64,000 nucleotides of DNA from Mesorhizobium ciceri biovar biserrulae WSM1271 (GTDB lineage: Bacteria > Pseudomonadota > Alphaproteobacteria > Rhizobiales > Rhizobiaceae), in contig NC_014923.1 in assembly GCF_000185905.1 (NCBI RefSeq), positions 682,001 to 746,000 of the forward strand, given 5' to 3'. The notes beneath the pieces are model-generated. The model made no database searches. It was not told the origin of the DNA and saw only the letters and a program-made list of their open reading frames with translations. Position 1 is the first letter of the stretch; every line of letters begins with the position of its first letter. Below, in pieces: positions 1 to 64,000 of this stretch. The position numbers and the translations under genes were made by a program.

Positions 1-119
1 TTCGCACGTCGAGAACGCAAAGCGGGGCGGGATGTTGCAGAGCAAATCTTCGCAGCGCCATCACCCCAATGTGCGTGGTAAGACCGCGACAGGCGCAACC
101 AGCGGAGCCTGATTTGACC

Positions 120-878
120 ATGACCTCTACCCCCATCAAGCGCGCTTTGATCACCGGGGCCGGAGCGGCCGACGGCATCGGTTTCGCCATTGCCCGCCAG
201 CTCGGCCATGCCGGCCATGCCGTTTTTCTCACCGGTGCCAGTGGGCGTGTGCTCGATCGCGCCGTTGAGCTCCGTGCAGAAGGCATCGACGCCAAGGCCG
301 TGGTCGCCGATCTCACCATAGCTGCCGATGTCGCGCGGCTGCGGGCCAATGTCGGCGCGGTCGGCATCCTGGTCAACAATGCCGGCATGGGCTCGCTGGC
401 ATCGCCATCGGTCGACAAGTCGTTTCTCGCCATGACCGAGGCCGACTGGGACCATGGGATCGACGTCAGCCTTAAGACCGCATTCCTCGTCACCAAGACG
501 TTTCTGCCGGCGATGGTCGAAGCGGGCTATGGGCGCATCGTCAATGTGGCGTCGGTCACCGGGCCGCTGGTGTCTTTCGAAGGCACATCAGCCTATTCCG
601 CCGCCAAGGCCGGCATGGTCGGCCTGACGCGGACGCTGGCGCTCGAAGTGGCGAAAAGCGGCATCACAGCCAATGCCGTGGCTCCCGGCTGGATCGAAAC
701 GGGATCGTCGAGCGAGATGGAGCGGCAAGCCGCCCTGAATACGCCGCCGGCGCGGGCCGGGCGACCGGATGAGGTGGCCGCCGCGGTCGTGTTCCTGGCC
801 TCGGAAGGCGCCAGCTATGTCAACGGCGCCCTGCTGGTGGTCGATGGCGGCAACAGCCTTCAGGAGCGCAAGGGCTGA
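120..878 (+). CDS. SDR family NAD(P)-dependent oxidoreductase
   Basis: Short-chain dehydrogenase/reductase of 252 residues, the usual size for a classical SDR. The N-terminal nucleotide-binding segment reads TGAGAADGIG, slightly longer than the standard TGxxxGxG, and is followed by the NNAG motif and the active-site YSAAK (Tyr and Lys of the YxxxK pair). The C-terminus ends in the common VDGG segment. The ATG at 120 is chosen because the fold begins at once; an in-frame ATG at 69 would add 17 residues that look unstructured. The gene converges on the TMEM175-type gene. The substrate cannot be read from the sequence; 3-oxoacyl-ACP reductase-like or sugar/steroid dehydrogenase activity are both possible. 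Confidence 0.88.
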   Translation: MTSTPIKRALITGAGAADGIGFAIARQLGHAGHAVFLTGASGRVLDRAVELRAEGIDAKAVVADLTIAADVARLRANVGAVGILVNNAGMGSLASPSVDKSFLAMTEADWDHGIDVSLKTAFLVTKTFLPAMVEAGYGRIVNVASVTGPLVSFEGTSAYSAAKAGMVGLTRTLALEVAKSGITANAVAPGWIETGSSSEMERQAALNTPPARAGRPDEVAAAVVFLASEGASYVNGALLVVDGGNSLQERKG

Positions 879-906
879 AGCCGTCCAACGCGTCGGGTGC
901 GAGAAT

Positions 907-1563
907 TCAGCCTTTGCCCGAGCTTTTGCCTACCCCCGGCGCTTCCGGCCTGAGATAGACGGCCAAGCAGCAGCAACAGATCGCCAAGCCCGCGACTGGA
1001 TATTTCAGGGCGACCAGCCCCGCCAGCGCGAATAGGCAGAGCGTCGCGAGCGACCGGATGCGCATGCGCTTGCGCACCGCGAGCGGAACCGCGTTCTCCG
1101 GCATCGGGTCGATGAGTTCGCGGATCAGAAGAATGTAGGTCAGGTTCACCAGGAAGAAGACGGCGGCGTAGAAGGCGACCGGCTGCGGCGCCAGCTCGCT
1201 GACCGCCATCCACGCGGTCGCCAGCGGCAGCAGCGAAACCGAGAACAGATGCGCGAAATTGTACCACATCAGGCTGGCTGTCGCCTCCCTGGCGTGGCGT
1301 AACAGATGATGATGGTTCGCCCAGACGATGGCGATGAAGAGATAGCTGACGCTGTAGCTCAGCCATGTCGGCCAGAGCTCCAGAAGCGCCTTGAACGTCG
1401 GCAACTCCGGCGGGCGCAAGTCGAGGACCAGCACCGTGATGAGGACGGCGAACACGCCATCCGAAAATGCGCTCAACCGATCGAGCCCTGTCGAGGGAAG
1501 CACTGGACCGTCCTCGTCGCAGTTCGTGAGACATATAGTAGTGCTGTCGATAGCAATATCCAT
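907..1563 (-). CDS. TMEM175 family (DUF1211) predicted potassium channel
   Basis: Integral membrane protein of about 218 residues. Near the N-terminus it carries RLSAFSDGVFAVLITVLVLD, the hallmark first helix (FSDGVFA) of the bacterial TMEM175/DUF1211 family, and several more hydrophobic helices follow. Bacterial members form tetrameric potassium-permeable channels. Three in-frame starts exist (1662, 1578, 1563); 1563 is preferred because it lies downstream of the end of the GntR gene and removes an Arg-rich tail that overlaps it. The C-terminal end contains a run of four Cys in the last membrane segment. No neighbour suggests a specific role. Confidence 0.82.
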   Translation of the reverse strand: MDIAIDSTTICLTNCDEDGPVLPSTGLDRLSAFSDGVFAVLITVLVLDLRPPELPTFKALLELWPTWLSYSVSYLFIAIVWANHHHLLRHAREATASLMWYNFAHLFSVSLLPLATAWMAVSELAPQPVAFYAAVFFLVNLTYILLIRELIDPMPENAVPLAVRKRMRIRSLATLCLFALAGLVALKYPVAGLAICCCCLAVYLRPEAPGVGKSSGKG

Positions 1564-1600
1564 GGCCGCTCGGACCATCTGACGCCGCCGCCAGCGCCGC

Positions 1601-2338
1601 TCAGGACGCCTTGGCCAGAAAACTCTGGTAGTCCGATTTCGCCTGCAGCAGGCGCAGCACATTGTCGCGCGAGCCCCTTACGTGGGCGCGGGCCAGCGTG
1701 CCGGCTCGGGCGGCATCGCCGGCGCAGATCGCCTCGACGATCTCGGCATGCTCGTCGCGGGCGATCTTCCATTCGTCGAGCCACAACAGTTCGGTCCAGA
1801 CATAGTGCTGGCACTTGTCGAGGATGCCGCACAGCATGCCATGCAGCATCGCATTGCCGCTGATTTCGGCGATGACGCGGTGCAGGTCGATGCCGACTTC
1901 GAGCTCCTGGAATTTTTCGCGCGTGGTGCGCTCCGGAATGGCGGCCAGCCGCTCGCATTCGGCCAGCATGGCACGCAGCCGCGCCTTGTCCTGTTCCGTC
2001 GCAGCAGCGGCGGCCAGTGCCGTCGCGTGGCCGTCGAGCAGTTCGCGGATCTCGAAGGCCTCGCGGAACATGTTGATGTCGAACTCGGTGACGACATAGC
2101 CCTGGCGCGGCCGGCCGGTGACCAGGCCGTCGCGCTCGAGGCGGTTGAAGGCCTCGCGCACCGGCGTGCGGCTGACAGTCAGCTTCGCCGCGATGTCGTT
2201 TTCGGTGACGCGTGAGCCCGGCGGAATCTGGCCGGTCACGATCATCGCCTTGAGCGCGGAATAGACCGAGTCGCGCAGCGTGTTTTTGGTTTCCTTGGCC
2301 AAGTTCCGTTTCCAGTTCTCCGGTCTTTCCGCCGGCAT
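1601..2338 (-). CDS. GntR family regulator, FadR (FCD) subgroup
   Basis: Transcriptional regulator of 245 residues. An N-terminal winged helix-turn-helix (around residues 20-85, with SRTPVREAFNRLERDGLV, the standard GntR recognition region) is followed by an all-helical FCD effector domain containing the ExR..LDGHATALAA segment and conserved His residues (DLHR and DEHAEI) that usually bind a metal and a carboxylate ligand. It is divergent from the polyamine-type ABC operon, and a TTGTATACAA palindrome, a typical FadR-subgroup operator, sits at the start of that operon's transcript. It is therefore likely the repressor of the 2533-10710 gene set, relieved by an imported ligand (inference). Confidence 0.9.
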   Translation of the reverse strand: MPAERPENWKRNLAKETKNTLRDSVYSALKAMIVTGQIPPGSRVTENDIAAKLTVSRTPVREAFNRLERDGLVTGRPRQGYVVTEFDINMFREAFEIRELLDGHATALAAAAATEQDKARLRAMLAECERLAAIPERTTREKFQELEVGIDLHRVIAEISGNAMLHGMLCGILDKCQHYVWTELLWLDEWKIARDEHAEIVEAICAGDAARAGTLARAHVRGSRDNVLRLLQAKSDYQSFLAKAS

Positions 2339-2439
2339 ATGTTCTCACGCATAGCTGTATTCAAAGTCGGCGCGGTTTGCCACGCCCCGGCGCCCCATCT
2401 CCCAGCCCGGGTTGACGGCCCCAGGCGCGCCGATCGGTG

Positions 2440-2482
2440 TTGACATCGCTGATCCCCAAGCTACACTCAAAATTGTATACAA
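2440..2482 (+). promoter_or_regulatory. Sigma70-type promoter with overlapping GntR operator
   Basis: A TTGACA box at 2440-2445 and a TACACT box at 2462-2467 are separated by 16 bases. The perfect palindrome TTGTATACAA lies at 2473-2482, across the expected transcription start. This arrangement suits repression by the divergent FCD-type GntR regulator of the downstream transporter operon. Confidence 0.65.
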
Positions 2483-2532
2483 AATAGCATGCGAAATCAA
2501 AAACAATGGGAACACCGGTTGGAGAGCCGAAA

Positions 2533-3573
2533 ATGAACAGGACCAGAAGCGTTAGCATTGCCGCGATGGCAGGCCTCATGGCCTCGCTGGCGGCCCCCGC
2601 CATGGCGGGCGACACCATCACCGTCGCCTCATGGGGCGGCACCTACCAGGAGGCGCAGACCAAGGCGTTTTTCAAGCCGACCGCCGACGCGCTCGGCATC
2701 ACCATCAAGGAGGACACCACCAACGGCCTCGACGACGTACGGCTGCAGGTAACCGGCAATGCGGTGAAATGGGACATCACCGAGCTTGGCGCCGACGAAT
2801 GCGCACGCGGCTCGAAGGAAGGGCTGTTCGAGAAGCTCGACTACGGCATTATCGACAAGAGCGGCATCAACCCGAAGCTTGTCCATGATGACTGGGTCGG
2901 CATTTCCTACACCTCCGTCGTGCTGATCTACCGGACCGACGTGTTCGGCGACAAAGGCCCCAAGACCTGGGCCGACTTCTGGAACGTGGAAAAATTCCCG
3001 GGACGGCGCGCGTTGAGCGGCAGCCAGGCGACCGAAACGCTGAGCGTCGCGGCTCTCGCCTTGGGCCTGCCGATCGACAAGGTCTATCCCGTGGATGTCG
3101 ACGGCGCGCTGAAATCCGTCGACAAGATCCGTGGCCATGTCGACGCCTGGTGGACCTCCGGCGCTCAGGCCATGCAATTGGTCAAGGATGGCGAGGTCGA
3201 CATGGCAAGCATCTGGAACGGCCGTGCCGGCACCTTGAAGAAGGAAGGCGCGCCGGTCAGCTTCTCCTTCGACCAGGGCGTGCTGACCGCCGACTGCATG
3301 GTCATCCCCAAGGGTGCCAAGAACAAGGAAGCCGCGATGAAGGCGCTTGCGATGTTCGTCAGCCCGCAGCTGCAGGCCAATCTGCCGCTCTACGTCGACA
3401 ATGGCCCAGTAAACGAGAAGGCTTTCGAGACCGGCAAGATCCCGCAGGACAGGATCAAGGACATCAATTCGGCGCCCGAAAACGTCAAGAAGCAGGTGCT
3501 GCAGGATGCAGAATTCTGGCGCGACAATCTGGTCGAGGCGACGGAAAAGTTCAACAATCTGGTCCAGCAATAG
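2533..3573 (+). CDS. Polyamine/opine-type ABC transporter substrate-binding protein
   Basis: Periplasmic binding protein of 346 residues in the PotD/SBP_bac_8 family. A Sec signal peptide ends near APAMA-GD, and the mature protein begins with TITVASWGGTYQEA, typical of spermidine/putrescine-type receptors. Start 2533 is preferred to the ATG at 2506 because it gives a clean signal peptide and a GGAGAG ribosome site lies about 10 bases upstream. It heads an operon with its own ATPase and two permeases. Ligand specificity is not readable; polyamine, gamma-glutamyl amine or opine-like compounds fit the neighbouring gamma-glutamyltransferase. Confidence 0.9.
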   Translation: MNRTRSVSIAAMAGLMASLAAPAMAGDTITVASWGGTYQEAQTKAFFKPTADALGITIKEDTTNGLDDVRLQVTGNAVKWDITELGADECARGSKEGLFEKLDYGIIDKSGINPKLVHDDWVGISYTSVVLIYRTDVFGDKGPKTWADFWNVEKFPGRRALSGSQATETLSVAALALGLPIDKVYPVDVDGALKSVDKIRGHVDAWWTSGAQAMQLVKDGEVDMASIWNGRAGTLKKEGAPVSFSFDQGVLTADCMVIPKGAKNKEAAMKALAMFVSPQLQANLPLYVDNGPVNEKAFETGKIPQDRIKDINSAPENVKKQVLQDAEFWRDNLVEATEKFNNLVQQ

Positions 3574-3655
3574 GCCGCGGACACAAGCTTACGGCGGGCA
3601 GCGTAACCAGCCACTGCCTCGCCACCTGTTCTCTGTGGCTAAGGAGCGAAAAATC

Positions 3656-4738
3656 TTGTCCATTGCGCCATCCGCGTTGCCCATCGGCATGCGCGGGATC
3701 GAGAAACGATTTGGCAGCGTGCCTGTGCTGCGCGACCTTAACCTCGATGTCGAGGCCGGCGAATTCCTGACGCTGCTCGGCCCTTCCGGTTCCGGCAAGA
3801 CGACGCTGCTGATGATCCTGGCCGGTTTCGTGCGGGCCAATGCCGGCTCGATCAGGGTCGGCGGCGACGAGATCATCACCACGCCGCCGCACAAGCGCAA
3901 CATCGGCATGGTGTTCCAGAACTACGCGCTGTTTCCGCACATGAACGTCTTCCACAACATCGCCTTTCCGCTGAAGCAGCGCGGCGTCGCCGCCGCCGAG
4001 ACGGCCGAACGTGTCGAGAAGGCGCTCGATCTGGTGAAATTGCAGGGCCTGGGCGAACGCCGGGTCGACCAGCTTTCCGGCGGCCAGCGACAGCGTGTGG
4101 CGCTGGCACGCGCCATCGTCTTCGAGCCGCGCATCGTGCTGATGGACGAACCCTTGTCGGCGCTCGACAAGGGCCTGCGCGAGCACATGCAGATCGAGCT
4201 GCGCGCCCTGCATCGCCGGCTCGGCATGACCACCGTCTATGTCACGCACGACCAGCGCGAAGCCATAACCATGTCCGACCGCATCGCGGTCATGAACGCC
4301 GGGCGCATCGAACAACTCGACAAGCCTGAAACCCTCTACGCCAGGCCGCAAACGCGATTTGTAGCCGGCTTCATCGGCGAATCGAATTTCATTCCGGTCG
4401 AGTGCCGCAACGGCTCCGTCTGGTATGAGGACCGGAGAATCCATACCGCGGCACCAGTGCCGGCAGCTGGCCAGCACCTGATGGTGGTGCGGCCGGAAAA
4501 GCTGCGGCTCCTGGCAGACGCCGAACCGACAAGCGGCGTCAACGTGCTCGAGGCGAAAGTCAGCGACATCATCTATCAGGGCGACAGCTTCGTCTGCTAC
4601 GCGGCGTTGCGCGACGGCCGCCAGCTGACTTTGCGCGACTATTGCCGCAGCGATGTGCTGGCCAAAATGCCGGCGCCCGGCCAGCCAGTCTCATTCGGTC
4701 TCGATGCGCAGGACACGATCCTGGTGGCGGCAGACTGA
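3656..4738 (+). CDS. Polyamine-type ABC transporter ATP-binding protein
   Basis: PotA-class ATPase of about 360 residues. Walker A GPSGSGKT, the Q-loop FQNYALFP, the signature LSGGQRQR, Walker B IVLMDEP and the switch-region VTHD are all present, followed by a C-terminal TOBE-type regulatory domain. The reading frame is open from 3506, but a TTG at 3656 is preceded by AAGGAG at 3641-3646 and gives a normal N-terminus; the first ATG that keeps the whole domain is at 3689. The stop codon overlaps the start of the next permease (TGATG), so these genes are translationally coupled. Confidence 0.9.
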   Translation: MSIAPSALPIGMRGIEKRFGSVPVLRDLNLDVEAGEFLTLLGPSGSGKTTLLMILAGFVRANAGSIRVGGDEIITTPPHKRNIGMVFQNYALFPHMNVFHNIAFPLKQRGVAAAETAERVEKALDLVKLQGLGERRVDQLSGGQRQRVALARAIVFEPRIVLMDEPLSALDKGLREHMQIELRALHRRLGMTTVYVTHDQREAITMSDRIAVMNAGRIEQLDKPETLYARPQTRFVAGFIGESNFIPVECRNGSVWYEDRRIHTAAPVPAAGQHLMVVRPEKLRLLADAEPTSGVNVLEAKVSDIIYQGDSFVCYAALRDGRQLTLRDYCRSDVLAKMPAPGQPVSFGLDAQDTILVAAD

Positions 4739-5664
4739 TGAGCGCGCAGCCCGCCCTCATGGAAGAGATCGGCAGCGCCGCAGGCCGGGAGCTCAACACG
4801 CAGGGACTTCACGCCGACGCCCGGCGTGAATCACTACGGCTGCTGGCGCTGTTGTCGCCAAGCCTGCTTCTGGTCTTCGCCATCATCATCGTGCCGATCG
4901 GCTGGCTGTTCTGGCTGTCGCTGTTCGACGAAGCGGGCGGCTTCAGCGCCGCCAATTATGCGCGATTCTTCGAGCAGGCCTCCTACATCAAGACCTTCAT
5001 CACCACCTTCAAGGTCGCCTTCATCGTCACCGGCGCCTGCGTGCTGCTCGGCTATCCCTTGGCCTACATGCTGTCGCAACTGCCGCGGCGGGCGGCGTCG
5101 ATCTGCCTGATCTTCGTCATCCTGCCGTTCTGGACATCGGTTCTGGTGCGCACCTATGCCTGGCTGGTGATCCTGCAGCGCAAGGGACTGATCAACAGCT
5201 GGCTGATCGATCTCGGAATCATCAGCCAGCCGCTATCGCTCGCCAACAATTTTTCCGGCGTCGTCATCGGCATGACGCACATCTTGCTGCCGTTCTTGGT
5301 GCTGCCGCTCTACGCTTCGATGAAGACCATCGACACCGACTGCCTGCGCGCCGGCATGAATCTCGGCGCCGGCCCGACTGCCACCTTCCGGCAGATCTTC
5401 TTTCCGCTGTCGCTGCCAGGCCTCGCCTCGGGCGTGGTCATCGTCTTCGTGCTCTGCCTGGGCTTCTTCGTCACGCCGGCTTTGATGGGCGGCGGCAAGG
5501 TGATCATGTGGGCGATGCGCATGGAACAGACCACCAGCCTCTATTCAAACTGGGGCGCGGGTGCAGCACTGGGCGTGGTGCTGCTGGTGGTGACGCTGGC
5601 GCTTCTCGGCCTGTTCCAGTGGCTGCTCGGCGCGCGTGCCACCGGCGTGTGGAGTTCGAGATGA
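4738..5664 (+). CDS. Polyamine-type ABC transporter permease (PotB-like)
   Basis: Inner-membrane permease of 308 residues with about six hydrophobic segments and the BPD_transp_1 coupling (EAA-like) region around AGMNLGAGPTATFRQIFFPLSLPG. The start ATG overlaps the ATPase stop (TGATG), and the stop overlaps the next start (ATGA). It would form the transmembrane pore as a heterodimer with the downstream permease, fed by the binding protein at 2533. Confidence 0.9.
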   Translation: MSAQPALMEEIGSAAGRELNTQGLHADARRESLRLLALLSPSLLLVFAIIIVPIGWLFWLSLFDEAGGFSAANYARFFEQASYIKTFITTFKVAFIVTGACVLLGYPLAYMLSQLPRRAASICLIFVILPFWTSVLVRTYAWLVILQRKGLINSWLIDLGIISQPLSLANNFSGVVIGMTHILLPFLVLPLYASMKTIDTDCLRAGMNLGAGPTATFRQIFFPLSLPGLASGVVIVFVLCLGFFVTPALMGGGKVIMWAMRMEQTTSLYSNWGAGAALGVVLLVVTLALLGLFQWLLGARATGVWSSR

Positions 5665-6461
5665 GTAGGGATCTCGGCCTGCCCATCTCGCACCGGCAAC
5701 GCCTATGGCTCTATTGCCTCGGCGGCCTCGTGCTGCTGTTCCTGATCGCACCGTCGATCATCATCGTCATCATGTCGTTTTCCGATTCGACGCTGCTGCA
5801 ATTCCCGCCGCAGCAATGGTCGCTGCGCTGGTACCAGGCCTATTTCGGGTCGCTGGAGTGGCGCGATGCCACGATCGTCTCGGTCAAGGTGGCTGTCATG
5901 ACCGTGCTGATGGCGACGCCGCTCGGCACCGCGGCCGCCTATGCCATCAACCGGGGCACGCTGCGCTTCAACGGCACCATCAACGCGCTGCTGACGGCGT
6001 CGCTGATCGTCCCTGTGATCCTGATCGGCATCGGCACCTTCTTTCTCTATGCGCGCATCGGCCTCAACAACACGCTGACCGGCCTGGTCATCGCGCATAC
6101 GGTGCAGGCGCTGCCGTTGGTGGTGCTGACCGTGCTGTCTGGATTGCGCTCCTACGACATGGACCAGGAGCGCGTGGCGCGCAGCCTTGGCGCCGGCCGC
6201 GTCGCCGCCTTCTGGCAGGTGACGATGCCGCAGATCCGCTTCTCGATCGTCTCGGGCGCGCTGTTCGCCTTCATCACCTCCTTCGACGAAGTGGTGGTGT
6301 CGCTGTTCATCTCGGGCGGCGAGACGACGACATTGACGCGCCGCATGTTCAATGCGCTGCGCGACCAGATCGACCCGACGATCGCCGCCATCTCGACCTG
6401 CCTGATCGTTCTGTCGGTCGTGCTGTTGTCGGTTGCGCAGATCTTCGGCCGGCGGCATTGA
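5661..6461 (+). CDS. Polyamine-type ABC transporter permease (PotC-like)
   Basis: Second inner-membrane permease, 266 residues, of the PotC type. Hydrophobic helices and the EAA-like loop ARSLGAGRVAAFWQVTMPQ are visible. The start at 5661 overlaps the previous stop by four bases (ATGA), so translation is coupled. It completes a full importer with one binding protein, one ATPase and two permeases. Confidence 0.9.
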   Translation: MSRDLGLPISHRQRLWLYCLGGLVLLFLIAPSIIIVIMSFSDSTLLQFPPQQWSLRWYQAYFGSLEWRDATIVSVKVAVMTVLMATPLGTAAAYAINRGTLRFNGTINALLTASLIVPVILIGIGTFFLYARIGLNNTLTGLVIAHTVQALPLVVLTVLSGLRSYDMDQERVARSLGAGRVAAFWQVTMPQIRFSIVSGALFAFITSFDEVVVSLFISGGETTTLTRRMFNALRDQIDPTIAAISTCLIVLSVVLLSVAQIFGRRH

Positions 6462-6473
6462 TTTCACCAGATC

Positions 6474-6506
6474 AATTCGCAGAAGTGACCAATTTGCAGA
6501 AGTGAC
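6474..6506 (+). repeat. Tandem 16-bp direct repeat between permease and GGT genes
   Basis: Two copies of AATTYGCAGAAGTGAC lie at 6474-6489 and 6491-6506 and differ at one base, with a 17-base period. They fill most of the 64-base gap before the gamma-glutamyltransferase start. Whether they bind a regulator or arose by slippage cannot be told. Confidence 0.6.
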
Positions 6507-6525
6507 TAGGGGATATTCAGACAGA

Positions 6526-8112
6526 ATGCGTGATTTCCAGTTTCCCGGCCGCTCGCCGGTTCGTGCCACCGAGGCGGTTGCCGCGACCTCGCATCCGCTT
6601 GCAACGCTTGCGGCCATCGACATGCTGCGCTCCGGCGGCAATGCCATGGACGCCGCGGTCTGCGCCGCCGCCGTGCAGGGTGTGGTCGAGCCGCAATCGA
6701 CGGGCATCGGTGGCGACTGCTTCGTGCTTTATTCTCCCGGAGGACAAGGCAATGTGCTGGCCTTCAACGGCTCCGGCCGGGCGCCGGCCAGGGCGACGGT
6801 CGGCTGGTATCTCGAAAAAGGCTTCGACCGCATCCCGCTGCAGGGTCCGCATGCGGTCACCGTACCGGGCGCCGTCGACGCCTGGAGCCGCCTGCTCGAA
6901 GACCATGGCCGCAAGGGCCTTGCCGAGGCGCTGGCGCCGGCCATTCACTATGCCGAGAACGGCTATGTCGTGCACGACCGCGTCGCCTTCGACTGGGCCG
7001 AGCCGGAGACCGACCTGTCGGCCGACGAGCATGCCGCGCGCATCTTCCTGCCCGGCGGCAGGGCGCCGAAGGCGGGTGACGTCCATCGGCAGCCGGAACT
7101 GGCGGCGACCTTGCGCATCATCGCCAAACACGGCCGGTCCGGTTTCTACGAAGGCGCGGTCGCCGACGATATGGTGAGCCGGCTTAACGAATTGGGCGGA
7201 CTTCATACGGCCGAGGATTTTGCCGCGACCAGAGGCGACTATGTGGCGCCGGTCAGCACCTCCTATGGCGGCCATGAGATCCACCAGATGCCGCCGAACA
7301 ATCAGGGGCTGACGGCGCTTTTGATGCTCAATTTGCTGTCGGGCTTCGAGCTTGGCGGGCTCGACCCCAATGGCGCCGAACGCCTGCATCTGGAGATCGA
7401 GGCCGGGCGCCTGGCTTACCGCGACCGCGACCGCTATGTCGGCGACCAGGACCATGTCCCGGTGCCCCTGAAGCAGCTCCTGTCCGGCGCCTATGCCGAC
7501 CGGCTACGCGCCGAGATCGACCGCGACCGCGCCATGACGCATCTGCCGCGCGTCGAGCTGCCCGGCAGCGACACGGTCTATATCTCCATCGTCGACCGCG
7601 ACCGCAACGCGGTCTCCTTCATCAACTCGACCTATTATTCGTTCGGCAGCGGCGTCGTCGGCCCGAAGACCGGTATCGTGCTGCAGAACCGTGGTTCGAG
7701 CTTCCGCCTCGACCCGGCGCATCCGAACGCGATCGCGCCGGGCAAGCGGCCGATGCACACGATCATGCCGGGCATGGCGACCAAGAACGGCCGCGTGGTG
7801 ATGCCGTTCGGCGTCATGGGCGGCGGTTACCAGCCGTTTGGCCATGTCCACCTGCTCACCAACATGATCGATTTCGGCATGGACCCGCAGCAGGCACTGG
7901 ATGCGCCGAGGGTGTTTTACAACGATGACACAGTGGAAGCCGAGCGTGGCGTTCCCACTGATGCAACCGAGGGCCTGCGCCGGCGCGGCCACCGCATCGC
8001 CGAACCGCATCATCCGCTTGGCGGCGGGCAAGTGGTGCTGATCGACTGGGAGAAGGGGACGCTGACCGGCGCTTCCGATCCGCGCAAGGATGGTTTGGCG
8101 CTTGGCTATTGA
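6526..8112 (+). CDS. Gamma-glutamyltransferase family protein (cytoplasmic)
   Basis: Ntn-hydrolase of the gamma-glutamyltranspeptidase family, 528 residues, made as a proenzyme that cleaves itself before a Thr nucleophile. The expected nucleophile is Thr350 in the segment DTVYISIVDRD, matching the TTHYSVVD site of the family; the glycine-rich GVMGGGYQPFGH region lies near the C-terminus. It starts directly with the conserved ATSHPLATLAAIDMLRSGGNAMDAA core after a short tail and has no signal peptide, unlike periplasmic GGTs, so it should act in the cytosol on an imported substrate. Start 6526 has a purine-rich TAGGGGAT just upstream. It probably belongs to the importer operon. Confidence 0.88.
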   Translation: MRDFQFPGRSPVRATEAVAATSHPLATLAAIDMLRSGGNAMDAAVCAAAVQGVVEPQSTGIGGDCFVLYSPGGQGNVLAFNGSGRAPARATVGWYLEKGFDRIPLQGPHAVTVPGAVDAWSRLLEDHGRKGLAEALAPAIHYAENGYVVHDRVAFDWAEPETDLSADEHAARIFLPGGRAPKAGDVHRQPELAATLRIIAKHGRSGFYEGAVADDMVSRLNELGGLHTAEDFAATRGDYVAPVSTSYGGHEIHQMPPNNQGLTALLMLNLLSGFELGGLDPNGAERLHLEIEAGRLAYRDRDRYVGDQDHVPVPLKQLLSGAYADRLRAEIDRDRAMTHLPRVELPGSDTVYISIVDRDRNAVSFINSTYYSFGSGVVGPKTGIVLQNRGSSFRLDPAHPNAIAPGKRPMHTIMPGMATKNGRVVMPFGVMGGGYQPFGHVHLLTNMIDFGMDPQQALDAPRVFYNDDTVEAERGVPTDATEGLRRRGHRIAEPHHPLGGGQVVLIDWEKGTLTGASDPRKDGLALGY

Positions 8113-8200
8113 GGCGATCCGTTGTCCAATGGCGCCCATATCGAGGCAAGCCCGTCAGAAGGGCTCTCGCCAGTAATCGTTCGAAATCCAGCCGGTGATC

Positions 8201-9727
8201 ATGACCCAAACTGAAACCCACGCAGATCTCTCCCGCCGTCTGGCCGCCGGCGCCGACGACGCCCCCGCCATTCTGGCGCTCGATAGGGCAACGCTCAGCC
8301 ATGGCGGATTGCGCAGCATGATCGCCGACACGGCAAAACAGCTGCATGCGCGCGGCATCGGCCGCGGCGACAGGGTAGCGATCGTGCTGCCGAACGGGCC
8401 CGAGATGGCCACCGCCTTCGTCGCCGTGGCGGCCGCCGCCTCGACGGCGCCGCTCAACCCCGCCTACCGGGCCGACGAGCTCGATTTCTACCTGACCGAC
8501 ATCGGCGCCAAGGCGATCCTTGTCGCGGAGGGTGAGACCGGCCCCGCGGTGACGGTGGCCGAGCGCCTCGGCATCGGCGTGCTGCGGCTTGTCGTGCAGC
8601 CCGGCACACCCGCCGGCAGTTTTGCTATCGAGGGCGCGGCGATCGGACCGAAGGCCCCGCCCGACATGGCGCAAGACAGCGACATTGCGCTGCTGCTGCA
8701 TACCTCCGGCACGACATCGCGTCCAAAACTGGTGCCGCTCAGCCATGCCAACATCGCGGCCTCGGCAGCTCATATCGGCGGCACCCTTGGCCTGACGGCC
8801 GATGACCGTTGCCTCAATATCATGCCGCTGTTCCACATTCACGGCCTGATCGCGGCCGTGCTGTCGTCGCTGGCTGCCGGCGGCAGCATCTACTGCACGC
8901 CGGGTTTCAACGCGCTGCGCTTCTTCCAGTGGCTGAGCGAGGCGCAGCCGAGCTGGTACACGGCGGTGCCGACCATGCATCAGGCGATCCTGGCCCGCGC
9001 GGCACGCAACACCGAGGCGCTGGCGGCGGCGCGCCTGCGCTTCATCCGCTCGTCCTCGGCGTCGCTGCCGGCGCAGGTCATGACCGAGCTGGAAGCGACC
9101 TTCGGCTGCCCAGTGATCGAATCCTACGGGATGACCGAGGCGGCTCACCAGATGGCCTCGAACCGGCTGCCGCCGGGCCAGCGCAAGCCCGGCAGCGTTG
9201 GTGCCTCCGCCGGGCCGGAGGTGGCTGTGATGGCGCCCGACGGGCGGCTGCTCGATGCAGGCGAGACCGGCGAGATCGTCATCCGCGGGCCCAATGTCAC
9301 GACGGGCTACGAAAAGAACCCGGATGCCAACGCCACGGCTTTCGCGCATGGCTGGTTCCACACCGGCGACCAGGGCGTGCTGGACGGGGATGGCTATCTC
9401 AGGGTCACCGGTCGGCTCAAGGAGATCATCAATCGCGGCGGCGAAAAGATCTCGCCACTCGAGGTCGACGATGTGCTGATGGACCATCCGGCGGTGGCGC
9501 AGGTCGTCACCTTCGCCATGCCGCATGACAAGCTTGGCGAGGAGGTGGCGGCGGCGGTTGTGCTGCGCGAAGGCATCAGCGCCACTGAGGGCGACATCCG
9601 CACCTATGCCGCGACGCGGCTTGCCGACTTCAAAGTGCCGCGCAAGATCCTGATCCTGGACGAGATCCCCAAGGGCGCGACCGGCAAATTGCAGCGCATC
9701 GGCCTTGCCGCCAAACTCGGGCTTTGA
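8201..9727 (+). CDS. Acyl-CoA synthetase, oxalate-CoA ligase-like
   Basis: AMP-forming acid-CoA ligase of about 508 residues. The P-loop LLHTSGTTSRPKLVPLSH, the motif CPVIESYGMTEAAHQM, the hinge TGRLKEIINRGGEKISP and the C-terminal lysine in PKGATGKLQRI are all intact. The P-loop (TSGTTSRPK) and CLNIMPLFHIHGLIAA resemble the plant AAE3/yeast Pcs60 oxalyl-CoA synthetases, which is my best guess for the acid activated, but other small carboxylic acids are possible. A GTG at 8195 is an alternative start. The stop is two bases before the next gene's ATG. Confidence 0.85.
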   Translation: MTQTETHADLSRRLAAGADDAPAILALDRATLSHGGLRSMIADTAKQLHARGIGRGDRVAIVLPNGPEMATAFVAVAAAASTAPLNPAYRADELDFYLTDIGAKAILVAEGETGPAVTVAERLGIGVLRLVVQPGTPAGSFAIEGAAIGPKAPPDMAQDSDIALLLHTSGTTSRPKLVPLSHANIAASAAHIGGTLGLTADDRCLNIMPLFHIHGLIAAVLSSLAAGGSIYCTPGFNALRFFQWLSEAQPSWYTAVPTMHQAILARAARNTEALAAARLRFIRSSSASLPAQVMTELEATFGCPVIESYGMTEAAHQMASNRLPPGQRKPGSVGASAGPEVAVMAPDGRLLDAGETGEIVIRGPNVTTGYEKNPDANATAFAHGWFHTGDQGVLDGDGYLRVTGRLKEIINRGGEKISPLEVDDVLMDHPAVAQVVTFAMPHDKLGEEVAAAVVLREGISATEGDIRTYAATRLADFKVPRKILILDEIPKGATGKLQRIGLAAKLGL

Positions 9728-9729
9728 CG

Positions 9730-10710
9730 ATGAAGATCACCATCTTCGGCGCCGGTGCGATCGGCGGCTATCTCGCTGCCAAGCTTGCCGCCGCCGGCCG
9801 CACCGATCTCTCGATCGTCGCGCGCGGCGCCCATCTGGAAGCGATCAAGGCAGATGGCCTGCGCCTGATCGAGGATGGCCAGGAGACGTCCGTCCCCGTC
9901 CGGGCCGCCGCCAAGGCCGAGGAACTTGGCGTGCAGGATTATGTCGTGCTGGCGCTGAAGGCCCATTCCCTCACCCCGGCGCTCGACCAGATCGCACCGC
10001 TGCTTGGGGACCACACATCAGTCGTCACCATGCAGAACGGCGTGCCGTGGTGGTATTTCCACGGCGTCGGCGGGCCACTCGAAGGCACCAGGCTGAACGC
10101 GGTCGATCCCGGCGGCGCGATCTGGCAGCGGATTGGACCGGACCGCGTCATCGGCTCGGTCGTCTATCCCGCGGTCGAGGTAGATGCGCCGGGGCTCATC
10201 CGCCATGTCGAGGGCAAACGCTTCTCGCTCGGCGAACCCTCGGGCGAGCGCAGCGAACGGGTCACGCTTCTGGCCGAGGAGATGGTCAAGGGCGGCTTGC
10301 AGGCGCCGGTGCGCGAAGACATCCGCAGCGAGATCTGGGTAAAACTGTGGGGCAATCTCTCCTTCAACCCGATCTCGGCGCTGACCGGCAGCACGCTTGC
10401 CGCGATCGTTGCCGACGAGGGCACCCGCACGCTCGCCCGCACCATGATGCTGGAGGCGCAGGCGATCGGCGAAAGCCTCGGCGTGCGTTTTCCCATCGCG
10501 GTCGACCGGCGCATCAAGGGCGCCGGCGATGTCGGCGAGCACAAGACCTCGATGCTGCAGGACCTGGAGCGTGGCCGGCCGATGGAGATCGACGCGCTGG
10601 TGAGCGCGGTACAGGAACTTGGCAGGCTAACGGACAAGCCGACCCCGACCATCGATGCCGTGCTGGCGCTGGTGCGGCGGCTGGCGGTGGAACGCGGGTG
10701 TTATGGATAA
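9730..10710 (+). CDS. 2-dehydropantoate 2-reductase family (ApbA/PanE-like)
   Basis: NADPH-dependent reductase of 326 residues. The Rossmann motif GAGAIGGYLAAKLA opens the protein, the middle has VVTMQNGVPWWYFHGVGG, and the C-terminal helical domain contains KLWGNLSFNPISALTGSTL (the catalytic-Lys/Asn region) and EHKTSMLQDLERGRPMEIDAL. It fits the ketopantoate reductase family. Its place directly after a CoA ligase in a catabolic operon suggests it may reduce another 2-oxo acid rather than serve pantothenate synthesis. The start ATG is two bases beyond the ligase stop. Confidence 0.85.
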   Translation: MKITIFGAGAIGGYLAAKLAAAGRTDLSIVARGAHLEAIKADGLRLIEDGQETSVPVRAAAKAEELGVQDYVVLALKAHSLTPALDQIAPLLGDHTSVVTMQNGVPWWYFHGVGGPLEGTRLNAVDPGGAIWQRIGPDRVIGSVVYPAVEVDAPGLIRHVEGKRFSLGEPSGERSERVTLLAEEMVKGGLQAPVREDIRSEIWVKLWGNLSFNPISALTGSTLAAIVADEGTRTLARTMMLEAQAIGESLGVRFPIAVDRRIKGAGDVGEHKTSMLQDLERGRPMEIDALVSAVQELGRLTDKPTPTIDAVLALVRRLAVERGCYG

Positions 10711-10805
10711 TGGGCTCGGGGTTGATCAGCACCGTGGCGAGGGCGCGACGATCCAGGCCTTGAAGCGCCTTGGCCTCATCTCCCAGCTTGACCAGGGTTA
10801 GCAGC

Positions 10806-11189
10806 ATGCTGAACGCCATTCACCACGTCGCGCTCATCTGCACCGACTACGACCGGTCGCGACGGTTCTACGTCGAACTCCTCGGCCTCGATCTGATCCG
10901 GGAGGTTTATCGGGAGGAGCGGCAGTCATGGAAGGCGGATCTGCGGATCGGGTCGGCCCAACTGGAATTGTTCTCCTTCCCTGCACCGGCGATGCGGCCG
11001 TCCCACCCAGAGGCTACAGGCCTGAGACATCTGGCATTCGCGGTGGCTCATCTTGATCCCGTGATTATCCGGCTGGAAGCCGCAGGCGTTGCCGTCGAGC
11101 CAATCCGGATCGATCCATACACAGACCAACGGTTTACCTTTTTCAGGGACCCGGATGGATTGCCGCTGGAACTCTACGAAGCCCCATAA
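10806..11189 (+). CDS. gloA2: VOC family protein, YaeR/GloA2-like
   Basis: Single-domain glyoxalase/bleomycin-resistance fold protein of 127 residues. It matches the E. coli YaeR (GloA2) pattern closely: HHVALICTDYDRSRRFYVELLG at the start, a YREERQSWKADL segment, LELFSFPAPAMRPSHPEATG, GLRHLAFAV, and the end FFRDPDGLPLELYE. His in HHVA, Glu in LELFSF, His in GLRHLAF and the C-terminal Glu are the expected metal ligands. The exact substrate of this subfamily is not settled. Start 10806 is used because 10770 would add unrelated residues. Confidence 0.85.
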   Translation: MLNAIHHVALICTDYDRSRRFYVELLGLDLIREVYREERQSWKADLRIGSAQLELFSFPAPAMRPSHPEATGLRHLAFAVAHLDPVIIRLEAAGVAVEPIRIDPYTDQRFTFFRDPDGLPLELYEAP

Positions 11190-11292
11190 GGACGGTTCGA
11201 TTTCACGATGGGCGCTTTGTACTGACGGTCTCGGTATCGGCGGACCGCGAATCTGTGCTAAGCGCCGCCCAACCAACCAAAGGACGACACCA

Positions 11293-11526
11293 ATGAGCGA
11301 ACTGACCGTGGCCGAGGCGACCGAGAGCATCTATGCCTCGCTCCGGGCGGACAATGCCGACATCGACACACATATCGCGGCGCTAAAGGCGGCACTGGCA
11401 CGAGAAGGGATAAAACAGGCGGTGTTCGATCCGACCAAGCTGGCGCAGAACAACCGCTCGGGCCGCAAGTTGATGCAGGCTTATTTTCGGCAACGCGGCG
11501 TGAGCGTGAAGTTTTCGGACCAGTAG
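11293..11526 (+). CDS. Small conserved hypothetical protein
   Basis: A 77-residue, soluble, charged protein with no signal peptide or membrane segment. It is predicted mostly helical: MSELTVAEATESIYASLR is followed by DIDTHIAALKAALAREGIKQAVFDPTKL, and it ends with a basic stretch (NNRSGRKLMQAYFRQRGV). AAAGGA lies upstream of the ATG. I do not recognise a family. The frame, ribosome site and amino acid use look like a real gene. It converges on the lipoprotein peptidase gene. Confidence 0.6.
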   Translation: MSELTVAEATESIYASLRADNADIDTHIAALKAALAREGIKQAVFDPTKLAQNNRSGRKLMQAYFRQRGVSVKFSDQ

Positions 11527-11608
11527 AACCGCGCGCGATCTCAACCGTGTGATTGGTTGGTTTCGGACGCATGTTCTCCGACGCTCCGAGCCCTCCCATT
11601 TGGCCGGC

Positions 11609-12667
11609 TCAATAACAGCTATCCGCCGCCGCAAGGGCTTCGGCACGGTGAGCTTGGTCCAGTGCGCCAATCCGTCGGACCGACGCATAGAACCTGACAT
11701 AGTCGCCCGAGCACAGATCGAACAGGCGGAGAAACGCGGTCACCCGATCGCTATAGACGGAAGTCGCGGCGAGCTTTGCATTGTTGATCGGGGAAGCGAA
11801 CCAGGCATCGTATCCCCGGTATCGGCCCCAGCGCCTGTCGCGCATGTGTCGGTAGCGCATCCGCAGCCGTTCGATCGCCGCCGTCTTCGCGGCCAGTTTT
11901 TGCTCCGAGGTGCCGGCGTTGGAATAGACTTGCGCCAACTCGTCCCGGGTCCGCGACACCAGCGCAAGAAATTCAGCTTTGCGTCTCCGGGCGGCTTCGT
12001 AACGGCGCAATGCTGCGGTATCGCCAGCCGCGCGCAGCCATTTTTTCACGCCGGTCGTTTCGACGGCGACAGCGAACGACTCGTTGAATGCGGAATCGTC
12101 GTGCACGTAGACGCGCTGGTGGGCCAGTTCATGGAACACCAGCCCTGCAAGATAGGTTTTATCCTCGCTGAACATCGTGCTCAGCAGCGGGTCACTCGAC
12201 CAGCCAAGCGTGGAATATGCGGTGATGCCCGTCACATAGACATCCATGCCCTGTCCTTGAAGTTCGGCAGCGGTTTCAATTGCGGACTTCCTGGAGAAAT
12301 ATCCCCGGTAGGGCACGCAGCCGAAAACGGGAAAACACCATGTTCGCGGCGTCAGCGAGAATGCCGGCGCGGCGAAGACGGCCCATGTCACCGAGTCCCG
12401 ACCGATATCGACGTAGCTGCGGTAGCTGTTGTTGTCGGGCAGCGCCAGTTCATCCGTTGCGAATTGTCGTATGGCGCTCGCCGATGCCATTCGAGCGCGC
12501 AATGCCTTCGGCGTCGAAGGGTCCTCGATCAGTTTTCCGACATCCTGGCGCGCCGTCATGATCCGCAGATGACCCTGCACGGATTGCGCGTAGTAGGAAA
12601 CACTGGTGCAGCCGGTCACGCCGGACACCACGATCACAACGGCAACCAATCGAAAGAATGCGCGCAT
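11609..12667 (-). CDS. Putative zinc aminopeptidase lipoprotein
   Basis: Protein of 352 residues. The N-terminus MRAFFRLVAVVIVVSGVTGC is a lipoprotein signal with a Cys at the lipobox, so the protein should be membrane-anchored on the periplasmic side. The central VFHELAHQRVYVHDDSAFNESFA carries the zinc motif HExxH and a downstream Glu in NESFA, the pattern of the bacterial putative aminopeptidase family (PF10023). A basic, Arg-rich coiled region follows. Start 12667 is preferred to 12733 because it begins exactly at the signal peptide. No peptide substrate is known for this family. Confidence 0.8.
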   Translation of the reverse strand: MRAFFRLVAVVIVVSGVTGCTSVSYYAQSVQGHLRIMTARQDVGKLIEDPSTPKALRARMASASAIRQFATDELALPDNNSYRSYVDIGRDSVTWAVFAAPAFSLTPRTWCFPVFGCVPYRGYFSRKSAIETAAELQGQGMDVYVTGITAYSTLGWSSDPLLSTMFSEDKTYLAGLVFHELAHQRVYVHDDSAFNESFAVAVETTGVKKWLRAAGDTAALRRYEAARRRKAEFLALVSRTRDELAQVYSNAGTSEQKLAAKTAAIERLRMRYRHMRDRRWGRYRGYDAWFASPINNAKLAATSVYSDRVTAFLRLFDLCSGDYVRFYASVRRIGALDQAHRAEALAAADSCY

Positions 12668-12758
12668 CACGATTTGCCCACAGCAGTGCTCCCGTACCGA
12701 TCGGGCGATTGTCGCGATTGCCCCAGGTCCCAAGCAGCCGCATCGATTTGATCGAGGT

Positions 12759-13406
12759 CTATAGCTTTCTAAAGAATCCGGACAGGATATTCGGACCCAC
12801 TTCGCCAGGGCGCAGTCTGATCCCGTCCTCGAAGCAGTTCAGCGTCATGCATTCGAAGCCGCTGTGTGCGAGGAGTGCCACCAGCGAGTCACGATCGAAG
12901 TGGTGGAGGTGCTCGTCGGGAAGACGCATACGCCACGTCCGGAACCAGGCGTCGCCGTCGGCGCCGAGCTCGCGCCAGCGGCAATAAGGGACGGCGACGG
13001 CCAGGTAGCGGGCCTTAAGCCGGGCGAGGAAACCCAGATCCGGGATATGCTCAAGCACATCGAACATGGCGACGAGATCCCACGAGTTGGAGAGCGCCTC
13101 ATCCCAATCGACGAAGCGGACGCCCTTGGGCAGCGGAAACCTGGTTATGTCGCAGCCGGCGCAGTCGGCGACCCCGGTTATTTTCGCGGCTTCGATGAAT
13201 GTGCCGGTGCCATATCCAATCTCCAGCACGGACCGGGGAATCTCGCCAGTGATCCCCAGCACCCAGCCGAGTCGCTGATATCCGAGCTTGATGGTCCGGT
13301 CACTCAGGTCCTCGTAATAGGAAATGTACTGCTTGTCATACTTGATCGGTTTGGAGTCGACCTGGTGGATCACGCCAAACCCGTCCACCGCGTAGTTGTC
13401 CAACAT
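12759..13406 (-). CDS. Class I SAM-dependent methyltransferase
   Basis: Protein of 215 residues. Motif I VLEIGYGTGTFIEAA, an acidic CDITRF after strand 2, and a MFDVLEHIPD segment (the post-II helix seen in UbiG-like and methyltransferase-type 11/12 proteins) support an S-adenosylmethionine-binding fold. The acceptor is unknown; similar proteins are often found with polysaccharide genes. It starts 27 bases after the livM stop on the same strand, so it may be co-transcribed with the Liv importer, which is not a usual partner. Confidence 0.8.
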   Translation of the reverse strand: MLDNYAVDGFGVIHQVDSKPIKYDKQYISYYEDLSDRTIKLGYQRLGWVLGITGEIPRSVLEIGYGTGTFIEAAKITGVADCAGCDITRFPLPKGVRFVDWDEALSNSWDLVAMFDVLEHIPDLGFLARLKARYLAVAVPYCRWRELGADGDAWFRTWRMRLPDEHLHHFDRDSLVALLAHSGFECMTLNCFEDGIRLRPGEVGPNILSGFFRKL

Positions 13407-13433
13407 TGGCGTGCGGCCCCCAGGTTCCGGTGC

Positions 13434-14426
13434 TCAGTCCTTGCCCGCCCGCTTGAAAATCCGCGCGTAAAATTCGCCGACGATGCCGCGCCGGAAGATC
13501 AGCACGCACACCATGAAGATGAGGCCGGTGGCGATGGTCACCGGAAAGCCGGAAGTGGCAAGCGTGTTTTCCAGGCCGATGACAAGGCTGGCGCCGATGA
13601 TCGGCCCGACCATGGTGCCGATGCCGCCGAGAAGCGTCATCAGGATCACCTCGCCCGACATCTGCCAGGTGACGTCGGTGAGCGTGGCGAACTGGAAAAC
13701 GATCGCCTTGAGCGAGCCGGCCAGCCCGGCCAGGGCCGCCGACATGACGAAGGCGCCCAGCTTGTAGTTGGCGACGGAATAGCCCAGCGAAATGGCGCGG
13801 TTCTCGTTCTCGCGGATCGAGCGCAGGATCATGCCGAACGGCGAGTTGACGATGCGCCAGATGGCGAAGACGCCGATCAGGAACACCGCCAGCACGAAGT
13901 AATACATGTTCAGCGAGACGTTCAGGTCGAGGACGCCAAGCAGCATGCCGCGCGGCACGCCCTGAATGCCGTCCTCGCCTTGCGTGAAGGGCGACTGCAC
14001 GCAGAAGAAGAAGAACATCTGCGACAGCGCCAGCGTGATCATGGCGAAATAGATGCCTTGCCGGCGAATGGCGAAAAAGCCCATGACAAGGCCGAGCAAG
14101 GCCGCACCCGCCATGCCGAGCAGAATGCCGGCTTCCGGCGGCCAGCCCCAGACCTTGACGGCATGCGCGGTGAAGTAGGCGGCGCCGCCGAAGAAGGTGG
14201 CGTGGCCGAACGATAAGAGCCCGGTATAGCCGAGCAGAAGATTGAACGCGCAGGCAAACAGCGCGAAACACAGCATCTTCATCAGGAAGATCGGATAGAT
14301 CAGGAAAGGCGCTACCAGCAGCGCCAGGATGCCGAGCCCGACCAGCATCCATTCCAGCCGTGCCGAGGTTTTGGCCGATGCCTCGCCAAGCGTCAGTTCG
14401 GTCATGTCAGATGTCCCTTCCGACAT
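13434..14426 (-). CDS. livM: Branched-chain amino acid ABC transporter permease LivM
   Basis: Inner-membrane permease of 330 residues. Multiple hydrophobic helices and the conserved GYTGLLSFGHATFFGGAAYF segment, plus SIRENENRAISLGYSVANYKLGAFV near the coupling loop, identify LivM. Two in-frame starts, 14426 and 14405, each have their own GGAAGGGA ribosome site because of a tandem duplication at this junction; 14405 gives the more usual length before MTELTLGEA. It pairs with LivH and follows it by one base. Confidence 0.92.
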   Translation of the reverse strand: MSEGTSDMTELTLGEASAKTSARLEWMLVGLGILALLVAPFLIYPIFLMKMLCFALFACAFNLLLGYTGLLSFGHATFFGGAAYFTAHAVKVWGWPPEAGILLGMAGAALLGLVMGFFAIRRQGIYFAMITLALSQMFFFFCVQSPFTQGEDGIQGVPRGMLLGVLDLNVSLNMYYFVLAVFLIGVFAIWRIVNSPFGMILRSIRENENRAISLGYSVANYKLGAFVMSAALAGLAGSLKAIVFQFATLTDVTWQMSGEVILMTLLGGIGTMVGPIIGASLVIGLENTLATSGFPVTIATGLIFMVCVLIFRRGIVGEFYARIFKRAGKD

Positions 14427-14442
14427 GTCAAGCGTCCCTTCC
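14401..14442 (-). repeat. Tandem 21-bp duplication of a start/ribosome-site module at livH-livM
   Basis: Two adjacent 21-base units (14401-14421 and 14422-14442) match at 17 positions. On the minus strand each carries GGAAGGGAC, a TGA and an ATG, so the livM message has two SD-ATG pairs seven codons apart, and the livH stop lies inside one copy. Confidence 0.7.
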
Positions 14443-15315
14443 GAACAGGCCAGCCGGCCGGACCAGAAGCACGATGGCCATGATGACGAAGACCACGAGA
14501 TTGGAGGCCTCGGGGTAGAAGACCTTGGTCAGGCCCTCGGCGAGGCCAAGCATGTAGCCGGTGATGATCGCACCGAGGATCGATCCCATGCCGCCGACCA
14601 CCACCACCGCGAAGACGACGATGATGAGGTCCGATCCCATAAGCGGGCTCACCTGGTAGATCGGTGCTGCCAGAATGCCGGCAAGCCCGGCCAGCGCGGA
14701 GCCAAGGCCGTAGGTGAGGGTCAGCAGCAACGGCACGTTGACGCCGAAAGCCTGGACGAGACGGGGATTCTCGGTTGCCGCGCGCAGATAGGATCCAAGC
14801 CTGGTCTTCTCGATCAGCGCCCAGGTGCCGAAGCAGACGATCAGCGAGGCGACCACGACCCAGCCGCGATAGTTGGGCAGGAACATGAAGCCGAGATTGG
14901 TGCCGCCGGCAAGCAGCGGCGGCACGGCATAGGGGTTTCCCGAGACGCCGTAATAATAGCGGAAGATGCCTTCGAGCACGAGCGCGAGGCCGAAGGTGAA
15001 GAGCAGCCCGTAGAGCGGATCGAGATCGTACAGCCTCGACAGCGCCAGGCGCTCGACCACGACGCCGAAGACGCCAACGATCAGCGGCACAAGGATCAAA
15101 GCGGGCCAATAGCCGATGCCGAGATGGGTGAGAAGCAGGTAGCCGACGAAGGCGCCGAACATATACTGGGCGCCATGGGCGAAATTGATGACGCGCAGCA
15201 AGCCGAATATGACAGCCAGGCCCAGGCTCAGCATGGCGTAGAACGAGCCGTTGATCAGGCCGACCAGCAGCTGGCCGAGAAAGGCCTGAACCGGGATTCC
15301 GAAGATCATCGTCAT
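14428..15315 (-). CDS. livH: Branched-chain amino acid ABC transporter permease LivH
   Basis: Inner-membrane permease of 295 residues. The N-terminal LLVGLINGSFYAMLSLGLAVIFGLLRVINFAHGAQYM segment is the LivH signature, and the C-terminal VVVVGGMGSILGAIITGYMLG region is the coupling segment. A GTG at 15330 could extend it by five residues and overlap livF. It forms the membrane pore together with LivM. Confidence 0.92.
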   Translation of the reverse strand: MTMIFGIPVQAFLGQLLVGLINGSFYAMLSLGLAVIFGLLRVINFAHGAQYMFGAFVGYLLLTHLGIGYWPALILVPLIVGVFGVVVERLALSRLYDLDPLYGLLFTFGLALVLEGIFRYYYGVSGNPYAVPPLLAGGTNLGFMFLPNYRGWVVVASLIVCFGTWALIEKTRLGSYLRAATENPRLVQAFGVNVPLLLTLTYGLGSALAGLAGILAAPIYQVSPLMGSDLIIVVFAVVVVGGMGSILGAIITGYMLGLAEGLTKVFYPEASNLVVFVIMAIVLLVRPAGLFGRDA

Positions 15316-15322
15316 GGCGCCA

Positions 15323-16033
15323 TCATACACCCAGGACTTCGTGGAGCTGCGCCATGCGGTCCGGCAGTTCGCCGACCGGAAAACCCGCCACCACCTTGCC
15401 GTGCTCCATCAGGTAGAAACGGTCGGCGACGCGACTGGCGAAGCGGAAGTTCTGCTCGACCAGCAGGATCGTCATGCCGCGCTTTTTCAACGTCGCCAGC
15501 AACGCGCCGATGCGCTGCACGATGACGGGAGCGAGCCCCTCCGTCGGCTCGTCGAGAAGCAGCATCTTCACGCCGGTTCGCAGCATGCGCGCGATCGCCA
15601 GCATCTGCTGTTCGCCGCCCGACAGCCTGGTGCCGGGACTGTTGCGCCGCTCCTTCAGATTGGGGAACAGATCGAATATCTCCTCGACGCTCATGCCGCC
15701 CTGCGCGACGACCGGCGGCAGAACCAGATTCTCGTCCACGGTCAGCGTTGCGAAGATGCCGCGCTCCTCCGGCACGAAGCCGATGCCTTGATGGGCGGTG
15801 CGGTGCAGCGGCAGCCGCATCAGGTCCTTGCCGTCGAAGGCGATCCGGCCGGTCCGCTTGCGGATCAACCCCATGATGGCGCGCAGCGTCGTCGTCTTGC
15901 CGACGCCGTTGCGGCCGAGCAGCGTGACCGTCTCGCCGGCAAACACTTCCAGATCGACACCGTGCAGCGCATGGCCCTCGCCATACCAGGCGTTGAGGCC
16001 GGTGACGGCAAGCAGAGGTGCGGCACTAGTCAT
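15323..16033 (-). CDS. livF: Branched-chain amino acid ABC transporter ATPase LivF
   Basis: ABC ATPase of 236 residues. Walker A LGRNGVGKTT, signature LSGGEQQ, Walker B MLLLDEPTEGLAP and switch VEQN are intact; VEQN in place of VTHD, and the length, are typical of LivF. It overlaps the end of livG by eight bases, so the two are translated together. Confidence 0.92.
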   Translation of the reverse strand: MTSAAPLLAVTGLNAWYGEGHALHGVDLEVFAGETVTLLGRNGVGKTTTLRAIMGLIRKRTGRIAFDGKDLMRLPLHRTAHQGIGFVPEERGIFATLTVDENLVLPPVVAQGGMSVEEIFDLFPNLKERRNSPGTRLSGGEQQMLAIARMLRTGVKMLLLDEPTEGLAPVIVQRIGALLATLKKRGMTILLVEQNFRFASRVADRFYLMEHGKVVAGFPVGELPDRMAQLHEVLGV

Positions 16034-16805
16034 CGGCGGTGCCCATATAGGCGATCTTGACGCGCTCGTCGCGGCTAACGGTGGCGTAGTCGCCAGCGGC
16101 CAGCACCTCGCCGCGCTGCATGACCGTTATCCAGTCGCAAAGGTCGGCCACCACGGTCAGATTGTGCTCGACCATCAGCACGGCGCGATCCCTGGCAACC
16201 GAACGGATGAGGCTGGAAACCGTGGCCACGTCCTCGTGCCCCATGCCGGCCATCGGCTCGTCCAGCAGCAGCACTTTCGGATCGAGCGCGAGCGTCGTGG
16301 CGATCTCCAGCACGCGTTTCCTGCCATAGGAAAGATCGCCGGCGAGCCTGTTCCTGGCGTCGTCGAGACCAACCGAGCGCAGCAATTCCTCGGCGCGCGG
16401 GGTCAGCCGGTCGAGCGCCGCGAGCGAGCGCCAGAATTGAACGGCAAGACCACCCGGCCGCTGCAGCGCGACGCGGACATTGTCGAGCACGCTGAGGTGC
16501 GGAAAAATCGCCGATATCTGGAACGAGCGCACCAGCCCCATCCGCGCAACCCTGGCCGGCGAGGTGCGGGTGATGTCGTGGCCAAGCAGCTCGATCCTGC
16601 CGCTGGTCGGCGCCAGGAACTTGGTGAGCAGGTTGAAGACGGTCGTCTTGCCGGCGCCGTTGGGTCCGATCAGGGCATGGATGTTGCCATGGCGGACATC
16701 GAGATCGACGTTTTTGACGGCGATGAAGCCGGCAAAGTCGCGTCGCAACCCGCGGGCGGAAAGCACAACCCGCGGCTCGTTCGCGTCCAGGTCAGTCGGC
16801 GCCAT
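16026..16805 (-). CDS. livG: Branched-chain amino acid ABC transporter ATPase LivG
   Basis: ABC ATPase of 259 residues. Walker A GPNGAGKTT, Q-loop RSFQISAIFPHLSVLDNV, Walker B VLLLDEPMAGMG and switch VEHN identify the LivG type. The usual LSGG signature reads LSYGRKR, which is common among LivG proteins. It lies 12 bases downstream of the binding-protein gene on the same strand. Confidence 0.92.
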   Translation of the reverse strand: MAPTDLDANEPRVVLSARGLRRDFAGFIAVKNVDLDVRHGNIHALIGPNGAGKTTVFNLLTKFLAPTSGRIELLGHDITRTSPARVARMGLVRSFQISAIFPHLSVLDNVRVALQRPGGLAVQFWRSLAALDRLTPRAEELLRSVGLDDARNRLAGDLSYGRKRVLEIATTLALDPKVLLLDEPMAGMGHEDVATVSSLIRSVARDRAVLMVEHNLTVVADLCDWITVMQRGEVLAAGDYATVSRDERVKIAYMGTADD

Positions 16806-16817
16806 CGGCCGCGCCGA

Positions 16818-18026
16818 TCACTGGCCGGCCGTCGGACAGCCGCTTTCCTTCTCGCTGAGGAAGGCCTCGTTGCCTGGAATGGTGGCGAGATATTTGTAGT
16901 AGTCCCAATCCTTGGTGCTCTCGGCTGGCGACTTGACCTGGTAGAGGTACATGTCGTGGACCATGTTGCCGTCCGCCTGCACCTTGCCGTTGGTTATCAC
17001 CGCGTCGTCCACAGGCATCGAATGCAGCTGCTTGGCGACGGCTTCGGTCTCGTCCGTGCCGGCCTTGTCGATCGCCTTCAAATACTGCGTCACCGCCGAA
17101 TAGGTCGCGGCCTGGATCATGTTCGGCATGCGGTTGGTGCGCTTGAAAAAGCGCTGCCCGAATTCGCGGCTCTTGTCGTCGCGATCCCAGTAATAGCCTT
17201 CGGTCAACACGACGCCCTGCGCCGCTTGAAGGCCAAGCCCATGCACCTCGGCCAGCGTGAACAGGAGTGCGGCAAGACGCTGGCCGCCCTGCACGATACC
17301 GAATTCGGCCGCCTGCTTGATGGAGTTGGAGGTATCGAGGCCGGCATTGGCCAGGCCGATGACCTTGGCGCCCGACGATTGCGCCTGCAGCAGGAAGGAC
17401 GAATAATCGGTCGACCCCAAGGGATAACGCACCTCGCCCAGCACCTTGCCGCCATGGCTTTCGACGAACTTGGTGGTCTGATCCTTCAGCGAGTAGCCGA
17501 ATGCATAGTCGACGGTGACGAAGAACCAGCTGTCGCCGCCCTGCTGCACGAGAGAGCCGCCGGTACCCACCGCCTGCGAGTGAGTGTCATAGGCCCAGTG
17601 GAAGCCGTAGGGCGAGCACTGTTTGCCGGTCAGCTCCGTGGTCGCCGCGCCGGTGACGATGTCGATCTTCTTCTTTTCCTTGGAAATCCCCTGGACGGCG
17701 AGCGCTACCGAAGAGGTCGTCAGTTCCATGATGGCATCGACTTGCTCGGTGTCGTACCACTGCCGGGCGATGTTGGAGGCGATATCCGGCTTGTTCTGGT
17801 GGTCGGCGCTGATGATTTCTATCGGCGCTCCCTGCACCTTGCCGCCGAAATCCTCAACGGCCATCTTGGCCGCCTCGACCGACCACTTGCCGCCGAAGTC
17901 GGCGTAGACGCCCGACTGGTCGTTGAGGATGCCGATCTTGACCTTGCCGTCGGAAATTTCGGCGGCCGAAGCGGGGATCGCGGATGCGGCGAGAAGTGCC
18001 GCGGAAACGAAAAGGCTTACCTTCAT
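16818..18026 (-). CDS. Branched-chain amino acid-type ABC substrate-binding protein
   Basis: Periplasmic type I binding protein of 402 residues in the Peripla_BP_6/LivK family. The signal peptide MKVSLFVSAALLAASAIPASA is cut before AEISDGKVKIGILNDQSGVYADFGG, a typical LivK opening. Start 18026 has GGAGGAAG just upstream; the frame is open to 18122 but adds no signal-like sequence. It is the first gene of the importer operon. The ligand may be a branched-chain amino acid or another small carboxylate; this family is broad. Confidence 0.9.
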   Translation of the reverse strand: MKVSLFVSAALLAASAIPASAAEISDGKVKIGILNDQSGVYADFGGKWSVEAAKMAVEDFGGKVQGAPIEIISADHQNKPDIASNIARQWYDTEQVDAIMELTTSSVALAVQGISKEKKKIDIVTGAATTELTGKQCSPYGFHWAYDTHSQAVGTGGSLVQQGGDSWFFVTVDYAFGYSLKDQTTKFVESHGGKVLGEVRYPLGSTDYSSFLLQAQSSGAKVIGLANAGLDTSNSIKQAAEFGIVQGGQRLAALLFTLAEVHGLGLQAAQGVVLTEGYYWDRDDKSREFGQRFFKRTNRMPNMIQAATYSAVTQYLKAIDKAGTDETEAVAKQLHSMPVDDAVITNGKVQADGNMVHDMYLYQVKSPAESTKDWDYYKYLATIPGNEAFLSEKESGCPTAGQ

Positions 18027-18232
18027 GGTTGACTTCCTCCCATAGCGATGAATCCGACCGACCCTCCTACGATCGATCATCGCAATGGTATTGAACATGA
18101 GGAAGATAGGGACAGAGGGCAAGAGGCCGTTAGGGATTTAGTGTTCGAAGCGATACGGTTTGGCGGCGGAACGCGAGCCTTGGGCGAGAGATAGAGACAC
18201 AAACATGTGAACCGCCCGGCGGCAGTGCCGGC

Positions 18233-19996
18233 TCAGCCCTCGGCGGCGACGAGGTGGCCGTTGCCGACATCCCTCAGCGCCAGTTTCAGCGGCGCCTCGC
18301 CGATCCTGCGGGTGGCGCTCGGGATTTCCTGGTCGAGGCGCGCGAAGCGGCTTCTGCGCTGCGCGGGATCGGGCACGGGCACGGCTTCGATCAGGCGCCT
18401 GGTGTAGGGATGGCGCGGGTTGGAAAAGACCTGGTCGCGGGTGCCCATCTCGACGATCTGGCCGAGATACATGACGGCGACGCGGTCGGAGATGTTCTCG
18501 ACCACCGCCATGTCATGCGAGATGAAGAGATAGGCGACGCCGAATTCGCGCTGCAACTCCTTCAACAGATCGAGTACGCGCGCCTGCACCGAGACGTCGA
18601 GCGCCGAGACGCTTTCGTCGGCGATGATCAGCTTCGGCCGCAGTGCAAGCGCGCGGGCAATGCAGACGCGCTGGCGCTGGCCGCCGGAGAATTCATGCGG
18701 ATAGAGTTCCATCTGGTCGGCCGACAGGCCGACGCGCTCGAACAGCGCTGCGACACGCTCGCTGCGCTCTTCCTTCGAGGCGATACCGTGGATCAGCAGC
18801 GGCTCGGCGACGAGGTCGCCGACACGCATGCGTGGGTCCAACGAGGCATAGGGGTCCTGGAAAATCATCTGCACGTCGCGGCGCACCGCCTTGCGCTCGT
18901 CGCGGCCGAGGCCGGACAGATTGCGGCCGCCAATGGCGATGTCGCCGCTGTAGGGCACCAGTCCGGCCAGCGCCTTGGCGGTGGTCGACTTGCCACAACC
19001 GGATTCGCCGACCAGCGCCAGCGTCTCGTTGGGCGCGATCGAGAAGCTGACGCCTTCGACGGCGTGGACGCGACGAGTGACCCGGCCGAAGAAGCCGCCA
19101 TGCAGGTCGAAACGGACATGCAGGTCCTTGACGTCAGCGACATTGGCCGGCGTTGCCGTCTCGGCACTCCTGGATTCCTGGCGACCGATACCGCTGCCGA
19201 TGCGCGGCACGGCGGCCAGCAGCTCGCGCGTGTAGCCGGCTTGCGGCCTGGCGAAAATGTCAGCGGTTTTTCCCTCTTCGACCATGCGGCCATGCCGCAT
19301 GATGATGACGCGGTCGGCCATTTCGGCGACGACGCCCATGTCATGCGTGATGAGGATGACGCTGGTGCCATGCTGGCGCTGCAGATCGCGCAAAAGTTCC
19401 AGCACCTCGCCTTGCACGGTGACGTCGAGCGCCGTCGTCGGCTCGTCGGCGATCAGCACGTCCGGCTCGAGCGCCAGCGCCATGGCGATCATCACCCGCT
19501 GGCGCATGCCGCCGGACAGTTCGTGCGGAAACTGCTTTAGCCGGCTTTCGGCTTCCGAAATGCGCACCGCCTTCAGCGCCTCGATGGCACGCTGGCGAGC
19601 CTCGCTCTGCGACAGGGAGGTATGCGCCTCGATGGATTCGGTGAGCTGCCGGCCGATCGACAGCACCGGGTTGAGTGAGGTCATCGGCTCCTGGAAGATC
19701 ATGGCGATGCGGTTGCCGCGAATGCGCCGCATCCGGCGCTCGTCCAGAATCGTCAGATCTGTGTCGCCGAGATGGACCTTGCCGGATGAAATCCTGGCGG
19801 CAGGCTGCGGCAGAAGCTGCATGATGGCCAGAGCGGTCATCGATTTGCCGGAGCCGGATTCACCGGCAATGCACAGCGTCTCGCCACGAGACAACGTAAG
19901 CGACAGGTCGGAGACGACCTCGCGCTCGCCCTCCTCGCCGCGCACGCTGACGGAGAGGTTGGCGATGCCGAGTATGGGTTCGCTGGCGGCGATCAT
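18233..19996 (-). CDS. Fused oligopeptide/amide ABC transporter ATPase (DppD-DppF type)
   Basis: A 587-residue protein with two complete ABC ATPase domains in tandem. Domain 1 has Walker A GESGSGKS, signature LSGGMRQR and Walker B VLIADEP; domain 2 has GESGCGKS, FSGGQRQR and LIIADES. Each is followed by the short oligopeptide-ATPase C-terminal stretch (PQAGYTRELL and PRHPYTRRLIEAVP). This is the GsiA-like fused architecture that replaces separate DppD and DppF. It is the last gene of the amide operon and would drive the DppB/DppC-like permeases. Confidence 0.92.
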   Translation of the reverse strand: MIAASEPILGIANLSVSVRGEEGEREVVSDLSLTLSRGETLCIAGESGSGKSMTALAIMQLLPQPAARISSGKVHLGDTDLTILDERRMRRIRGNRIAMIFQEPMTSLNPVLSIGRQLTESIEAHTSLSQSEARQRAIEALKAVRISEAESRLKQFPHELSGGMRQRVMIAMALALEPDVLIADEPTTALDVTVQGEVLELLRDLQRQHGTSVILITHDMGVVAEMADRVIIMRHGRMVEEGKTADIFARPQAGYTRELLAAVPRIGSGIGRQESRSAETATPANVADVKDLHVRFDLHGGFFGRVTRRVHAVEGVSFSIAPNETLALVGESGCGKSTTAKALAGLVPYSGDIAIGGRNLSGLGRDERKAVRRDVQMIFQDPYASLDPRMRVGDLVAEPLLIHGIASKEERSERVAALFERVGLSADQMELYPHEFSGGQRQRVCIARALALRPKLIIADESVSALDVSVQARVLDLLKELQREFGVAYLFISHDMAVVENISDRVAVMYLGQIVEMGTRDQVFSNPRHPYTRRLIEAVPVPDPAQRRSRFARLDQEIPSATRRIGEAPLKLALRDVGNGHLVAAEG

Positions 19997-20042
19997 TGCG
20001 CGCGTGACCCGGAGAGGGATTTACTCCGGCACACCCCCCTCC

Positions 20043-20987
20043 TCATTCAAACACGCAGCGCGGAAAGTAGAACGACACCACCCAGTTCGGCATGTCGACG
20101 ATCTCGCTGATGCGGAGATCGCCGCAGACCGAGGCCAGCATATAGGCCTCGACTGGGTCGATGTGATAACGACCGGCGAGCAGGTCGACCATCTGCGCAA
20201 CCGCTTCCCTGGCGCCGGTCATCAGGTCCGGACCGATGCCGGTCGTCACCTCATAGCCCTTGGCGTCGAGATGGCGCGTCACCGGGCCTGGCGTGGTGAA
20301 GCGCGGCGTCTTCAGCCTGGCATCCTTGACCAGGTCGAGCTTGAGCACGACGTCCATCGGACTTTCGATCGCCGTGCCGCAGACCTCGCCGTCACCTTGC
20401 GCGGCATGGGTGTCGCCAACCGAAAACAGCGCGCCCGCCACTTCCACCGGCAGATAGAGCGTGGTGCCGGCGGCGAGATCGCGGATGTCGAGATTGCCGC
20501 CGACGCGCCTTGGCGGCACCACCGAGTGGTGGCCCTTTTCCGCCAGCGCGTTGCCTATGGTGCCGGCGAAGGGTTTCAACGGCACACGCGCATTCTTGCC
20601 GAACAGCGCCGGCTCGAGCGAGGCAGCGTCGTATTTCCAGATGTTCAGCGCCGGCTCCTTGAAGTCGTCGGCGAGCAGCCCAAAGCCCGGAATGTTGGCC
20701 GTCCAGCCGAAGCCGGACGGCTTGAACATCTCGATCGTCACCTTCAGCGCGTCACCCGGCTCGGCGCCCTCGATGAAGATCGGCCCGGTCACCGGATTGA
20801 CGGTGGCGAAGTCGAGCTTGGCGACGTCGGCGACCGTGCTGCCGGCCTGCAACTGGCCGCCGGAGGAATCGAGGCACTGGAACTCGATCGTCGAGCCGGG
20901 CGCCACCCGCTCGGCCGGGGCAAACGAATTGTCCCAGCCGAAATGATGTTGGCGCCCGTGGATGGTGTAGTCGCAGTTATTGCACAT
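20043..20987 (-). CDS. Acetamidase/formamidase family amidohydrolase
   Basis: Cytosolic amidase of 314 residues in the FmdA/AmdA family, which releases ammonia from formamide or short amides. Family features visible are HFGWDNSFAPAERVAPGSTIEFQCLDSSGG at the start, a VNPVTGPIFIEGAEPGDAL segment, VGDTHAAQGDGEVCGTAIE in the middle, and a C-terminal VEAYMLASVCGDLRISEIVDMPN. The start overlaps the binding-protein stop by 11 bases. Its place among AmiC, AmiR and a transporter argues for amide use as nitrogen source. It could hydrolyse a larger amide than formamide. Confidence 0.9.
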   Translation of the reverse strand: MCNNCDYTIHGRQHHFGWDNSFAPAERVAPGSTIEFQCLDSSGGQLQAGSTVADVAKLDFATVNPVTGPIFIEGAEPGDALKVTIEMFKPSGFGWTANIPGFGLLADDFKEPALNIWKYDAASLEPALFGKNARVPLKPFAGTIGNALAEKGHHSVVPPRRVGGNLDIRDLAAGTTLYLPVEVAGALFSVGDTHAAQGDGEVCGTAIESPMDVVLKLDLVKDARLKTPRFTTPGPVTRHLDAKGYEVTTGIGPDLMTGAREAVAQMVDLLAGRYHIDPVEAYMLASVCGDLRISEIVDMPNWVVSFYFPRCVFE

Positions 20988-22620
20988 CTTTTACGTACAC
21001 ATTGTCGTAGTTGATCGGGATATGAACCGGGTCGACATAGAGGTTGTCGGCGCCGCCCATGCGCGCCGATTTCATGGTGAAGCGCTGCTCGTTGAAGACC
21101 GGCGCCCAGGGCGCGTCTTCCATCACCTTGTCGTAGATGGCGCTCCACATCTTGTCGCGTTCGCCTGATTTAGCCGGGTCGACCACCGAGTCGGCCTCGG
21201 CCGCCTTGGCGTCGAGATCCTTGTTGCAATACCACGACCAGTTCCAGCCGCCGGGCACCGCACCGGCGCAGCCGAGGATCGGGCCGTAGAAGTTCGACGG
21301 ATCCGGGAAGTCGGCGATCCAGGCCATGCCGCCGGACCAGATCATCGGTGCGCCGGCCTTGTCGCCGCCGGCGGCAATCACGTTTGCCTGCGCCAGCGAC
21401 TGGATGCTGGCCTTGATGCCGATCGCCGCCAGATCCTGCTGGATCGCCTGGGCGATGCGCGGGTTGGGATCGGTGTTCATGGCAAACAGCTGTGTCTCGA
21501 AGCCGTCGGGGTGGCCAGCCTCTGCGAGCAGCGCCTTGGCCTTGGCGACGTCATAGGGATAGCCCTTGTATTCCTTGTCGTAGCCCGGCATCGACGGCGG
21601 CAGCGGCTGGTTGGCCGGCACGGCGCGGCCGTTGATGATCTGGATGACGCGCGCCTTGTTGATCGCCATGTTGACTGCCTGGCGCACCTTAACATTGTCG
21701 AACGGCGCCATGGTGGTGTTCATGGTGACATAGCCGGTGTGCAGCTGGCCGCCTTCGACGACGCGTGCCTTCTGCTCGGGATCGGCCATCACCTCCTGGA
21801 ATTTTGCTGGCGGAATGCCGTCGCCGGGGACGTCGATCTCGCCTTTCTGCAGGCGCAGCAGCGCCACGATCGGCTCCTGGCCGATCTCGAAGGTGATCTT
21901 GTCCAGATGCGGCAGGCCCTTGTGCCAGTAGTCCGCATTGCGCTCGAAGACGATGCGCTGGCCGAGCGTCCACTCGGCGAGCTTGAAGGCGCCGGTGCCG
22001 ACCGGATGCTTGCCGAAATCGGCGCCGTATTTCTCGACCTCTTCCTTCGGCACGACATGGGCGAAGTTGATGGCCATCACATGCAGGAAGGTGGCGTCGG
22101 GGCGGGTCAATTCGAACTTGATCGTGTAAGTGTCGACGACGGTGACGCCGGAGAGGCTCTCGGCCTTGCCGGCGGCGACATCGTCATAGCCCTTGATCGA
22201 GCCGAAGAAGCCGGCGCCGGGGCTCTGCGTCTTCGGATTGGTGACGCGGTCGAGCGAATATTTCACGTCGTCGGCCGTCATCTCGCGGCCATTGTGGAAT
22301 TTCACGCCATGGCGCAGCTTGAAGGTGAAGGTCTTGCCGTCGGGCGAAATCTCGTATCTTTCGGCGAGGTCGGGCTTCAGATTGGTGGTGCCCGGCTCGT
22401 AGTCCATCAACCCGTCGAACAGGCTCTTGATCATCGACCAGTTCTGCCAGTCATAGCCGATCGCCGGATCGAGCGTGGCGACGTCGTCCTTGTAGGTGAT
22501 GGTGATGGCGCCGCCCTGCTTGGCGTTCGGATCGACGGCGTCCTCGGCGCGAACGCTCGTCATGCCGAGCATCAGCGCCAGCGCCGATGCCGCTACCGTG
22601 GATGCGAGAAACTTTTTCAT
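20977..22620 (-). CDS. ABC transporter substrate-binding protein, family 5 (DppA/OppA-like)
   Basis: Periplasmic binding protein of 547 residues (SBP_bac_5). A signal peptide ends near TSVRA-ED, and the family block KPDLAERYEISPDGKTFTFKLRHGVKFHNG is present, with PVGTGAFKLAEWTLGQRIVFERN downstream. It supplies the DppB/DppC permeases encoded upstream on the same strand. Dipeptides are the textbook ligand, but the operon context points to an amide or amide-bearing peptide. Confidence 0.9.
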   Translation of the reverse strand: MKKFLASTVAASALALMLGMTSVRAEDAVDPNAKQGGAITITYKDDVATLDPAIGYDWQNWSMIKSLFDGLMDYEPGTTNLKPDLAERYEISPDGKTFTFKLRHGVKFHNGREMTADDVKYSLDRVTNPKTQSPGAGFFGSIKGYDDVAAGKAESLSGVTVVDTYTIKFELTRPDATFLHVMAINFAHVVPKEEVEKYGADFGKHPVGTGAFKLAEWTLGQRIVFERNADYWHKGLPHLDKITFEIGQEPIVALLRLQKGEIDVPGDGIPPAKFQEVMADPEQKARVVEGGQLHTGYVTMNTTMAPFDNVKVRQAVNMAINKARVIQIINGRAVPANQPLPPSMPGYDKEYKGYPYDVAKAKALLAEAGHPDGFETQLFAMNTDPNPRIAQAIQQDLAAIGIKASIQSLAQANVIAAGGDKAGAPMIWSGGMAWIADFPDPSNFYGPILGCAGAVPGGWNWSWYCNKDLDAKAAEADSVVDPAKSGERDKMWSAIYDKVMEDAPWAPVFNEQRFTMKSARMGGADNLYVDPVHIPINYDNVYVKDVQ

Positions 22621-22653
22621 TTTTATGTTCCCTTTCTCTGTTTGGTTTTCATT

Positions 22654-23574
22654 TCATCTGAGCTTGATGCGGGGGTCGATGAAGGGCGCGATGATGTCGG
22701 CCAGCAGATTGCCCAGCACGATGGCGAAGGCCGACACCAGCGTCACACCCATGATGATCGGGATGTCGACGCGTTGGATGGCCTGCCAGGCGAGCTGGCC
22801 GATGCCGGGCCAGCCGAACACGCTTTCGACGACGACGATGCCGCCCATGAAGATGCCTATGTCGATGCCGATCATAGCGATCACCGGCAGGATGGCGTTG
22901 GGCAGCGCATGGCGGAACAGGATAGCTCGCCGCGCCAGGCCTTTGGCGCGGGCGGTGCGCACGTAATCCTGGCGCAGCACGTCGATCATCGACGAGCGCA
23001 TCATGCGCGCGTACCAGCCGGCGCCGAGGATTCCCATGGTCAGTGACGGCAGCACCAGATGACGCCAGGTGCCGTAGCCGCCGATCGGGAACCAGCTGAG
23101 CCGCACGGCAAAGACGTAGAGCAGCAGCAGACCGACGACGAATTGCGGTGCCGAGACGCCGACGAAGGAGGCGACCATCAGCGTCTGGTCAGTGGCGGTG
23201 CCGCGCTTGACGGCGGCGATCAGGCCCATGCTCAGGCCGAGCAACAGCTCGCACAGGATGGCGCCGACCATCAGCAACAGGCTGGCCGGCAGCCGCGAGA
23301 CGATCAGCTCGGTGACTTCGGAGCGCTGGATGTAGGAGCGGCCGAGATCGCCGCTGACGAGCTTCTTGAGATAGCGCCAGTACTGGACGACGAACGGCTG
23401 GTCGAGGCCGAGCTGCTGGCGGATGTTCTCGACCGTCTGCGGCGTGGCACTGCGGCCGGCGATCTGGCGCACCGGATCGGCGGGCAGGAGATAGAGCAGA
23501 GCGAAGGTGATCAGCGAGACGCCGAGCAGGATCAGCAGCGACTGGATGAGGCGGCGGCCGAGATAGGCGATCAT
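22654..23574 (-). CDS. ABC transporter permease, DppB type
   Basis: Inner-membrane permease of 306 residues. It has the short N-terminal helix (IQSLLILLGVSLITFALLYLLP), ADPVRQIAG, and the coupling-loop sequence MIDVLRQDYVRTARAKGLARRAILFRHALPNAILP typical of DppB/OppB. Its start overlaps the dppC-type stop by four bases. Confidence 0.92.
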   Translation of the reverse strand: MIAYLGRRLIQSLLILLGVSLITFALLYLLPADPVRQIAGRSATPQTVENIRQQLGLDQPFVVQYWRYLKKLVSGDLGRSYIQRSEVTELIVSRLPASLLLMVGAILCELLLGLSMGLIAAVKRGTATDQTLMVASFVGVSAPQFVVGLLLLYVFAVRLSWFPIGGYGTWRHLVLPSLTMGILGAGWYARMMRSSMIDVLRQDYVRTARAKGLARRAILFRHALPNAILPVIAMIGIDIGIFMGGIVVVESVFGWPGIGQLAWQAIQRVDIPIIMGVTLVSAFAIVLGNLLADIIAPFIDPRIKLR

Positions 23575-24479
23575 GCCCGGCCTCTTTGCGTCGGATCGAG
23601 GATGTCGCGCAGCGCATCGCCGATCAGGTTGAAGGCGAGCGCCAGCGCCAGGATCGCGGCACCCGGAAAGAACACCAGCCAGGGTGCGGCCTGGAAATAG
23701 GTCTGGTTCTCGAAGATGATGTTGCCCCAGGACGCCGTGGGCGGCTGGACGCCGATGCCGAGGAAAGAGAGCGTCGCCTCGAGCAGCACGGTGGTCGAGA
23801 TGCCGAGCGTGCCCCAGACGATGATGGTCGGTAAGAGATGCGGCAGGATGTGGCGAAACAGGATGCGCGGCGCGCTCGCGCCGATGGTGCGTTCGGCATC
23901 GATGAACTCACGCTCCGCCAGCGATGAGGTCTCGGTGTAGATGACGCGGGCGGTCTGCACCCAGTTGACCAAAGCGATGACCATGGCGACGATCCACAGG
24001 CTGGGCTCGAACACCGCGGCCAAGCAAATGGCGAGCAGCAGTGCCGGAAACGCCATCATCAAATCGGTGAAACGCATCAGCGCGCTGCCGATCCAGCCAC
24101 GGAAATAGCCGGCGACAACACCGACCAGCGTGCCAATGAACAGCGCCACGCCATTGGCGACGATGCCGATGATCAGCGAGGTGCGGGCGCCGTAGAGGAT
24201 GCGGGTCAGGAGGTCGCGGCCGAGCAAGTCGGTGCCCAGCCAGAATTTTGCATCCGGCGGCAAGGGCGAGCCCTCGATGGTCAGGCCGTCGAACATCTGC
24301 TCGTTGGGATCATAGCCGGTCAGCCATGGCGCCAGCACGGCGCCGGCAACGACGATGGCGACGATGACCAGCCCGAGCAGAGCCAGACGGCGCCTGACCA
24401 GCCGGCGCCAGACGCCGGCGCGCGGCTTGACCGGCATGCGCCCTGGCGCGGTGAGATCAGGCGCGATGGGACTGGTCAT
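23571..24479 (-). CDS. ABC transporter permease, DppC type
   Basis: Inner-membrane permease of 302 residues with an extended cytosolic N-terminus, the LGTDLLGRDLLTRILYGARTSL box and the coupling segment FIDAERTIGASAPRILFRHILPHLLP, both hallmarks of DppC/OppC. It overlaps the end of the amiR gene by 23 bases, which ties sensor and transporter expression together. Confidence 0.92.
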   Translation of the reverse strand: MTSPIAPDLTAPGRMPVKPRAGVWRRLVRRRLALLGLVIVAIVVAGAVLAPWLTGYDPNEQMFDGLTIEGSPLPPDAKFWLGTDLLGRDLLTRILYGARTSLIIGIVANGVALFIGTLVGVVAGYFRGWIGSALMRFTDLMMAFPALLLAICLAAVFEPSLWIVAMVIALVNWVQTARVIYTETSSLAEREFIDAERTIGASAPRILFRHILPHLLPTIIVWGTLGISTTVLLEATLSFLGIGVQPPTASWGNIIFENQTYFQAAPWLVFFPGAAILALALAFNLIGDALRDILDPTQRGRA

Positions 24480-25074
24480 CGCCGCCTTCTTCCCCTGTTG
24501 CTTCTTCGCTTGTCATTGCCACGATCCGCCGCGCGGCATCCTCGACGCTGATCTGCCAGCTCATCGCCAGCGAGCGCAGCTGCGCATAGGCGCGGCCGTC
24601 ATCGGCGCCTTTCGCCAGTGCCGTCACCGCGCGCACGATGGTCTGGCGCTCGGCAACGCGCTGGCGAAGCGAGGCGATCTCGCTGGCCAGGTGTTTTCGC
24701 GCCTCGAAACTCTGGCGCGCGATCAGCAGCGCGCTGTAGACGCCGGCATTGCCGACCGGCTTCAGCAGCTGCGCATCGGCCTTATGCGACAGCGCCCATT
24801 CGATGCGGCCCGGCGCCTCGGAACCGATCAGCGCCACCAGCGGCATCGGCGCTTCGCCCGGCTTCCACGGAAACTGCTCGTCAAAGCCGAGATCGGCGTC
24901 GAAGAAGACGAAATCGGCGGCCAGCGCCTCGGGCGGCAGTTCCGGCCAGCAATCCAGCGTGATCAGCCCGATGGCCGACAATTGCCTGGTGATCGCCTGC
25001 ACCGTCGGATGCGGGCGATGCAGGATAAACGCCCTGGCGCCGCCGAGATTGGGGATGCGTGGGGCTCTGGTCAC
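24457..25074 (-). CDS. amiR: AmiR-like ANTAR-domain RNA-binding antiterminator
   Basis: Regulator of 205 residues. The N-terminal half is a pseudo-receiver domain (AFILHRPHPTVQAITRQLSAIGL, then FVFFDADLGFD) lacking a standard phospho-Asp layout. A coiled stretch (LASEIASLRQRVAERQTIVRAV) leads to an ANTAR domain with ALAKGADDGRAYAQLRSLAM and VEDAARRIV. In Pseudomonas, AmiR prevents transcription termination in the amidase leader when freed from AmiC. The start is a GTG that overlaps the amiC stop (GTGA). Here it lies inside the transport operon rather than downstream of a separate amidase. Confidence 0.88.
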   Translation of the reverse strand: MTRAPRIPNLGGARAFILHRPHPTVQAITRQLSAIGLITLDCWPELPPEALAADFVFFDADLGFDEQFPWKPGEAPMPLVALIGSEAPGRIEWALSHKADAQLLKPVGNAGVYSALLIARQSFEARKHLASEIASLRQRVAERQTIVRAVTALAKGADDGRAYAQLRSLAMSWQISVEDAARRIVAMTSEEATGEEGGDDQSHRA

Positions 25075-26165
25075 GACACCACCCTCAGGCGCGGGCGGCC
25101 GAATGTTTTTGCCGGGTCGTAGCGCGACAGATACGGATCCGGCGCGACTTCGTCTTCGCGGCTGACGACCTCGAAGAAGCCGTCCGCGATGCGCCCGATG
25201 ATCACCGGCAGTGTCGCGTGCTGCGAGTGGGCGTCGATGGCGATCGGACCGAGCCGGGTGGAGAAGCGGCGTTCGGCGAAGGCTTTGGAGAATTCCGCCG
25301 GACCGGCGTCGGGATTGCTGGAGAGCACGTCGGCCATCACCTGCACCGAGGCATAGGCGGAGGCCTCGAAGGATGAGGCGAAGGCAGCCGGGCGCGGCGC
25401 GAAATACGGCCCGACCGACAGATGTCCCTTGCCGGATTCACCGATCGCCGGCAGCTCACCTTCGGTCAGGTTGCAGGAGATGACGGGGCAAGTCCCGGGA
25501 CTGAAGGCGGCATCCTCGTGACCCAGGTCGCGATAGGCCGCGAGGAAGGCGTAGGACGAGGTGCCGATCAAATTGTTGAGGATGAAGTTCGGCCGCGTGG
25601 CGCGGATCTCCGCGATCAGCCGCGACACGTCGGTCTCGCCGATGCGCAGATAGCGTTCGCCCAGCACCTTGCCGCCGGCATCCGCGATCAGGTCGCGCGC
25701 GACGCGATTCATCTCCCAGCCCCAGATGTAGTTCGAGCCGAGCAGGAAGCCGTTGGCGCCGAAACGCGGCACGACATGCGCCATCAGCGGCACCAGATGC
25801 TGGTTGGGGCAGGCGTGCATGTAGACGACATGCTCATTGGCTTCGAAGCCCTCATAGGGGCAGGCGTACCAGAGCATGCCGCCGGCTTTCTCCAAGACCG
25901 GAATGGTTTCCTTGCGGCTCCAGGAGGTGACGCAGCCGATGACATGGCGTGCGCTGCTGGTCTTGAAGATATCTTCGCAAAGCGTTGCGTAGCGGTCCGC
26001 ATTGCTTTGCGGATCGCGCTCCACCGGCACCAGTTCGATGCCTGAGCTGCGATCGGCGTTGATGTCGGCTATGGCGCGCATGGCGCCGATGCGGCACGCA
26101 TCGGAGACGAGCTGATAGCTCCCCGAGCGGGAATACAGGATGCCGATCTCGATGCGCCGTTTCAA
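25071..26165 (-). CDS. amiC: AmiC-like amide sensor (periplasmic-binding-protein fold)
   Basis: Cytosolic ligand sensor of about 364 residues in the AmiC/UrtA branch of Peripla_BP_6. It shares with AmiC the core IEIGILYSRSGSYQ, SNADRYATLCEDIF, VIGCVTSWSRKETIPVLEKAGGMLWYACPYEGFE and a C-terminal DPYLSRYDP. AmiC binds AmiR and releases it when an amide binds. No signal peptide is present. I chose a TTG at 26165, because the 21 residues from the ATG at 26228 have no AmiC counterpart and lie in a structured leader; 26228 remains possible. Confidence 0.86.
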   Translation of the reverse strand: MKRRIEIGILYSRSGSYQLVSDACRIGAMRAIADINADRSSGIELVPVERDPQSNADRYATLCEDIFKTSSARHVIGCVTSWSRKETIPVLEKAGGMLWYACPYEGFEANEHVVYMHACPNQHLVPLMAHVVPRFGANGFLLGSNYIWGWEMNRVARDLIADAGGKVLGERYLRIGETDVSRLIAEIRATRPNFILNNLIGTSSYAFLAAYRDLGHEDAAFSPGTCPVISCNLTEGELPAIGESGKGHLSVGPYFAPRPAAFASSFEASAYASVQVMADVLSSNPDAGPAEFSKAFAERRFSTRLGPIAIDAHSQHATLPVIIGRIADGFFEVVSREDEVAPDPYLSRYDPAKTFGRPRLRVVS

Positions 26166-26185
26166 ACAGGACCCCAGAAATGACA

Positions 26186-26228
26186 ATGCCTCGCAGCCTG
26201 CGCCGGAAGGGCGAGGCATACGAGGCAT
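26186..26228 (-). promoter_or_regulatory. Leader inverted repeat upstream of amiC
   Basis: ATGCCTCGC at 26186-26194 pairs with GCGAGGCAT at 26211-26219, nine base pairs around a 16-base loop, and a second copy of CGAGGCAT at 26221-26228 could compete for the same arm. Together they could form alternative hairpins in the transcript leader ahead of the TTG start of amiC. A control by AmiR antitermination is an inference. Confidence 0.45.
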
Positions 26229-26265
26229 TTTTGCCGCCCGGCAATCAGAGCCGGTATTTTGCGCT

Positions 26266-26293
26266 AGCGTATTCGGTCCGGCGGGTCAGTCAA
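26266..26293 (-). promoter_or_regulatory. Likely sigma70-type promoter of the amide operon
   Basis: On the minus strand TTGACT (26293-26288) and TACGCT (26271-26266) are spaced by 16 bases, upstream of amiC and downstream of the small lipoprotein gene. This would give a leader of roughly 90 bases before the TTG start. Confidence 0.5.
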
Positions 26294-26343
26294 GCCCTCA
26301 ATGACATTTGCATGACCTGCCATCGCCGTTTCGCTGCCGCCGG

Positions 26344-26832
26344 CTATTTGGCCGCCGGCCTCTGGCCGAGTTGGCGGGCATAGGTCACACAGGCGTCCAC
26401 CGTGCTGACACAAAGCGCGTCGCGCCTGTTCGGCAAATTGTTGTCGCCGGCATAGGCAACTTCGGCGACGCGGCCATCGACCATGCGAATTTGCGTATCG
26501 CAATAGCCGCCGGGAGCGACATTGACGGAGCCGCCGACCGCCGGGATCGCGCCGACCGCCAACGTCGGAACCACAATGCTGAGATTGCCGCGCTGGACGA
26601 TGCGCTTGTAGGTCCAGATCTGGCCCGATTGGCCGGCGTCGGCGGTGGCGGTCGGAAACCCGGCGCACATTCGAACATCGGCTTCGCTGAGGCCGACCAT
26701 CTCCTTGCGGGCAGCCGCCGCCGTTGGATCAACCTTGGCGATACGCGACGTGTCGTCGGGAACGACGCAGGAAGACTGGATGGCGACACAGAGAGCAGCG
26801 AGGCCAAGCTTTCGAATGCAGGAAAATATCAT
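26344..26832 (-). CDS. Small predicted lipoprotein of unknown function
   Basis: Protein of 162 residues. A hydrophobic N-terminus (LGLAALCVAIQSSC) with Cys at a lipobox-like site suggests membrane anchoring. The mature part has GLSEADVRMCAGFPTATADAGQSGQIWTYKR, which recalls the SmpA/OmlA-type lipoprotein fold that starts with a helix of the form GMsxxdVrxxxGxP. Three further Cys in the C-terminal half could form disulfides in the periplasm. I do not know its function. It may share no operon with its neighbours. Confidence 0.7.
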   Translation of the reverse strand: MIFSCIRKLGLAALCVAIQSSCVVPDDTSRIAKVDPTAAAARKEMVGLSEADVRMCAGFPTATADAGQSGQIWTYKRIVQRGNLSIVVPTLAVGAIPAVGGSVNVAPGGYCDTQIRMVDGRVAEVAYAGDNNLPNRRDALCVSTVDACVTYARQLGQRPAAK

Positions 26833-27038
26833 GCCGACTGTCAGATTTGCCCGATTGTCAGATTTTGCGTGGCGCCCGCCGCTCCTTTCTACCTAGGCAG
26901 ACAGGCGAGCGGATCAACCCGTTCAGCTTCACGAAAAAGTGGCTGTGGCTGCATCATGGCCGGTCGGGAAGCCAACGCCCTGGCGGAAGCGGGCTCGCGC
27001 CGGAACGGCGCGCCAAGGTCCGCATCCATGGTCACCCA

Positions 27039-27908
27039 TCAATGACCCTGCAACTGTTTCCGCCGCCAGGACGCGGGCGCTTCGCCGACCCGCGCGCGAA
27101 AGAATCGTGAAAAATACGCCGGGTCGTCGAAGCCGATCTCGTAGGCGATGTCCTCGACCGAGCGTACGGTGAACAACAGCAGCCGCTTGGCCTCCAGCAG
27201 CCGTCGCTCACCGACGACGCGTTTGACGCCGCTGCCCAGCACCGCGCGGCTGGCCTTGTCGAGAAGATGCGGCGTCGTGGCCAGCGCCTCGACGTAGCGA
27301 TCAACAGGCCAGTTGTCGCGGAAATGCGCATCGGCGAGCCGGCGCAGCCCCAACGCCAGTGAGGCATCAGAAGACGCCGTGGCATCCTTTGTCTCGGGAC
27401 TGAGGCGCGCGATGTGGGAGAGCGCGACGGCGATCAGCGCCTGCAGGACCCTGTCTTTGCCGGCTTGCGCCTCGGCGTATTCGGCGGCGATCATCTCCAG
27501 CACCGCCGCCAATCTGGCCCACGCTGCGTGCTGCGGCATGCCGTCGGCAAAGACCGGCCGGTCCAGCGGCAGCAGGCTGTGAGCCGCGATGGCCGCAAGC
27601 GCGCCGTCGGCGACCGAGACGACGATGGCGTCGGTGCCGGGGCCGATCGAGAAGCCGTGCACGATAGTGCTCGGCACGAAACTCACGGCAGGCGCCGAAA
27701 AGTCCCAGGATCGGTCTTCGATGCGGTAGGTACCGGAGCCGCTGGTCCAGAAGGTGATCTGACCCATCTGCGGGTGCTTGTGCGCGGCGACCTCACCAAG
27801 ATGGATATTGCCGCGCGCAAGCACCGTCTCGACATGCAGAAAACCGACATCGAGCGGCCGCACCGGCTCGCCATAGACGAAGAAGTCGGGGATGGATCTC
27901 TGGCTCAT
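27039..27908 (-). CDS. hpaA: AraC family regulator, HpaA-like activator
   Basis: Regulator of 289 residues. The N-terminal cupin-type domain has HKHPQMGQITFWTSGSGTYRIE and a conserved FVPSTIVHGFSI, as in HpaA/PobR-type aromatic-responsive regulators. The C-terminal double helix-turn-helix ends with VRSVEDIAYEIGFDDPAYFSRFFRARVGEAPASWR, the AraC signature. It is divergent from hpaB with a 92-base gap, which suits activation of hpaBC by 4-hydroxyphenylacetate. Effector assignment is by analogy. Confidence 0.88.
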   Translation of the reverse strand: MSQRSIPDFFVYGEPVRPLDVGFLHVETVLARGNIHLGEVAAHKHPQMGQITFWTSGSGTYRIEDRSWDFSAPAVSFVPSTIVHGFSIGPGTDAIVVSVADGALAAIAAHSLLPLDRPVFADGMPQHAAWARLAAVLEMIAAEYAEAQAGKDRVLQALIAVALSHIARLSPETKDATASSDASLALGLRRLADAHFRDNWPVDRYVEALATTPHLLDKASRAVLGSGVKRVVGERRLLEAKRLLLFTVRSVEDIAYEIGFDDPAYFSRFFRARVGEAPASWRRKQLQGH

Positions 27909-28000
27909 GACGCCGGAAAAAGTCCAATCGGTTTTGCCGTTCCGTCCATAACCGATCGATGCCCAGGGCGCTAGGGTTACGGCTTAAGAGGAGGACCATC

Positions 28001-29545
28001 ATGCGATCAGAAGACTTCCGCACCGATAAGGCACGCCCATTCACCGGGGCCGAGTATCTGGAGAGCCTGCGCGATCGCCGCGAGGTCTATATCAACGGCG
28101 AACGCATTGCCGACGTCACCACGCATCCGGCGATGCGCAATTCGGCGCGGTCGCTGGCGCGCCTCTACGACGCCCTGCATGATCCAAAGCGGCGGGACGC
28201 GCTGACGTCACCAACCGACACCGGCTCGGGCGGCTACACCCACAAATATTTCCGCGTTGCCAAGTCTTCCGCCGAGCTTGTTGCCCAGCAGACGGCGATC
28301 GCGGAGTGGTCGCGCATGTCCTATGGCTGGATGGGCCGCACGCCCGACTACAAGGCGGCGCTGATGAACACGCTCGGCGCCAATGCCGACTGGTACGGGC
28401 CGTTCAAGGACAATGCCCTGTCCTGGCACAAACGCGCGCAGGAAGCCGCGTTGTTCATGAACCACGCCATCGTCAACCCGCCGATCGACCGCCACAAGCC
28501 GGCCGAACAGGTGAAGGATGTCTTCGTCCACATCACCAGGGAGACGGACGCCGGCATCTACGTGTCCGGCGCCAAGGTGGTGGCGACGTCCTCGGCGCTG
28601 ACGCACTACAATTTCCTGGCGCAAGGGTCGGCGACGGTGACCGAGGATCCGTCGCTGTCGGTGATGTTCATCGTGCCGATGAATGCGCCGGGGATAAAGA
28701 TGTTCTGCCGCGTCTCCTACGAGCAGACGGCCAACACGGTGGCGGCACCCTTCGACTATCCGCTGTCGTCGCGCTTCGACGAGAACGACGCGATCCTGGT
28801 GCTCGACAATGTCTTCATCCCCTGGGAGGACGTGCTGGTGCTGCGCGATGCGCAAAAAATCCTGTCCTTCCATCCGGCCTCCGGCTTCATGCATGGCTAC
28901 TGCTTCCAGGGCTGCACGCGTTTCGCCGTCAAGCTCGACTTTCTCGCCGGCCTGCTGGCCAAGGCGCTGCGCGTCACCGGCGGCGATGCTTTCCGCGGCA
29001 ACCAGGCGGCACTGGGCGAGGTCATTGCGCTCAGGCACATGTTCTGGAGCTTTTCCAACGCCATGGCCTACAACCCGATCCCATGGGCGAATGGCGCCGT
29101 CCTGCCCAACCTGGAAGCCGCGCTTGCCTACCGCACCTTCATGTCGGAAGCCTATCCGCGCGTCATCGACACCGTGCGCCGGGTGATCGCCTCGGGGCTG
29201 ATCTACCTGCCGTCGTCGGTGCGCGACTTCAACAACCCCGAGATCGACAAATATCTGTCGCAATATGTGCGCGGCTCCAACGATATGGGCCACATCGAAC
29301 GCATCAAGATCATGAAGCTGTTGTGGGATGCGACCGGCACCGAGTTCGGCGGCCGCCACGCGCTCTATGAGCTCAACTATGCCGGTGCGCCGGAAGAGGT
29401 ACGGCTGCAGGTGCTGAAAGGCGCCGAGCGCGGCGGGCGGCTGAAGGCGATGGAAGAGCTGGTCGACACCTGCATGGCCGATTATGACGAGAATGGCTGG
29501 ACCGGCGATACCTGGTTCCATCCGCTTGTCTCAACGGCCGAGTGA
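28001..29545 (+). CDS. hpaB: 4-hydroxyphenylacetate 3-monooxygenase, oxygenase component
   Basis: FADH2-using oxygenase of 514 residues that hydroxylates 4-hydroxyphenylacetate to homoprotocatechuate. Family landmarks are FTGAEYLESLRDRREVYINGERI, SYGWMGRTPDYKAALMNTLGAN, FVHITRETDAGIYVSGAKVVATSSALTHYNF and DNVFIPWEDVLVLRD. A clear AGGAGG ribosome site at 27988-27993 decides the ATG at 28001 over the upstream 27959. It is followed within seven bases by hpaC, which supplies the reduced flavin. Confidence 0.95.
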   Translation: MRSEDFRTDKARPFTGAEYLESLRDRREVYINGERIADVTTHPAMRNSARSLARLYDALHDPKRRDALTSPTDTGSGGYTHKYFRVAKSSAELVAQQTAIAEWSRMSYGWMGRTPDYKAALMNTLGANADWYGPFKDNALSWHKRAQEAALFMNHAIVNPPIDRHKPAEQVKDVFVHITRETDAGIYVSGAKVVATSSALTHYNFLAQGSATVTEDPSLSVMFIVPMNAPGIKMFCRVSYEQTANTVAAPFDYPLSSRFDENDAILVLDNVFIPWEDVLVLRDAQKILSFHPASGFMHGYCFQGCTRFAVKLDFLAGLLAKALRVTGGDAFRGNQAALGEVIALRHMFWSFSNAMAYNPIPWANGAVLPNLEAALAYRTFMSEAYPRVIDTVRRVIASGLIYLPSSVRDFNNPEIDKYLSQYVRGSNDMGHIERIKIMKLLWDATGTEFGGRHALYELNYAGAPEEVRLQVLKGAERGGRLKAMEELVDTCMADYDENGWTGDTWFHPLVSTAE

Positions 29546-29551
29546 AATCAC

Positions 29552-30061
29552 ATGGCCACGCAGATTTCGAAAGCCGATTTCCGCGACGCCATGGCGAGGG
29601 TCTGCGCGCCGGTCAACATCGTCACCACAGACGGGCCGGCAGGACGCGGCGGCTTCACCGCCACCGCCATGTGCAGCGTCTCGGACGAGCCGCCGACGCT
29701 GCTCGTGTGCATGAACGGGCGCTCGACGCAGGCCGCCATGTTCCTGTCCAACCGGCGCTTCTGCGTCAACGTGCTGACGCATGACCACATGCATCTGGCG
29801 GGAAAGTTCGCCGGCGCGACCAGGGACATGGAGGCGCGCTACGCCTCGGCGCGCTGGCAGACGCTGACCTCCGGCACGCCGGCGCTGTCGGATGCGATCG
29901 TCAACTTCGATTGCGAGATCGAGACCGTGCATGTCGTCGGCACGCACAATGTCATGATCGGCCGCGTCATCGATGTCCGGCACGGCAGCGGCGGCTCGGC
30001 CCTGCTCTATGTCGACCGGAATTATACGCAGCCGACACGGTTGGGCAGCTTTGGCGGGTGA
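29552..30061 (+). CDS. hpaC: Flavin reductase component of 4-hydroxyphenylacetate monooxygenase
   Basis: Flavin reductase-like protein of 169 residues, the usual HpaC length. It has the fold's characteristic FRDAMARVCAPVNIVTTDGPAGRGGFTATAMCSVSDEPPTLLVCMN opening and NRRFCVNVLTHDHMHLAGKFAG, where flavin binds, and the HVVGTHNVMIGRVIDV segment with the conserved His near the C-terminus. It transfers electrons from NAD(P)H to free flavin for HpaB. Confidence 0.93.
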   Translation: MATQISKADFRDAMARVCAPVNIVTTDGPAGRGGFTATAMCSVSDEPPTLLVCMNGRSTQAAMFLSNRRFCVNVLTHDHMHLAGKFAGATRDMEARYASARWQTLTSGTPALSDAIVNFDCEIETVHVVGTHNVMIGRVIDVRHGSGGSALLYVDRNYTQPTRLGSFGG

Positions 30062-30090
30062 GCCTGGGCGAAACGGCCAGGACCGACCGC

Positions 30091-30534
30091 TCAGCTCTCG
30101 CCGTCGATCAAGCTCTCCAAGAGGTCGAGGAGCTGCTCCAGCTTCTCATGCCCAAAACGCTGTTCGATGTCGTCATAGATGACGCGACGCTCGGGCGACA
30201 GGGCGTCGATCAGGGCGGAGCCGGCAGGCGCAATGGTCAGCACGACGCGGCGGCCGTCGCCTTCGGCCTTGTTGCGGGTGATGAATTTGCGTCCCTCGAG
30301 GGCCTTGATGATGCGCGTCAGGCTGGGCGGCAAAACCGAGGCGCGATCGGCAAGTTCCGTCGCCTCGACCGGGCCGGCTTCGCTGAGCACACGCAGCACG
30401 CGCCATTGCTGTTCGGTCACGTCATGCGCCGCAAGCATCGGCCGAAACCGCGCCATCACCGCTTCGCGGGCATGAAGCAGCGCCATCGGCAGGGAACGAC
30501 GGGTGTTTTCAGGCAGCAAAAAAGAGCCTCCCAC
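30091..30534 (-). CDS. hpaR: MarR family repressor of homoprotocatechuate degradation
   Basis: MarR-type dimeric repressor of 147 residues. The start LPMALLHAREAVMARFRPMLAAHDVTEQQWRVLRVL is nearly the same as the HpaR pattern of E. coli, followed by the winged helix segment ASVLPPSLTRIIKALEGRKFITRN and the wing DGRRVVLTIAPAG. It reads opposite to the hpa genes. The GTG at 30534 or the ATG at 30486 could be the start. A palindrome at 30654-30665 in front of hpaF is a likely binding site. Confidence 0.9.
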   Translation of the reverse strand: MGGSFLLPENTRRSLPMALLHAREAVMARFRPMLAAHDVTEQQWRVLRVLSEAGPVEATELADRASVLPPSLTRIIKALEGRKFITRNKAEGDGRRVVLTIAPAGSALIDALSPERRVIYDDIEQRFGHEKLEQLLDLLESLIDGES

Positions 30535-30628
30535 GCTTGCGATCGAAACAGGCCTTCCCTCGGTCGAATCCGCCTGCCGGGGCCCGTTCCTGCCATCCCG
30601 TATCGTTGCGCCAAGGCCGATGCAAGAC

Positions 30629-30665
30629 TTGACTTCGCGGATGCCGCATGTAATTAACGCGTTAA
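30629..30665 (+). promoter_or_regulatory. hpaF promoter with TTAACGCGTTAA operator
   Basis: A TTGACT at 30629-30634 and a TAATTA at 30651-30656 are 16 bases apart. The perfect 12-base palindrome TTAACGCGTTAA (30654-30665) overlaps the -10 region and the expected start site. It lies between hpaR and the hpaF operon and is a natural target for HpaR. Confidence 0.65.
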
Positions 30666-30701
30666 CTACAACAAAGCAATAACCCAGGGAAACGAAGCGC
30701 C

Positions 30702-31088
30702 GTGCCTCACTTCTCCATCGAGTATTCGGCCAATCTCGATGCCAAGGTCGATATGGACGAATTGTGCGCGCTGGTGTTGCGCACAGTGCTGGACACCGGG
30801 CTGTTCGAGACCGGCGCCGTGCGGGTGCGGGCCTTTCGCGCCGAGGCCTACGCGATGGCCGACAGCCTGCCGGAAAACGCTTTTCTCGACATGTCGTTTC
30901 GCATCGGCACCGGCCGCAGCCCGGACGAGAAGAAGCGGACCGGCGAGGCTGTCTTCGCGGCGGTGAGCGAATACCTTGCCACCCTGTTCGAGACCCCGCA
31001 TTTCGCCCTGTCGCTCGAAATCCGGGAAATCGACCCGGTGCTCAGCTGGAAGAAAAACGCAATCCACCCGCGGCTGCGCGGCAAGTGA
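30702..31088 (+). CDS. hpaF: 5-carboxymethyl-2-hydroxymuconate delta-isomerase
   Basis: Isomerase of 128 residues, also called HpcD, of the tautomerase-like fold. It begins MPHFSIEYSANLD, where the Pro after the initiator is the catalytic base, and includes VRVRAFRAEAYAMADSLPENAFLDMSFRIGTGR. The start is a GTG at 30702, directly giving the N-terminal proline. It is followed within 11 bases by hpaE. Confidence 0.93.
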   Translation: MPHFSIEYSANLDAKVDMDELCALVLRTVLDTGLFETGAVRVRAFRAEAYAMADSLPENAFLDMSFRIGTGRSPDEKKRTGEAVFAAVSEYLATLFETPHFALSLEIREIDPVLSWKKNAIHPRLRGK

Positions 31089-31099
31089 CGGAACCCGAC

Positions 31100-32617
31100 A
31101 TGTCCGACCTGCAAGGCAATCTGAAAAAGGCCGAGGCCTATCTGGCCCGCTTCAAGCGCGATGGCGTTTTGAACCAGATCGGCGGCGAGGCGGTGCCGGC
31201 CCTCGATGGCGCGACGTTCGAAACGCTGTCGCCGGTCGACCTCAAGCCGCTGGCAAGCGTCGCGCGCGGCGGCGCCGCCGACATCGACCGCGCCGCCAAG
31301 GCGGCGAAGGCGGCGTTCCCAGCCTGGGCGGCCATGCCTGGCGAGGCACGCAAGAAGCTGCTGCACAAAATCGCCGACGCAATCGAAGCGCGCGCCGAGG
31401 AGATCGCTTTTGTCGAATGCATGGATACCGGCCAGGCGCTGAAGTTCATGGCCAAGGCAGCGCTGCGCGGTGCCGAGAATTTCCGTTTCTTCGCCGACCG
31501 CGCGCCCGAAGCGCGCGACGGCGAGACGCTGCGTACGACAGGCCAGGTCAATATGACGACGCGCGTTCCGATCGGCCCGGTCGGCATCATCACGCCGTGG
31601 AACACACCGTTCATGCTGTCGACGTGGAAGATTGCGCCAGCGCTGGCGGCCGGATGCACCGTGGTTCATAAGCCGGCTGAATTCTCGCCGCTGACCGCCC
31701 GCCTGCTGGTCGAGATCGCCGAGGAGGCCGGCCTGCCGAAAGGCGTATGGAACCTGGTCAACGGCCTTGGTGAAGACGCCGGCAAGGCGCTGACCGAGCA
31801 TCCCGACATCAGGGCGATCGGTTTTGTCGGCGAAAGCCGCACCGGTTCGATGATCATGAAGCAAGGCGCCGGCACGCTGAAGCGCGTGCATTTCGAGCTT
31901 GGCGGCAAGAACCCTGTGATCGTCTTTGCCGACGCCGATCTCGAGCGCGCCGCCGACGCCGCCGTATTCATGATCTATTCGCTGAATGGCGAGCGCTGCA
32001 CCTCGTCGTCGCGGCTTCTGGTCGAAGCCTCGATCTATGAAAGCTTCACCGCCAAAGTCGCGGAGAGGGCGAAGCGCATCGTCGTCGGCCACCCGCTCGA
32101 TCCGAAAACGGTGGTCGGGCCGCTGATCCATCCGGTGCATGAAAAGAAGGTGCTGTCCTATATCGACATCGGCAGGTCGGAGGGGGCGACGCTGGCCGTC
32201 GGCGGCGGCAAGGTCGATGGACCGGGAGACGGCTGTTATGTCGGCCCGACCCTGTTCACCAACGTGACCAACGGCATGCGCATCGCGCAGGAGGAGATTT
32301 TCGGGCCGGTGCTGAGCGCCATTCCGTTCAACGACGAGGCGGAAGCGCTGGCGCTGGCCAACGACACGCAATACGGCCTGACCGGCTATCTCTGGACCTC
32401 TGACGTCACCCGCGCCTTCCGTTTCACCGATGCGCTGGAGGCCGGCATGATCTGGGTTAACTCCGAGAACGTGCGGCATTTGCCGACCCCCTTCGGCGGC
32501 GTCAAGAATTCCGGCATCGGCCGCGACGGCGGCGACCATTCCTTCGACTTCTACATGGAGACGAAGAACGTCGCCTTCGCGACGACGGCGCACGCGATCC
32601 AGAAACTCGGCGGCTGA
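31100..32617 (+). CDS. hpaE: 5-carboxymethyl-2-hydroxymuconate semialdehyde dehydrogenase
   Basis: Aldehyde dehydrogenase of 505 residues that oxidises the ring-cleavage semialdehyde with NAD. The family signatures are GPVGIITPWNTPFMLSTWK, FELGGKNPVIVF and LNGERCTSSSRLLV, with Cys300 as nucleophile. The upstream reading frame is open, but the ATG at 31100 gives the usual N-terminus. It lies between hpaF and hpaD as in other hpa clusters. Confidence 0.93.
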   Translation: MSDLQGNLKKAEAYLARFKRDGVLNQIGGEAVPALDGATFETLSPVDLKPLASVARGGAADIDRAAKAAKAAFPAWAAMPGEARKKLLHKIADAIEARAEEIAFVECMDTGQALKFMAKAALRGAENFRFFADRAPEARDGETLRTTGQVNMTTRVPIGPVGIITPWNTPFMLSTWKIAPALAAGCTVVHKPAEFSPLTARLLVEIAEEAGLPKGVWNLVNGLGEDAGKALTEHPDIRAIGFVGESRTGSMIMKQGAGTLKRVHFELGGKNPVIVFADADLERAADAAVFMIYSLNGERCTSSSRLLVEASIYESFTAKVAERAKRIVVGHPLDPKTVVGPLIHPVHEKKVLSYIDIGRSEGATLAVGGGKVDGPGDGCYVGPTLFTNVTNGMRIAQEEIFGPVLSAIPFNDEAEALALANDTQYGLTGYLWTSDVTRAFRFTDALEAGMIWVNSENVRHLPTPFGGVKNSGIGRDGGDHSFDFYMETKNVAFATTAHAIQKLGG

Positions 32618-32631
32618 CCGGAGGAAATCGG

Positions 32632-33612
32632 ATGCCCTTGCCCAAACCCAATCTCTACCCCGCCTTCAACATCGTGCGCCTCAGCCATGTCGAGTTGGCC
32701 GTCACCGACCTCGCCAAATCCCGCGCCTTCTATGTCGACACGCTCGGCCTGCAGGTTACCGACGAGACATCGGACACCATTTATCTCAGGGCGCTGGAGG
32801 AGCGCGGGCACCATTGCATCGTGCTGAAGAAGGCGGCCGCAGCCGAGGCGCGCGATCTCGGCTTCAAGGTCTTTTCGGACGAGGACCTCGACAAGGCCGA
32901 GTATTTCTTCAAGGGCAAGGGCATGCCGGTGGAATGGGTCGAGCGGCCCTACCAGTCGCGCACTTTTCGGACGCGCGACCCGCACGGGATTCCGCTGGAG
33001 TTCTATGCCCAGATGGAAAGGCTGCCGCCGATCCATCAGAAATATGCGCTCTACAAGGGCGTCAAGCCGCTGCGCATCGACCACTTCAACTGCTTCTCGC
33101 CCAATGTCGACGAGTCCGTCGCCTTCTACAACGAGCTCGGTTTTCGCGTCACCGAATACACCGAGGATGCCGCAACCGGGAAGCTTTGGGCAGCTTGGAC
33201 GCACCGCAAGGGCGGCGTCCACGACATCGCGTTCACCAACGGCATCGGCCCGCGCCTGCATCATGTCGCCTTCTGGGTGCCGACGCCGCTCAACATCATC
33301 GACCTGCTCGACCTGATGGCGACCACGGGCTATTTGCCGAACATCGAACGCGGCCCCGGCCGGCACGGCATCTCCAACGCCTTCTTCCTTTATGTCCGCG
33401 ACCCGGACAACCACCGCATCGAGATCTACTGCTCGGACTACCAGACGGTCGATCCCGACCTGGAGCCGATCAAGTGGGACCTCGAGGACCCGCAGCGCCA
33501 GACGCTGTGGGGCGCACCGGCGCCGAAAAGCTGGTTCGAGGAGGGCAGTGCGTTTGCCGGGGCGGAGGCGCGCCAGCCGGATTTGGCGGCTTCGCCGATC
33601 ATTGCGCCGTGA
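32632..33612 (+). CDS. hpaD: 3,4-dihydroxyphenylacetate 2,3-dioxygenase
   Basis: Extradiol dioxygenase of 326 residues built from two VOC domains, the Brevibacterium-type rather than the E. coli LigB-type HpaD. It cleaves homoprotocatechuate. Metal ligands expected are His151 (RIDHFN), one of His210/His211 (LHHVAF) and Glu264 (HRIEIY). The C-terminal DYQTVDPDLEPIKWDLEDPQRQTLWG is characteristic of this branch. A strong GGAGGAAA ribosome site precedes the ATG at 32632. Confidence 0.93.
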   Translation: MPLPKPNLYPAFNIVRLSHVELAVTDLAKSRAFYVDTLGLQVTDETSDTIYLRALEERGHHCIVLKKAAAAEARDLGFKVFSDEDLDKAEYFFKGKGMPVEWVERPYQSRTFRTRDPHGIPLEFYAQMERLPPIHQKYALYKGVKPLRIDHFNCFSPNVDESVAFYNELGFRVTEYTEDAATGKLWAAWTHRKGGVHDIAFTNGIGPRLHHVAFWVPTPLNIIDLLDLMATTGYLPNIERGPGRHGISNAFFLYVRDPDNHRIEIYCSDYQTVDPDLEPIKWDLEDPQRQTLWGAPAPKSWFEEGSAFAGAEARQPDLAASPIIAP

Positions 33613-33641
33613 GTGGGATTTTGGAGATGTCAGCGTTCCGT

Positions 33642-33804
33642 GGCGCCCCCCTCTGTCCTGCCGGACATCTCCCCCTCAAGGGGGGAGATTGGCTAGGCCC
33701 ATGGTCAGCGCCTCTCTTGCAGCGTTGGAAATTGGCGAAGGCAGAGATGACATCCGATCTCCCCCCAAGAGGGGGAGATGTCCGGCAGGACAGAGGGGGG
33801 CGCC
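33642..33804. repeat. Large inverted palindromic repeat between hpaD and hpaG
   Basis: Two arms of about 48 bases (33642-33690 and 33757-33804) are inverted copies, starting GGCGCCCCCCTCTGTCCTGC on the plus strand. Each arm also holds its own hairpin, an ATCTCCCCC stem closed by TCAA or AAGA. The pair flanks about 65 bases. This looks like a rhizobial intergenic palindromic element; it could stabilise or end the hpaFED message. Confidence 0.7.
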
Positions 33805-33847
33805 GTAGAGCGCCATCCTCGCCCACCACCATTGCCGGAGCCGCAGC

Positions 33848-34720
33848 ATGAAGCACGCACGGCTCGCCACCTTCACCGTCGGCGGCAAGGCGCGCTATGG
33901 CGCGGTCACCAGCAAGGGTGTCGTCGACCTGTCGGCGCGCCACGGCCAGTGGCCGACGCTGCGGGAAGTGATCGAGGCCGGCGCCTTGCGGCGGCTGGCG
34001 GAAGAGGCCGAGGCCTTCCCGATCGATTTCCCGCTCGACGCCATTGCCTACGAAATTCCGATCCCTTCGCCGGAAAAGATCATCTGCGTCGGCGTCAACT
34101 ATCCGGACCGCAACGAGGAGTACAAGGACGGCCAGGCAGCACCCTCGAATCCGTCGCTGTTCGTCCGTTTTCCCCGCTCCTTCGTCGGCCATGGCGCGCC
34201 GCTGGTGCGGCCGCCGGAATCCCCGCAGCTCGACTATGAGGGCGAAATCGTCATCGTCATCGGTAAGGCGGGACGGCGCATTGCCGAGGCCAACGCGCTC
34301 AGCCATATTGCGGCACTGTCGCTGTGCAATGAAGGCACCATCCGCGACTGGGTGCGGCATGCCAAGTTCAACGTCACGCAAGGCAAGAATTTCGACCGCA
34401 GCGGTTCAATCGGCCCATGGCTGGTGCCGTTCACCCACGAGGCGCAGATCGCCGACATCGCGCTGACCGCCCGCGTCAATGGCGAAATCCGCCAGCAGGA
34501 CCGCACCAGCCGGATGATCTTCTCGTTTCGCAAGATTATCGCCTATGTCTCGACCTTCACCACGCTGGTGCCGGGCGACATCATCGTCACCGGCACGCCG
34601 ACGGGCGCCGGCGCCCGCTTCGTGCCGCCGATCTGGCTGAAGCCGGACGATGTGATCGAGGTGGAGGCCGATGGCATTGGCATGCTTCAAAACGGCGTCG
34701 TCGACGAGGAAGCAGCATGA
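33848..34720 (+). CDS. hpaG: Fumarylacetoacetate hydrolase family protein, HpaG-like
   Basis: FAH-family enzyme of 290 residues. The C-terminal catalytic domain has IICVGVNYPDRNEEY, LDYEGEIVIVIGKAGRRI (metal-binding Glu) and TFTTLVPGDIIVTGTPTGAGARF. In the pathway it would decarboxylate or isomerise 2-oxohept-3-ene-1,7-dioate intermediates. E. coli HpaG is about 430 residues and holds two such domains; this one has a single domain, so one of the two activities could be supplied elsewhere. Its stop overlaps the hpaH start (ATGA). Confidence 0.85.
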   Translation: MKHARLATFTVGGKARYGAVTSKGVVDLSARHGQWPTLREVIEAGALRRLAEEAEAFPIDFPLDAIAYEIPIPSPEKIICVGVNYPDRNEEYKDGQAAPSNPSLFVRFPRSFVGHGAPLVRPPESPQLDYEGEIVIVIGKAGRRIAEANALSHIAALSLCNEGTIRDWVRHAKFNVTQGKNFDRSGSIGPWLVPFTHEAQIADIALTARVNGEIRQQDRTSRMIFSFRKIIAYVSTFTTLVPGDIIVTGTPTGAGARFVPPIWLKPDDVIEVEADGIGMLQNGVVDEEAA

Positions 34721-35523
34721 CCCCGGAGCAAGTGGAAGACGCCGCGGCACGGCTGTTCGAGGCCGAGCGTTCACGCCGCCAGATCCGGCTGCTCAGCCTC
34801 GATTTTCCCGAGGCGACGATGGAGGATGCCTATCGCGTGCAGGCAGCGCTGGTGACGCGCAAGATCGATGCCGGGCTGAAGCCGAAGGGCTGGAAGATCG
34901 GCCTGACCTCCAAGGCGATGCAATATGCGCTCGCCATCGACACGCCGGATTCGGGCGTGCTGTTCGACGACATGTTCTTCGACGATGGCGCGACCATTCC
35001 CGCCGGCAGCTTCATCCAGCCGCGTGTCGAGGCCGAGATCGCCTTCATCATGAAGGCGCCTCTGAAAGGCCCCGGCGTGACGATCTCCGACGTGCTCAAC
35101 GCCACCGACTACATCACACCGGCGCTGGAAATCCTCGATACGCGCATCGAGCGCGTCAATGCCGAGACCAAGAAGGTACGCACCTTCTTCGACACGATTT
35201 CGGACAATGCCGCCAATGCCGGCATCGTCATCGGCGGCCGGCCGCAGCGGCCTGATGAAGCCGACATGCGCTGGATGGGCGCCATCGTCTCGCGCAATGC
35301 CGAGGTCGAGGAGACCGGGCTTGGCGCCGGCGTGCTCAACCATCCGGCGATGGGCATTGCCTGGCTGGCCGACAGGCTCGCCCGCTACGGCATGTCGATC
35401 GCTGCCGGCGAGGTCGTTCTCTCCGGGTCGTTCGTGCGTCCGGTCGAGGCGCGACCCGGCGACACGATCGTCGCCGATTTCGGCAGTTCGGGCACGGTCA
35501 GCATCCATTTCGCGAAGGGCTGA
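34717..35523 (+). CDS. hpaH: 2-oxo-hept-4-ene-1,7-dioate hydratase
   Basis: Metal-dependent hydratase of 268 residues in the 2-oxopent-4-enoate hydratase family. Conserved segments include [49 protein letters not shown] (metal-binding Glu pair) and [16 protein letters not shown]. It is translationally coupled to hpaG. The next pathway enzyme, the HpaI aldolase, is not in this window. Confidence 0.93.
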
Positions 35524-35551
35524 CGGTTCCGCCAGTTCTTATCAATCGGCC

Positions 35552-36574
35552 CTATTCGCCATGCAGATAGGCAATCACCACATCGGCTGCGATGGCCGAC
35601 ATGCGCAGGCCGACCTCCCTGGTGATTTCGCCTTCGACGCGGCTCTGCACCCAGCCGAGGAAGGCGAAGGCCCGCAAGGCAGAGAACAGCGGCAGCGCGG
35701 CGATGTCGCGCGCCGTCAGTTCGCGCTCCTGCCGATAGCCCTTGAGCAAAGCGGCCTCGATCAGCGGATAGATCGCCTCATCGCGGTTCTGGTAAAGCGC
35801 GACGGCAAGGTCGTACATGTGCCAGCCATGGCCGCAATCGTCGAAGTCGATGATGCGGATCGCACCATCATGGACGAGCACATTCTCGCGCACCAGGTCG
35901 GCGTGGATGATGCCGAAATTGCGGGCACTGCGTTCATACGTCAATAGCGCGCGCACGGCCTTTTCGCGCGCCCGCAAAACCAACTCCCGGCGAGGACCGT
36001 CGAGGAAGGGCGAGGTCTCGAAACGCCCCCAATTCGGGTTCGCGCCGAAGAAGCCGTCGAAATCCCAGGCATGGCGGGCAAAGCCGGACGGAGGCGTCCA
36101 GGCTGCTGTGACATTGTGCATGTGGGCGATGGTTCGCCCGATCTCGGTAAAGATCTGTCTTGCCTGCTCGGGCGTAAAATCCAGCGGCACGCCTCGCGCG
36201 CCGACGGCGCGGCCTTCCAGCCAGCTCAGGCAATCGACTTGCCGGGGTTGCATTGAGGCGTTCGCGCTGACAAGCACGAACAGATCGCCAGCCGGCGTGG
36301 CGACCGCAGATGGCGTGGCGATGCCGGCCGATTGCAGAAAACCCATCCATTGCAGTTCCGAGCGCAGGGCGGCGTCCGTGTGATAGCCAAACCGGTGAAT
36401 GCGCATGGCGGCCGGCTGGCCATCGGGCAGACGGATCCGGAAGACCGCGTTCTCGCGGAATTTCAGCAGCTCCGGCTCACCCTCATCAATGCCCCAATGG
36501 GCGAGCGCGCGCCTGGCCAGCGCCGTGACGTCGGCTGCCGTCTCGGGTTCGGATTGCGCGGAGACTGCGCTCAC
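35552..36574 (-). CDS. APH-type phosphotransferase (kinase) paired with AGXT2L-like gene
   Basis: Kinase of 340 residues in the aminoglycoside phosphotransferase family. The catalytic and metal-binding segments are GIIHADLVRENVLV and IRIIDFDDCGHGWHMYDLAVAL. A GTG at 36574 overlaps the stop of the upstream aminotransferase gene (GTGA), giving tight coupling. Hydroxylysine kinase of mammals belongs to this family, and in some bacteria a kinase of this kind is fused to an AGXT2L-type enzyme. The likely job is phosphorylating a hydroxylated amine or amino acid; the substrate is inferred. Confidence 0.82.
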   Translation of the reverse strand: MSAVSAQSEPETAADVTALARRALAHWGIDEGEPELLKFRENAVFRIRLPDGQPAAMRIHRFGYHTDAALRSELQWMGFLQSAGIATPSAVATPAGDLFVLVSANASMQPRQVDCLSWLEGRAVGARGVPLDFTPEQARQIFTEIGRTIAHMHNVTAAWTPPSGFARHAWDFDGFFGANPNWGRFETSPFLDGPRRELVLRAREKAVRALLTYERSARNFGIIHADLVRENVLVHDGAIRIIDFDDCGHGWHMYDLAVALYQNRDEAIYPLIEAALLKGYRQERELTARDIAALPLFSALRAFAFLGWVQSRVEGEITREVGLRMSAIAADVVIAYLHGE

Positions 36575-37863
36575 GCCTTCACTCCGCCGACTTCGCCAAG
36601 CACTTCTTCGAGGACGCCGATCAGGAAGTCGGCATTGTCGCGGGAGAACGGCATTGGCGGGCGGATCTTCAACACATTGCCGTGGATGCCGGTCTTGCCC
36701 ATCAGCACGCCGCGCTGGCGCATCCGGTTGGCGACCTGCTCGGCAATGTCGGGCGCCGGTTCGCGCGTCTTGCGGTCGTGAACCAGTTCGGCGCCGAAGA
36801 ACAGGCCAGCGCCCCTGACCTCGCCGATACATTCATGGCGATCGGCGAGCGGGCGCAGCAGGTTGAGTGCATAGGCGCCGACGTCACGCGCGTTGGCAAC
36901 GAGATCTTCCTGCTCGATGACGTCGAGAACGGCATTGGCCACCGCGCAGGAAACCGGATTGCCGCCGAAGGTGTTGAAATAACGGAAGGCGTTGCGGAAG
37001 GTCGCCAATATCTCCCTTGATGTGACCACGGCGGCGATTGGATGGCCGTTGCCCATCGGCTTGCCCATGGTGACGATGTCGGGAACGAAGCCTGGGCGCT
37101 GGTGGCCCCAGAAATGACTGCCGGTGCGGCCGAAACCAGGCTGCACCTCGTCGGCGATGACCAGTCCGGCGGCGTCACGCACCGCGCGCATCGCGTCGTC
37201 GAAAAAGCCGGATGGGAGCGTCGGAAAGCCTTCATTGGCGAGCAGCGGACAAAGGATGATGCCGGACAGGCCGATACCGTCCTTTGCCAGCGCGGCGATG
37301 GCTTCGCGCACCGCGTCGCCAAAGGCTTTGCCGTTGGCCATCGCATCCGGATGGCGATAGCTGTCAGGCGCCGGCACCAGCCTGACATTGCGGGCGCGGC
37401 CGCCGACCGGCGGCATGCGGGTGCTGAGCTGCGAAACCGCCGCGGTGTTGCCATGATAGGTGGCGTCGGTGGCGATGATACCCATGCGGCCGGTGGCGGC
37501 CTGCGCCATGCGCAGCGCGATGTCGTTGGCCTCGCTGCCGGTGCAGGTCAGGATGGCGGTCGACAGGCTGGCATCGAAGGTCGCGGTCAGCCGCTCGACA
37601 TAGTCGAGGATGGCGGTGTGAAGATAGCGCGTGTGGGTGTTGAGCAGGCTTGCCTGCCGGCACAGGGCCTCGACCACATAGGGGTGGCAGTGGCCGACAT
37701 GGGCGACATTGTTGTACGCGTCGAGATATTTGCGGCCGTCGGCATCGTAGAGCCAGACGCCTTCGCCGCGCACCAGGTGCACCGGCTCGTCATAGAACAA
37801 TTGCGATTTTGCGCCGAGCAGGCGCGAACGCCGGCTAACCAGCGCTTCTTGCGGTTGAGTCAT
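36571..37863 (-). CDS. AGXT2L-type class III PLP enzyme (predicted amine phospho-lyase)
   Basis: Fold-type I PLP protein of 430 residues. NNVAHVGHCHPYVVEALC, CTGSEANDIALRMAQ, IADEVQPGFGRTGSHFWGHQ, DIVTMGKPMGNGHPIA (PLP lysine) and YFNTFGGNPVSCA are close to human ETNPPL and PHYKPL, which remove phosphate and ammonia from phosphoethanolamine or phosphohydroxylysine. The adjacent overlapping kinase supports that role rather than simple transamination. Start 37863 is chosen; the frame opens at 37947 but the added residues look foreign. Confidence 0.85.
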   Translation of the reverse strand: MTQPQEALVSRRSRLLGAKSQLFYDEPVHLVRGEGVWLYDADGRKYLDAYNNVAHVGHCHPYVVEALCRQASLLNTHTRYLHTAILDYVERLTATFDASLSTAILTCTGSEANDIALRMAQAATGRMGIIATDATYHGNTAAVSQLSTRMPPVGGRARNVRLVPAPDSYRHPDAMANGKAFGDAVREAIAALAKDGIGLSGIILCPLLANEGFPTLPSGFFDDAMRAVRDAAGLVIADEVQPGFGRTGSHFWGHQRPGFVPDIVTMGKPMGNGHPIAAVVTSREILATFRNAFRYFNTFGGNPVSCAVANAVLDVIEQEDLVANARDVGAYALNLLRPLADRHECIGEVRGAGLFFGAELVHDRKTREPAPDIAEQVANRMRQRGVLMGKTGIHGNVLKIRPPMPFSRDNADFLIGVLEEVLGEVGGVKA

Positions 37864-37897
37864 TGCGTCTCGAAACTCCGTTCTCTCCAATAAACCG

Positions 37898-39247
37898 TCA
37901 GACCTTCGACAGGCCTGCATCCAATGCTTCGCCGATCCTCGCGACATCCGCGGCGCTGACGATAAGCGGCGGCGACAGGATGATGGCGTTACCGGAGACG
38001 CGCAGCATGACGCCGGCCTCGTAGGCCGCCTCCGAAACCAATGCCATGGTCTTCTTGTCGGCGGGCTTTTTCGTCGCGCGGTCCGAGACCAGCTCCAGCG
38101 CCGCCATCAGGCCCTTGTACCGGACATCGCCGACGATCGCATGCTTCGCCTTCAGCCCCTCCAGCACGGCTGCGAGTTCGACACCACGCGCGGCCGCGTT
38201 CTCGTTCAGGCGCAGCCGTTTGGTCTCGGCAAGCGCCGCCAGACCCGCGGCGCAGCCGACAGGATGGCCGGAATAGGTATAGCCATGGCCGATGGCGCCG
38301 AAGCTGGTCTTGTCGGCCTCGAAGACATCGGCGACCTTGGCGCCGATCAAAGTGGCGCCGAGCGGGAAATAACCCGAAGTGATCGCCTTGGCGATGGTCA
38401 TGAAATCCGGCTTCACGCCGGACAGCCGCGAGCCCGACCAGGCGCCGGTGCGGCCGAAGCCGGTGACAACTTCATCGGCGATCAAAAGGATCTCGTGGCG
38501 GTCGCAGATCTCGCGCACCAGCGGCATGAAGCTCTCATGCGGAACGATGACGCCGCCGGCGCCGAGAACCGGCTCCATGATGAAAGCGGCGATGGTGTCG
38601 CCGCCCTGGAAGGCGATTTCGTCCTCCAGCGCCTTGGCGCAGAGTTTTGCCAGCCGCACTGGGTCGGTCTCGTCGAACGGGTTGCGGAAGGTCCAGGGCG
38701 CGGGAATGTGGAAGACGCCCGGCAGCAGCGGCTCGTAGTTGCGGCGGAAATTGGCATTGCCGTTGACCGACGCGCCGCCGAAATGCGTGCCGTGGTAGCC
38801 TTTCTTCAGCGCCAGGAACTTGGTCCGGTCGGCCTGGCCGCGGATCTTCCAGTACTGCCGCGCCAGCCGAAGTGCCGTTTCGACCGAATCCGAGCCGCCC
38901 GAAGTGAAAAACGTCCGCACCATGCCTTCTGGCTCGAACCATTCGCAGAGTTCGTAGGCGAGCTCGATCGACGGGCCGGTCGAGGTGCCGCGAAAGCCGG
39001 AATAATAGGGCAGCGCGCCAAGCTGGTCGGCGATCGCTTTCTTGATCGGGTCGCAGCTGTAGCCGAGATTGACGTTCCACAGGCCGCCGACGGCGTCGAG
39101 CACGGTGTTGCCGGCGATGTCGGTGACCATCACACCCTCGCCTTTCATGATCACCTTTGGCGGGTTGGCCCGCATCTCGGCCGGATGCGCCATCGGATGC
39201 CAGATCGGCTTGGCGTTGGTTTCGGTGAGAAAATTGATGTCGCGCAT
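37898..39247 (-). CDS. Class III omega-aminotransferase
   Basis: PLP-dependent aminotransferase of 449 residues, similar to beta-alanine/putrescine:pyruvate aminotransferases. It has VLDAVGGLWNVNLGYS, FTSGGSDSVETALRLARQYW, KKGYHGTHFGG, LIADEVVTGFGRTGAW and PDFMTIAKAITSGYFPLGA with the Schiff-base Lys. The start at 39247 opens MRDINFLTETNAKPIWHPM, usual for this group. It would move the amino group from an omega-amino compound to pyruvate or 2-oxoglutarate. It lies 19 bases behind the HAD gene. Confidence 0.88.
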   Translation of the reverse strand: MRDINFLTETNAKPIWHPMAHPAEMRANPPKVIMKGEGVMVTDIAGNTVLDAVGGLWNVNLGYSCDPIKKAIADQLGALPYYSGFRGTSTGPSIELAYELCEWFEPEGMVRTFFTSGGSDSVETALRLARQYWKIRGQADRTKFLALKKGYHGTHFGGASVNGNANFRRNYEPLLPGVFHIPAPWTFRNPFDETDPVRLAKLCAKALEDEIAFQGGDTIAAFIMEPVLGAGGVIVPHESFMPLVREICDRHEILLIADEVVTGFGRTGAWSGSRLSGVKPDFMTIAKAITSGYFPLGATLIGAKVADVFEADKTSFGAIGHGYTYSGHPVGCAAGLAALAETKRLRLNENAAARGVELAAVLEGLKAKHAIVGDVRYKGLMAALELVSDRATKKPADKKTMALVSEAAYEAGVMLRVSGNAIILSPPLIVSAADVARIGEALDAGLSKV

Positions 39248-39266
39248 AATGGACTCCGCAAAAATC

Positions 39267-39935
39267 TCAGGCAACTGGGACGAGGTCGAAATGGCCGAGG
39301 GCCTCGGCATAGGAATGAGCCGGGCGGGCGACGTCGAAATGCACCGTGCGCATGCCGGCAGCACAGCCGCCATCGACATTGCGCCGCTGGTCGTCGACGA
39401 AGACGCAAGCGCTGGCCGGCAGGCCAAGCGCCTCGGTGACGAAGGCATAGGCACGCGGGTCGGGCTTGAGGATGCCGGTGTAAGTGGCGTCGATGATCAC
39501 ATCGAAGAGGCCGAGCAACGGCAGCCGCTGGCGGAAGTCGGCGCCGTAGAACAGGTCGAGTTCATTGGACAGGATGGCCAGTCGAAAACCGGCGGCATGC
39601 ACCGTGCGAATGGTGCTGTCAGCCTCCGGCCGCACCACCTTTTCCGGCTCGGCCCCTCGCGCGCGCCGGACGAAGGTCTCCATCGCCTGCCAGTCCTCGC
39701 CCACCAGACGGCCGACCTCGCTTGTGCGTGTGCGCCAATAGTCACGCTCGCTGATCTCGTCGGCCTGCATGGCGCGCCACAGCGGATCGCTGCCCGGATC
39801 GAACGGCCCGCGCCATTGCAGCGTCCCCGGCGCGAGGCCGAGCGCCTGTTCGGTCAAGGCGTGGGTCTCGAACAGCGTGCGGGTGACGACGCCGCCGAAA
39901 TCGAGGACAAGCGCCTGGGCGGGAACAGCACTCAC
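39267..39935 (-). CDS. HAD superfamily hydrolase
   Basis: HAD-fold phosphatase-like protein of 222 residues. Motif I reads LVLDFGGVVTRT, in which the second Asp of DxDxT is replaced by Gly, as in several dehalogenase-like or noncanonical HADs. Motif II LSNE and motif IV CVFVDDQRRNVDGG follow. The start GTG overlaps the previous stop (GTGA). In this operon it could act on a phosphorylated intermediate, but the missing Asp makes phosphatase activity less sure. Confidence 0.8.
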   Translation of the reverse strand: MSAVPAQALVLDFGGVVTRTLFETHALTEQALGLAPGTLQWRGPFDPGSDPLWRAMQADEISERDYWRTRTSEVGRLVGEDWQAMETFVRRARGAEPEKVVRPEADSTIRTVHAAGFRLAILSNELDLFYGADFRQRLPLLGLFDVIIDATYTGILKPDPRAYAFVTEALGLPASACVFVDDQRRNVDGGCAAGMRTVHFDVARPAHSYAEALGHFDLVPVA

Positions 39936-41212
39936 GCCGCCACTCCCTTGGCCGGCTTGCCACGCGGGACGATGCCTTCCTCGACCCAGCGGTCGAAGAT
40001 CTCGAGCGCCTTGCCGACGAAGTCGTCGCTGTTGATGTGAGCGTCGATCTCGTGGAACTCGACGCCGACGGGAATGACCTTGCGAATTTCGTCAGTGAAG
40101 GCGGCCAGGGCTTCCGGCTCATAGAGCGGCTCGCCCTCCACGTCCCATTCCTGGATGCCTTGGGAGGGCAGGATGAAGGCGGAGCGGCCTCTGGCGGCAC
40201 CGAGCTTGGCGGCGATGGTCCTGGCGACCTGGCGGCGATCGTCGGCATCGACGGTGATCGAAGCGATCAGCCTGTTGTGGGCATGAAACGGTCGCGTCGA
40301 GAATTTAGCCGGCAAATCCTGCCAGGTCGGCAGGTCGACCATGTCGACCGCGCCGGGTGCTGCGATCTGCGGAACGCCGCGAGCGCCGGCATTCTCCAGC
40401 CGGTCGGTGCCGGAACTGACGACGGAGCCCGCGAGATGGTTGGTGATTTCCTGCAGGCTGAAGTCGAACACCGCGCAGAAATGGTCTTGGCCGGCAATCG
40501 ATTCGAAGGCGCGGCCGCCCATTCCGGTGGTGTGGAAGACGGCAACGTCATAGCCGCGCTGTTCCAGCGCCGGCTTCAGCGTCTTCATGTAGCGCAGGCA
40601 GCTGCTGCCGAGCGAGGTCATGCCGATGGTCGGGCCTGTTGCCCGCGCCGACACGCGCGACGCCAGCACGATTTTCGCCGCGCCGACGACCGCACCACAG
40701 GCCTGTGACAGGACCAGCCTGCAGATCGAGTTGAGGCCGTACAGCCCGCCCGCCCAGAGGATCATCATCAGGTCGGGCGCGACGCGCTCGGGTGGGATGA
40801 GGTGCGAATAGGCGATGGTCGAGACGACGAATTTCGGCACGCCGAGCGGCAGGCAAAGCGCCACGTCGAGCGCCAGATCGGTTCCCATCGAACCGCCGAT
40901 GGCGATGAAGGCGTCAATCTCGCCGTTTTGATGGAGCTTGCGCACCAGTTGCACGGCGCCGCCGGCCATCAGCGTCATGGCGGTGTTCTCGTCACCGCTC
41001 GAAACGATCTCGGCGATCGTCACATCCACCGCCCGCGCCACGGCGTGCTTATCGTGGTCCGGGCTGTAGGGCGGGTCGCCGAGCACACTGACATCCATCA
41101 TCACGGCGCTGCCGCCCGACTGCTCGATGCACTGTTTCATGAACAACAGCTCTTCGGCCTTTGTGTCGCCCGTGCCGATGACCAAGATGCGGGGTGCTGT
41201 CTCCGAGGGCAT
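39932..41212 (-). CDS. Tm-1-like/UPF0261 family protein
   Basis: Protein of 426 residues in the UPF0261 family, related to the ATP-binding domain of tomato Tm-1. It has a Rossmann-like start (ILVIGTGDTKAEELLFMK), VMMDVSVLG, FIAIGGSMGTDLAL, a central GMTSLGSSCLRYMKTLKPALEQRGYDVAVFHTTGMGGRAFE and the C-terminal GIQEWDVEGEPLYEPEALAAF. The bacterial role is unknown. It is translationally coupled to the IclR gene (TGATG) and overlaps the HAD gene. Confidence 0.85.
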   Translation of the reverse strand: MPSETAPRILVIGTGDTKAEELLFMKQCIEQSGGSAVMMDVSVLGDPPYSPDHDKHAVARAVDVTIAEIVSSGDENTAMTLMAGGAVQLVRKLHQNGEIDAFIAIGGSMGTDLALDVALCLPLGVPKFVVSTIAYSHLIPPERVAPDLMMILWAGGLYGLNSICRLVLSQACGAVVGAAKIVLASRVSARATGPTIGMTSLGSSCLRYMKTLKPALEQRGYDVAVFHTTGMGGRAFESIAGQDHFCAVFDFSLQEITNHLAGSVVSSGTDRLENAGARGVPQIAAPGAVDMVDLPTWQDLPAKFSTRPFHAHNRLIASITVDADDRRQVARTIAAKLGAARGRSAFILPSQGIQEWDVEGEPLYEPEALAAFTDEIRKVIPVGVEFHEIDAHINSDDFVGKALEIFDRWVEEGIVPRGKPAKGVAA

Positions 41213-42036
41213 CAGGCCTGCCTCCTCAGGGTTTGCAGGTTCTCGCCGTTGAGGCGCATCGAAATTTCCCGTGCCGCTTCCATCACCGCAAGTCCCCGTT
41301 CCGCGATCGCGGCTGCCGTGGTTCTGGCCTTTGGCGCCGCCACCGCGATGGTGCCGAGCGCAAAGCCATCCGCCCCGCGGATTGCCGCCGCGACGCTGAT
41401 CACACCTTCCTCATAGCCCTGGTCGCAGATCGAATAGCCGCGCTCGCGCGCCTCGCCCATGGATCTTGAGATGGCGGCCGGCTCGATCAGCGTATGGGCC
41501 GTGAAGGCATCGAGCGAACCCGTCAGGCACGCCTTGACGGTCTCGTCGCGGGCGAAGGCCAGATAGGCGATGCCCGACGCGGTCGAATGCAAAGGCAGCA
41601 ACTGACCGATGTCGATGTTGACCCGGTTTGCCCATGCTGGATGCTCGACGTTGACGGTGACCAGCCTATCGACGCCGAATTCCGACAAATGCACGGTCTC
41701 GGCCGTCGATGCGGCCAGGTCCCGCACCAGCGGAACGGCCGTCTGCAGGAAGGGAAAGCGCGCCTCGCGGATGCGCGCCAGCCGCGACAGCCCGGCGCCG
41801 AGGCGATAGTGCCGCGTACCCGCATCCTGCTCGACGAAACCACGGCCGGCCAGCGCTACCAGCAGCCGCCTTGTCGTCGCCTTGTCGAAGCCCGAGCGGC
41901 GCGCCAGATCGGACAGGCCGAGCTCGGGCTCGTCGACGTTGAACAGCTCCAGAAGCAAGATCGCTTTTCCGACCGTACTCAAATTTGCCTCCCGGTTCGG
42001 ACAATCATTTAACGTGTGAATTAACTTGACAGGCAT
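41212..42036 (-). CDS. IclR family transcriptional regulator
   Basis: Regulator of 274 residues with an N-terminal winged HTH (TVGKAILLLELF, GLSDLARRSGFDKATTRRLLVALAGRGFVEQD) and a C-terminal GAF-like effector domain (LHSTASGIAYLAF, GYSICDQGYEEGVISVAAAI). It is divergent from the APC permease; its own message continues into the Tm-1-like gene. The GGTTCA-N5-TGAACC palindrome in the shared gap is a likely operator. The effector is not known. Confidence 0.9.
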   Translation of the reverse strand: MPVKLIHTLNDCPNREANLSTVGKAILLLELFNVDEPELGLSDLARRSGFDKATTRRLLVALAGRGFVEQDAGTRHYRLGAGLSRLARIREARFPFLQTAVPLVRDLAASTAETVHLSEFGVDRLVTVNVEHPAWANRVNIDIGQLLPLHSTASGIAYLAFARDETVKACLTGSLDAFTAHTLIEPAAISRSMGEARERGYSICDQGYEEGVISVAAAIRGADGFALGTIAVAAPKARTTAAAIAERGLAVMEAAREISMRLNGENLQTLRRQA

Positions 42037-42069
42037 CAGCATTGTTTGCAAGTCTATATTCAAAATAAC

Positions 42070-42086
42070 GGTTCAAATAATGAACC
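42070..42086. promoter_or_regulatory. GGTTCA-N5-TGAACC palindrome, likely IclR operator
   Basis: Perfect six-base arms surround AATAA in the gap between the divergent iclR and permease genes, about 70 bases before the permease ATG. IclR-family sites often have this kind of spaced inverted repeat. Confidence 0.6.
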
Positions 42087-42154
42087 AACCACCAGAGTGC
42101 ATGGGACAGGCCATTCGGCCGGCGAACTCAAGGGTTGGCAAACAGGAGGGATCA

Positions 42155-43603
42155 ATGACAGCAGTCTCGGAACAGGCGCCGGCCAACAGGCTGCGCAAGA
42201 ACAGTCTTGGCGTCGGCGCCATCACCTTCATGGTGATTTCTGCGGCCGCCCCACTCACGGCAGTCGCCGGCGGCACGCCGCTTGGCATGCTGATGGGCAA
42301 TGGCGCCGGCTTTGCCGGCACCTATCTCATCGTGACCGTGCTGCTGCTTTTGTTCGCGGTCGGCTATGTCGCCATGTCACGCCATGTCGGCAATGCCGGC
42401 GCCTTCTATGCCTATGCCGCACGCGGCCTCGGCAGCATGGCCGGCGGCGCCACGGCGCTGATCGCCATCCTGTCCTACAACGCCATGCAGATCGGCGTCA
42501 TGGGCCTGCTGGGCGCCGCAACCGCCGGCCTGTTCGCCGCCTGGGGCATCAACCTGCCCTGGTGGGTGTGGAGCTTCATCGCCATCGCGCTGGTCGCCGT
42601 GCTCGGCTATCGGCAGGTCGACCTCTCCGCCAAGATCCTGACGGTGCTGGTGCTGTGCGAATATCTTGTGGTGCTGATCCTCGATATCGCCATCCTCAAG
42701 ACCGGCGGCGATAGCGGCCTGTCGGCGGCGCCATTCAGCTGGAGCCAGATCGTCAGCGGCTCGCCGGCCATCGCCATCCTGTTCTGCTTCGCCGCCTTCA
42801 TCGGTTTCGAGGCGACGACGATCTATGCCGAGGAAGCCCGCGACCCAAAGGTCACCATTCCGCGCGCCACCTATTTCTCGGTCGTGCTGATCGGCGTCTT
42901 CTACATGCTCACGGCATGGCTGATGGCGGTCGGCGCCGGTGTCGACAAATTGCTGCCGACGCTGCAGGGATTGCAGGATCCGACGACCTTCCTGTTCGGC
43001 CTGTCCGACCGCTACGCCGGCACGATGCTTTCGCAGGCGATGAGCATCCTGTTCGTGTCGAGCCTGTTTGCCGGCGTGCTGGCGTTCCACAATGCGGTTG
43101 CGCGCTACATCTACGTCTCGGGCCGCGAGAAGCTGTTGCCGCAGACGATCGGCGTGACGCATCCGGTGCACCAGAGCCCACATGTCGCTTCCGTCATCCA
43201 GAGCGTGCTCGCCGCGGTCGTTGTCGGCCTGTTCGCCGTGCTCGGCCTCGATCCGGTGCTGGCGCTGTTTTCGTGGCTGACCAATGTCGCGACGCTCGGC
43301 GTCATCGTGATGATGGCGGTGGCATCGCTTGCCGTGGTGATGTTCTTCCGCGCCAACCCGGCGGCCCACGAGAATGCGCTGAAGACCACCATCCTGCCCG
43401 GGCTGACCTTCATCGCCTTCGTCATCATCATCTATTTGATCGTCATCAATTTCGGCAGCCTGTCGGGAGCCGGCGGTTTCCTTGGCGTGTTCCTGCCGGG
43501 GCTGGTGCTGATCGCCGCGATCGTCGGCCTGCTGCTGGCCAGCGCGCTGAAGAGCCGCGATCCGGTCGCGTTCAAAAACCTCGGCCAGCCGCTGAAAGAT
43601 TGA
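42155..43603 (+). CDS. APC family amino acid permease
   Basis: Membrane transporter of 482 residues with about 12 hydrophobic helices. Helix 1 reads GVGAITFMVISAAAPLTAVAGGTPLG, followed by a YLIVTVLLLLFAVGYVAMSRH segment, and helix 6 has CFAAFIGFEATTIYAEEARDPKVTIPRATY, the APC signature. The ATG at 42155 has an AGGAGGG ribosome site. It is the first gene of the operon with the P450 and aldehyde dehydrogenase, so it should import their substrate. Confidence 0.92.
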   Translation: MTAVSEQAPANRLRKNSLGVGAITFMVISAAAPLTAVAGGTPLGMLMGNGAGFAGTYLIVTVLLLLFAVGYVAMSRHVGNAGAFYAYAARGLGSMAGGATALIAILSYNAMQIGVMGLLGAATAGLFAAWGINLPWWVWSFIAIALVAVLGYRQVDLSAKILTVLVLCEYLVVLILDIAILKTGGDSGLSAAPFSWSQIVSGSPAIAILFCFAAFIGFEATTIYAEEARDPKVTIPRATYFSVVLIGVFYMLTAWLMAVGAGVDKLLPTLQGLQDPTTFLFGLSDRYAGTMLSQAMSILFVSSLFAGVLAFHNAVARYIYVSGREKLLPQTIGVTHPVHQSPHVASVIQSVLAAVVVGLFAVLGLDPVLALFSWLTNVATLGVIVMMAVASLAVVMFFRANPAAHENALKTTILPGLTFIAFVIIIYLIVINFGSLSGAGGFLGVFLPGLVLIAAIVGLLLASALKSRDPVAFKNLGQPLKD

Positions 43604-43611
43604 GAAAAGCA

Positions 43612-43638
43612 AAGGGGCGGCATGCCACGCCGCCCCTT
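43612..43638. terminator. Strong GC hairpin between permease and P450 genes
   Basis: AAGGGGCGGC and GCCGCCCCTT form a perfect ten-base stem around ATGCCAC, right after the permease stop. There is no long T-run, so it may only reduce read-through or stabilise the message before the P450. Confidence 0.55.
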
Positions 43639-43652
43639 ACACCACAAGGGGA

Positions 43653-44855
43653 GTGGCGGATTTGAGCTTTGCCGAAAATATCACCGTCGAGGCATTGGAA
43701 GCCGATCCCTACCCGATCTATGCAGAGCTTAGGCGCAGTGCGCCGGTCGCTTTCGTGCCGGCGGTCAATCTTTGGTTCGTCACCCGCTGGAAGGATGTCG
43801 AGAGCGTCGCCAAGTCGCCCGAGATCTTCTCCGCCGTCGTCGGCTCGTCACCAGTTGAGCGCTCCTTCGGCAAGCCGACCATCCTGACCACCGATGGCGA
43901 GACGCACAAGCAACTGCGCCAAGGCGTCGACCCGAAATACCGGCCGCGCACCGTCGCCGCCTATGCCGGCGACCTCGTGCGGTCGATTGCCGAACCTTTT
44001 CTGGACCGGATCGCCAACCAGGGCTCCGCCGAGCTGATGGCCGATTATTTCGAGCCGGTGTCGACGCTCAGCCTGGCGCGCTCGCTCGGCCTTGCCGGCA
44101 TCGATATGCCGACGCTGCGCCGCTGGTTCTACGGCCTTGCCCAGGGCGCCATCAATTTCGAGAACGATCCGAAACGGCAGGAGATCGCCGACGCAATCAG
44201 TGCCGAGGTCGGCGACGCCATCCTGCCGACGCTGGAAAGACTTGCGCGCCAGCCAGATGACTCGGCGCTGTCGCACATGCTGCATGACGGCATGCCGGAG
44301 GGCACGACGCGGCCGATCGACTTTCTGATGCCCAGCATCAAGGTCATCCTGCTTGGCGGCATGCAGGAGCCCGGACATGGCGCCGGCTCGATCCTCGCCG
44401 GCCTGCTGGCCCATCCCAAGCAATTGCGGCAGGTGCTCGCCGATCCCGAGACTTTCGTGCCGAGGGCGGTCGACGAGGGCCTGCGCTGGGTGGCGCCGAT
44501 CGGCACGCAGACGCGGCAGACGACGCGGGCAGTCGAGCTTGGCGGCGTGACGATCCCGGCCGGCGCTGCCGTCGCCGCCCTCGTCGCTTCGGCAAGCCGC
44601 GACGAGAGTCGCTTTGCCGATCCCGACCGCTTCGACATCAACCGCAACGAAGGCAACCATGCCGCCTTCGGCTTCGGCCATCATTTCTGTTCGGGCCGGT
44701 TCTTCGCACGCGAGCAGATGTGCCTTGCGGTGAGGCTGTTGCTCCAACGCTTCCCCGATCTCAGCCTTGTGCCGAGCAGGGAACCGGTGTTTCGCGGCTG
44801 GGAATTCCGCGCGCCAACCACATTGCATGTTTCCCTTGGAGTCCGTCACCAATGA
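43653..44855 (+). CDS. Cytochrome P450 with atypical I-helix
   Basis: P450 of 400 residues, soluble bacterial type. The heme loop FGFGHHFCSGRFFAREQ has Cys346 as iron ligand, and the ExxR helix is present as EGLRW (Glu-Gly-Leu-Arg). The I-helix reads LLGGMQEPGHGAGS: where most P450s have an acid-Thr pair it has Glu239-Pro240, so oxygen activation may differ. The GTG start at 43653 has AAGGGG upstream, and the stop overlaps the aldehyde dehydrogenase start (ATGA). No ferredoxin gene is adjacent. Confidence 0.9.
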   Translation: MADLSFAENITVEALEADPYPIYAELRRSAPVAFVPAVNLWFVTRWKDVESVAKSPEIFSAVVGSSPVERSFGKPTILTTDGETHKQLRQGVDPKYRPRTVAAYAGDLVRSIAEPFLDRIANQGSAELMADYFEPVSTLSLARSLGLAGIDMPTLRRWFYGLAQGAINFENDPKRQEIADAISAEVGDAILPTLERLARQPDDSALSHMLHDGMPEGTTRPIDFLMPSIKVILLGGMQEPGHGAGSILAGLLAHPKQLRQVLADPETFVPRAVDEGLRWVAPIGTQTRQTTRAVELGGVTIPAGAAVAALVASASRDESRFADPDRFDINRNEGNHAAFGFGHHFCSGRFFAREQMCLAVRLLLQRFPDLSLVPSREPVFRGWEFRAPTTLHVSLGVRHQ

Positions 44856-46339
44856 TCAGTCAGAATGCCATCGAAACGCTGCGCAAGACGGAGATCGGCG
44901 CGCAGGGCCTGTTCATCGATGGCGTGCAGGTCGAGGCAACAAGCGGCGCAAGCCTGCCGGTGACGTCGCCGATCGACGGCCGACCTTTCGCCAGCATCGC
45001 CGACGGCAACGCCGCCGATATCGACCGCGCCGTGAAGTCGGCGCGCAAGGCGTTCGAGAAGGGCTCGTGGTCGCGCGCCACACCCGCCTTTCGCAAGAAG
45101 GTGCTGACGAAATTCGCCGATCTGGTCGAGAAACACGCCGATGAGCTCGCCGTGCTCGGTGTGCGCGACAACGGCACCGAGATCGGCATGGCCTACAAGG
45201 CAGAACCGCTGTCGGCGGCAGGCACCATCCGCTACTATGCCGAGGCCATCGACAAGGTCTATGGCGAGATCGCGCCGACGGCCGAGAATGTGCTCGGACT
45301 GATCCACAAGGAGCCGCTCGGCGTCGTCGGCGTCATCGTGCCGTGGAATTTCCCGCTGATGATCGGTGCCTGGAAGATCGCGCCTGCACTTGCCGCCGGC
45401 AATTGCGTGGTGGTCAAGCCGCCGGAGATCGCCTCGCTGACGCTGCTGCGGCTGGCCGAACTGGCAAGCGAGGCCGGCTTGCCCGCCGGTGTGCTCAACG
45501 TCGTCACCGGGCTTGGCGCGGTCACCGGCGAGGCGCTCGGCCTGCATATGGATGTCGACGCCATCGCCTTCACCGGTTCCGGCCCGGTCGGCCGGCGGCT
45601 GCTCGAATATTCCGCTCGCTCCAATCTGAAGCGCGTCTTCCTCGAACTCGGCGGCAAGTCGCCGAACATCGTCTTTGCCGACGCCCCGGACCTGAAACAG
45701 GCAGCGGTCGTCTCGGCCAATGGCATCTTCCGCAATTCCGGCCAGGTCTGCGTCGCCGGCTCGCGGCTTCTCGTCCAGTCAGCGGTCTACGACCGCTTCA
45801 TGGACGAACTGCTCTCGGCAACCATGCGGCTCAAAGTCGGCGATCCGCTTGATCTCACCAGCGATGTCGGCGCGGTATCGAGCGCCGAACAGCTGGACAA
45901 GAACCTCGGTTTCGTCGCCAGGGCCACGGAAGAAGGTGCCCGTCTCGTCACCGGCGGCCAGCGGATGCTGACCGAGACCGGTGGCAGCTACATGGCGCCA
46001 ACGATCTTCGAGAATGTCATGCAGGACATGCAGTTGGCGCGTGAGGAGGTGTTCGGGCCGGTGCTCGGCGTCATGCGCTTCGAGACCGAGGAGGAGGCGG
46101 TTCGGCTTGCCAATTCGACCGTCTACGGGCTTGCCTCCGCGGTGTGGACCGCCAATCTCTCCACCGCGCATCGCATGGTGCGCGCCATCAATGCCGGCGT
46201 CGTCCACGTCAACACCTATGGCGGCGCCGACATCACCGTGCCGCTCGGCGGCGTCAAGCAGTCCGGCTTCGGCCGCGACAAGTCGCTGCACGCGCTGGAG
46301 AAATATTTGGAACTGAAGACGGCCTGGATCGCGCTTTGA
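44852..46339 (+). CDS. Aldehyde dehydrogenase, PuuC-like
   Basis: NAD-dependent dehydrogenase of 495 residues. GVVGVIVPWNFPLMIGAWK, LELGGKSPNIVF (Glu265) and NSGQVCVAGSRLLVQ (Cys300) are in place; closest in look to gamma-glutamyl-aminobutyraldehyde dehydrogenases. It overlaps the P450 stop and would oxidise an aldehyde made by the P450, the aminotransferase or the phospho-lyase of this locus. Confidence 0.9.
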   Translation: MISQNAIETLRKTEIGAQGLFIDGVQVEATSGASLPVTSPIDGRPFASIADGNAADIDRAVKSARKAFEKGSWSRATPAFRKKVLTKFADLVEKHADELAVLGVRDNGTEIGMAYKAEPLSAAGTIRYYAEAIDKVYGEIAPTAENVLGLIHKEPLGVVGVIVPWNFPLMIGAWKIAPALAAGNCVVVKPPEIASLTLLRLAELASEAGLPAGVLNVVTGLGAVTGEALGLHMDVDAIAFTGSGPVGRRLLEYSARSNLKRVFLELGGKSPNIVFADAPDLKQAAVVSANGIFRNSGQVCVAGSRLLVQSAVYDRFMDELLSATMRLKVGDPLDLTSDVGAVSSAEQLDKNLGFVARATEEGARLVTGGQRMLTETGGSYMAPTIFENVMQDMQLAREEVFGPVLGVMRFETEEEAVRLANSTVYGLASAVWTANLSTAHRMVRAINAGVVHVNTYGGADITVPLGGVKQSGFGRDKSLHALEKYLELKTAWIAL

Positions 46340-46583
46340 CGGCACGCTGAGCTCTCTGAGAATCTGACGACCTCCAGACGCGCGCAAGATCGCGCCGCGA
46401 TCCGCTGCGGCCGGTCAAGCGGCGGCTTTTGCTCACGCTCTTGAAAATTTTGAGAGGATATTCCCGGCTTTGGCGAGAATGGCGAAACGCGTTCTTTGAT
46501 AAACTTGATAGAATTTCTGAGGATGCGACCAAGGCTAGGCAATCCGCCTCGCTGCCATGACTTCACAACCGCAGAGATCAATC

Positions 46584-47438
46584 ATGACTGACTTCAAGAA
46601 CACTTTGCCATCTTCCCCTGGGTCAACCGTCAACCGGCGCAGTGGCCTTGCTCTGCTGTTCGCCTCGGTCGTCGCGATCGGCAGCCTGATTGCACCGCAT
46701 GCGTCGTTTGCCGAGGACAAGAAGGCGATCAAGGTCGGCATCATCAGCGGCGAGGACGAGGACGTCTGGCGCGTCGTCGTCGCGCAAGCCGCCGAAAAGG
46801 GCCTTGCCATCGAGACGGTGGTATTCAACGACTACACCCAGCCCAACGAGGCGCTGGAGCGCGGCGAGATCGACGCCAACGCCTTCCAGCACCAGCCCTA
46901 TCTCGACAACCAGATCAAGACGCAAGGCTACCACATCGTCCGTGTCGGCTATACCGGCGTCTGGCCGATCGGCCTCTACTCTAAGAAGTTCAGCAAGGTT
47001 GCCGACCTGCCCGAGGGCGCCGTCATTGGCGTGCCCAACGACCCATCCAATGAAGGCCGGGCGCTGCGCGTGCTGCAGAACGAGGGCGTGATCAAGCTCA
47101 GGGATGGCACCGGCATTCTGGCCACCACCGCCGACATCGCCGAGAACGCGAAGAAGGTGGTGATCAAGGAACTTGACGCCGGTATCGTCGGCCGCTCGGT
47201 CGAGGATCTCGATGCGGCCGTAGTCAACACCGACTGGGCGCTGAAAAGCGGCCTGTCGCCGGAAAACCGCATCGCGCAGGAGCCTATCGCCGACAATCCC
47301 TACCGCAACTTCATCGCGGTGAAGACCGGTAACGAGAACGAGGCCTGGGTGAAGACGCTGGTGGCTTCCTATCAGAACGAGGCGGTGAAGGCCGAGTTCG
47401 ACAAGGTCTACAAGGGCACCGGCCTCAGCGCCTATTGA
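46584..47438 (+). CDS. metQ: Methionine ABC transporter substrate-binding protein MetQ
   Basis: Binding protein of 284 residues in the NlpA/MetQ family. DKKAIKVGIISGEDEDVWRVV, ANAFQHQPYLDNQI, VGYTGVWPIGLYSKK and ALRVLQNEGVIKL are typical. The N-terminus ends IAPHASFAEDKK and has no lipobox Cys, so it appears to be a free periplasmic protein rather than the usual lipoprotein. Start 46584 gives a long charged n-region (MTDFKNTLPSSPGSTVNRRS). Confidence 0.9.
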   Translation: MTDFKNTLPSSPGSTVNRRSGLALLFASVVAIGSLIAPHASFAEDKKAIKVGIISGEDEDVWRVVVAQAAEKGLAIETVVFNDYTQPNEALERGEIDANAFQHQPYLDNQIKTQGYHIVRVGYTGVWPIGLYSKKFSKVADLPEGAVIGVPNDPSNEGRALRVLQNEGVIKLRDGTGILATTADIAENAKKVVIKELDAGIVGRSVEDLDAAVVNTDWALKSGLSPENRIAQEPIADNPYRNFIAVKTGNENEAWVKTLVASYQNEAVKAEFDKVYKGTGLSAY

Positions 47439-47475
47439 TCCGGTCCTCGGCCGGAAGCCCGGTTCGAGAGCAACA

Positions 47476-47501
47476 GCGGTCCGCGCTCAGGCGCGGGCCG
47501 C
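47476..47501. terminator. Hairpin between metQ and metN
   Basis: GCGGTCCGCGC and GCGCGGGCCGC pair around TCAG, followed a few bases later by a short T-run (GTTTT). It may act as a partial terminator that sets more MetQ than MetN/MetI. Confidence 0.5.
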
Positions 47502-47529
47502 GATTGCGTTTTCGGGAACAGGAATATTC

Positions 47530-48627
47530 ATGAACCAGCATATCACGGCATCCGGGAAGACCGCCGATCCGACCCAGACCCGGCCCGACGCATCTCAGGA
47601 TGTCGTGCGCCTTGTCGACCTGAAGCGCCATTTCGGTGTGACGGCGGCGCTCGACGGCATTTCGCTGACCGTGCGCAAGGGCGAGATCCTCGGTATCATC
47701 GGCCGCAGCGGCGCCGGCAAATCGACGCTGATCCGCTGCCTGAACGGGCTGGAACGGCCTGACTCCGGCGAGGTGTTCATCGAGGGCCGCGAGATCAGCC
47801 GGCTCGGCGAGCGCGACCTGCAGCCGCTGCGGCGGCGCATCGGCATGATCTTCCAGCATTTCAACCTGCTGTCGGCCAAGACCGTCGAGGACAATGTGGC
47901 GCTGCCGCTGAAGATCGAGGGCCGGCCGAAAGCCGAGAGGCTGAAGCGCGCCGCCGAACTGCTCGATCTTGTCGGCCTGTCGGAGAAAGCCAAGGCCTAT
48001 CCGGCGTCGCTGTCGGGCGGCCAGAAGCAACGGGTCGGCATCGCCAGGGCGCTTGCCGCGCGCCCGGCGCTGCTCCTGTCGGACGAAGCCACCTCGGCGC
48101 TCGATCCGGAGACGACGCGCTCCATCCTCGCACTGCTCAAGGACATCAACCGGCAGCTTGGCCTGACCATCCTTTTGATCACCCATGAGATGGAGGTGAT
48201 CCGTTCCATCGCCGACCGCGTGGCGGTGATCGACGCCGGACGCATCGTCGAGCAAGGGCCGGTCTGGTCGGTGTTTGCCGACCCACAATCAGACATCACC
48301 AAAAGCCTGCTCGGCGCCATCCGGCCGCAGCTGCCAGCCGAACTGGCGGCCCGGCTGCTGCCGGCGGCCGGCCCGGAGACGATCCTGCGCGTGGATGTGG
48401 CCGGCGAAGCGGCAAGCAGGCCATTGCTGTCCGACCTTGCCACGGCTGTTCCAGGCGCCTTCCGCCTCGTCCATGGCGGCATCGACCATATCCAGCAGCA
48501 GCCGGTCGGCACGCTGTTCCTTTCGGTTCCCGGCAGCGATGCAAATCATCTTGCTGACATCATCACATTCCTGAAGGCCCGCCAGGCGCGGGTGGAGGTG
48601 CTTGGCCATGTCGCCAATCCTGTTTGA
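47530..48627 (+). CDS. metN: Methionine ABC transporter ATPase MetN
   Basis: ATPase of 365 residues. Walker A GRSGAGKST, Q-loop FQHFNLL, signature LSGGQKQR, Walker B LLLSDEATSALDPET and switch THEM (Met-type) are present, followed by a C-terminal NIL domain (around residues 280-350) that binds methionine and inhibits uptake when the cell has enough. It overlaps the start of metI. Confidence 0.93.
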   Translation: MNQHITASGKTADPTQTRPDASQDVVRLVDLKRHFGVTAALDGISLTVRKGEILGIIGRSGAGKSTLIRCLNGLERPDSGEVFIEGREISRLGERDLQPLRRRIGMIFQHFNLLSAKTVEDNVALPLKIEGRPKAERLKRAAELLDLVGLSEKAKAYPASLSGGQKQRVGIARALAARPALLLSDEATSALDPETTRSILALLKDINRQLGLTILLITHEMEVIRSIADRVAVIDAGRIVEQGPVWSVFADPQSDITKSLLGAIRPQLPAELAARLLPAAGPETILRVDVAGEAASRPLLSDLATAVPGAFRLVHGGIDHIQQQPVGTLFLSVPGSDANHLADIITFLKARQARVEVLGHVANPV

Positions 48628-49264
48628 ACTTCTGCTGCGTTCGATCTGGGAGACGGTGCTGATGACGGCCGCCTCCGGCCTCATCTCGCTGGTCTTCGGC
48701 CTGCCGCTCGGCCTGGCGCTGATTGCTACCGAACGCGGCGGCATTGCCGAAAGCCTTTGGGTGAACCGGGCGCTCGGCGCCATCATCAACGGCTTCCGCT
48801 CGGTGCCCTTCATCATCCTTCTGGTGGCGCTGATCCCGGTGACGCGGCTGATCGTCGGCACCTCGATCGGCACATGGGCAGCCATCGTGCCGCTGTCGAT
48901 CGCCGCCACGCCCTACTATGCGCGCATCGCCGAAGTGTCGCTGCGCGAAGTCGATCGCGGGCTGATCGAGGCGGCGCGCGCCATGGGCGGCAACCGCTGG
49001 ACGATCATCCGCGAGGTGCTGGTGCCAGAAGCCCTGCCCGGCATCGTCGCCGGCTTCACGGTGACGCTGGTGACGCTGATCGGTGCGTCAGCCATGGCCG
49101 GCGCGATCGGCGCCGGCGGCCTCGGCGACCTCGCCATCCGCTACGGCTACCAGCGTTTTGAGACGTCGGTGATGATCGCAGTGGTCATCGTGCTGATCAT
49201 CCTGGTCTGCGGCATCCAATGGGTGGGGGATTGGTTGGTGGCGAGGCTGGATAGACGGGGGTGA
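48608..49264 (+). CDS. metI: Methionine ABC transporter permease MetI
   Basis: Permease of 218 residues with five hydrophobic helices. TVLMTAASGLISLVFGLPLG, NGFRSVPFIILLVALIPVTR and the coupling loop IEAARAMGGNRWTIIREVLVPEALPGI identify MetI. A TTG at 48602 is an alternative start. It lies within the last codons of metN and completes the importer. Confidence 0.93.
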   Translation: MSPILFELLLRSIWETVLMTAASGLISLVFGLPLGLALIATERGGIAESLWVNRALGAIINGFRSVPFIILLVALIPVTRLIVGTSIGTWAAIVPLSIAATPYYARIAEVSLREVDRGLIEAARAMGGNRWTIIREVLVPEALPGIVAGFTVTLVTLIGASAMAGAIGAGGLGDLAIRYGYQRFETSVMIAVVIVLIILVCGIQWVGDWLVARLDRRG

Positions 49265-49342
49265 TTGTTAGGCCGACGAACTAGGCGATGATGTCTTCTA
49301 TCAGTGCTTGCAATGACGCTTCTGAACCGCTGAAACTGTCGA

Positions 49343-49853
49343 TCATGGCTTGAATGACGCGATCCGTTCAAGGATGTCGTCATTGAATGTCAGGCCCGCG
49401 TGCTCGGCGAGCATCGCAAGGAAGGTGAGCTGGGTTCGGCCGTTGCCTTCGCGAAACGGATGCACGGCGTTGATCTCCGCGACGATGTGCGCCAGATGCT
49501 TCGCAAAGCTGGTGCCGTCGAGATGAGCTAAGCGGTCGGGATTGCCGAGTTCGCGAAAGACCCGCGCCATCTCGGTGGCGATGTGTTCGGGATAGCAGAA
49601 CCAATTGCCGGCCTTGCCGATGCGGATGGTGCGCGGCTGACCGGCCCAGCCACACATCCTGGAACAGGTGCCGGTGCAGGCCGAGATAGTGACGGTAGTC
49701 GAGTTCGCCTGCCGGCAATGGCTCGTCAGCGCGAGTCAGGAACAGCGCGAGCTCGACTTCATCAAGCTCAGCCTGGTCGCGGATGTCCAACAGGTTAATG
49801 AGCACCGTCGTGCCGGGGTAGCACAGCGGATCGAACTCAGCGGCGTAGACCAA
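49343..49853 (-). pseudogene. Frameshifted Fic domain protein
   Basis: Two frames together encode one Fic protein. The first begins at a TTG at 49853 (FDPLCYPGTTVLINLLDIRDQAELDEVELAL, then YRHYLGLHRHLFQDVW), and the second continues GWAGQPRTIRIGKAGNWFCYPEHIATEM with the catalytic motif HPFREGNGRT. The expected junction LFQDVY-GWAG needs two more bases, so a two-base loss near 49651-49653 broke the gene. Fic proteins transfer AMP to targets. The intact motif could be made only if translation restarts at the ATG at 49657. Confidence 0.85.
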
Positions 49854-50062
49854 CGTCTATTTCTTCTTGCGGATTCTTCCTTGATGAGCGAACGCCGCTC
49901 ATCACCGGACAGTCCGTGTCGTACGCCTAGGGCGAGTAATTTCGCCATGCGAGGCGATAAGGCCATGCCTTCCACGGCGCTGATTTTCTCGCCGCGCTCG
50001 CTGGTCAGCACGAACTGGCCGGTCTTGGCTGAACGGCTGGCTCGTGAGCTAGGAGACTTCAT
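49736..50062 (-). CDS. Small Fic-associated protein, possible antitoxin
   Basis: The first about 70 residues (SAKTGQFVLTSERGEKISAVEGMALSP, then LSGDERRSLIKEE) resemble short proteins that precede Fic genes in Rhizobiales and are thought to restrain them. The frame then runs on for another 35-40 residues of low-quality sequence over the start of the Fic gene, so the original stop may have been lost or the true end is earlier. It is likely a decayed unit with the Fic gene. Confidence 0.5.
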   Translation of the reverse strand: MKSPSSRASRSAKTGQFVLTSERGEKISAVEGMALSPRMAKLLALGVRHGLSGDERRSLIKEESARRNRRWSTPLSSIRCATPARRCSLTCWTSATRLSLMKSSSRCS

Positions 50063-50121
50063 TTCGAGACAATATCATAACCATTGAGGAGAGACCAAAA
50101 TGATTTCCAGGGTAAGCCCAG

Positions 50122-51249
50122 TTAGCCGCGCAACCTCCCCCCCTCGGGATCGAAGAACGGTATCGGCGCCACGACCGCACGGGTCGGCCTGCCGTCGATG
50201 TCGATGCTGAGTTCGGTGCCAATCGCGGTGAAAGGCAGCCGCAGGTGCGCCGTGGCCAGCACCTTGCCCAGGGAATAGCCGTGATCGCTGTAGGTGACGA
50301 TGCCGGCGTCCTCGCCATCGGCCAGGACCCTGGCATCGGTGGCGGCCGGTTTGTCGCCGTCGAGGATCAGGCCGACCCATTGCTCGTCGAGGCCCTTGTC
50401 GCGGACCTTGAGCAAAGCTTGCCGGCCGACGAAATCGCCCTTGTCGAACTTGATCCAGCGGTCGAGCCCGACATGGAACGGGGTGCGGCTCTCGTCCATG
50501 TCGATGCCGTGCGCCGGATAGGCCTTTTCCAGGCCCAGCGTGAACATTGCCAGCACGCCATAGGGTTTCAGGCCAAAGTCCCGGCCGGTCCGCATCAGCG
50601 CATCCCAGACCGAAGCGGCCTCGTCGGCCGGCACGAACAATTCGAAGCCGAGCTCACCGGTGACCCCGGTGCGCGAGATCAGCACCCGCGTGCCGTTGAT
50701 GTGGCCTGACGTGAACGACCAGCGTTTCAGCCCGTCCAGATCGGCATCCGAGATCATCGCCTTCAACAGTTCGCGCGAGCGCGGACCCTGGATGGTCGGG
50801 AAGGCGATGGCTGCGGTTATGTCGGTGACATAGGCCTTGCGACCCTGCGCGTGATGCAACAGCCAGGGCAGCATCTTCAGGCGGTTGACCGAGCCGGTTA
50901 CCAGCATGAAGTGCTCCGGACCCAACCGAAACACGGTGAGGTCGTCCATGATGCCGCCATCCTCGCGGCAGACCGTGGAATAGCGGACCTGGCCCGGTTT
51001 CATGGCAGCGGCATTATTGACGATGACATGGTTGACCAGCGCCTCGGCGTCCGGCCCCTTGATGTCCATCTTGCCCATGGTGCTGAGATCCTGCACGCCG
51101 ACATTTTTGCGGGTGTTCAGGTGCTCGTCGGCAATGCCGGAATAGGTTTTGGCCGAGATGAAATCGCCCCCGACACGACCCATGGTCGCGCCCAGCCCGA
51201 CGATGCTGCTGTAGAAAGGGGAACGCCGCTCAGCCAAGGAAGTCTCCAT
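50122..51249 (-). CDS. GcvT-like aminomethyltransferase family protein
   Basis: Folate-binding fold of 375 residues related to the glycine-cleavage T protein and to the C-terminal domain of dimethylglycine/sarcosine dehydrogenases. YSSIVGLGATMGRVGGDF opens the protein, with NVGVQDLSTMGKMDIKGPDA, YSTVCREDGGIMDDLTVFRL and GVTGELGFELFVP following. The GxxYxxxxxxxGGIMDD and TGELGFE parts are typical. It likely moves a one-carbon group from an N-methyl or amino compound to tetrahydrofolate; neighbouring hydantoinases hint at sarcosine-type compounds. Confidence 0.82.
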   Translation of the reverse strand: METSLAERRSPFYSSIVGLGATMGRVGGDFISAKTYSGIADEHLNTRKNVGVQDLSTMGKMDIKGPDAEALVNHVIVNNAAAMKPGQVRYSTVCREDGGIMDDLTVFRLGPEHFMLVTGSVNRLKMLPWLLHHAQGRKAYVTDITAAIAFPTIQGPRSRELLKAMISDADLDGLKRWSFTSGHINGTRVLISRTGVTGELGFELFVPADEAASVWDALMRTGRDFGLKPYGVLAMFTLGLEKAYPAHGIDMDESRTPFHVGLDRWIKFDKGDFVGRQALLKVRDKGLDEQWVGLILDGDKPAATDARVLADGEDAGIVTYSDHGYSLGKVLATAHLRLPFTAIGTELSIDIDGRPTRAVVAPIPFFDPEGGRLRG

Positions 51250-51406
51250 CATGAATTGCGATCCAGAGACCGTTTCGAAATTCGCTCTGGCGAGTCATAT
51301 GATGGTGGTTTCGAGAACCGGAGCGCAGCGGACATTCAGGTCCGTGAGCACCGGAAGCGCAGAAAACGCCTTCAGATGGCCGCCAGAGTAGAGTTTCCAA
51401 ACGGTC

Positions 51407-52183
51407 TCAGCTGCCGTAGACGTCGAACGAGAAATACTTGTCGTTGATTTCCTTGTACTTGCCATTGGCGCGCAGCGCGTCGATGGCCGCATTGAGCTTG
51501 TCGGCCAGTTCCTTGTTGCCCTTTTGCAGCGCGATGCCGACGCCGGGGCCGTGTATGGCCGGATCGGCGGTCAGCGTGCCGAGCAGCTTGCAGCAGGCGC
51601 CGTCTGGCTTCTTCAACCACTCGGTCAGGATGATCGAGCCGTCCATGATCGCGTCGAGGCGGCCATTGGCCATGTCGGTGCGGGCATCGTCGCCCGTCGG
51701 ATAGGCCTTGACCGTCGAGCCTGCATATTTCTGGTCGGCGAATTTCTGGTGGATGGTCGCGGTCTGCACGCCGAGCGCCTTGCCTTTCAGGTCTTCAGGC
51801 GACGTGCCCGCGATGGTCGAATCCTTCGGCACGGCGATGGCCGGCGGCGTCTGGTAGTATTTGTGGGTGAACTCGACCTTCTCGGCCCGCTCGGGTGTGA
51901 TGGTGATGTTGATGATCGCGTCGAACTTGCCGGCCTGCAGCGCCGGTATGGAACCATCGAAATCCTGCACGCTGAACTCACACTCAGCCTTCATCTCGGC
52001 ACACAGCGCCTTCCCCAAGTCGATGTCGAAGCCGCCCAGCGTGCCGTCGGCACTGGCGTAGTTGAAGGGCGGATAAGCGCCTTCGGTGCCGATCCTGAGT
52101 TTTTTGTCCTGGGCGGAGGCGGCACCCGTGGCAAGGGTGAGGGCGACGGAAGCGGCAAGCACGAAACGACCGAAAAGACGCAT
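51407..52183 (-). CDS. Amino acid ABC transporter substrate-binding protein (family 3)
   Basis: Periplasmic binding protein of 258 residues (SBP_bac_3, HisJ/ArgT-like). The signal peptide MRLFGRFVLAASVALTLATGAASA leads into QDKKLRIGTEGAYPPFNYASADGTLGGFDIDLGKALC, and DFDGSIPALQAGKFDAII follows. Basic or polar amino acids are common ligands. No permease or ATPase is next to it, so it must serve a transporter encoded elsewhere. Start 52183 is used because the longer frame to 52252 spoils the signal. Confidence 0.9.
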   Translation of the reverse strand: MRLFGRFVLAASVALTLATGAASAQDKKLRIGTEGAYPPFNYASADGTLGGFDIDLGKALCAEMKAECEFSVQDFDGSIPALQAGKFDAIINITITPERAEKVEFTHKYYQTPPAIAVPKDSTIAGTSPEDLKGKALGVQTATIHQKFADQKYAGSTVKAYPTGDDARTDMANGRLDAIMDGSIILTEWLKKPDGACCKLLGTLTADPAIHGPGVGIALQKGNKELADKLNAAIDALRANGKYKEINDKYFSFDVYGS

Positions 52184-52306
52184 GTTCGAGATCCCCGTTG
52201 AAAGCGGGAAGTCTACGGTCTTCCAGGCGCGCGGCGGAGACGGAAACGACATGCGCTGCGGCGATCACGGCGCGGCGAGCAGACCAGGCGAGCGATCGGT
52301 GATGTG

Positions 52307-54049
52307 TTAGCCGACGCGCTGCTTGTCGGTGGCCATCTGGTCGATGGCCAACTCCCCGGCCGAGAGGACAACGCCAAACTTTTCGGTGGCTTCCTCTGAT
52401 GTGTAGTACCCCAGCGCCACGTCGCGCAGCACAAGATCGGCATCGCGCTGCAGCGGATCGCCATAGCCGCCGCCGCCCGGCGTGCCGACGCGCACGCGGT
52501 CGCCGGCCTTGAGCGCAATGTCCTGTTCTTTGGACAAATGCGGCGGCACGTGTTCCTCGCCGTTGCGGAAGACGGTCACCGTGTTGACGGCGCCGTCCTT
52601 GCCGCCAAGCGCGCCCTGCGGGCCGAACCGGCCATGGTCCATGACGAAGGAAGCGCGGGCGTCGCCGCGCAGGATTTCCACCTCATAGGCGAGGCCGAAA
52701 CCGCCGCGATGCTTGCCGGCGCCGCCGGAGCCTTCACGCAAGGCGTAGTGGCGGTAGAGCACCGGGAATGCCTGTTCCATGATCTCGACCGGCGGCGACT
52801 TGGAGATGCCGATGGTCGAGCAGCCATTGGTCAGGCCGTCATGGCCTGAATTGCCGCCATAACCGCCGCCGGAGATCTGATACATGACGTAGTCGCGGCC
52901 GCGTGTCGGGTCGTTGCCGCCGAGTGCGAAATTGCCGCTGGAACCGGCGGGTGCGGCGGTCACCTTGTCCGGCAATGCCTGCACCATCGCCGCGAATACC
53001 GCCTCGGCGATGCGCTGCGACACCTCGGCGGCGCAGCCCGAGACGGGCCGCGGATATTTGGCGTCGAGGAACGTGCCTTCCGGCCGTTTGACGATCAGGG
53101 GTTCAAACGCGCCGGCGCTGATCGGTACATCCGGGAAAATGTGGCGCATGGCGAGATAGACCGAGGATAGGGTCGTCGCCAGCACGCTGTTCATCGGCCC
53201 GGCGCAGGGCTTTGACGAACCGGTGAAATCGAAGGTCAGCGTGTCGCCCTGTTTTTCGACGGCGAGCGCGATGATCAGCGGCTCGTTGACCACCCCATCG
53301 GAATCGACAAAGGCCTTCGAATGGTAGGTGCCGTCGGGAATGGCTGAGATGTTGGCGCGCATCTGCTCGGCCGCGCGGCGGCGCAGTTCGGCGATCGCCT
53401 CTACAACCGTTTCATCCCCGTAACGATCCAGGATTCCATTCAGCCTGTCCCGACCGATCAGCAGTGCGGCAGCTTGGGCGCGGATGTCGCCGATGCGCTG
53501 GTCGGCGACGCGGATGTTGGAGCAGATGATGGCGTAGATTTCCGGGTCGAGCACGCCCTTCTTGAACAGTTTGACCGGCGGCAGCCGCAGGCCTTCCTGC
53601 TCCACGGCAGTCGCCGAGGCTGAAAATCCGCCCGGCACCGAGCCGCCAATGTCGGGCCAATGGCCGGTGTTGGATAGCCAGCAGAAAATCTTGCCGTCCC
53701 GGTAGACCGGCATGGCGAAGCGCACATCCATCAGATGGGTGCCGCCGAGATAGGGGTCGTTGACGACGTAGATGTCGCCTGGTTCCGGCGGCAGGCAACG
53801 GCCGTCGGCGATCATCTCGATCACCGTCCTGGTCGAATACTGCATGACGCCGACGAACACCGGCAGGCCCTGGCTGCCTTGCGCGATCAGCGAACCGTCG
53901 ACAGCCGAATAGATGCCGTCGGAACGGTCATTGGCCTCGGCGATGACCGGCGAGAAAGCGGCGCGAGAGAACGTAAGGTCCATCTCGTCGCAGACCTGCT
54001 GCAGGGCCGCCTGGAGGACCGAAAGGGTGATGGCGTCGAGCTTTGCCAT
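52307..54049 (-). CDS. hyuB: Hydantoinase/oxoprolinase subunit B
   Basis: Protein of 580 residues, HyuB family. It contains SPVIAEANDRSDGIYSAVDGSLIAQ, DIYVVNDPYLGGTHLMDVRFAMPVY, FTGSSKPCAGPMNSVLATTLSSVY and GGGYGGNSGHDG. With HyuA it opens five-membered imide or lactam rings using ATP. The start ATG at 54049 is one base past the hyuA stop. The C-terminal part carries the usual GDRVRVGTPGGGGYGDPLQRD. Possible substrates are N-methylhydantoin, hydantoin or 5-oxoproline. Confidence 0.9.
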   Translation of the reverse strand: MAKLDAITLSVLQAALQQVCDEMDLTFSRAAFSPVIAEANDRSDGIYSAVDGSLIAQGSQGLPVFVGVMQYSTRTVIEMIADGRCLPPEPGDIYVVNDPYLGGTHLMDVRFAMPVYRDGKIFCWLSNTGHWPDIGGSVPGGFSASATAVEQEGLRLPPVKLFKKGVLDPEIYAIICSNIRVADQRIGDIRAQAAALLIGRDRLNGILDRYGDETVVEAIAELRRRAAEQMRANISAIPDGTYHSKAFVDSDGVVNEPLIIALAVEKQGDTLTFDFTGSSKPCAGPMNSVLATTLSSVYLAMRHIFPDVPISAGAFEPLIVKRPEGTFLDAKYPRPVSGCAAEVSQRIAEAVFAAMVQALPDKVTAAPAGSSGNFALGGNDPTRGRDYVMYQISGGGYGGNSGHDGLTNGCSTIGISKSPPVEIMEQAFPVLYRHYALREGSGGAGKHRGGFGLAYEVEILRGDARASFVMDHGRFGPQGALGGKDGAVNTVTVFRNGEEHVPPHLSKEQDIALKAGDRVRVGTPGGGGYGDPLQRDADLVLRDVALGYYTSEEATEKFGVVLSAGELAIDQMATDKQRVG

Positions 54050-54050
54050 A

Positions 54051-56135
54051 TCAGGCCTCGCCAATGTCGATGATGATGTTGCCGTCAGCGTCGCTGCGTG
54101 CGCGGTCGCCGGGTTCGAGCACGGTGGTGGCATCCATCTGTTCGAGGATCGCCGGGCCTTCGATGATAGCATCGAGCGGCAGCTTTTCACGCGCATATAC
54201 GGGCGTGTCGTGCCAACGGCCGGCATACCAGACCGGCCGGATTTCGCGCCGCGCCTCGTCCAGCGTTGCTGCGCGCCCCGCCGGATCGATCAGGCGCGAC
54301 AGATCGATCGCCAGACGCACGCCGGTGACCGATGTATTGAGATTGACGAGATTGGCTCGGATTTCCGGCAGCTCGACCTTGAAGCGGGCGAAATAGGCCT
54401 TTTCGAAAAGCTGCTGCAGCGTTGCCCGGGTCACCGAGGAGGACGGCAGCGCCACGTTGATGATGTGGGTCTGGCCGACGAACTGCATGTCGGCGGAGTG
54501 GGTGACGCGGATCGTCTCCGGCTTTACCGCTTCCTTGCCGATCAGCTCCTTGCCTTCGTTTCGGTGCCGTTCCAATACTGCGTAAAGATGCGTTTCGTCG
54601 AGTACCGACACCGGCTGGTTGATGGTGTTGACGAAGTCGTGGCGCAGGTCGGCAACGACGCAGCCGAGCGCGTTGGTGATGCCTGGACGCGCCGGCACCA
54701 ACACCTTGGGCAGGCCGAGTTCGCGCGCCAGGGCAGTCGCATGCAGCGGCCCGGCGCCGCCGAAGGCGAACAGCGCGAAATCGCGGGGGTCATGACCGCG
54801 TGACACCGAGACCATGCGGATGGCGCCGGCCATCTTCATGTTGCCGAGCCGCAGCACCGCGCCCGCCGCCTCGACGCCGGAAAGGCCGGTCGGCTTGCCG
54901 ATTTTCTCCTCGAAGATGCCGGTGACGCGCTCTGATGTGACCGGGTTTTCGACTGCCAGCAGCTTCTTCGGCGCCAGCCGGCCGAGCACCAGATTGGCGT
55001 CGGTGATGGTCGGCTCGAGGCCGCCGCGCCCGTAGCAGATCGGGCCGGGATTGGCGCCCGCACTTTCCGGGCCGATCTGGATCAGGCCGGCCGCGTCGAC
55101 GCGGGCGATCGAGCCGCCGCCGGCGCCGACCGTGTGCACCGCCACCATCGGCACATGGATCGGCATGGCATATTCGATCTCGATCTCGCTCGAGACGGCC
55201 GGCTCGGCATTGCGGATCAGCGCCACGTCGGTCGAAGTGCCGCCCATGTCGTAGGTGACGAGGTTTTCGAAGCCGGCACGTTTTCCGGTGTAGGCGGCGG
55301 CGATGACGCCCGAGGCCGGACCGGACATGACGGTCTTGGCCGATTCACGTGTGACGAAGCGGGCAGAGATCATGCCGCCATTGCCGTTCATGATCAGGAA
55401 GTCGCGGGCATAGCCTTTTGCAGCCAGTTCCTTGCGCAGCCGCTCGACATAGCGCTCGAGGATCGGCTGCACCGAGGCGTTGACCGAAGCGGTGACGCCG
55501 CGCTCGAACTCGCGCGCCTCCGACAGCAGCGCATGGCCTGCCGTGATGTAGCCGTTCGGCCAGAGCTCGGCGGCAATTTCGGTGGCGCGCCGCTCGTGCG
55601 CCGGATTGGCGTAGGAATGCAGGAAATGGATGACGAGGGATTCGCAACCGGCCGCGATCAGCGTCTGCACCGCCTCGCGCATTTCGGCCTCGTCGAGCGG
55701 TGTGCGTATCGCACCCGACGCCTCGACGCGCTCCGACACTTCGAGCCTGAGATTGCGCGGGATGATCGGCACGAAGCTGCCGGTCATGCCATAGGCCTGC
55801 GGCCGCGTGCGCCGGCCAAGCTCGATCACGTCGCGAAAACCGCGCGTGGTGATCATGCCGGTTTTCGCCAGCCGGCGTTCGAGCACCGCATTGGTGGTGG
55901 TGGTCGTGCCATGCACGATGAGGTCGATGCCGTCGATCGGAAATCCGGTGGCGCCGAGCGCCGAAACGACACCGAAGGCCTGGTTGTCGACCGTGGTCGG
56001 CGTCTTGGCCAGATACACCCTGCCGCCATCGCTTCCGTCGATCAGGAGCAGGTCGGTGAAGGTGCCGCCGACATCGATACCGGCAACGACATTTCCCTGG
56101 GGATCGCGCGCTTGCGCCGAAATATTCTCTTCCAT
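54051..56135 (-). CDS. hyuA: Hydantoinase/oxoprolinase subunit A
   Basis: ATP-binding subunit of 694 residues in the HyuA family, with an ASKHA-type fold. VAGIDVGGTFTDLLLIDG is the N-terminal phosphate loop; VTYDMGGTSTDVALI is the second, and FGGAGPLHATALARELG with VPARPGITNALGCVVADLRHDF follow. It forms a complex with HyuB. The promoter region upstream is shared with the divergent ferredoxin-NADP reductase gene. Confidence 0.92.
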   Translation of the reverse strand: MEENISAQARDPQGNVVAGIDVGGTFTDLLLIDGSDGGRVYLAKTPTTVDNQAFGVVSALGATGFPIDGIDLIVHGTTTTTNAVLERRLAKTGMITTRGFRDVIELGRRTRPQAYGMTGSFVPIIPRNLRLEVSERVEASGAIRTPLDEAEMREAVQTLIAAGCESLVIHFLHSYANPAHERRATEIAAELWPNGYITAGHALLSEAREFERGVTASVNASVQPILERYVERLRKELAAKGYARDFLIMNGNGGMISARFVTRESAKTVMSGPASGVIAAAYTGKRAGFENLVTYDMGGTSTDVALIRNAEPAVSSEIEIEYAMPIHVPMVAVHTVGAGGGSIARVDAAGLIQIGPESAGANPGPICYGRGGLEPTITDANLVLGRLAPKKLLAVENPVTSERVTGIFEEKIGKPTGLSGVEAAGAVLRLGNMKMAGAIRMVSVSRGHDPRDFALFAFGGAGPLHATALARELGLPKVLVPARPGITNALGCVVADLRHDFVNTINQPVSVLDETHLYAVLERHRNEGKELIGKEAVKPETIRVTHSADMQFVGQTHIINVALPSSSVTRATLQQLFEKAYFARFKVELPEIRANLVNLNTSVTGVRLAIDLSRLIDPAGRAATLDEARREIRPVWYAGRWHDTPVYAREKLPLDAIIEGPAILEQMDATTVLEPGDRARSDADGNIIIDIGEA

Positions 56136-56218
56136 CGTCGAAACCCGAAATGCGCGGACTACGGATATGCGTCAGTTTGGAAAGCTGTTTTAAGGGAGCA
56201 TCTTGACGCAAATATCGT

Positions 56219-56229
56219 TTGTATACTAA
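56219..56229. promoter_or_regulatory. TTGTATAC site between hyuA and fpr
   Basis: TTGTATACTAA at 56219-56229 repeats most of the TTGTATACAA operator found before the polyamine-type operon. It lies between divergent genes, 80-130 bases from each start, with a TTGACG at 56203-56208 just upstream on the plus strand. It may bind a FadR-type GntR protein. Confidence 0.4.
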
Positions 56230-56356
56230 TAAATTCCGGACACAAGAGCTTGCCGCTTTGGAGTGTGCGAACAGCACGCCGGGACCTGAATGGTCCGGGC
56301 GCGCAGGTGAAGGTTTGGCGCCCGCGTCCGTGAGCTGGGCCAGAAGGTTGGATTTG

Positions 56357-57184
56357 ATGAACACCACATCCGCTCTCAACACCGTCGGCGCCCGACCGCT
56401 GCAGTTCCCGATTCCGGCCAATGTCTATGCCGAAACCGTGGTCTCGGTGAAGCACTACACCGACCGGCTGTTCTCGTTCCGCATCACCCGTCCGCAGTCG
56501 CTGCGCTTCCGCTCCGGCGAGTTCGTCATGATCGGCCTGCCCAATGCAGAGAAGCCGGTGTACCGCGCCTATTCGGTGGCGAGCCCGGCTTGGGACGAAG
56601 AGCTGGAATTCTTCTCGATCAAGGTGCCGGACGGCCCGCTGACTTCGGAGCTGCAGAAGATCCAGGTCGGCGACACCGTCATCATGCGCCAGAAGTCGAC
56701 CGGCACGCTGGTGGTCGACGCGCTGACGCCGGCCAAGCGGCTGTTCATGATCTCGACCGGCACCGGCATCGCGCCCTTCGCCAGCCTGCTGCGCGACCCC
56801 GACACCTACGAAAAATTCGATCAACTGATCCTGACCCATACCTGCCGCGACAATGCCGAGCTGACCTATGGCCAGGAGCTGGTCGCAGCACTTGAAAGCG
56901 ACCCGCTGATCGGTGAACTGACCACTGGGCGCGTCACGCTCTACAATTCGACGACCCGCGAGGAATCGGCACGCATGGGCCGCATCACCGCGCTGATCGG
57001 CTCCGGCAAGTTCTACAGCGATCTCGGCATCGACAAGCTCAACCCGGCAACCGATCGGATCATGATCTGCGGCTCGATGCATATGCTGAAGGACGTCAAG
57101 GAACTGGCCGAAAGCCTCGGCTTCGAGGAAGGCTCGCTGAGCCATCCGGCGACTTTTGTCGTCGAGCGCGCCTTCGTCGGCTGA
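56357..57184 (+). CDS. fpr: Ferredoxin-NADP(+) reductase
   Basis: Flavoprotein of 275 residues. The FAD-binding RAYSVASPAWDEELEFFSIKVPDGPLT (RxYS) and the NADP-binding MISTGTGIAPFASLLRDPDTYEKFDQLILTHTCR segments are intact, and it ends in VVERAFVG, as in the bacterial subclass I Fpr of rhizobia. The start at 56357 gives the standard N-terminus; the frame is open to 56219. It passes electrons between NADPH and ferredoxin, and could serve the P450 at 43653. Confidence 0.92.
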   Translation: MNTTSALNTVGARPLQFPIPANVYAETVVSVKHYTDRLFSFRITRPQSLRFRSGEFVMIGLPNAEKPVYRAYSVASPAWDEELEFFSIKVPDGPLTSELQKIQVGDTVIMRQKSTGTLVVDALTPAKRLFMISTGTGIAPFASLLRDPDTYEKFDQLILTHTCRDNAELTYGQELVAALESDPLIGELTTGRVTLYNSTTREESARMGRITALIGSGKFYSDLGIDKLNPATDRIMICGSMHMLKDVKELAESLGFEEGSLSHPATFVVERAFVG

Positions 57185-57335
57185 GCCGCACCAACATCTC
57201 GAGTCTACGCTTTTGACCGCACGGTCAAAAATTGCTGCTTTCGCCGCCTTTTTCGGTTATGACCGCCCGCAGGACTCGTGAAGTACGGCTTCACGGGCTA
57301 TCTTCGGCACACGTCGCTGAATGAAAGGGCAGGAG

Positions 57336-58385
57336 ATGAGCAGCACAATCCGCGAAGCCGATGTCGGCCCGTCCAAGGTGACGCCGCTGCCGGCGCGTGC
57401 CGCCGCCAATACAGCCGTTCCACCGGACCATCGCATTGCGCGCAACCCCGGCATGAAGCTCGACCTTGGCTTCATGGAATCGGTGCGCAGCGTCAATCGC
57501 TCGGCGCTGGAACGGCGCGTCGCCAGCCTGACCAAGCGGCGTTCGATCAAGGCGGACAACCAGGCGGCCTGGCTGCTGCGCGCCGTCGCCTGCATGGATC
57601 TGACGACGCTGAATTCCAACGACACCGAGGAGCGCGTGCGCCGGCTCTGCGCCAAGGCGATCAATCCGTTCCGCCGCGACATTGTCGAGGGCCTCGGCAT
57701 ATCAGGTGAAACCATCCGCCCGGCCGCCGTCTGCGTCTACCACCCCTTCGTTGCCACCGCCGTCGATGCGGTGCGCGGCACTGGCATCCATGTCGCCGCC
57801 GTCTCCACCGCCTTTCCGCATGGCCTGGCGCCGCTGTCGACCCGTTTGCAGGAGATCGAGGCCTCGGTCCGTGACGGCGCCGACGAGATCGACGTCGTCA
57901 TCCCGCGCGGCCTGGTGTTCGGCGCCAAGTGGCGGGAGCTTTACAATGAGATCGTCTCGATGCGCGCCGCCTGCGGTGATGCGCATCTGAAGGTCATCCT
58001 CGGCACCGGCGACCTCGCCACGCTGCGCAATGTCATGCTGGCCTCGATGGTGGCGATGATGGCGGGCGCCGATTTCATCAAGACCTCGACCGGCAAGGAA
58101 AGCGTCAACGCGACGCTGCCCGTCGGCCTCGCCATGGTGCGTGCCATCAGGGCCTATTTCGAGGAAACCGGCTATCTCATCGGCTTCAAGCCGGCCGGCG
58201 GCATTTCCACGGCCAAGGCCTCGCTCGACTGGCTGGTGCTGATGAAGGAAGAGCTCGGCCGGCCATGGCTGGAGCCGGACCTGTTCCGCTTCGGAGCGTC
58301 GAGCCTCTTGACCGACATCGAGCGCCAGCTCGAGCACCATCTGACGGGACACTATTCGGCCAATCATCGCCACGCGATGGCTTGA
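57336..58385 (+). CDS. deoC: Deoxyribose-phosphate aldolase
   Basis: Aldolase of 349 residues, longer than E. coli DeoC (about 260) because of an N-terminal extension of about 70 residues, common in alphaproteobacteria. VCVYHPFVATAVDAV, GADEIDVVIPRGLVFG and the Schiff-base segment MAGADFIKTSTGK (Lys249) identify it. It splits 2-deoxyribose-5-phosphate into glyceraldehyde-3-phosphate and acetaldehyde. An ATG at 57321 is an alternative start. The next gene is a dehydrogenase that could take the acetaldehyde. Confidence 0.92.
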   Translation: MSSTIREADVGPSKVTPLPARAAANTAVPPDHRIARNPGMKLDLGFMESVRSVNRSALERRVASLTKRRSIKADNQAAWLLRAVACMDLTTLNSNDTEERVRRLCAKAINPFRRDIVEGLGISGETIRPAAVCVYHPFVATAVDAVRGTGIHVAAVSTAFPHGLAPLSTRLQEIEASVRDGADEIDVVIPRGLVFGAKWRELYNEIVSMRAACGDAHLKVILGTGDLATLRNVMLASMVAMMAGADFIKTSTGKESVNATLPVGLAMVRAIRAYFEETGYLIGFKPAGGISTAKASLDWLVLMKEELGRPWLEPDLFRFGASSLLTDIERQLEHHLTGHYSANHRHAMA

Positions 58386-58403
58386 GAGATTTACCCCCAC
58401 CCC

Positions 58404-58443
58404 GATCGGCAAGCCGATCGACCCTCCCCACAAGTGGGAGGGT
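58404..58443. repeat. Two small hairpins between deoC and the ALDH16-type gene
   Basis: GATCGGC/GCCGATC (58404-58419) and ACCCTCCCCAC/GTGGGAGGGT (58421-58443) are stem-loops in series. They resemble rhizobial intergenic palindromes. The following GAAGGAG (58444-58450) serves as the next gene's ribosome site. Confidence 0.6.
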
Positions 58444-58457
58444 GAAGGAGGCGCCCA

Positions 58458-60830
58458 ATGAACATTCTCGATCGCTATCACGCCATGGAATACGGCCCGG
58501 CACCGGAGGCCCGCAACGAGGCCGACGCCTGGCTTGCCGCGCGCGATTTCGGCAAGGCGCTGTTCATCGGCGGCGACTGGAAAGCCGCTGCCGGCGGCAA
58601 GACCTTCGAGACCAGCGAGCCGTCTTCCGGCAAGCTGCTGGCCGAGGTCTCGGACGCCAATGCCGCCGATATCGACGCGGCGGTTGCGGCCGCCGCCAAG
58701 GCGCTGCCGAAGTGGTCGGCAGCCTCAGGCTATCAGCGTGCCAAAGTACTCTATGCCATCGGCCGCGCCATGCAGCGGCATCAGCGCCTGTTCGCGGTGC
58801 TTGAGACCATCGACAACGGCAAGCCGATCCGCGAAAGCCGCGATATCGACGTGCCGCTGGCGATCCGCCATTTCATCCACCATGCCGGCTGGGCGCAGGC
58901 GCTGGACAGGGATTTCCCCGGCCATAGGGGTGTCGGCGTCGTCGGCCAGATCATCCCGTGGAACTTTCCGTTGCTGATGCTGGCCTGGAAGATCGCGCCG
59001 GCGCTCGCCGCCGGCTGCACCGTGGTGCTGAAGCCGGCCGAGTTCACGCCGCTGACCGCCATCCTGTTCGCCGAGATTTGCGAGCGTGCCGGCGTGCCGA
59101 AGGGCGTCGTCAACATCGTCCAGGGCGGCCCTGAGGCCGGCGTCGCCATCGTCAACCATCCCGGCGTCCAGAAGATCGCCTTTACCGGCTCTTCCGAGGT
59201 CGGCAAGATCATCCGCAAGGCCACCGCCGGCTCGGGCAAGAAACTGTCGCTGGAGCTCGGCGGCAAATCGGCTTTCATCGTCTTCGAGGATGCCGATCTC
59301 GACAGCGCCGTCGAAGGCCTGGTCGACGGCATCTGGTTCAACCAGGGCCAGGTCTGCTGCGCCGGTTCGCGGCTCCTGGTGCAGGAAGGCATAGCCGACG
59401 CCCTGATCGCCAAGGTCAAGACGCGGATGAGCCGGCTGCGCGTCGGCAGCCCGCTGGACAAGAACACCGATATCGGTCCGCTCGTCGATCTGACCCAGCT
59501 CGAGCGCGTCAAGGGCCTGGTTGCCGAAGGCGCCAGACAGGGCGCCGTCTGCTGGCAGCCGGATGCCGCGCTGCCGTCCTCCGGCTACTACCATCTGCCG
59601 ACGCTCGCCACAGGTGTTTCGCCGGCTAACATATTGGCGCAAGAAGAGGTGTTCGGCCCTGTTCTGGCGACCATGACCTTCCGCAACACCGAGGAAGCGA
59701 TCGAGCTCGCCAACAACACGCGCTATGGCCTCGCCGCCTCGGTGTGGAGCGAGAACGTCAACCTTGCCCTGCACGTCGCGCCGCAATTGAAGGCCGGCGT
59801 GGTCTGGGTCAACGGCACCAACATGTTCGACGCCGCCTGTGGCTTCGGCGGCTACCGCGAGAGTGGTTTCGGTCGTGAGGGCGGGCGCGAGGGCATGTTC
59901 GAATATCTCACGGCAAAATTGCCGCTCGGCCCGGTCATCAAGCCGGCGACGATGTCGGCGCAACCGGTCGAGCAGGCCGATGGCGCGGCAATCGACCGTA
60001 CGGCAAAGCTGTTCATCGGCGGCAAGCAGGTACGGCCGGACGGCAATTATTCGCTGGCTGTCGCCACCGCCAAGGGCAAGCTTGCCGGCGAAGTTGGGCT
60101 TGGTAGCCGCAAGGATATCCGCGATGCCGTCTCCGCCGCCCGCGGTGCCAAGGCCTGGCCGGAGGCGACCGCCTATAACAGGTCCCAGGTGCTCTATTAT
60201 CTGGCCGAGAACCTTTCCGGCCGCGCCGGCGAGTTCGCCGCCCGTCTCACCGAATTGACCGGCGCTACGCCCAAGGCCGCGCGGGAAGAGGTAGAACAAT
60301 CCATCGAGCGGCTGTTCCTCTATGCCGGTCTGGCTGACAAATTCGAGGGCCGCGTGCACCAACCGCCCGCGCGTGCCGTGACATTGGCGCTGCACGAGCC
60401 GGTCGGCGTCGTCGGCATCGTCGCGCCGGATGCCTCGCCGCTGCTCGGCCTGATCTCGCTGATTGCACCCGCACTCGCGATGGGCAACACCGTGGTCGCA
60501 GTGCCGTCGGAGCGCTACCCGCTGCTGGCGACCGATCTCTACCAGGTCATCGAATATTCCGACATTCCCTCAGGCGCCATCAACATCGTCACCGGTCGCA
60601 GCGCCGAACTCGCCGGCGTGCTGGCCAAGCATGACGATGTCGACGGGCTTTGGGTGTTCGCCGATGCCGAGACCTGCGCCAAGGCGGAGGCCGCGTCCAT
60701 CGGCAACCTCAAGCGCGTCTGGAGCGGCAATGGCCGCGGCATCGACTGGGCATCCGACCGAGCCGCCGGCGACGCCTTCCTGCGCCGCGCCGTCGAGGTC
60801 AAGAATGTCTGGGTGCCTTACGGCGATTGA
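58458..60830 (+). CDS. Two-domain aldehyde dehydrogenase, ALDH16 type
   Basis: A 790-residue protein with two ALDH domains. The N-terminal domain is complete: GVGVVGQIIPWNFPLLMLAWK, LELGGKSAFIVF and NQGQVCCAGSR with nucleophile Cys300. The C-terminal half (from about residue 515) keeps ALDH landmarks such as EPVGVVGIVAPDASPLLGLISLIAP but lacks a catalytic Cys segment, so it is a degenerate domain. The same architecture is known for ALDH16A1. The GAAGGAG site precedes the ATG. With DeoC next to it, acetaldehyde is a natural substrate (inference). Confidence 0.9.
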   Translation: MNILDRYHAMEYGPAPEARNEADAWLAARDFGKALFIGGDWKAAAGGKTFETSEPSSGKLLAEVSDANAADIDAAVAAAAKALPKWSAASGYQRAKVLYAIGRAMQRHQRLFAVLETIDNGKPIRESRDIDVPLAIRHFIHHAGWAQALDRDFPGHRGVGVVGQIIPWNFPLLMLAWKIAPALAAGCTVVLKPAEFTPLTAILFAEICERAGVPKGVVNIVQGGPEAGVAIVNHPGVQKIAFTGSSEVGKIIRKATAGSGKKLSLELGGKSAFIVFEDADLDSAVEGLVDGIWFNQGQVCCAGSRLLVQEGIADALIAKVKTRMSRLRVGSPLDKNTDIGPLVDLTQLERVKGLVAEGARQGAVCWQPDAALPSSGYYHLPTLATGVSPANILAQEEVFGPVLATMTFRNTEEAIELANNTRYGLAASVWSENVNLALHVAPQLKAGVVWVNGTNMFDAACGFGGYRESGFGREGGREGMFEYLTAKLPLGPVIKPATMSAQPVEQADGAAIDRTAKLFIGGKQVRPDGNYSLAVATAKGKLAGEVGLGSRKDIRDAVSAARGAKAWPEATAYNRSQVLYYLAENLSGRAGEFAARLTELTGATPKAAREEVEQSIERLFLYAGLADKFEGRVHQPPARAVTLALHEPVGVVGIVAPDASPLLGLISLIAPALAMGNTVVAVPSERYPLLATDLYQVIEYSDIPSGAINIVTGRSAELAGVLAKHDDVDGLWVFADAETCAKAEAASIGNLKRVWSGNGRGIDWASDRAAGDAFLRRAVEVKNVWVPYGD

Positions 60831-60856
60831 TGGCCTGCCGGTACTGTTCAGATCGT

Positions 60857-60904
60857 GTTCGGGCTTGACGCCCGGACAGATGTTCTTTAACGAGAAAAAA
60901 CATC
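60857..60904. terminator. Hairpins downstream of the ALDH16-type gene
   Basis: GTTCGGGC/GCCCGGAC (about 60857-60877) pairs around TTGAC, and GATGTTCTTT/AAAAAACATC (60879-60904) forms a second, A/T-rich stem. The second contains a T-run after the first stem, so this is a likely end of the deoC-ALDH message. Confidence 0.55.
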
Positions 60905-61016
60905 TTTATCAGTGAACGGTCAACGGCGCAGGCTGCACGATCACGCGTGACTGGCACATGACGCCTTGGCCAGCCGCAGGTAGACCCGGACTATCCCAGC
61001 GGACGAGGAGAACAGC

Positions 61017-61748
61017 ATGGCGGATCTGGCAGGCAAGGTCGTTGTCGTCACGGCAGCGGCGCAAGGGATCGGCAAGGCGAGCGCACTGGCCTTCGCAAAA
61101 GCCGGCGCCATCGTCTACGCCACCGACATCAACGAGACGCTGCTGGCGGAACTCGCCAAGACGCCAGGGATCAAGACCCGCAAGCTGGACGTACTCAACG
61201 ACGAAGCCGTCAACGCCGCCTTTGCCGAGATCGGTGTCGTCGACGTGCTGTTCAATTGCGCCGGTTTCGTCCATTCGGGCTCGATTCTGGAGATGAAGGA
61301 CGGCGACCTCGATTTTGCGCTGAACCTCAATGTGCGCGCCATGATCCGCACCAGCCGGGCCGTGCTGCCCGGCATGCTGGAACGTGGCGACGGATCGATC
61401 ATCAACATGGCCTCGCTGGCCAGTTCCACCAAGGGCGTGCCCAACCGCTTCGTCTATGGCCTGACCAAGGCCGCGGTCATCGGCCTGACCAAGGCGATAG
61501 CCGCCGACTATGTCGGCAAGGGCATACGCTGCAACGCCATCTGCCCCGGCACGGTCGAGAGCCCGTCGCTGCAGGACCGCATGCACGCGCAAGGCGACTA
61601 TGATGCCGCCCGCGCCGCCTTCATCGCCCGCCAGCCGATGGGCCGGCTCGGCACGCCGGAGGAAATCGCCGATCTGGCCGTCTACCTGGCCGGCGCCACG
61701 TACACGTCCGGGCAGGCCTACAATATCGACGGCGGCTGGTCGATCTGA
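61017..61748 (+). CDS. SDR oxidoreductase, BDH2/keto-deoxy-fuconate dehydrogenase type
   Basis: SDR of 243 residues. The nucleotide motif is TAAAQGIGKASALAFAKAG with TAA in place of TGx, as in human BDH2 (DHRS6), and VLFNCAGFVHSGSIL, YGLTKAAVIGLTK (YxxxK) and CNAICPGTVESPSLQDR follow the same pattern. Bacterial relatives include 2-keto-3-deoxy-L-fuconate dehydrogenase. The neighbouring FAH-family gene supports the L-fucose route; 3-hydroxybutyrate or oxoproline activity remain possible. Confidence 0.87.
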   Translation: MADLAGKVVVVTAAAQGIGKASALAFAKAGAIVYATDINETLLAELAKTPGIKTRKLDVLNDEAVNAAFAEIGVVDVLFNCAGFVHSGSILEMKDGDLDFALNLNVRAMIRTSRAVLPGMLERGDGSIINMASLASSTKGVPNRFVYGLTKAAVIGLTKAIAADYVGKGIRCNAICPGTVESPSLQDRMHAQGDYDAARAAFIARQPMGRLGTPEEIADLAVYLAGATYTSGQAYNIDGGWSI

Positions 61749-61967
61749 CTGCGGAAATCTTGCGTGGGCCGGACGATCTGGCCCGTTGCCGGCGTTTAAC
61801 AGGGGATCGAACAGTCTGAAAATCCCGCGCGCCGGCTATCTTGTATGGCGATCGCGCTTGTCCGTAGTCAGGTCGATGGGTACGGTCCGCCGGTTCCTTG
61901 AAGGAGCAATCGCCTTGGCGGAAAGTTTGCAAAAGGCCACGAGGCCGCAATCAGGAGAAGGATTTAG

Positions 61968-62813
61968 ATGAAACTGCTGCGCTATGGCGAGGTGGGAAGC
62001 GAACGTCCCGGCCTGCTCGATGCGGATGGAACGATCCGTGATCTCTCCGCTCACGTCACCGATATCGGCGGCAAGGCACTCGATCCGGCATCGCTGGCAG
62101 CACTCGCCAAGCTAGATCCGAAGTCGCTGCCGGCGGTTTCCGGCAGCCCGCGCCTCGGCGCCTGCGTTGCCGGCACGGGCAAGTTCATCTGTATCGGCCT
62201 GAACTATTCCGACCACGCCGCCGAGACCGGCGCCACCGTGCCGCCGGAGCCGATCATCTTCATGAAGGCGAGCTCGGCCATTGTCGGGCCGGATGACGAC
62301 GTGCTGATCCCTCGCGGCTCGGAGAAGACCGACTGGGAAGTCGAGCTGGCCGTGATCATCGGCAAAACCGCCAAATATGTCAGCGAGGCCGATGCGCTCG
62401 ACTATGTCGCCGGCTATAGCGTCGCCCACGACGTCTCAGAGCGCGCCTTCCAGGCCGAGCGCCAGGGCCAGTGGACCAAGGGCAAGAGCTGCGACACATT
62501 CGGCCCGACCGGCCCATGGCTGGTGACCAAAGACGAAGTGGCCGACCCGCAGAACCTCAAAATGTGGCTGACCGTCAACGGCAAGACGATGCAGAACGGC
62601 TCGACCAAGACCATGGTCTATGGCGTCAAGTATCTGGTGTCCTATCTCAGCCAGTTCATGTCGCTGCATCCCGGCGACATCATCTCCACCGGCACGCCGC
62701 CCGGCGTCGGGCTGGGCATGAAGCCGCCGGTGTTCTTGAAGGCCGGCGATGTGGTGGAGCTGGGCATTGAAGGCCTGGGGCAACAGAAGCAGACGTTCAA
62801 GGCGGACGTTTAG
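61968..62813 (+). CDS. FAH family hydrolase, likely 2,4-diketo-3-deoxy-L-fuconate hydrolase
   Basis: Fumarylacetoacetase-family protein of 281 residues. FICIGLNYSDHAAETGATVPPEPIIFMKASSAIVGP, KTDWEVELAVIIGKTAKYV (metal-binding Glu residues), AERQGQWTKGKSCDTFGPTGPWLV and MSLHPGDIISTGTPPGVGLGMKPP are typical. In several bacteria this subfamily splits 2,4-diketo-3-deoxy-L-fuconate into pyruvate and lactate, after an SDR like the one upstream. About 220 bases separate the two genes. Confidence 0.85.
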   Translation: MKLLRYGEVGSERPGLLDADGTIRDLSAHVTDIGGKALDPASLAALAKLDPKSLPAVSGSPRLGACVAGTGKFICIGLNYSDHAAETGATVPPEPIIFMKASSAIVGPDDDVLIPRGSEKTDWEVELAVIIGKTAKYVSEADALDYVAGYSVAHDVSERAFQAERQGQWTKGKSCDTFGPTGPWLVTKDEVADPQNLKMWLTVNGKTMQNGSTKTMVYGVKYLVSYLSQFMSLHPGDIISTGTPPGVGLGMKPPVFLKAGDVVELGIEGLGQQKQTFKADV

Positions 62814-62837
62814 GCAGTACATTTCGGGGTCAGCGCT

Positions 62838-62966
62838 GCCCCCTCATCCGGCCGCTTCGCGGCCACCTTCTCCCCGCTGGGGAGAAGAGGCTGGCGTCGG
62901 CGCTGACAATCTCCTCTCCCCTTGGGGAGAGGTCAGCCGAGCGAAGCGGAGGCTGGGTGAGGGGGC
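62838..62966. repeat. Intergenic palindromic repeat element
   Basis: Outer arms GCCCCCTCA (62838 on) and TGAGGGGGC (to 62966) enclose nested hairpins, including CTTCTCCCC-GCT-GGGGAGAAG and CCTCTCCCC-TT-GGGGAGAGG. It lies between convergent genes and looks like a rhizobial RPE/RIME-type repeat; it may also end both messages. Confidence 0.65.
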
Positions 62967-62979
62967 TGCGCCGGCGTAT

Positions 62980-63978
62980 CTATTTCAGCACCTTCCCATC
63001 CGCACCAAACCGATACGTCTTCGCCGGATCCGGCGTCGCATACAGCGTGGCACCCGGCTCGGCATCGTAAACACCAAAAATCCGCACGGTGATCAGCCCG
63101 GCCTTCTCGCAGTCAAGATAGAGATTGGTGTCGGCGCCGAGATGCTCGGCGTGCACCACCGTTCCCTTCCAGGAGCCGGATTTCGGATCGACGGTCAGAT
63201 GTTCCGGCCGCACGCCGATTGTCTTGGCAGTTTCGCCGAGACGGGCGCCGTCGACGAAATTCATCTTCGGCGAGCCGATGAAGCCGGCGACAAATTCATT
63301 TGCCGGCGAATTGTAGAGCTCCATCGGGCCACCGATCTGCTCGATTTTCCCTGCGTTGAGCACCACGATCTTGTCGGCCAGGGTCATCGCCTCGACCTGG
63401 TCGTGGGTGACGTAGATCATCGTCGCCTTCAGCCGGCGGTGCAATTGCGCGATCTCGAGCCGCGTGTTGACACGCAGCGCGGCATCGAGGTTCGACAGCG
63501 GCTCGTCGAACAGAAACAGCTTCGGCTCGCGCACCACGGCGCGGCCGATGGCGACGCGCTGACGCTGGCCGCCGGAGAGTTCGGCCGGCCGCCTTTCGAG
63601 ATAGGGCTCCAGCGACAGCATCGACGAGGCGATGCCGATGCGGCGCTCGATCTCGGCCGCCGGCGTGCCGGCCTGCTTGAGGCCGAGGCCCATATTGTTC
63701 TTCACCGTCAGATGCGGATAGAGCGCATAGGTCTGGAACACCATGGCGATGCCGCGCTTGGCCGGCGGCGTGGCCGAGACGTCCGCGCCGTCGATGACGA
63801 CGCGGCCCGAAGTCGAGTCCTCCAGTCCGGCGATGACCCTGAGCAGGGTCGACTTGCCGCAGCCGGACGGCCCGACGAAAACGACGAACTCGCCGTCGTT
63901 CACTTCGAGGTTGATGCCCTTCAGCACCTCGACCGGCCCAAAGGCCTTCTTCACATTCTCGATGTTCAGCGAGCCCAC
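62980..63978 (-). CDS. Sugar ABC transporter ATPase, MalK/UgpC type
   Basis: ATPase of 332 residues. Walker [11 protein letters not shown]-loop [10 protein letters not shown], signature LSGGQRQR, Walker [17 protein letters not shown] and switch THDQ are intact, and a C-terminal TOBE/MalK regulatory domain follows ([11 protein letters not shown]). This CUT1 class energises sugar or glycerol-phosphate importers. The permease genes would lie upstream, beyond the window's right edge. The neighbouring fucose-type enzymes suggest, weakly, a deoxysugar. Confidence 0.9.
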
Positions 63979-64000
63979 GGCTTCGTCCCTGTTCTAGAGT

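Follow-up and report, generated by a model that had tools for sequence, protein, structure and literature searches.

A nine-gene locus beside a homoprotocatechuate cluster in Mesorhizobium ciceri as a probable upper pathway for octopamine- and tyramine-type amines

In Mesorhizobium ciceri biovar biserrulae WSM1271, a locus of six minus-strand genes divergent from three plus-strand genes probably serves as an upper pathway in which phenolic amines related to octopamine and tyramine are turned into 4-hydroxyphenylacetate for an adjoining meta-cleavage (hpa) cluster. The hpa neighbours, an aromatic amino-acid decarboxylase in relatives and a cytochrome P450 resembling GcoA point to a most likely aromatic substrate, and make the hydroxylysine- or ethanolamine-like substrates named in the initial annotation less likely. 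The features found in the window, i.e. the whole analysed stretch of 64,000 nucleotides, are listed in Table 1. Pfam and NCBIfam profile matches confirm all nine families, the gene order and the strands assigned earlier. Genes overlap at four junctions (4 bp for phospholyase/kinase, Tm-1/HAD and P450/ALDH, 1 bp for IclR/Tm-1), the gene ends being dependent on the start codons chosen in this analysis and the IclR start being uncertain.

Table 1. Features of the amine locus and the adjoining hpa cluster (positions within the window)
Feature	Position	Strand	Evidence
HpaA-like AraC regulator	27039..27908	-	TIGR02297 E 1.6e-39, below cut-off
HpaB, 4-hydroxyphenylacetate 3-monooxygenase oxygenase	27959..29545	+	TIGR02310 E 8.1e-232, below cut-off
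HpaC-like flavin reductase	29552..30061	+	RutF E 5.8e-57, HpaC E 5.6e-43, both below cut-off
Probable HpaF isomerase	30702..31088	+	ORF; position beside hpaE
HpaE semialdehyde dehydrogenase	31100..32617	+	TIGR02299 over cut-off; start chosen here
HpaD, 3,4-dihydroxyphenylacetate 2,3-dioxygenase	32632..33612	+	TIGR02295 over cut-off
HpaG-type isomerase/decarboxylase	33848..34720	+	TIGR02303 E 5e-46, below cut-off
HpaH hydratase	34717..35523	+	TIGR02312 over cut-off
APH-fold kinase, predicted amino-alcohol (octopamine-type) kinase	35552..36574	-	PF01636 E 2.5e-25; GTG start
PLP-dependent class-III phospholyase (AGXT2L/ETNPPL type)	36571..37863	-	PDB 5g4i, 6tor best matches
Omega-aminotransferase, predicted tyramine/dopamine-type amine entry	37898..39247	-	NCBIfam PRK07481 E 9.7e-221
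HAD-IA hydrolase, predicted phosphatase	39267..39935	-	PF00702 E 3.7e-17; N-terminal LDFGG
Tm-1-like UPF0261 protein	39932..41212	-	PF06792, PF23189; PDB 9mpy, 3wry, 3wrw
IclR-type regulator, predicted local regulator	41212..~42063 (start uncertain)	-	PF01614, PF09339
Palindrome GGTTCAAATAATGAACC, predicted IclR operator	42070..42086	.	GGTTCA-N5-TGAACC
APC-family amine/amino-acid permease	42155..43603	+	PF13520 E 1.2e-23
GcoA-like cytochrome P450, predicted aromatic O-demethylase, optional	43653..44855	+	8u09 and GcoA entries
Aldehyde dehydrogenase (ALDH), predicted 4-hydroxyphenylacetaldehyde dehydrogenase	44852..46339	+	PF00171 E 1.2e-165

The kinase exceeds the PF01636 cut-off and carries HADLVREN and IDFDD motifs, matching the HxDxxxxN catalytic loop and DFD metal motif of APH-type small-molecule kinases; its nearest solved structures in the PDB comparison do not reveal its substrate. 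The neighbouring class-III enzyme is nearest in a PDB search to solved phospholyases, not transaminases, with matches to the phospholyase 5g4i (E 1.6e-117, 45.8% identity), which acts on phosphoethanolamine, and to the ethanolamine-phosphate phospho-lyase 6tor (E 1.4e-110, 44.3%), the next match being at 7.1e-61. Twenty-four phospholyase-type columns are kept in more than 95% of 84 phospholyase rows and in 5g4i, 6tor and the paralogue from the same genome, as against none of 67 omega-aminotransferase rows and at most one of six other class-III paralogues. The enzyme is predicted to convert O-phospho-octopamine to 4-hydroxyphenylacetaldehyde, ammonia and phosphate. The initial annotation had joined the kinase, the PLP enzyme and the ALDH into one route for a hydroxylated amine, and at the level of families this proposal appears sound. 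The paralogue, 50% identical and located away from hpa, adjoins a protein matching the kinase part of PRK06148.

An hpa cluster for 4-hydroxyphenylacetate and homoprotocatechuate, overlooked in the earlier description, lies beside the locus, its hpaH gene ending 28 bp from the end of the kinase gene. HpaD, HpaE and HpaH exceed curated cut-offs and identify the pathway, with HpaA, HpaB, HpaC and HpaG below theirs; HpaH has no Pfam family at E 1e-5. The probable HpaF is based on Rhizobium sp. NZLR1, where a 5-carboxymethyl-2-hydroxymuconate isomerase is annotated beside hpaE.

Relative loci were taken as the best 80 of 541 confirmed phospholyase matches, a set skewed to close relatives and including some short contigs, and their genes were counted by set identity thresholds. 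In all of these best 80 loci the kinase adjoins the phospholyase in the same direction. The eight non-P450 genes occur together in 53 of the best 80 and the complete set of nine in 13, so the gene set is not a chance grouping, as the conserved co-occurrence proposed as a check in the initial annotation would have it. Either hpaD or hpaE is found near the pair in 53 of the best 80 loci, in differing gene orders, and any of hpaB/D/E/G/H within about 10 kb in 55. Among the 53 loci with the eight-gene core, 48 have hpaD/E and two more have hpaH or hpaG/H on short contigs; the other three, from Shinella, have no hpa gene nearby. In one Rhodobacteraceae locus (L107), hpaE-D-G-H-phospholyase-kinase lie on one strand, the stretches matched to hpaH and to the phospholyase being ~30 bp apart, and in Sulfitobacter (L088) the pair is 3 kb from hpaH-G-decarboxylase-D-E. 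The phospholyase tree, in which 55 of 87 sequences were kept after thinning, contains a clade of 49 rows, each of whose three sub-branches includes hpa-linked rows.

At the genome level, with phospholyase presence set at E<=1e-150, hpaD occurs in 8 of the 9 genomes that carry the phospholyase, as against 48 of the 388 that do not (Fisher p 8e-7, uncorrected for kinship), and the two genes are less than 3.3 kb apart in 6 of the 9. Since 48 of the 56 hpaD genomes are without the phospholyase, hpa does not require this enzyme. Nor is the pair bound to hpa everywhere, given that the fetched DNA of 25 of the best 80 loci is free of hpa genes and that, at E<=1e-80, hpaD is missing from 11 of the 25 genomes concerned.

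The nine genes look like two modules, as two related genomes (G105 and G265) keep the other seven genes adjoining hpaABC, with neither kinase nor phospholyase found. The aminotransferase, permease and ALDH are thus retained without the pair, which suggests that the omega-aminotransferase, over the cut-off of PRK07481 and closest in the PDB to the omega-transaminase 5lh9, provides a parallel entry for non-hydroxylated amines; removal of a second amino group, as first proposed for it, is less likely. The ALDH falls under the curated cut-off of every one of the 25 listed NCBIfam models, out of 44.

The P450 matches 8u09 and GcoA entries in the PDB at E about 1e-92 to 1e-91, and 165 of 389 aligned residues (42.4%) are identical to the GcoA variant 6hqk; by the usual rule, P450s sharing more than 40% identity are placed in the same family. 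Among nine compared GcoA positions, excluding 169, seven are identical (75, 241, 244, 245, 292, 296, 395) and the pocket-side positions 166 and 295 differ, and the I helix carries QEPG as in GcoA. This level of identity and the largely conserved guaiacol pocket would place the enzyme in CYP255A. Position 169 is Ala, the majority residue across CYP255A according to PMC6628648. No GcoB-like reductase is present among the nine genes, and the genome's four PF00970 places all lie outside the locus; the window's single PF00970 protein is present in 13 of the 14 genomes or records compared, whether these carry the P450 or not. At a threshold of at least 45% identity the P450 is carried by 13 of the best 80 loci and is therefore optional, the other 67 having no such P450 in the DNA that was fetched; L059 carries one at 32% identity. 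A hydroxylase making the amino alcohol, one of the roles initially given to this GcoA-like enzyme, is less likely than an aromatic O-demethylase.

The palindrome GGTTCA-N5-TGAACC occurs in perfect form once in the genome (6.69 Mb), between the divergent operons. Of the 61 loci that contain an IclR as well as an APC gene, 56 have it perfect and 59 with at most one mismatch, and such conservation in the divergent promoter region is suggestive of an IclR regulon. Shinella has a second copy beside its aromatic amino-acid decarboxylase gene. In a search of the window, no copy was found at the hpa promoters, which gives no sign of co-regulation of the locus with hpa.

The substrates and reactions that we infer are as follows. 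The amine would be imported by the APC permease. Where the amine is β-hydroxylated (octopamine or noradrenaline type), its side-chain hydroxyl would be phosphorylated by the APH kinase, and the phospholyase would eliminate phosphate from the vicinal amino-phosphate, the resulting enamine hydrolysing to 4-hydroxyphenylacetaldehyde and ammonia. Tyramine and dopamine, which have no side-chain hydroxyl, would yield the same kind of aldehyde by the omega-aminotransferase. The ALDH would then form 4-hydroxyphenylacetate, HpaBC would convert it to homoprotocatechuate, and HpaD-E-F-G-H would open and degrade the ring. In loci that carry it, the P450 could O-demethylate guaiacyl amines, or the products formed from them (3-methoxytyramine type), so that the catechol arises directly. 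Both divergent operons would be controlled by IclR through the palindrome. Gene neighbourhood alone cannot tell octopamine from other phenolic ethanolamines. According to PMC10816480, wild-type AbHpaBC does not hydroxylate octopamine, which would fit side-chain processing first, and some HpaB enzymes accept tyramine, so that ring hydroxylation could precede side-chain attack.

A different possibility is a non-aromatic amino alcohol (ethanolamine, 1-amino-2-propanol or hydroxylysine) as substrate of the pair, whose adjacency to hpa would reflect only the clustering of catabolic genes. An ethanolamine-phosphate enzyme is among the closest solved phospholyases, and the 11 genomes lacking hpaD are in line with this view, and distant relatives of the pair probably do use other amino alcohols. 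We nevertheless regard it as unlikely for the locus described here, as the hpa linkage recurs across lineages and with varying gene order, one case being the same-strand arrangement with hpaEDGH, and the second phospholyase away from hpa could serve the aliphatic substrates. The route drawn in the initial annotation, with P450 hydroxylation preceding kinase and lyase and the omega-aminotransferase taking a second amino group from a diamine or lysine-like substrate, fits the gene families on paper; it is very improbable, considering that 67 of the best 80 loci have kinase and lyase without such a P450 (at least 45% identity), that G105 and G265 carry the P450 but neither of these two enzymes, and that the named best P450 matches are aromatic O-demethylases.

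PLP enzymes need a primary amine, and an N-methylated phenolic ethanolamine (synephrine, adrenaline) as main substrate would have to be N-demethylated before binding, by the P450 here or by FAD/GcvT enzymes in relatives. Genes of the FAD/GcvT demethylase type and of the OYE type near the pair in L059, L090, L092, L094 and L114 agree with this scheme. We hold it to be quite improbable, however: the P450 resembles an O-demethylase and is absent from the fetched DNA of 67 of the best 80 loci, and the FAD/GcvT type is absent from all nine genes.

The phenolic-amine pathway preferred here shares its parts with several known systems. A kinase beside a class-III PLP phospholyase acting on a vicinal amino alcohol is likewise found with AGXT2L1/AGXT2L2 (ethanolamine-phosphate and phosphohydroxylysine phospho-lyases) and hydroxylysine kinase, and the present enzyme is 44-46% identical to human ETNPPL and 5g4i; unlike those systems, the pair is linked to an aromatic ring-cleavage cluster, a GcoA-like P450 and, in relatives, a decarboxylase, and a phenolic substrate is predicted. 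Pseudomonas and Erwinia degrade 1-aminopropan-2-ol via an O-phosphate by the same series of kinase, phospholyase and aldehyde dehydrogenase, but that substrate is aliphatic, whereas the aldehyde here would feed hpa. Tyramine and dopamine are broken down in Pseudomonas and Escherichia through 4-hydroxyphenylacetate or homoprotocatechuate, with the lower pathway (HpaBC, HpaD onwards) in common; entry there is by amine oxidase or dehydrogenase, and here is predicted to be by omega-aminotransferase and kinase-phospholyase. In contrast to the guaiacol O-demethylase GcoAB, with which it shares QEPG and the seven pocket positions, the P450 has no GcoB gene beside it, carries Ala169 and changes at 166 and 295, and belongs to an amine locus. 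PbfA, the (R)-1-hydroxy-2-aminoethylphosphonate ammonia-lyase, is also a class-III PLP enzyme performing 1,2-elimination on an amino alcohol and, as described in PMC8154272, acts directly, without prior phosphorylation, unlike the lyase here, which a kinase gene accompanies in all of the best 80 loci.

If correct, this assignment provides genes by which bacteria degrade octopamine-type amines via a phosphorylated intermediate, extends ammonio-phospholyases to aromatic substrates, places a lignin-type P450 O-demethylase in amine catabolism and gives the Tm-1-like (UPF0261) protein a defined metabolic setting. It would also name a possible diet of legume symbionts, a plant-root food source for root-nodule bacteria; alfalfa root exudates are reported to contain p-octopamine and 3-methoxytyramine (PMC10005544). 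A wider reading, which we put forward only tentatively and consider rather doubtful as a whole, is that rhizobia and their relatives have a regulon devoted to the phenolamine building blocks of plant walls. Under the same operator, amidohydrolases might cleave hydroxycinnamoyl amides to free tyramine, octopamine, noradrenaline and 3-methoxytyramine, those of guaiacyl type being demethylated by the GcoA-like P450. The β-hydroxy amines might be converted to 4-hydroxyphenylacetaldehyde for meta cleavage by an octopamine kinase together with an O-phospho-octopamine ammonio-phospholyase, the latter a new aromatic AGXT2L branch, and the Tm-1-like and HAD proteins might act as accessory enzymes of a new kind.

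Other genes also accompany the pair. The aromatic amino-acid decarboxylase is present in 11 of the best 80 loci; in Ensifer it lies between hpaD and hpaG, and the Shinella protein matches DOPA decarboxylase in the PDB (E 2e-116). On a plasmid locus (L009), an amidase and transporters, not hpaDE, lie beyond the kinase. An FAD/GcvT protein of the sarcosine/dimethylglycine-dehydrogenase type, assigned by Pfam in L048 and L092 and by similarity in L059, L090, L094 and L114, is found near the pair and suggests other, N-methylated substrates in these six loci. L048 is a second copy in a Mesorhizobium.

The nine genes that the initial annotation had described as two divergent operons were all recovered, with the same family assignments, by gene and family scans of the window. 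Neighbouring genes on the minus strand overlap or lie almost end to end, as do those of the P450 and the aldehyde dehydrogenase (ALDH), an arrangement resembling translationally coupled operons. Directly past the kinase gene lies a cluster that the initial annotation did not include, encoding an HpaA-like regulator, HpaB, an HpaC-like reductase, a probable HpaF, HpaE, HpaD, HpaG and HpaH of the 4-hydroxyphenylacetate/homoprotocatechuate (hpa) pathway; HpaE, HpaD and HpaH exceed the NCBI curated cut-offs, and HpaA, HpaB, HpaC and HpaG match below theirs. We conclude that the locus is real, catabolic and conserved. From its gene content it is best explained as a predicted upper pathway that would convert phenolic amines and amino alcohols to homoprotocatechuate: octopamine-type amines would enter through the kinase, the phospholyase and the ALDH, and tyramine-type amines through the omega-aminotransferase.

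Features of the window (G000:C1:682001-746000, in the 6.69-Mb genome of the strain) and of one related plasmid locus
Feature	Coordinates	Strand	Remark
hpa cluster	27039-35523		hpaH ends at 35523; hpaH and kinase genes face each other
MarR-like ORF	30091-30534	minus	MarR-like as judged by eye; between hpaC and the probable hpaF
Kinase gene	35552-36574	minus	Ends at 35552
Palindrome GGTTCAAATAATGAACC	42070-42086		Perfect; between IclR and permease genes
APC permease, P450 and ALDH genes	42155-46339	plus	
MetQ-type lipoprotein gene, followed by ABC-transporter-like ORFs	46557-49264		After the ALDH gene
GcvT-like folate-binding protein	50122-51252	minus	
Adjacent hydantoinase/oxoprolinase B and A genes	52307-56135	minus	
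PF00970 protein	56219-57184		
790-aa protein with two aldehyde-dehydrogenase stretches	58458-60830		After a DeoC/LacD-family aldolase
Amidase gene of L009	3451-4890 (of L009)		Adjoins the kinase gene on a Rhizobium plasmid

The phospholyase has its best matches elsewhere in Mesorhizobium (up to 95% identity). Scanning a species-genome collection with the phospholyase alignment gave 541 confirmed matches; we retained the best 80, a sample that favours close relatives, and scored the gene content of these loci by tblastn. The kinase adjoins the phospholyase (gap below 400 bp, same strand) in all 80. The joint occurrence of the nine families, first noticed in this one genome, extends to the relatives: leaving the P450 aside, the full set of eight genes occurs in 53 of these best 80 loci, and 13 have all nine. 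A gene for hpaD or hpaE is found in 53 of the 80 and any of hpaB, D, E, G or H in 55; none was found nearby in the DNA fetched for the other 25, and in 11 of those 25 genomes no hpaD was detected at E<=1e-80. Among the 53 loci with the full eight-gene core, 48 carry hpaD or hpaE, two (L029, L045) lie on short contigs where hpaH or hpaG/H is all that is seen, and in three from Shinella (L049, L057, L062) the surroundings contain no hpa gene, with hpaD elsewhere in their genomes. The median phospholyase-hpaD distance is 3,077 bp (52 loci). In the same set on three Rhizobium plasmids (L009, L011, L012), the P450 follows the ALDH rather than preceding it, and hpaABC lies farther on; in L011 the match to the P450 is short and partial. 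Beyond the kinase, L011 and L012 also carry hpaE and hpaD, in whose place L009 has an amidase, possibly an amide-releasing enzyme, an MFS transporter and a regulator. An Ensifer plasmid (L010) has hpaE and hpaD and no P450 in its stretch. The MetQ gene keeps its place after the ALDH in L028-L047 (Mesorhizobium and one other bacterium); it was not detected in the remaining 60 loci.

The association with hpa genes recurs in different arrangements and lineages. The phospholyase and hpaE share a strand in 34 loci and are oppositely oriented in 19; in a Rhodobacteraceae locus (L107) hpaE, D, G, H, the phospholyase and the kinase are consecutive on one strand, and in Sulfitobacter (L088) a distance of 3 kb separates the pair from hpaH-G-decarboxylase-D-E. 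In a phospholyase tree of 55 rows, thinned from 87, in which four of the forced-in rows had been selected for their context, hpa-linked members occur in all three sub-branches of a well-supported 49-row clade. Across 397 genomes of the order, the phospholyase (E<=1e-150) was found in nine and hpaD (E<=1e-80) in 56, hpaD being present in 8 of the 9 phospholyase genomes versus 48 of the 388 others (Fisher p = 8e-7, ignoring kinship, four of the nine belonging to one genus). In six of the nine, 2.9 to 3.2 kb separates the two genes; two of the remaining three have hpaD on a different contig, and in the third (G256) none was found at E<=1e-80. Conversely, 48 of the 56 hpaD genomes lack a phospholyase match at E<=1e-150.

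The phospholyase shares 45.8% identity with phospholyase 5g4i, 44.3% with human ethanolamine-phosphate phospho-lyase and 25.4% with the neighbouring omega-aminotransferase, and it keeps 24 positions, including an NNV motif, that mark the compared phospholyases and never occur in 67 omega-aminotransferase rows. The kinase has intact APH motifs and no informative relative among solved structures. In known phospholyase reactions the carbon that bears the phosphate must adjoin a primary amine, a geometry that octopamine O-phosphate fits; by analogy with the reactions on phosphoethanolamine and phosphohydroxylysine, which are the model for the product, its elimination would give 4-hydroxyphenylacetaldehyde. 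Hydroxylysine and ethanolamine, the rival substrates, were set aside because of the hpa linkage. The wider kinase-phospholyase family probably has several substrates, since sarcosine-dehydrogenase-type and OYE-type genes lie beside the pair in several distant relatives. A second pair, in a Mesorhizobium locus (L048), has genes for an FAD/GcvT demethylase-type protein, an aminotransferase and an ALDH in its vicinity, and a phospholyase paralogue of the strain itself (L117, 50% identity) lies beside an ArgE/DapE deacylase and a protein that matches PRK06148 over its kinase part, with no hpa genes found around it. Among the titles and abstract openings listed from the open-access literature, which does not extend to older physiology and subscription journals, none was seen to concern a bacterial octopamine kinase or phospholyase or this locus; the main text of the rhizoSMASH paper (PMC12462448) does not mention octopamine, tyramine, homoprotocatechuate, hydroxyphenylacetate or ethanolamine.

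The initial annotation had also drawn a possible route in which the P450 hydroxylates or dealkylates the substrate ahead of the kinase. Production of the amino alcohol by the P450 was rejected on its distribution: the P450 is optional, being present at no less than 45% identity in 13 of the best 80 loci and not seen at that level in the 67 others that carry the pair, and two genomes of the same genus (G105, G265) have it without the pair. The structures that it matches best are GcoA, variants of GcoA (42.4% identity to 6hqk, a GcoA F169 variant) and 8u09, an entry titled simply as a cytochrome P450. At what we take to be the relevant pocket positions, residues 75, 241, 244, 245, 292, 296 and 395 of GcoA are unchanged, 166 and 295 differ, and 169 is Ala. 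According to two GcoA studies, Ala occupies position 169 in the majority of CYP255A sequences and F169A enables syringol turnover (PMC6628648), and carboxylic substituents like those of vanillate and ferulate prevent GcoA from binding or demethylating a compound (PMC6021390), which by analogy favours an amine or aldehyde over homovanillate as the P450 substrate. A PF00970 search for a reductase found four places in the strain, one inside the window; this protein is not a specific P450 partner, since 13 of the 14 genomes or records compared contain a match irrespective of the P450, the sole miss being a lone plasmid record.

Genomes G105 and G265 retain the aminotransferase, HAD, Tm-1-like, IclR, APC permease, P450 and ALDH genes beside hpaABC, with no kinase at E<=1e-20 and no phospholyase at E<=1e-150. 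The kinase and phospholyase thus look like one separable unit, and the other seven genes may work without it, most simply on amines not hydroxylated on the side chain. In the same genus, G229 and G248 have hpaD at E<=1e-80 and, at the same kinase and phospholyase thresholds, neither of the pair. The Tm-1-like protein is explained by neither module, since its gene lies just past the pair in L090, L092 and L094 and beside the aminotransferase and HAD in a Variovorax plasmid locus (L024). The latter comprises Tm-1-like, HAD, two class-III aminotransferases, a succinate-semialdehyde dehydrogenase and two SDRs, with no kinase or hpa genes annotated.

Several loci also encode an aromatic amino-acid decarboxylase. 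The best solved relatives of the enzyme on a Shinella plasmid (L025) are DOPA and aromatic-L-amino-acid decarboxylases, and relatives of at least 55% identity occur in 11 of the 80 loci besides L025. It is inserted between hpaD and hpaG in seven Ensifer or other Rhizobiales loci (with coordinates for L054 and L065); in Shinella L025, L049 and L062 it has the ALDH on one side and the Tm-1 operon on the other. Decarboxylation of amino acids by such an enzyme would yield amines of the tyramine, dopamine or octopamine type. The strain itself has a homologue (75% identity) far from the locus among other kinds of genes; the DNA fetched around it contains no copy of the palindrome at up to two mismatches.

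This palindrome, GGTTCA-N5-TGAACC, has one perfect copy in the genome and nine more with one mismatch, ten places versus four for the reversed control pattern. It was not found within two mismatches at the hpa promoters of the window, and a scan gave no sigma-70 promoter beside it. Of 86 loci examined, 61 have both the IclR and the permease genes, and between these the palindrome is perfect in 56, has one mismatch in three and two mismatches in two (L052, L095). A perfect copy also lies beside the IclR gene of a Pseudosulfitobacter locus (L027) that has aminotransferase, ALDH and Tm-1-like genes and whose stretch carries no kinase annotation. Additional copies point to candidate members of the regulon: in Shinella one separates the Tm-1 operon from the decarboxylase in L025 and L062 (both perfect) and L049 (one mismatch) and from the ALDH in L057, which has no decarboxylase (one mismatch), and in six rhizobial loci one lies just before an amidohydrolase, perfect in L061 and with one mismatch in L051, L066, L075, L076 and L078 (Amidohydro_3 is shown for L066). 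The copies before amidohydrolases hint that amides such as feruloyl-octopamine and feruloyl-noradrenaline could be the natural source of the amines. As reported in two plant studies, p-octopamine and 3-methoxytyramine are among the differential metabolites of alfalfa root exudates (PMC10005544), feruloyl-octopamine accumulates in potato wound tissue, and feruloyl-noradrenaline is increased in wounded plants of a potato suberin-transporter mutant (PMC11885807).
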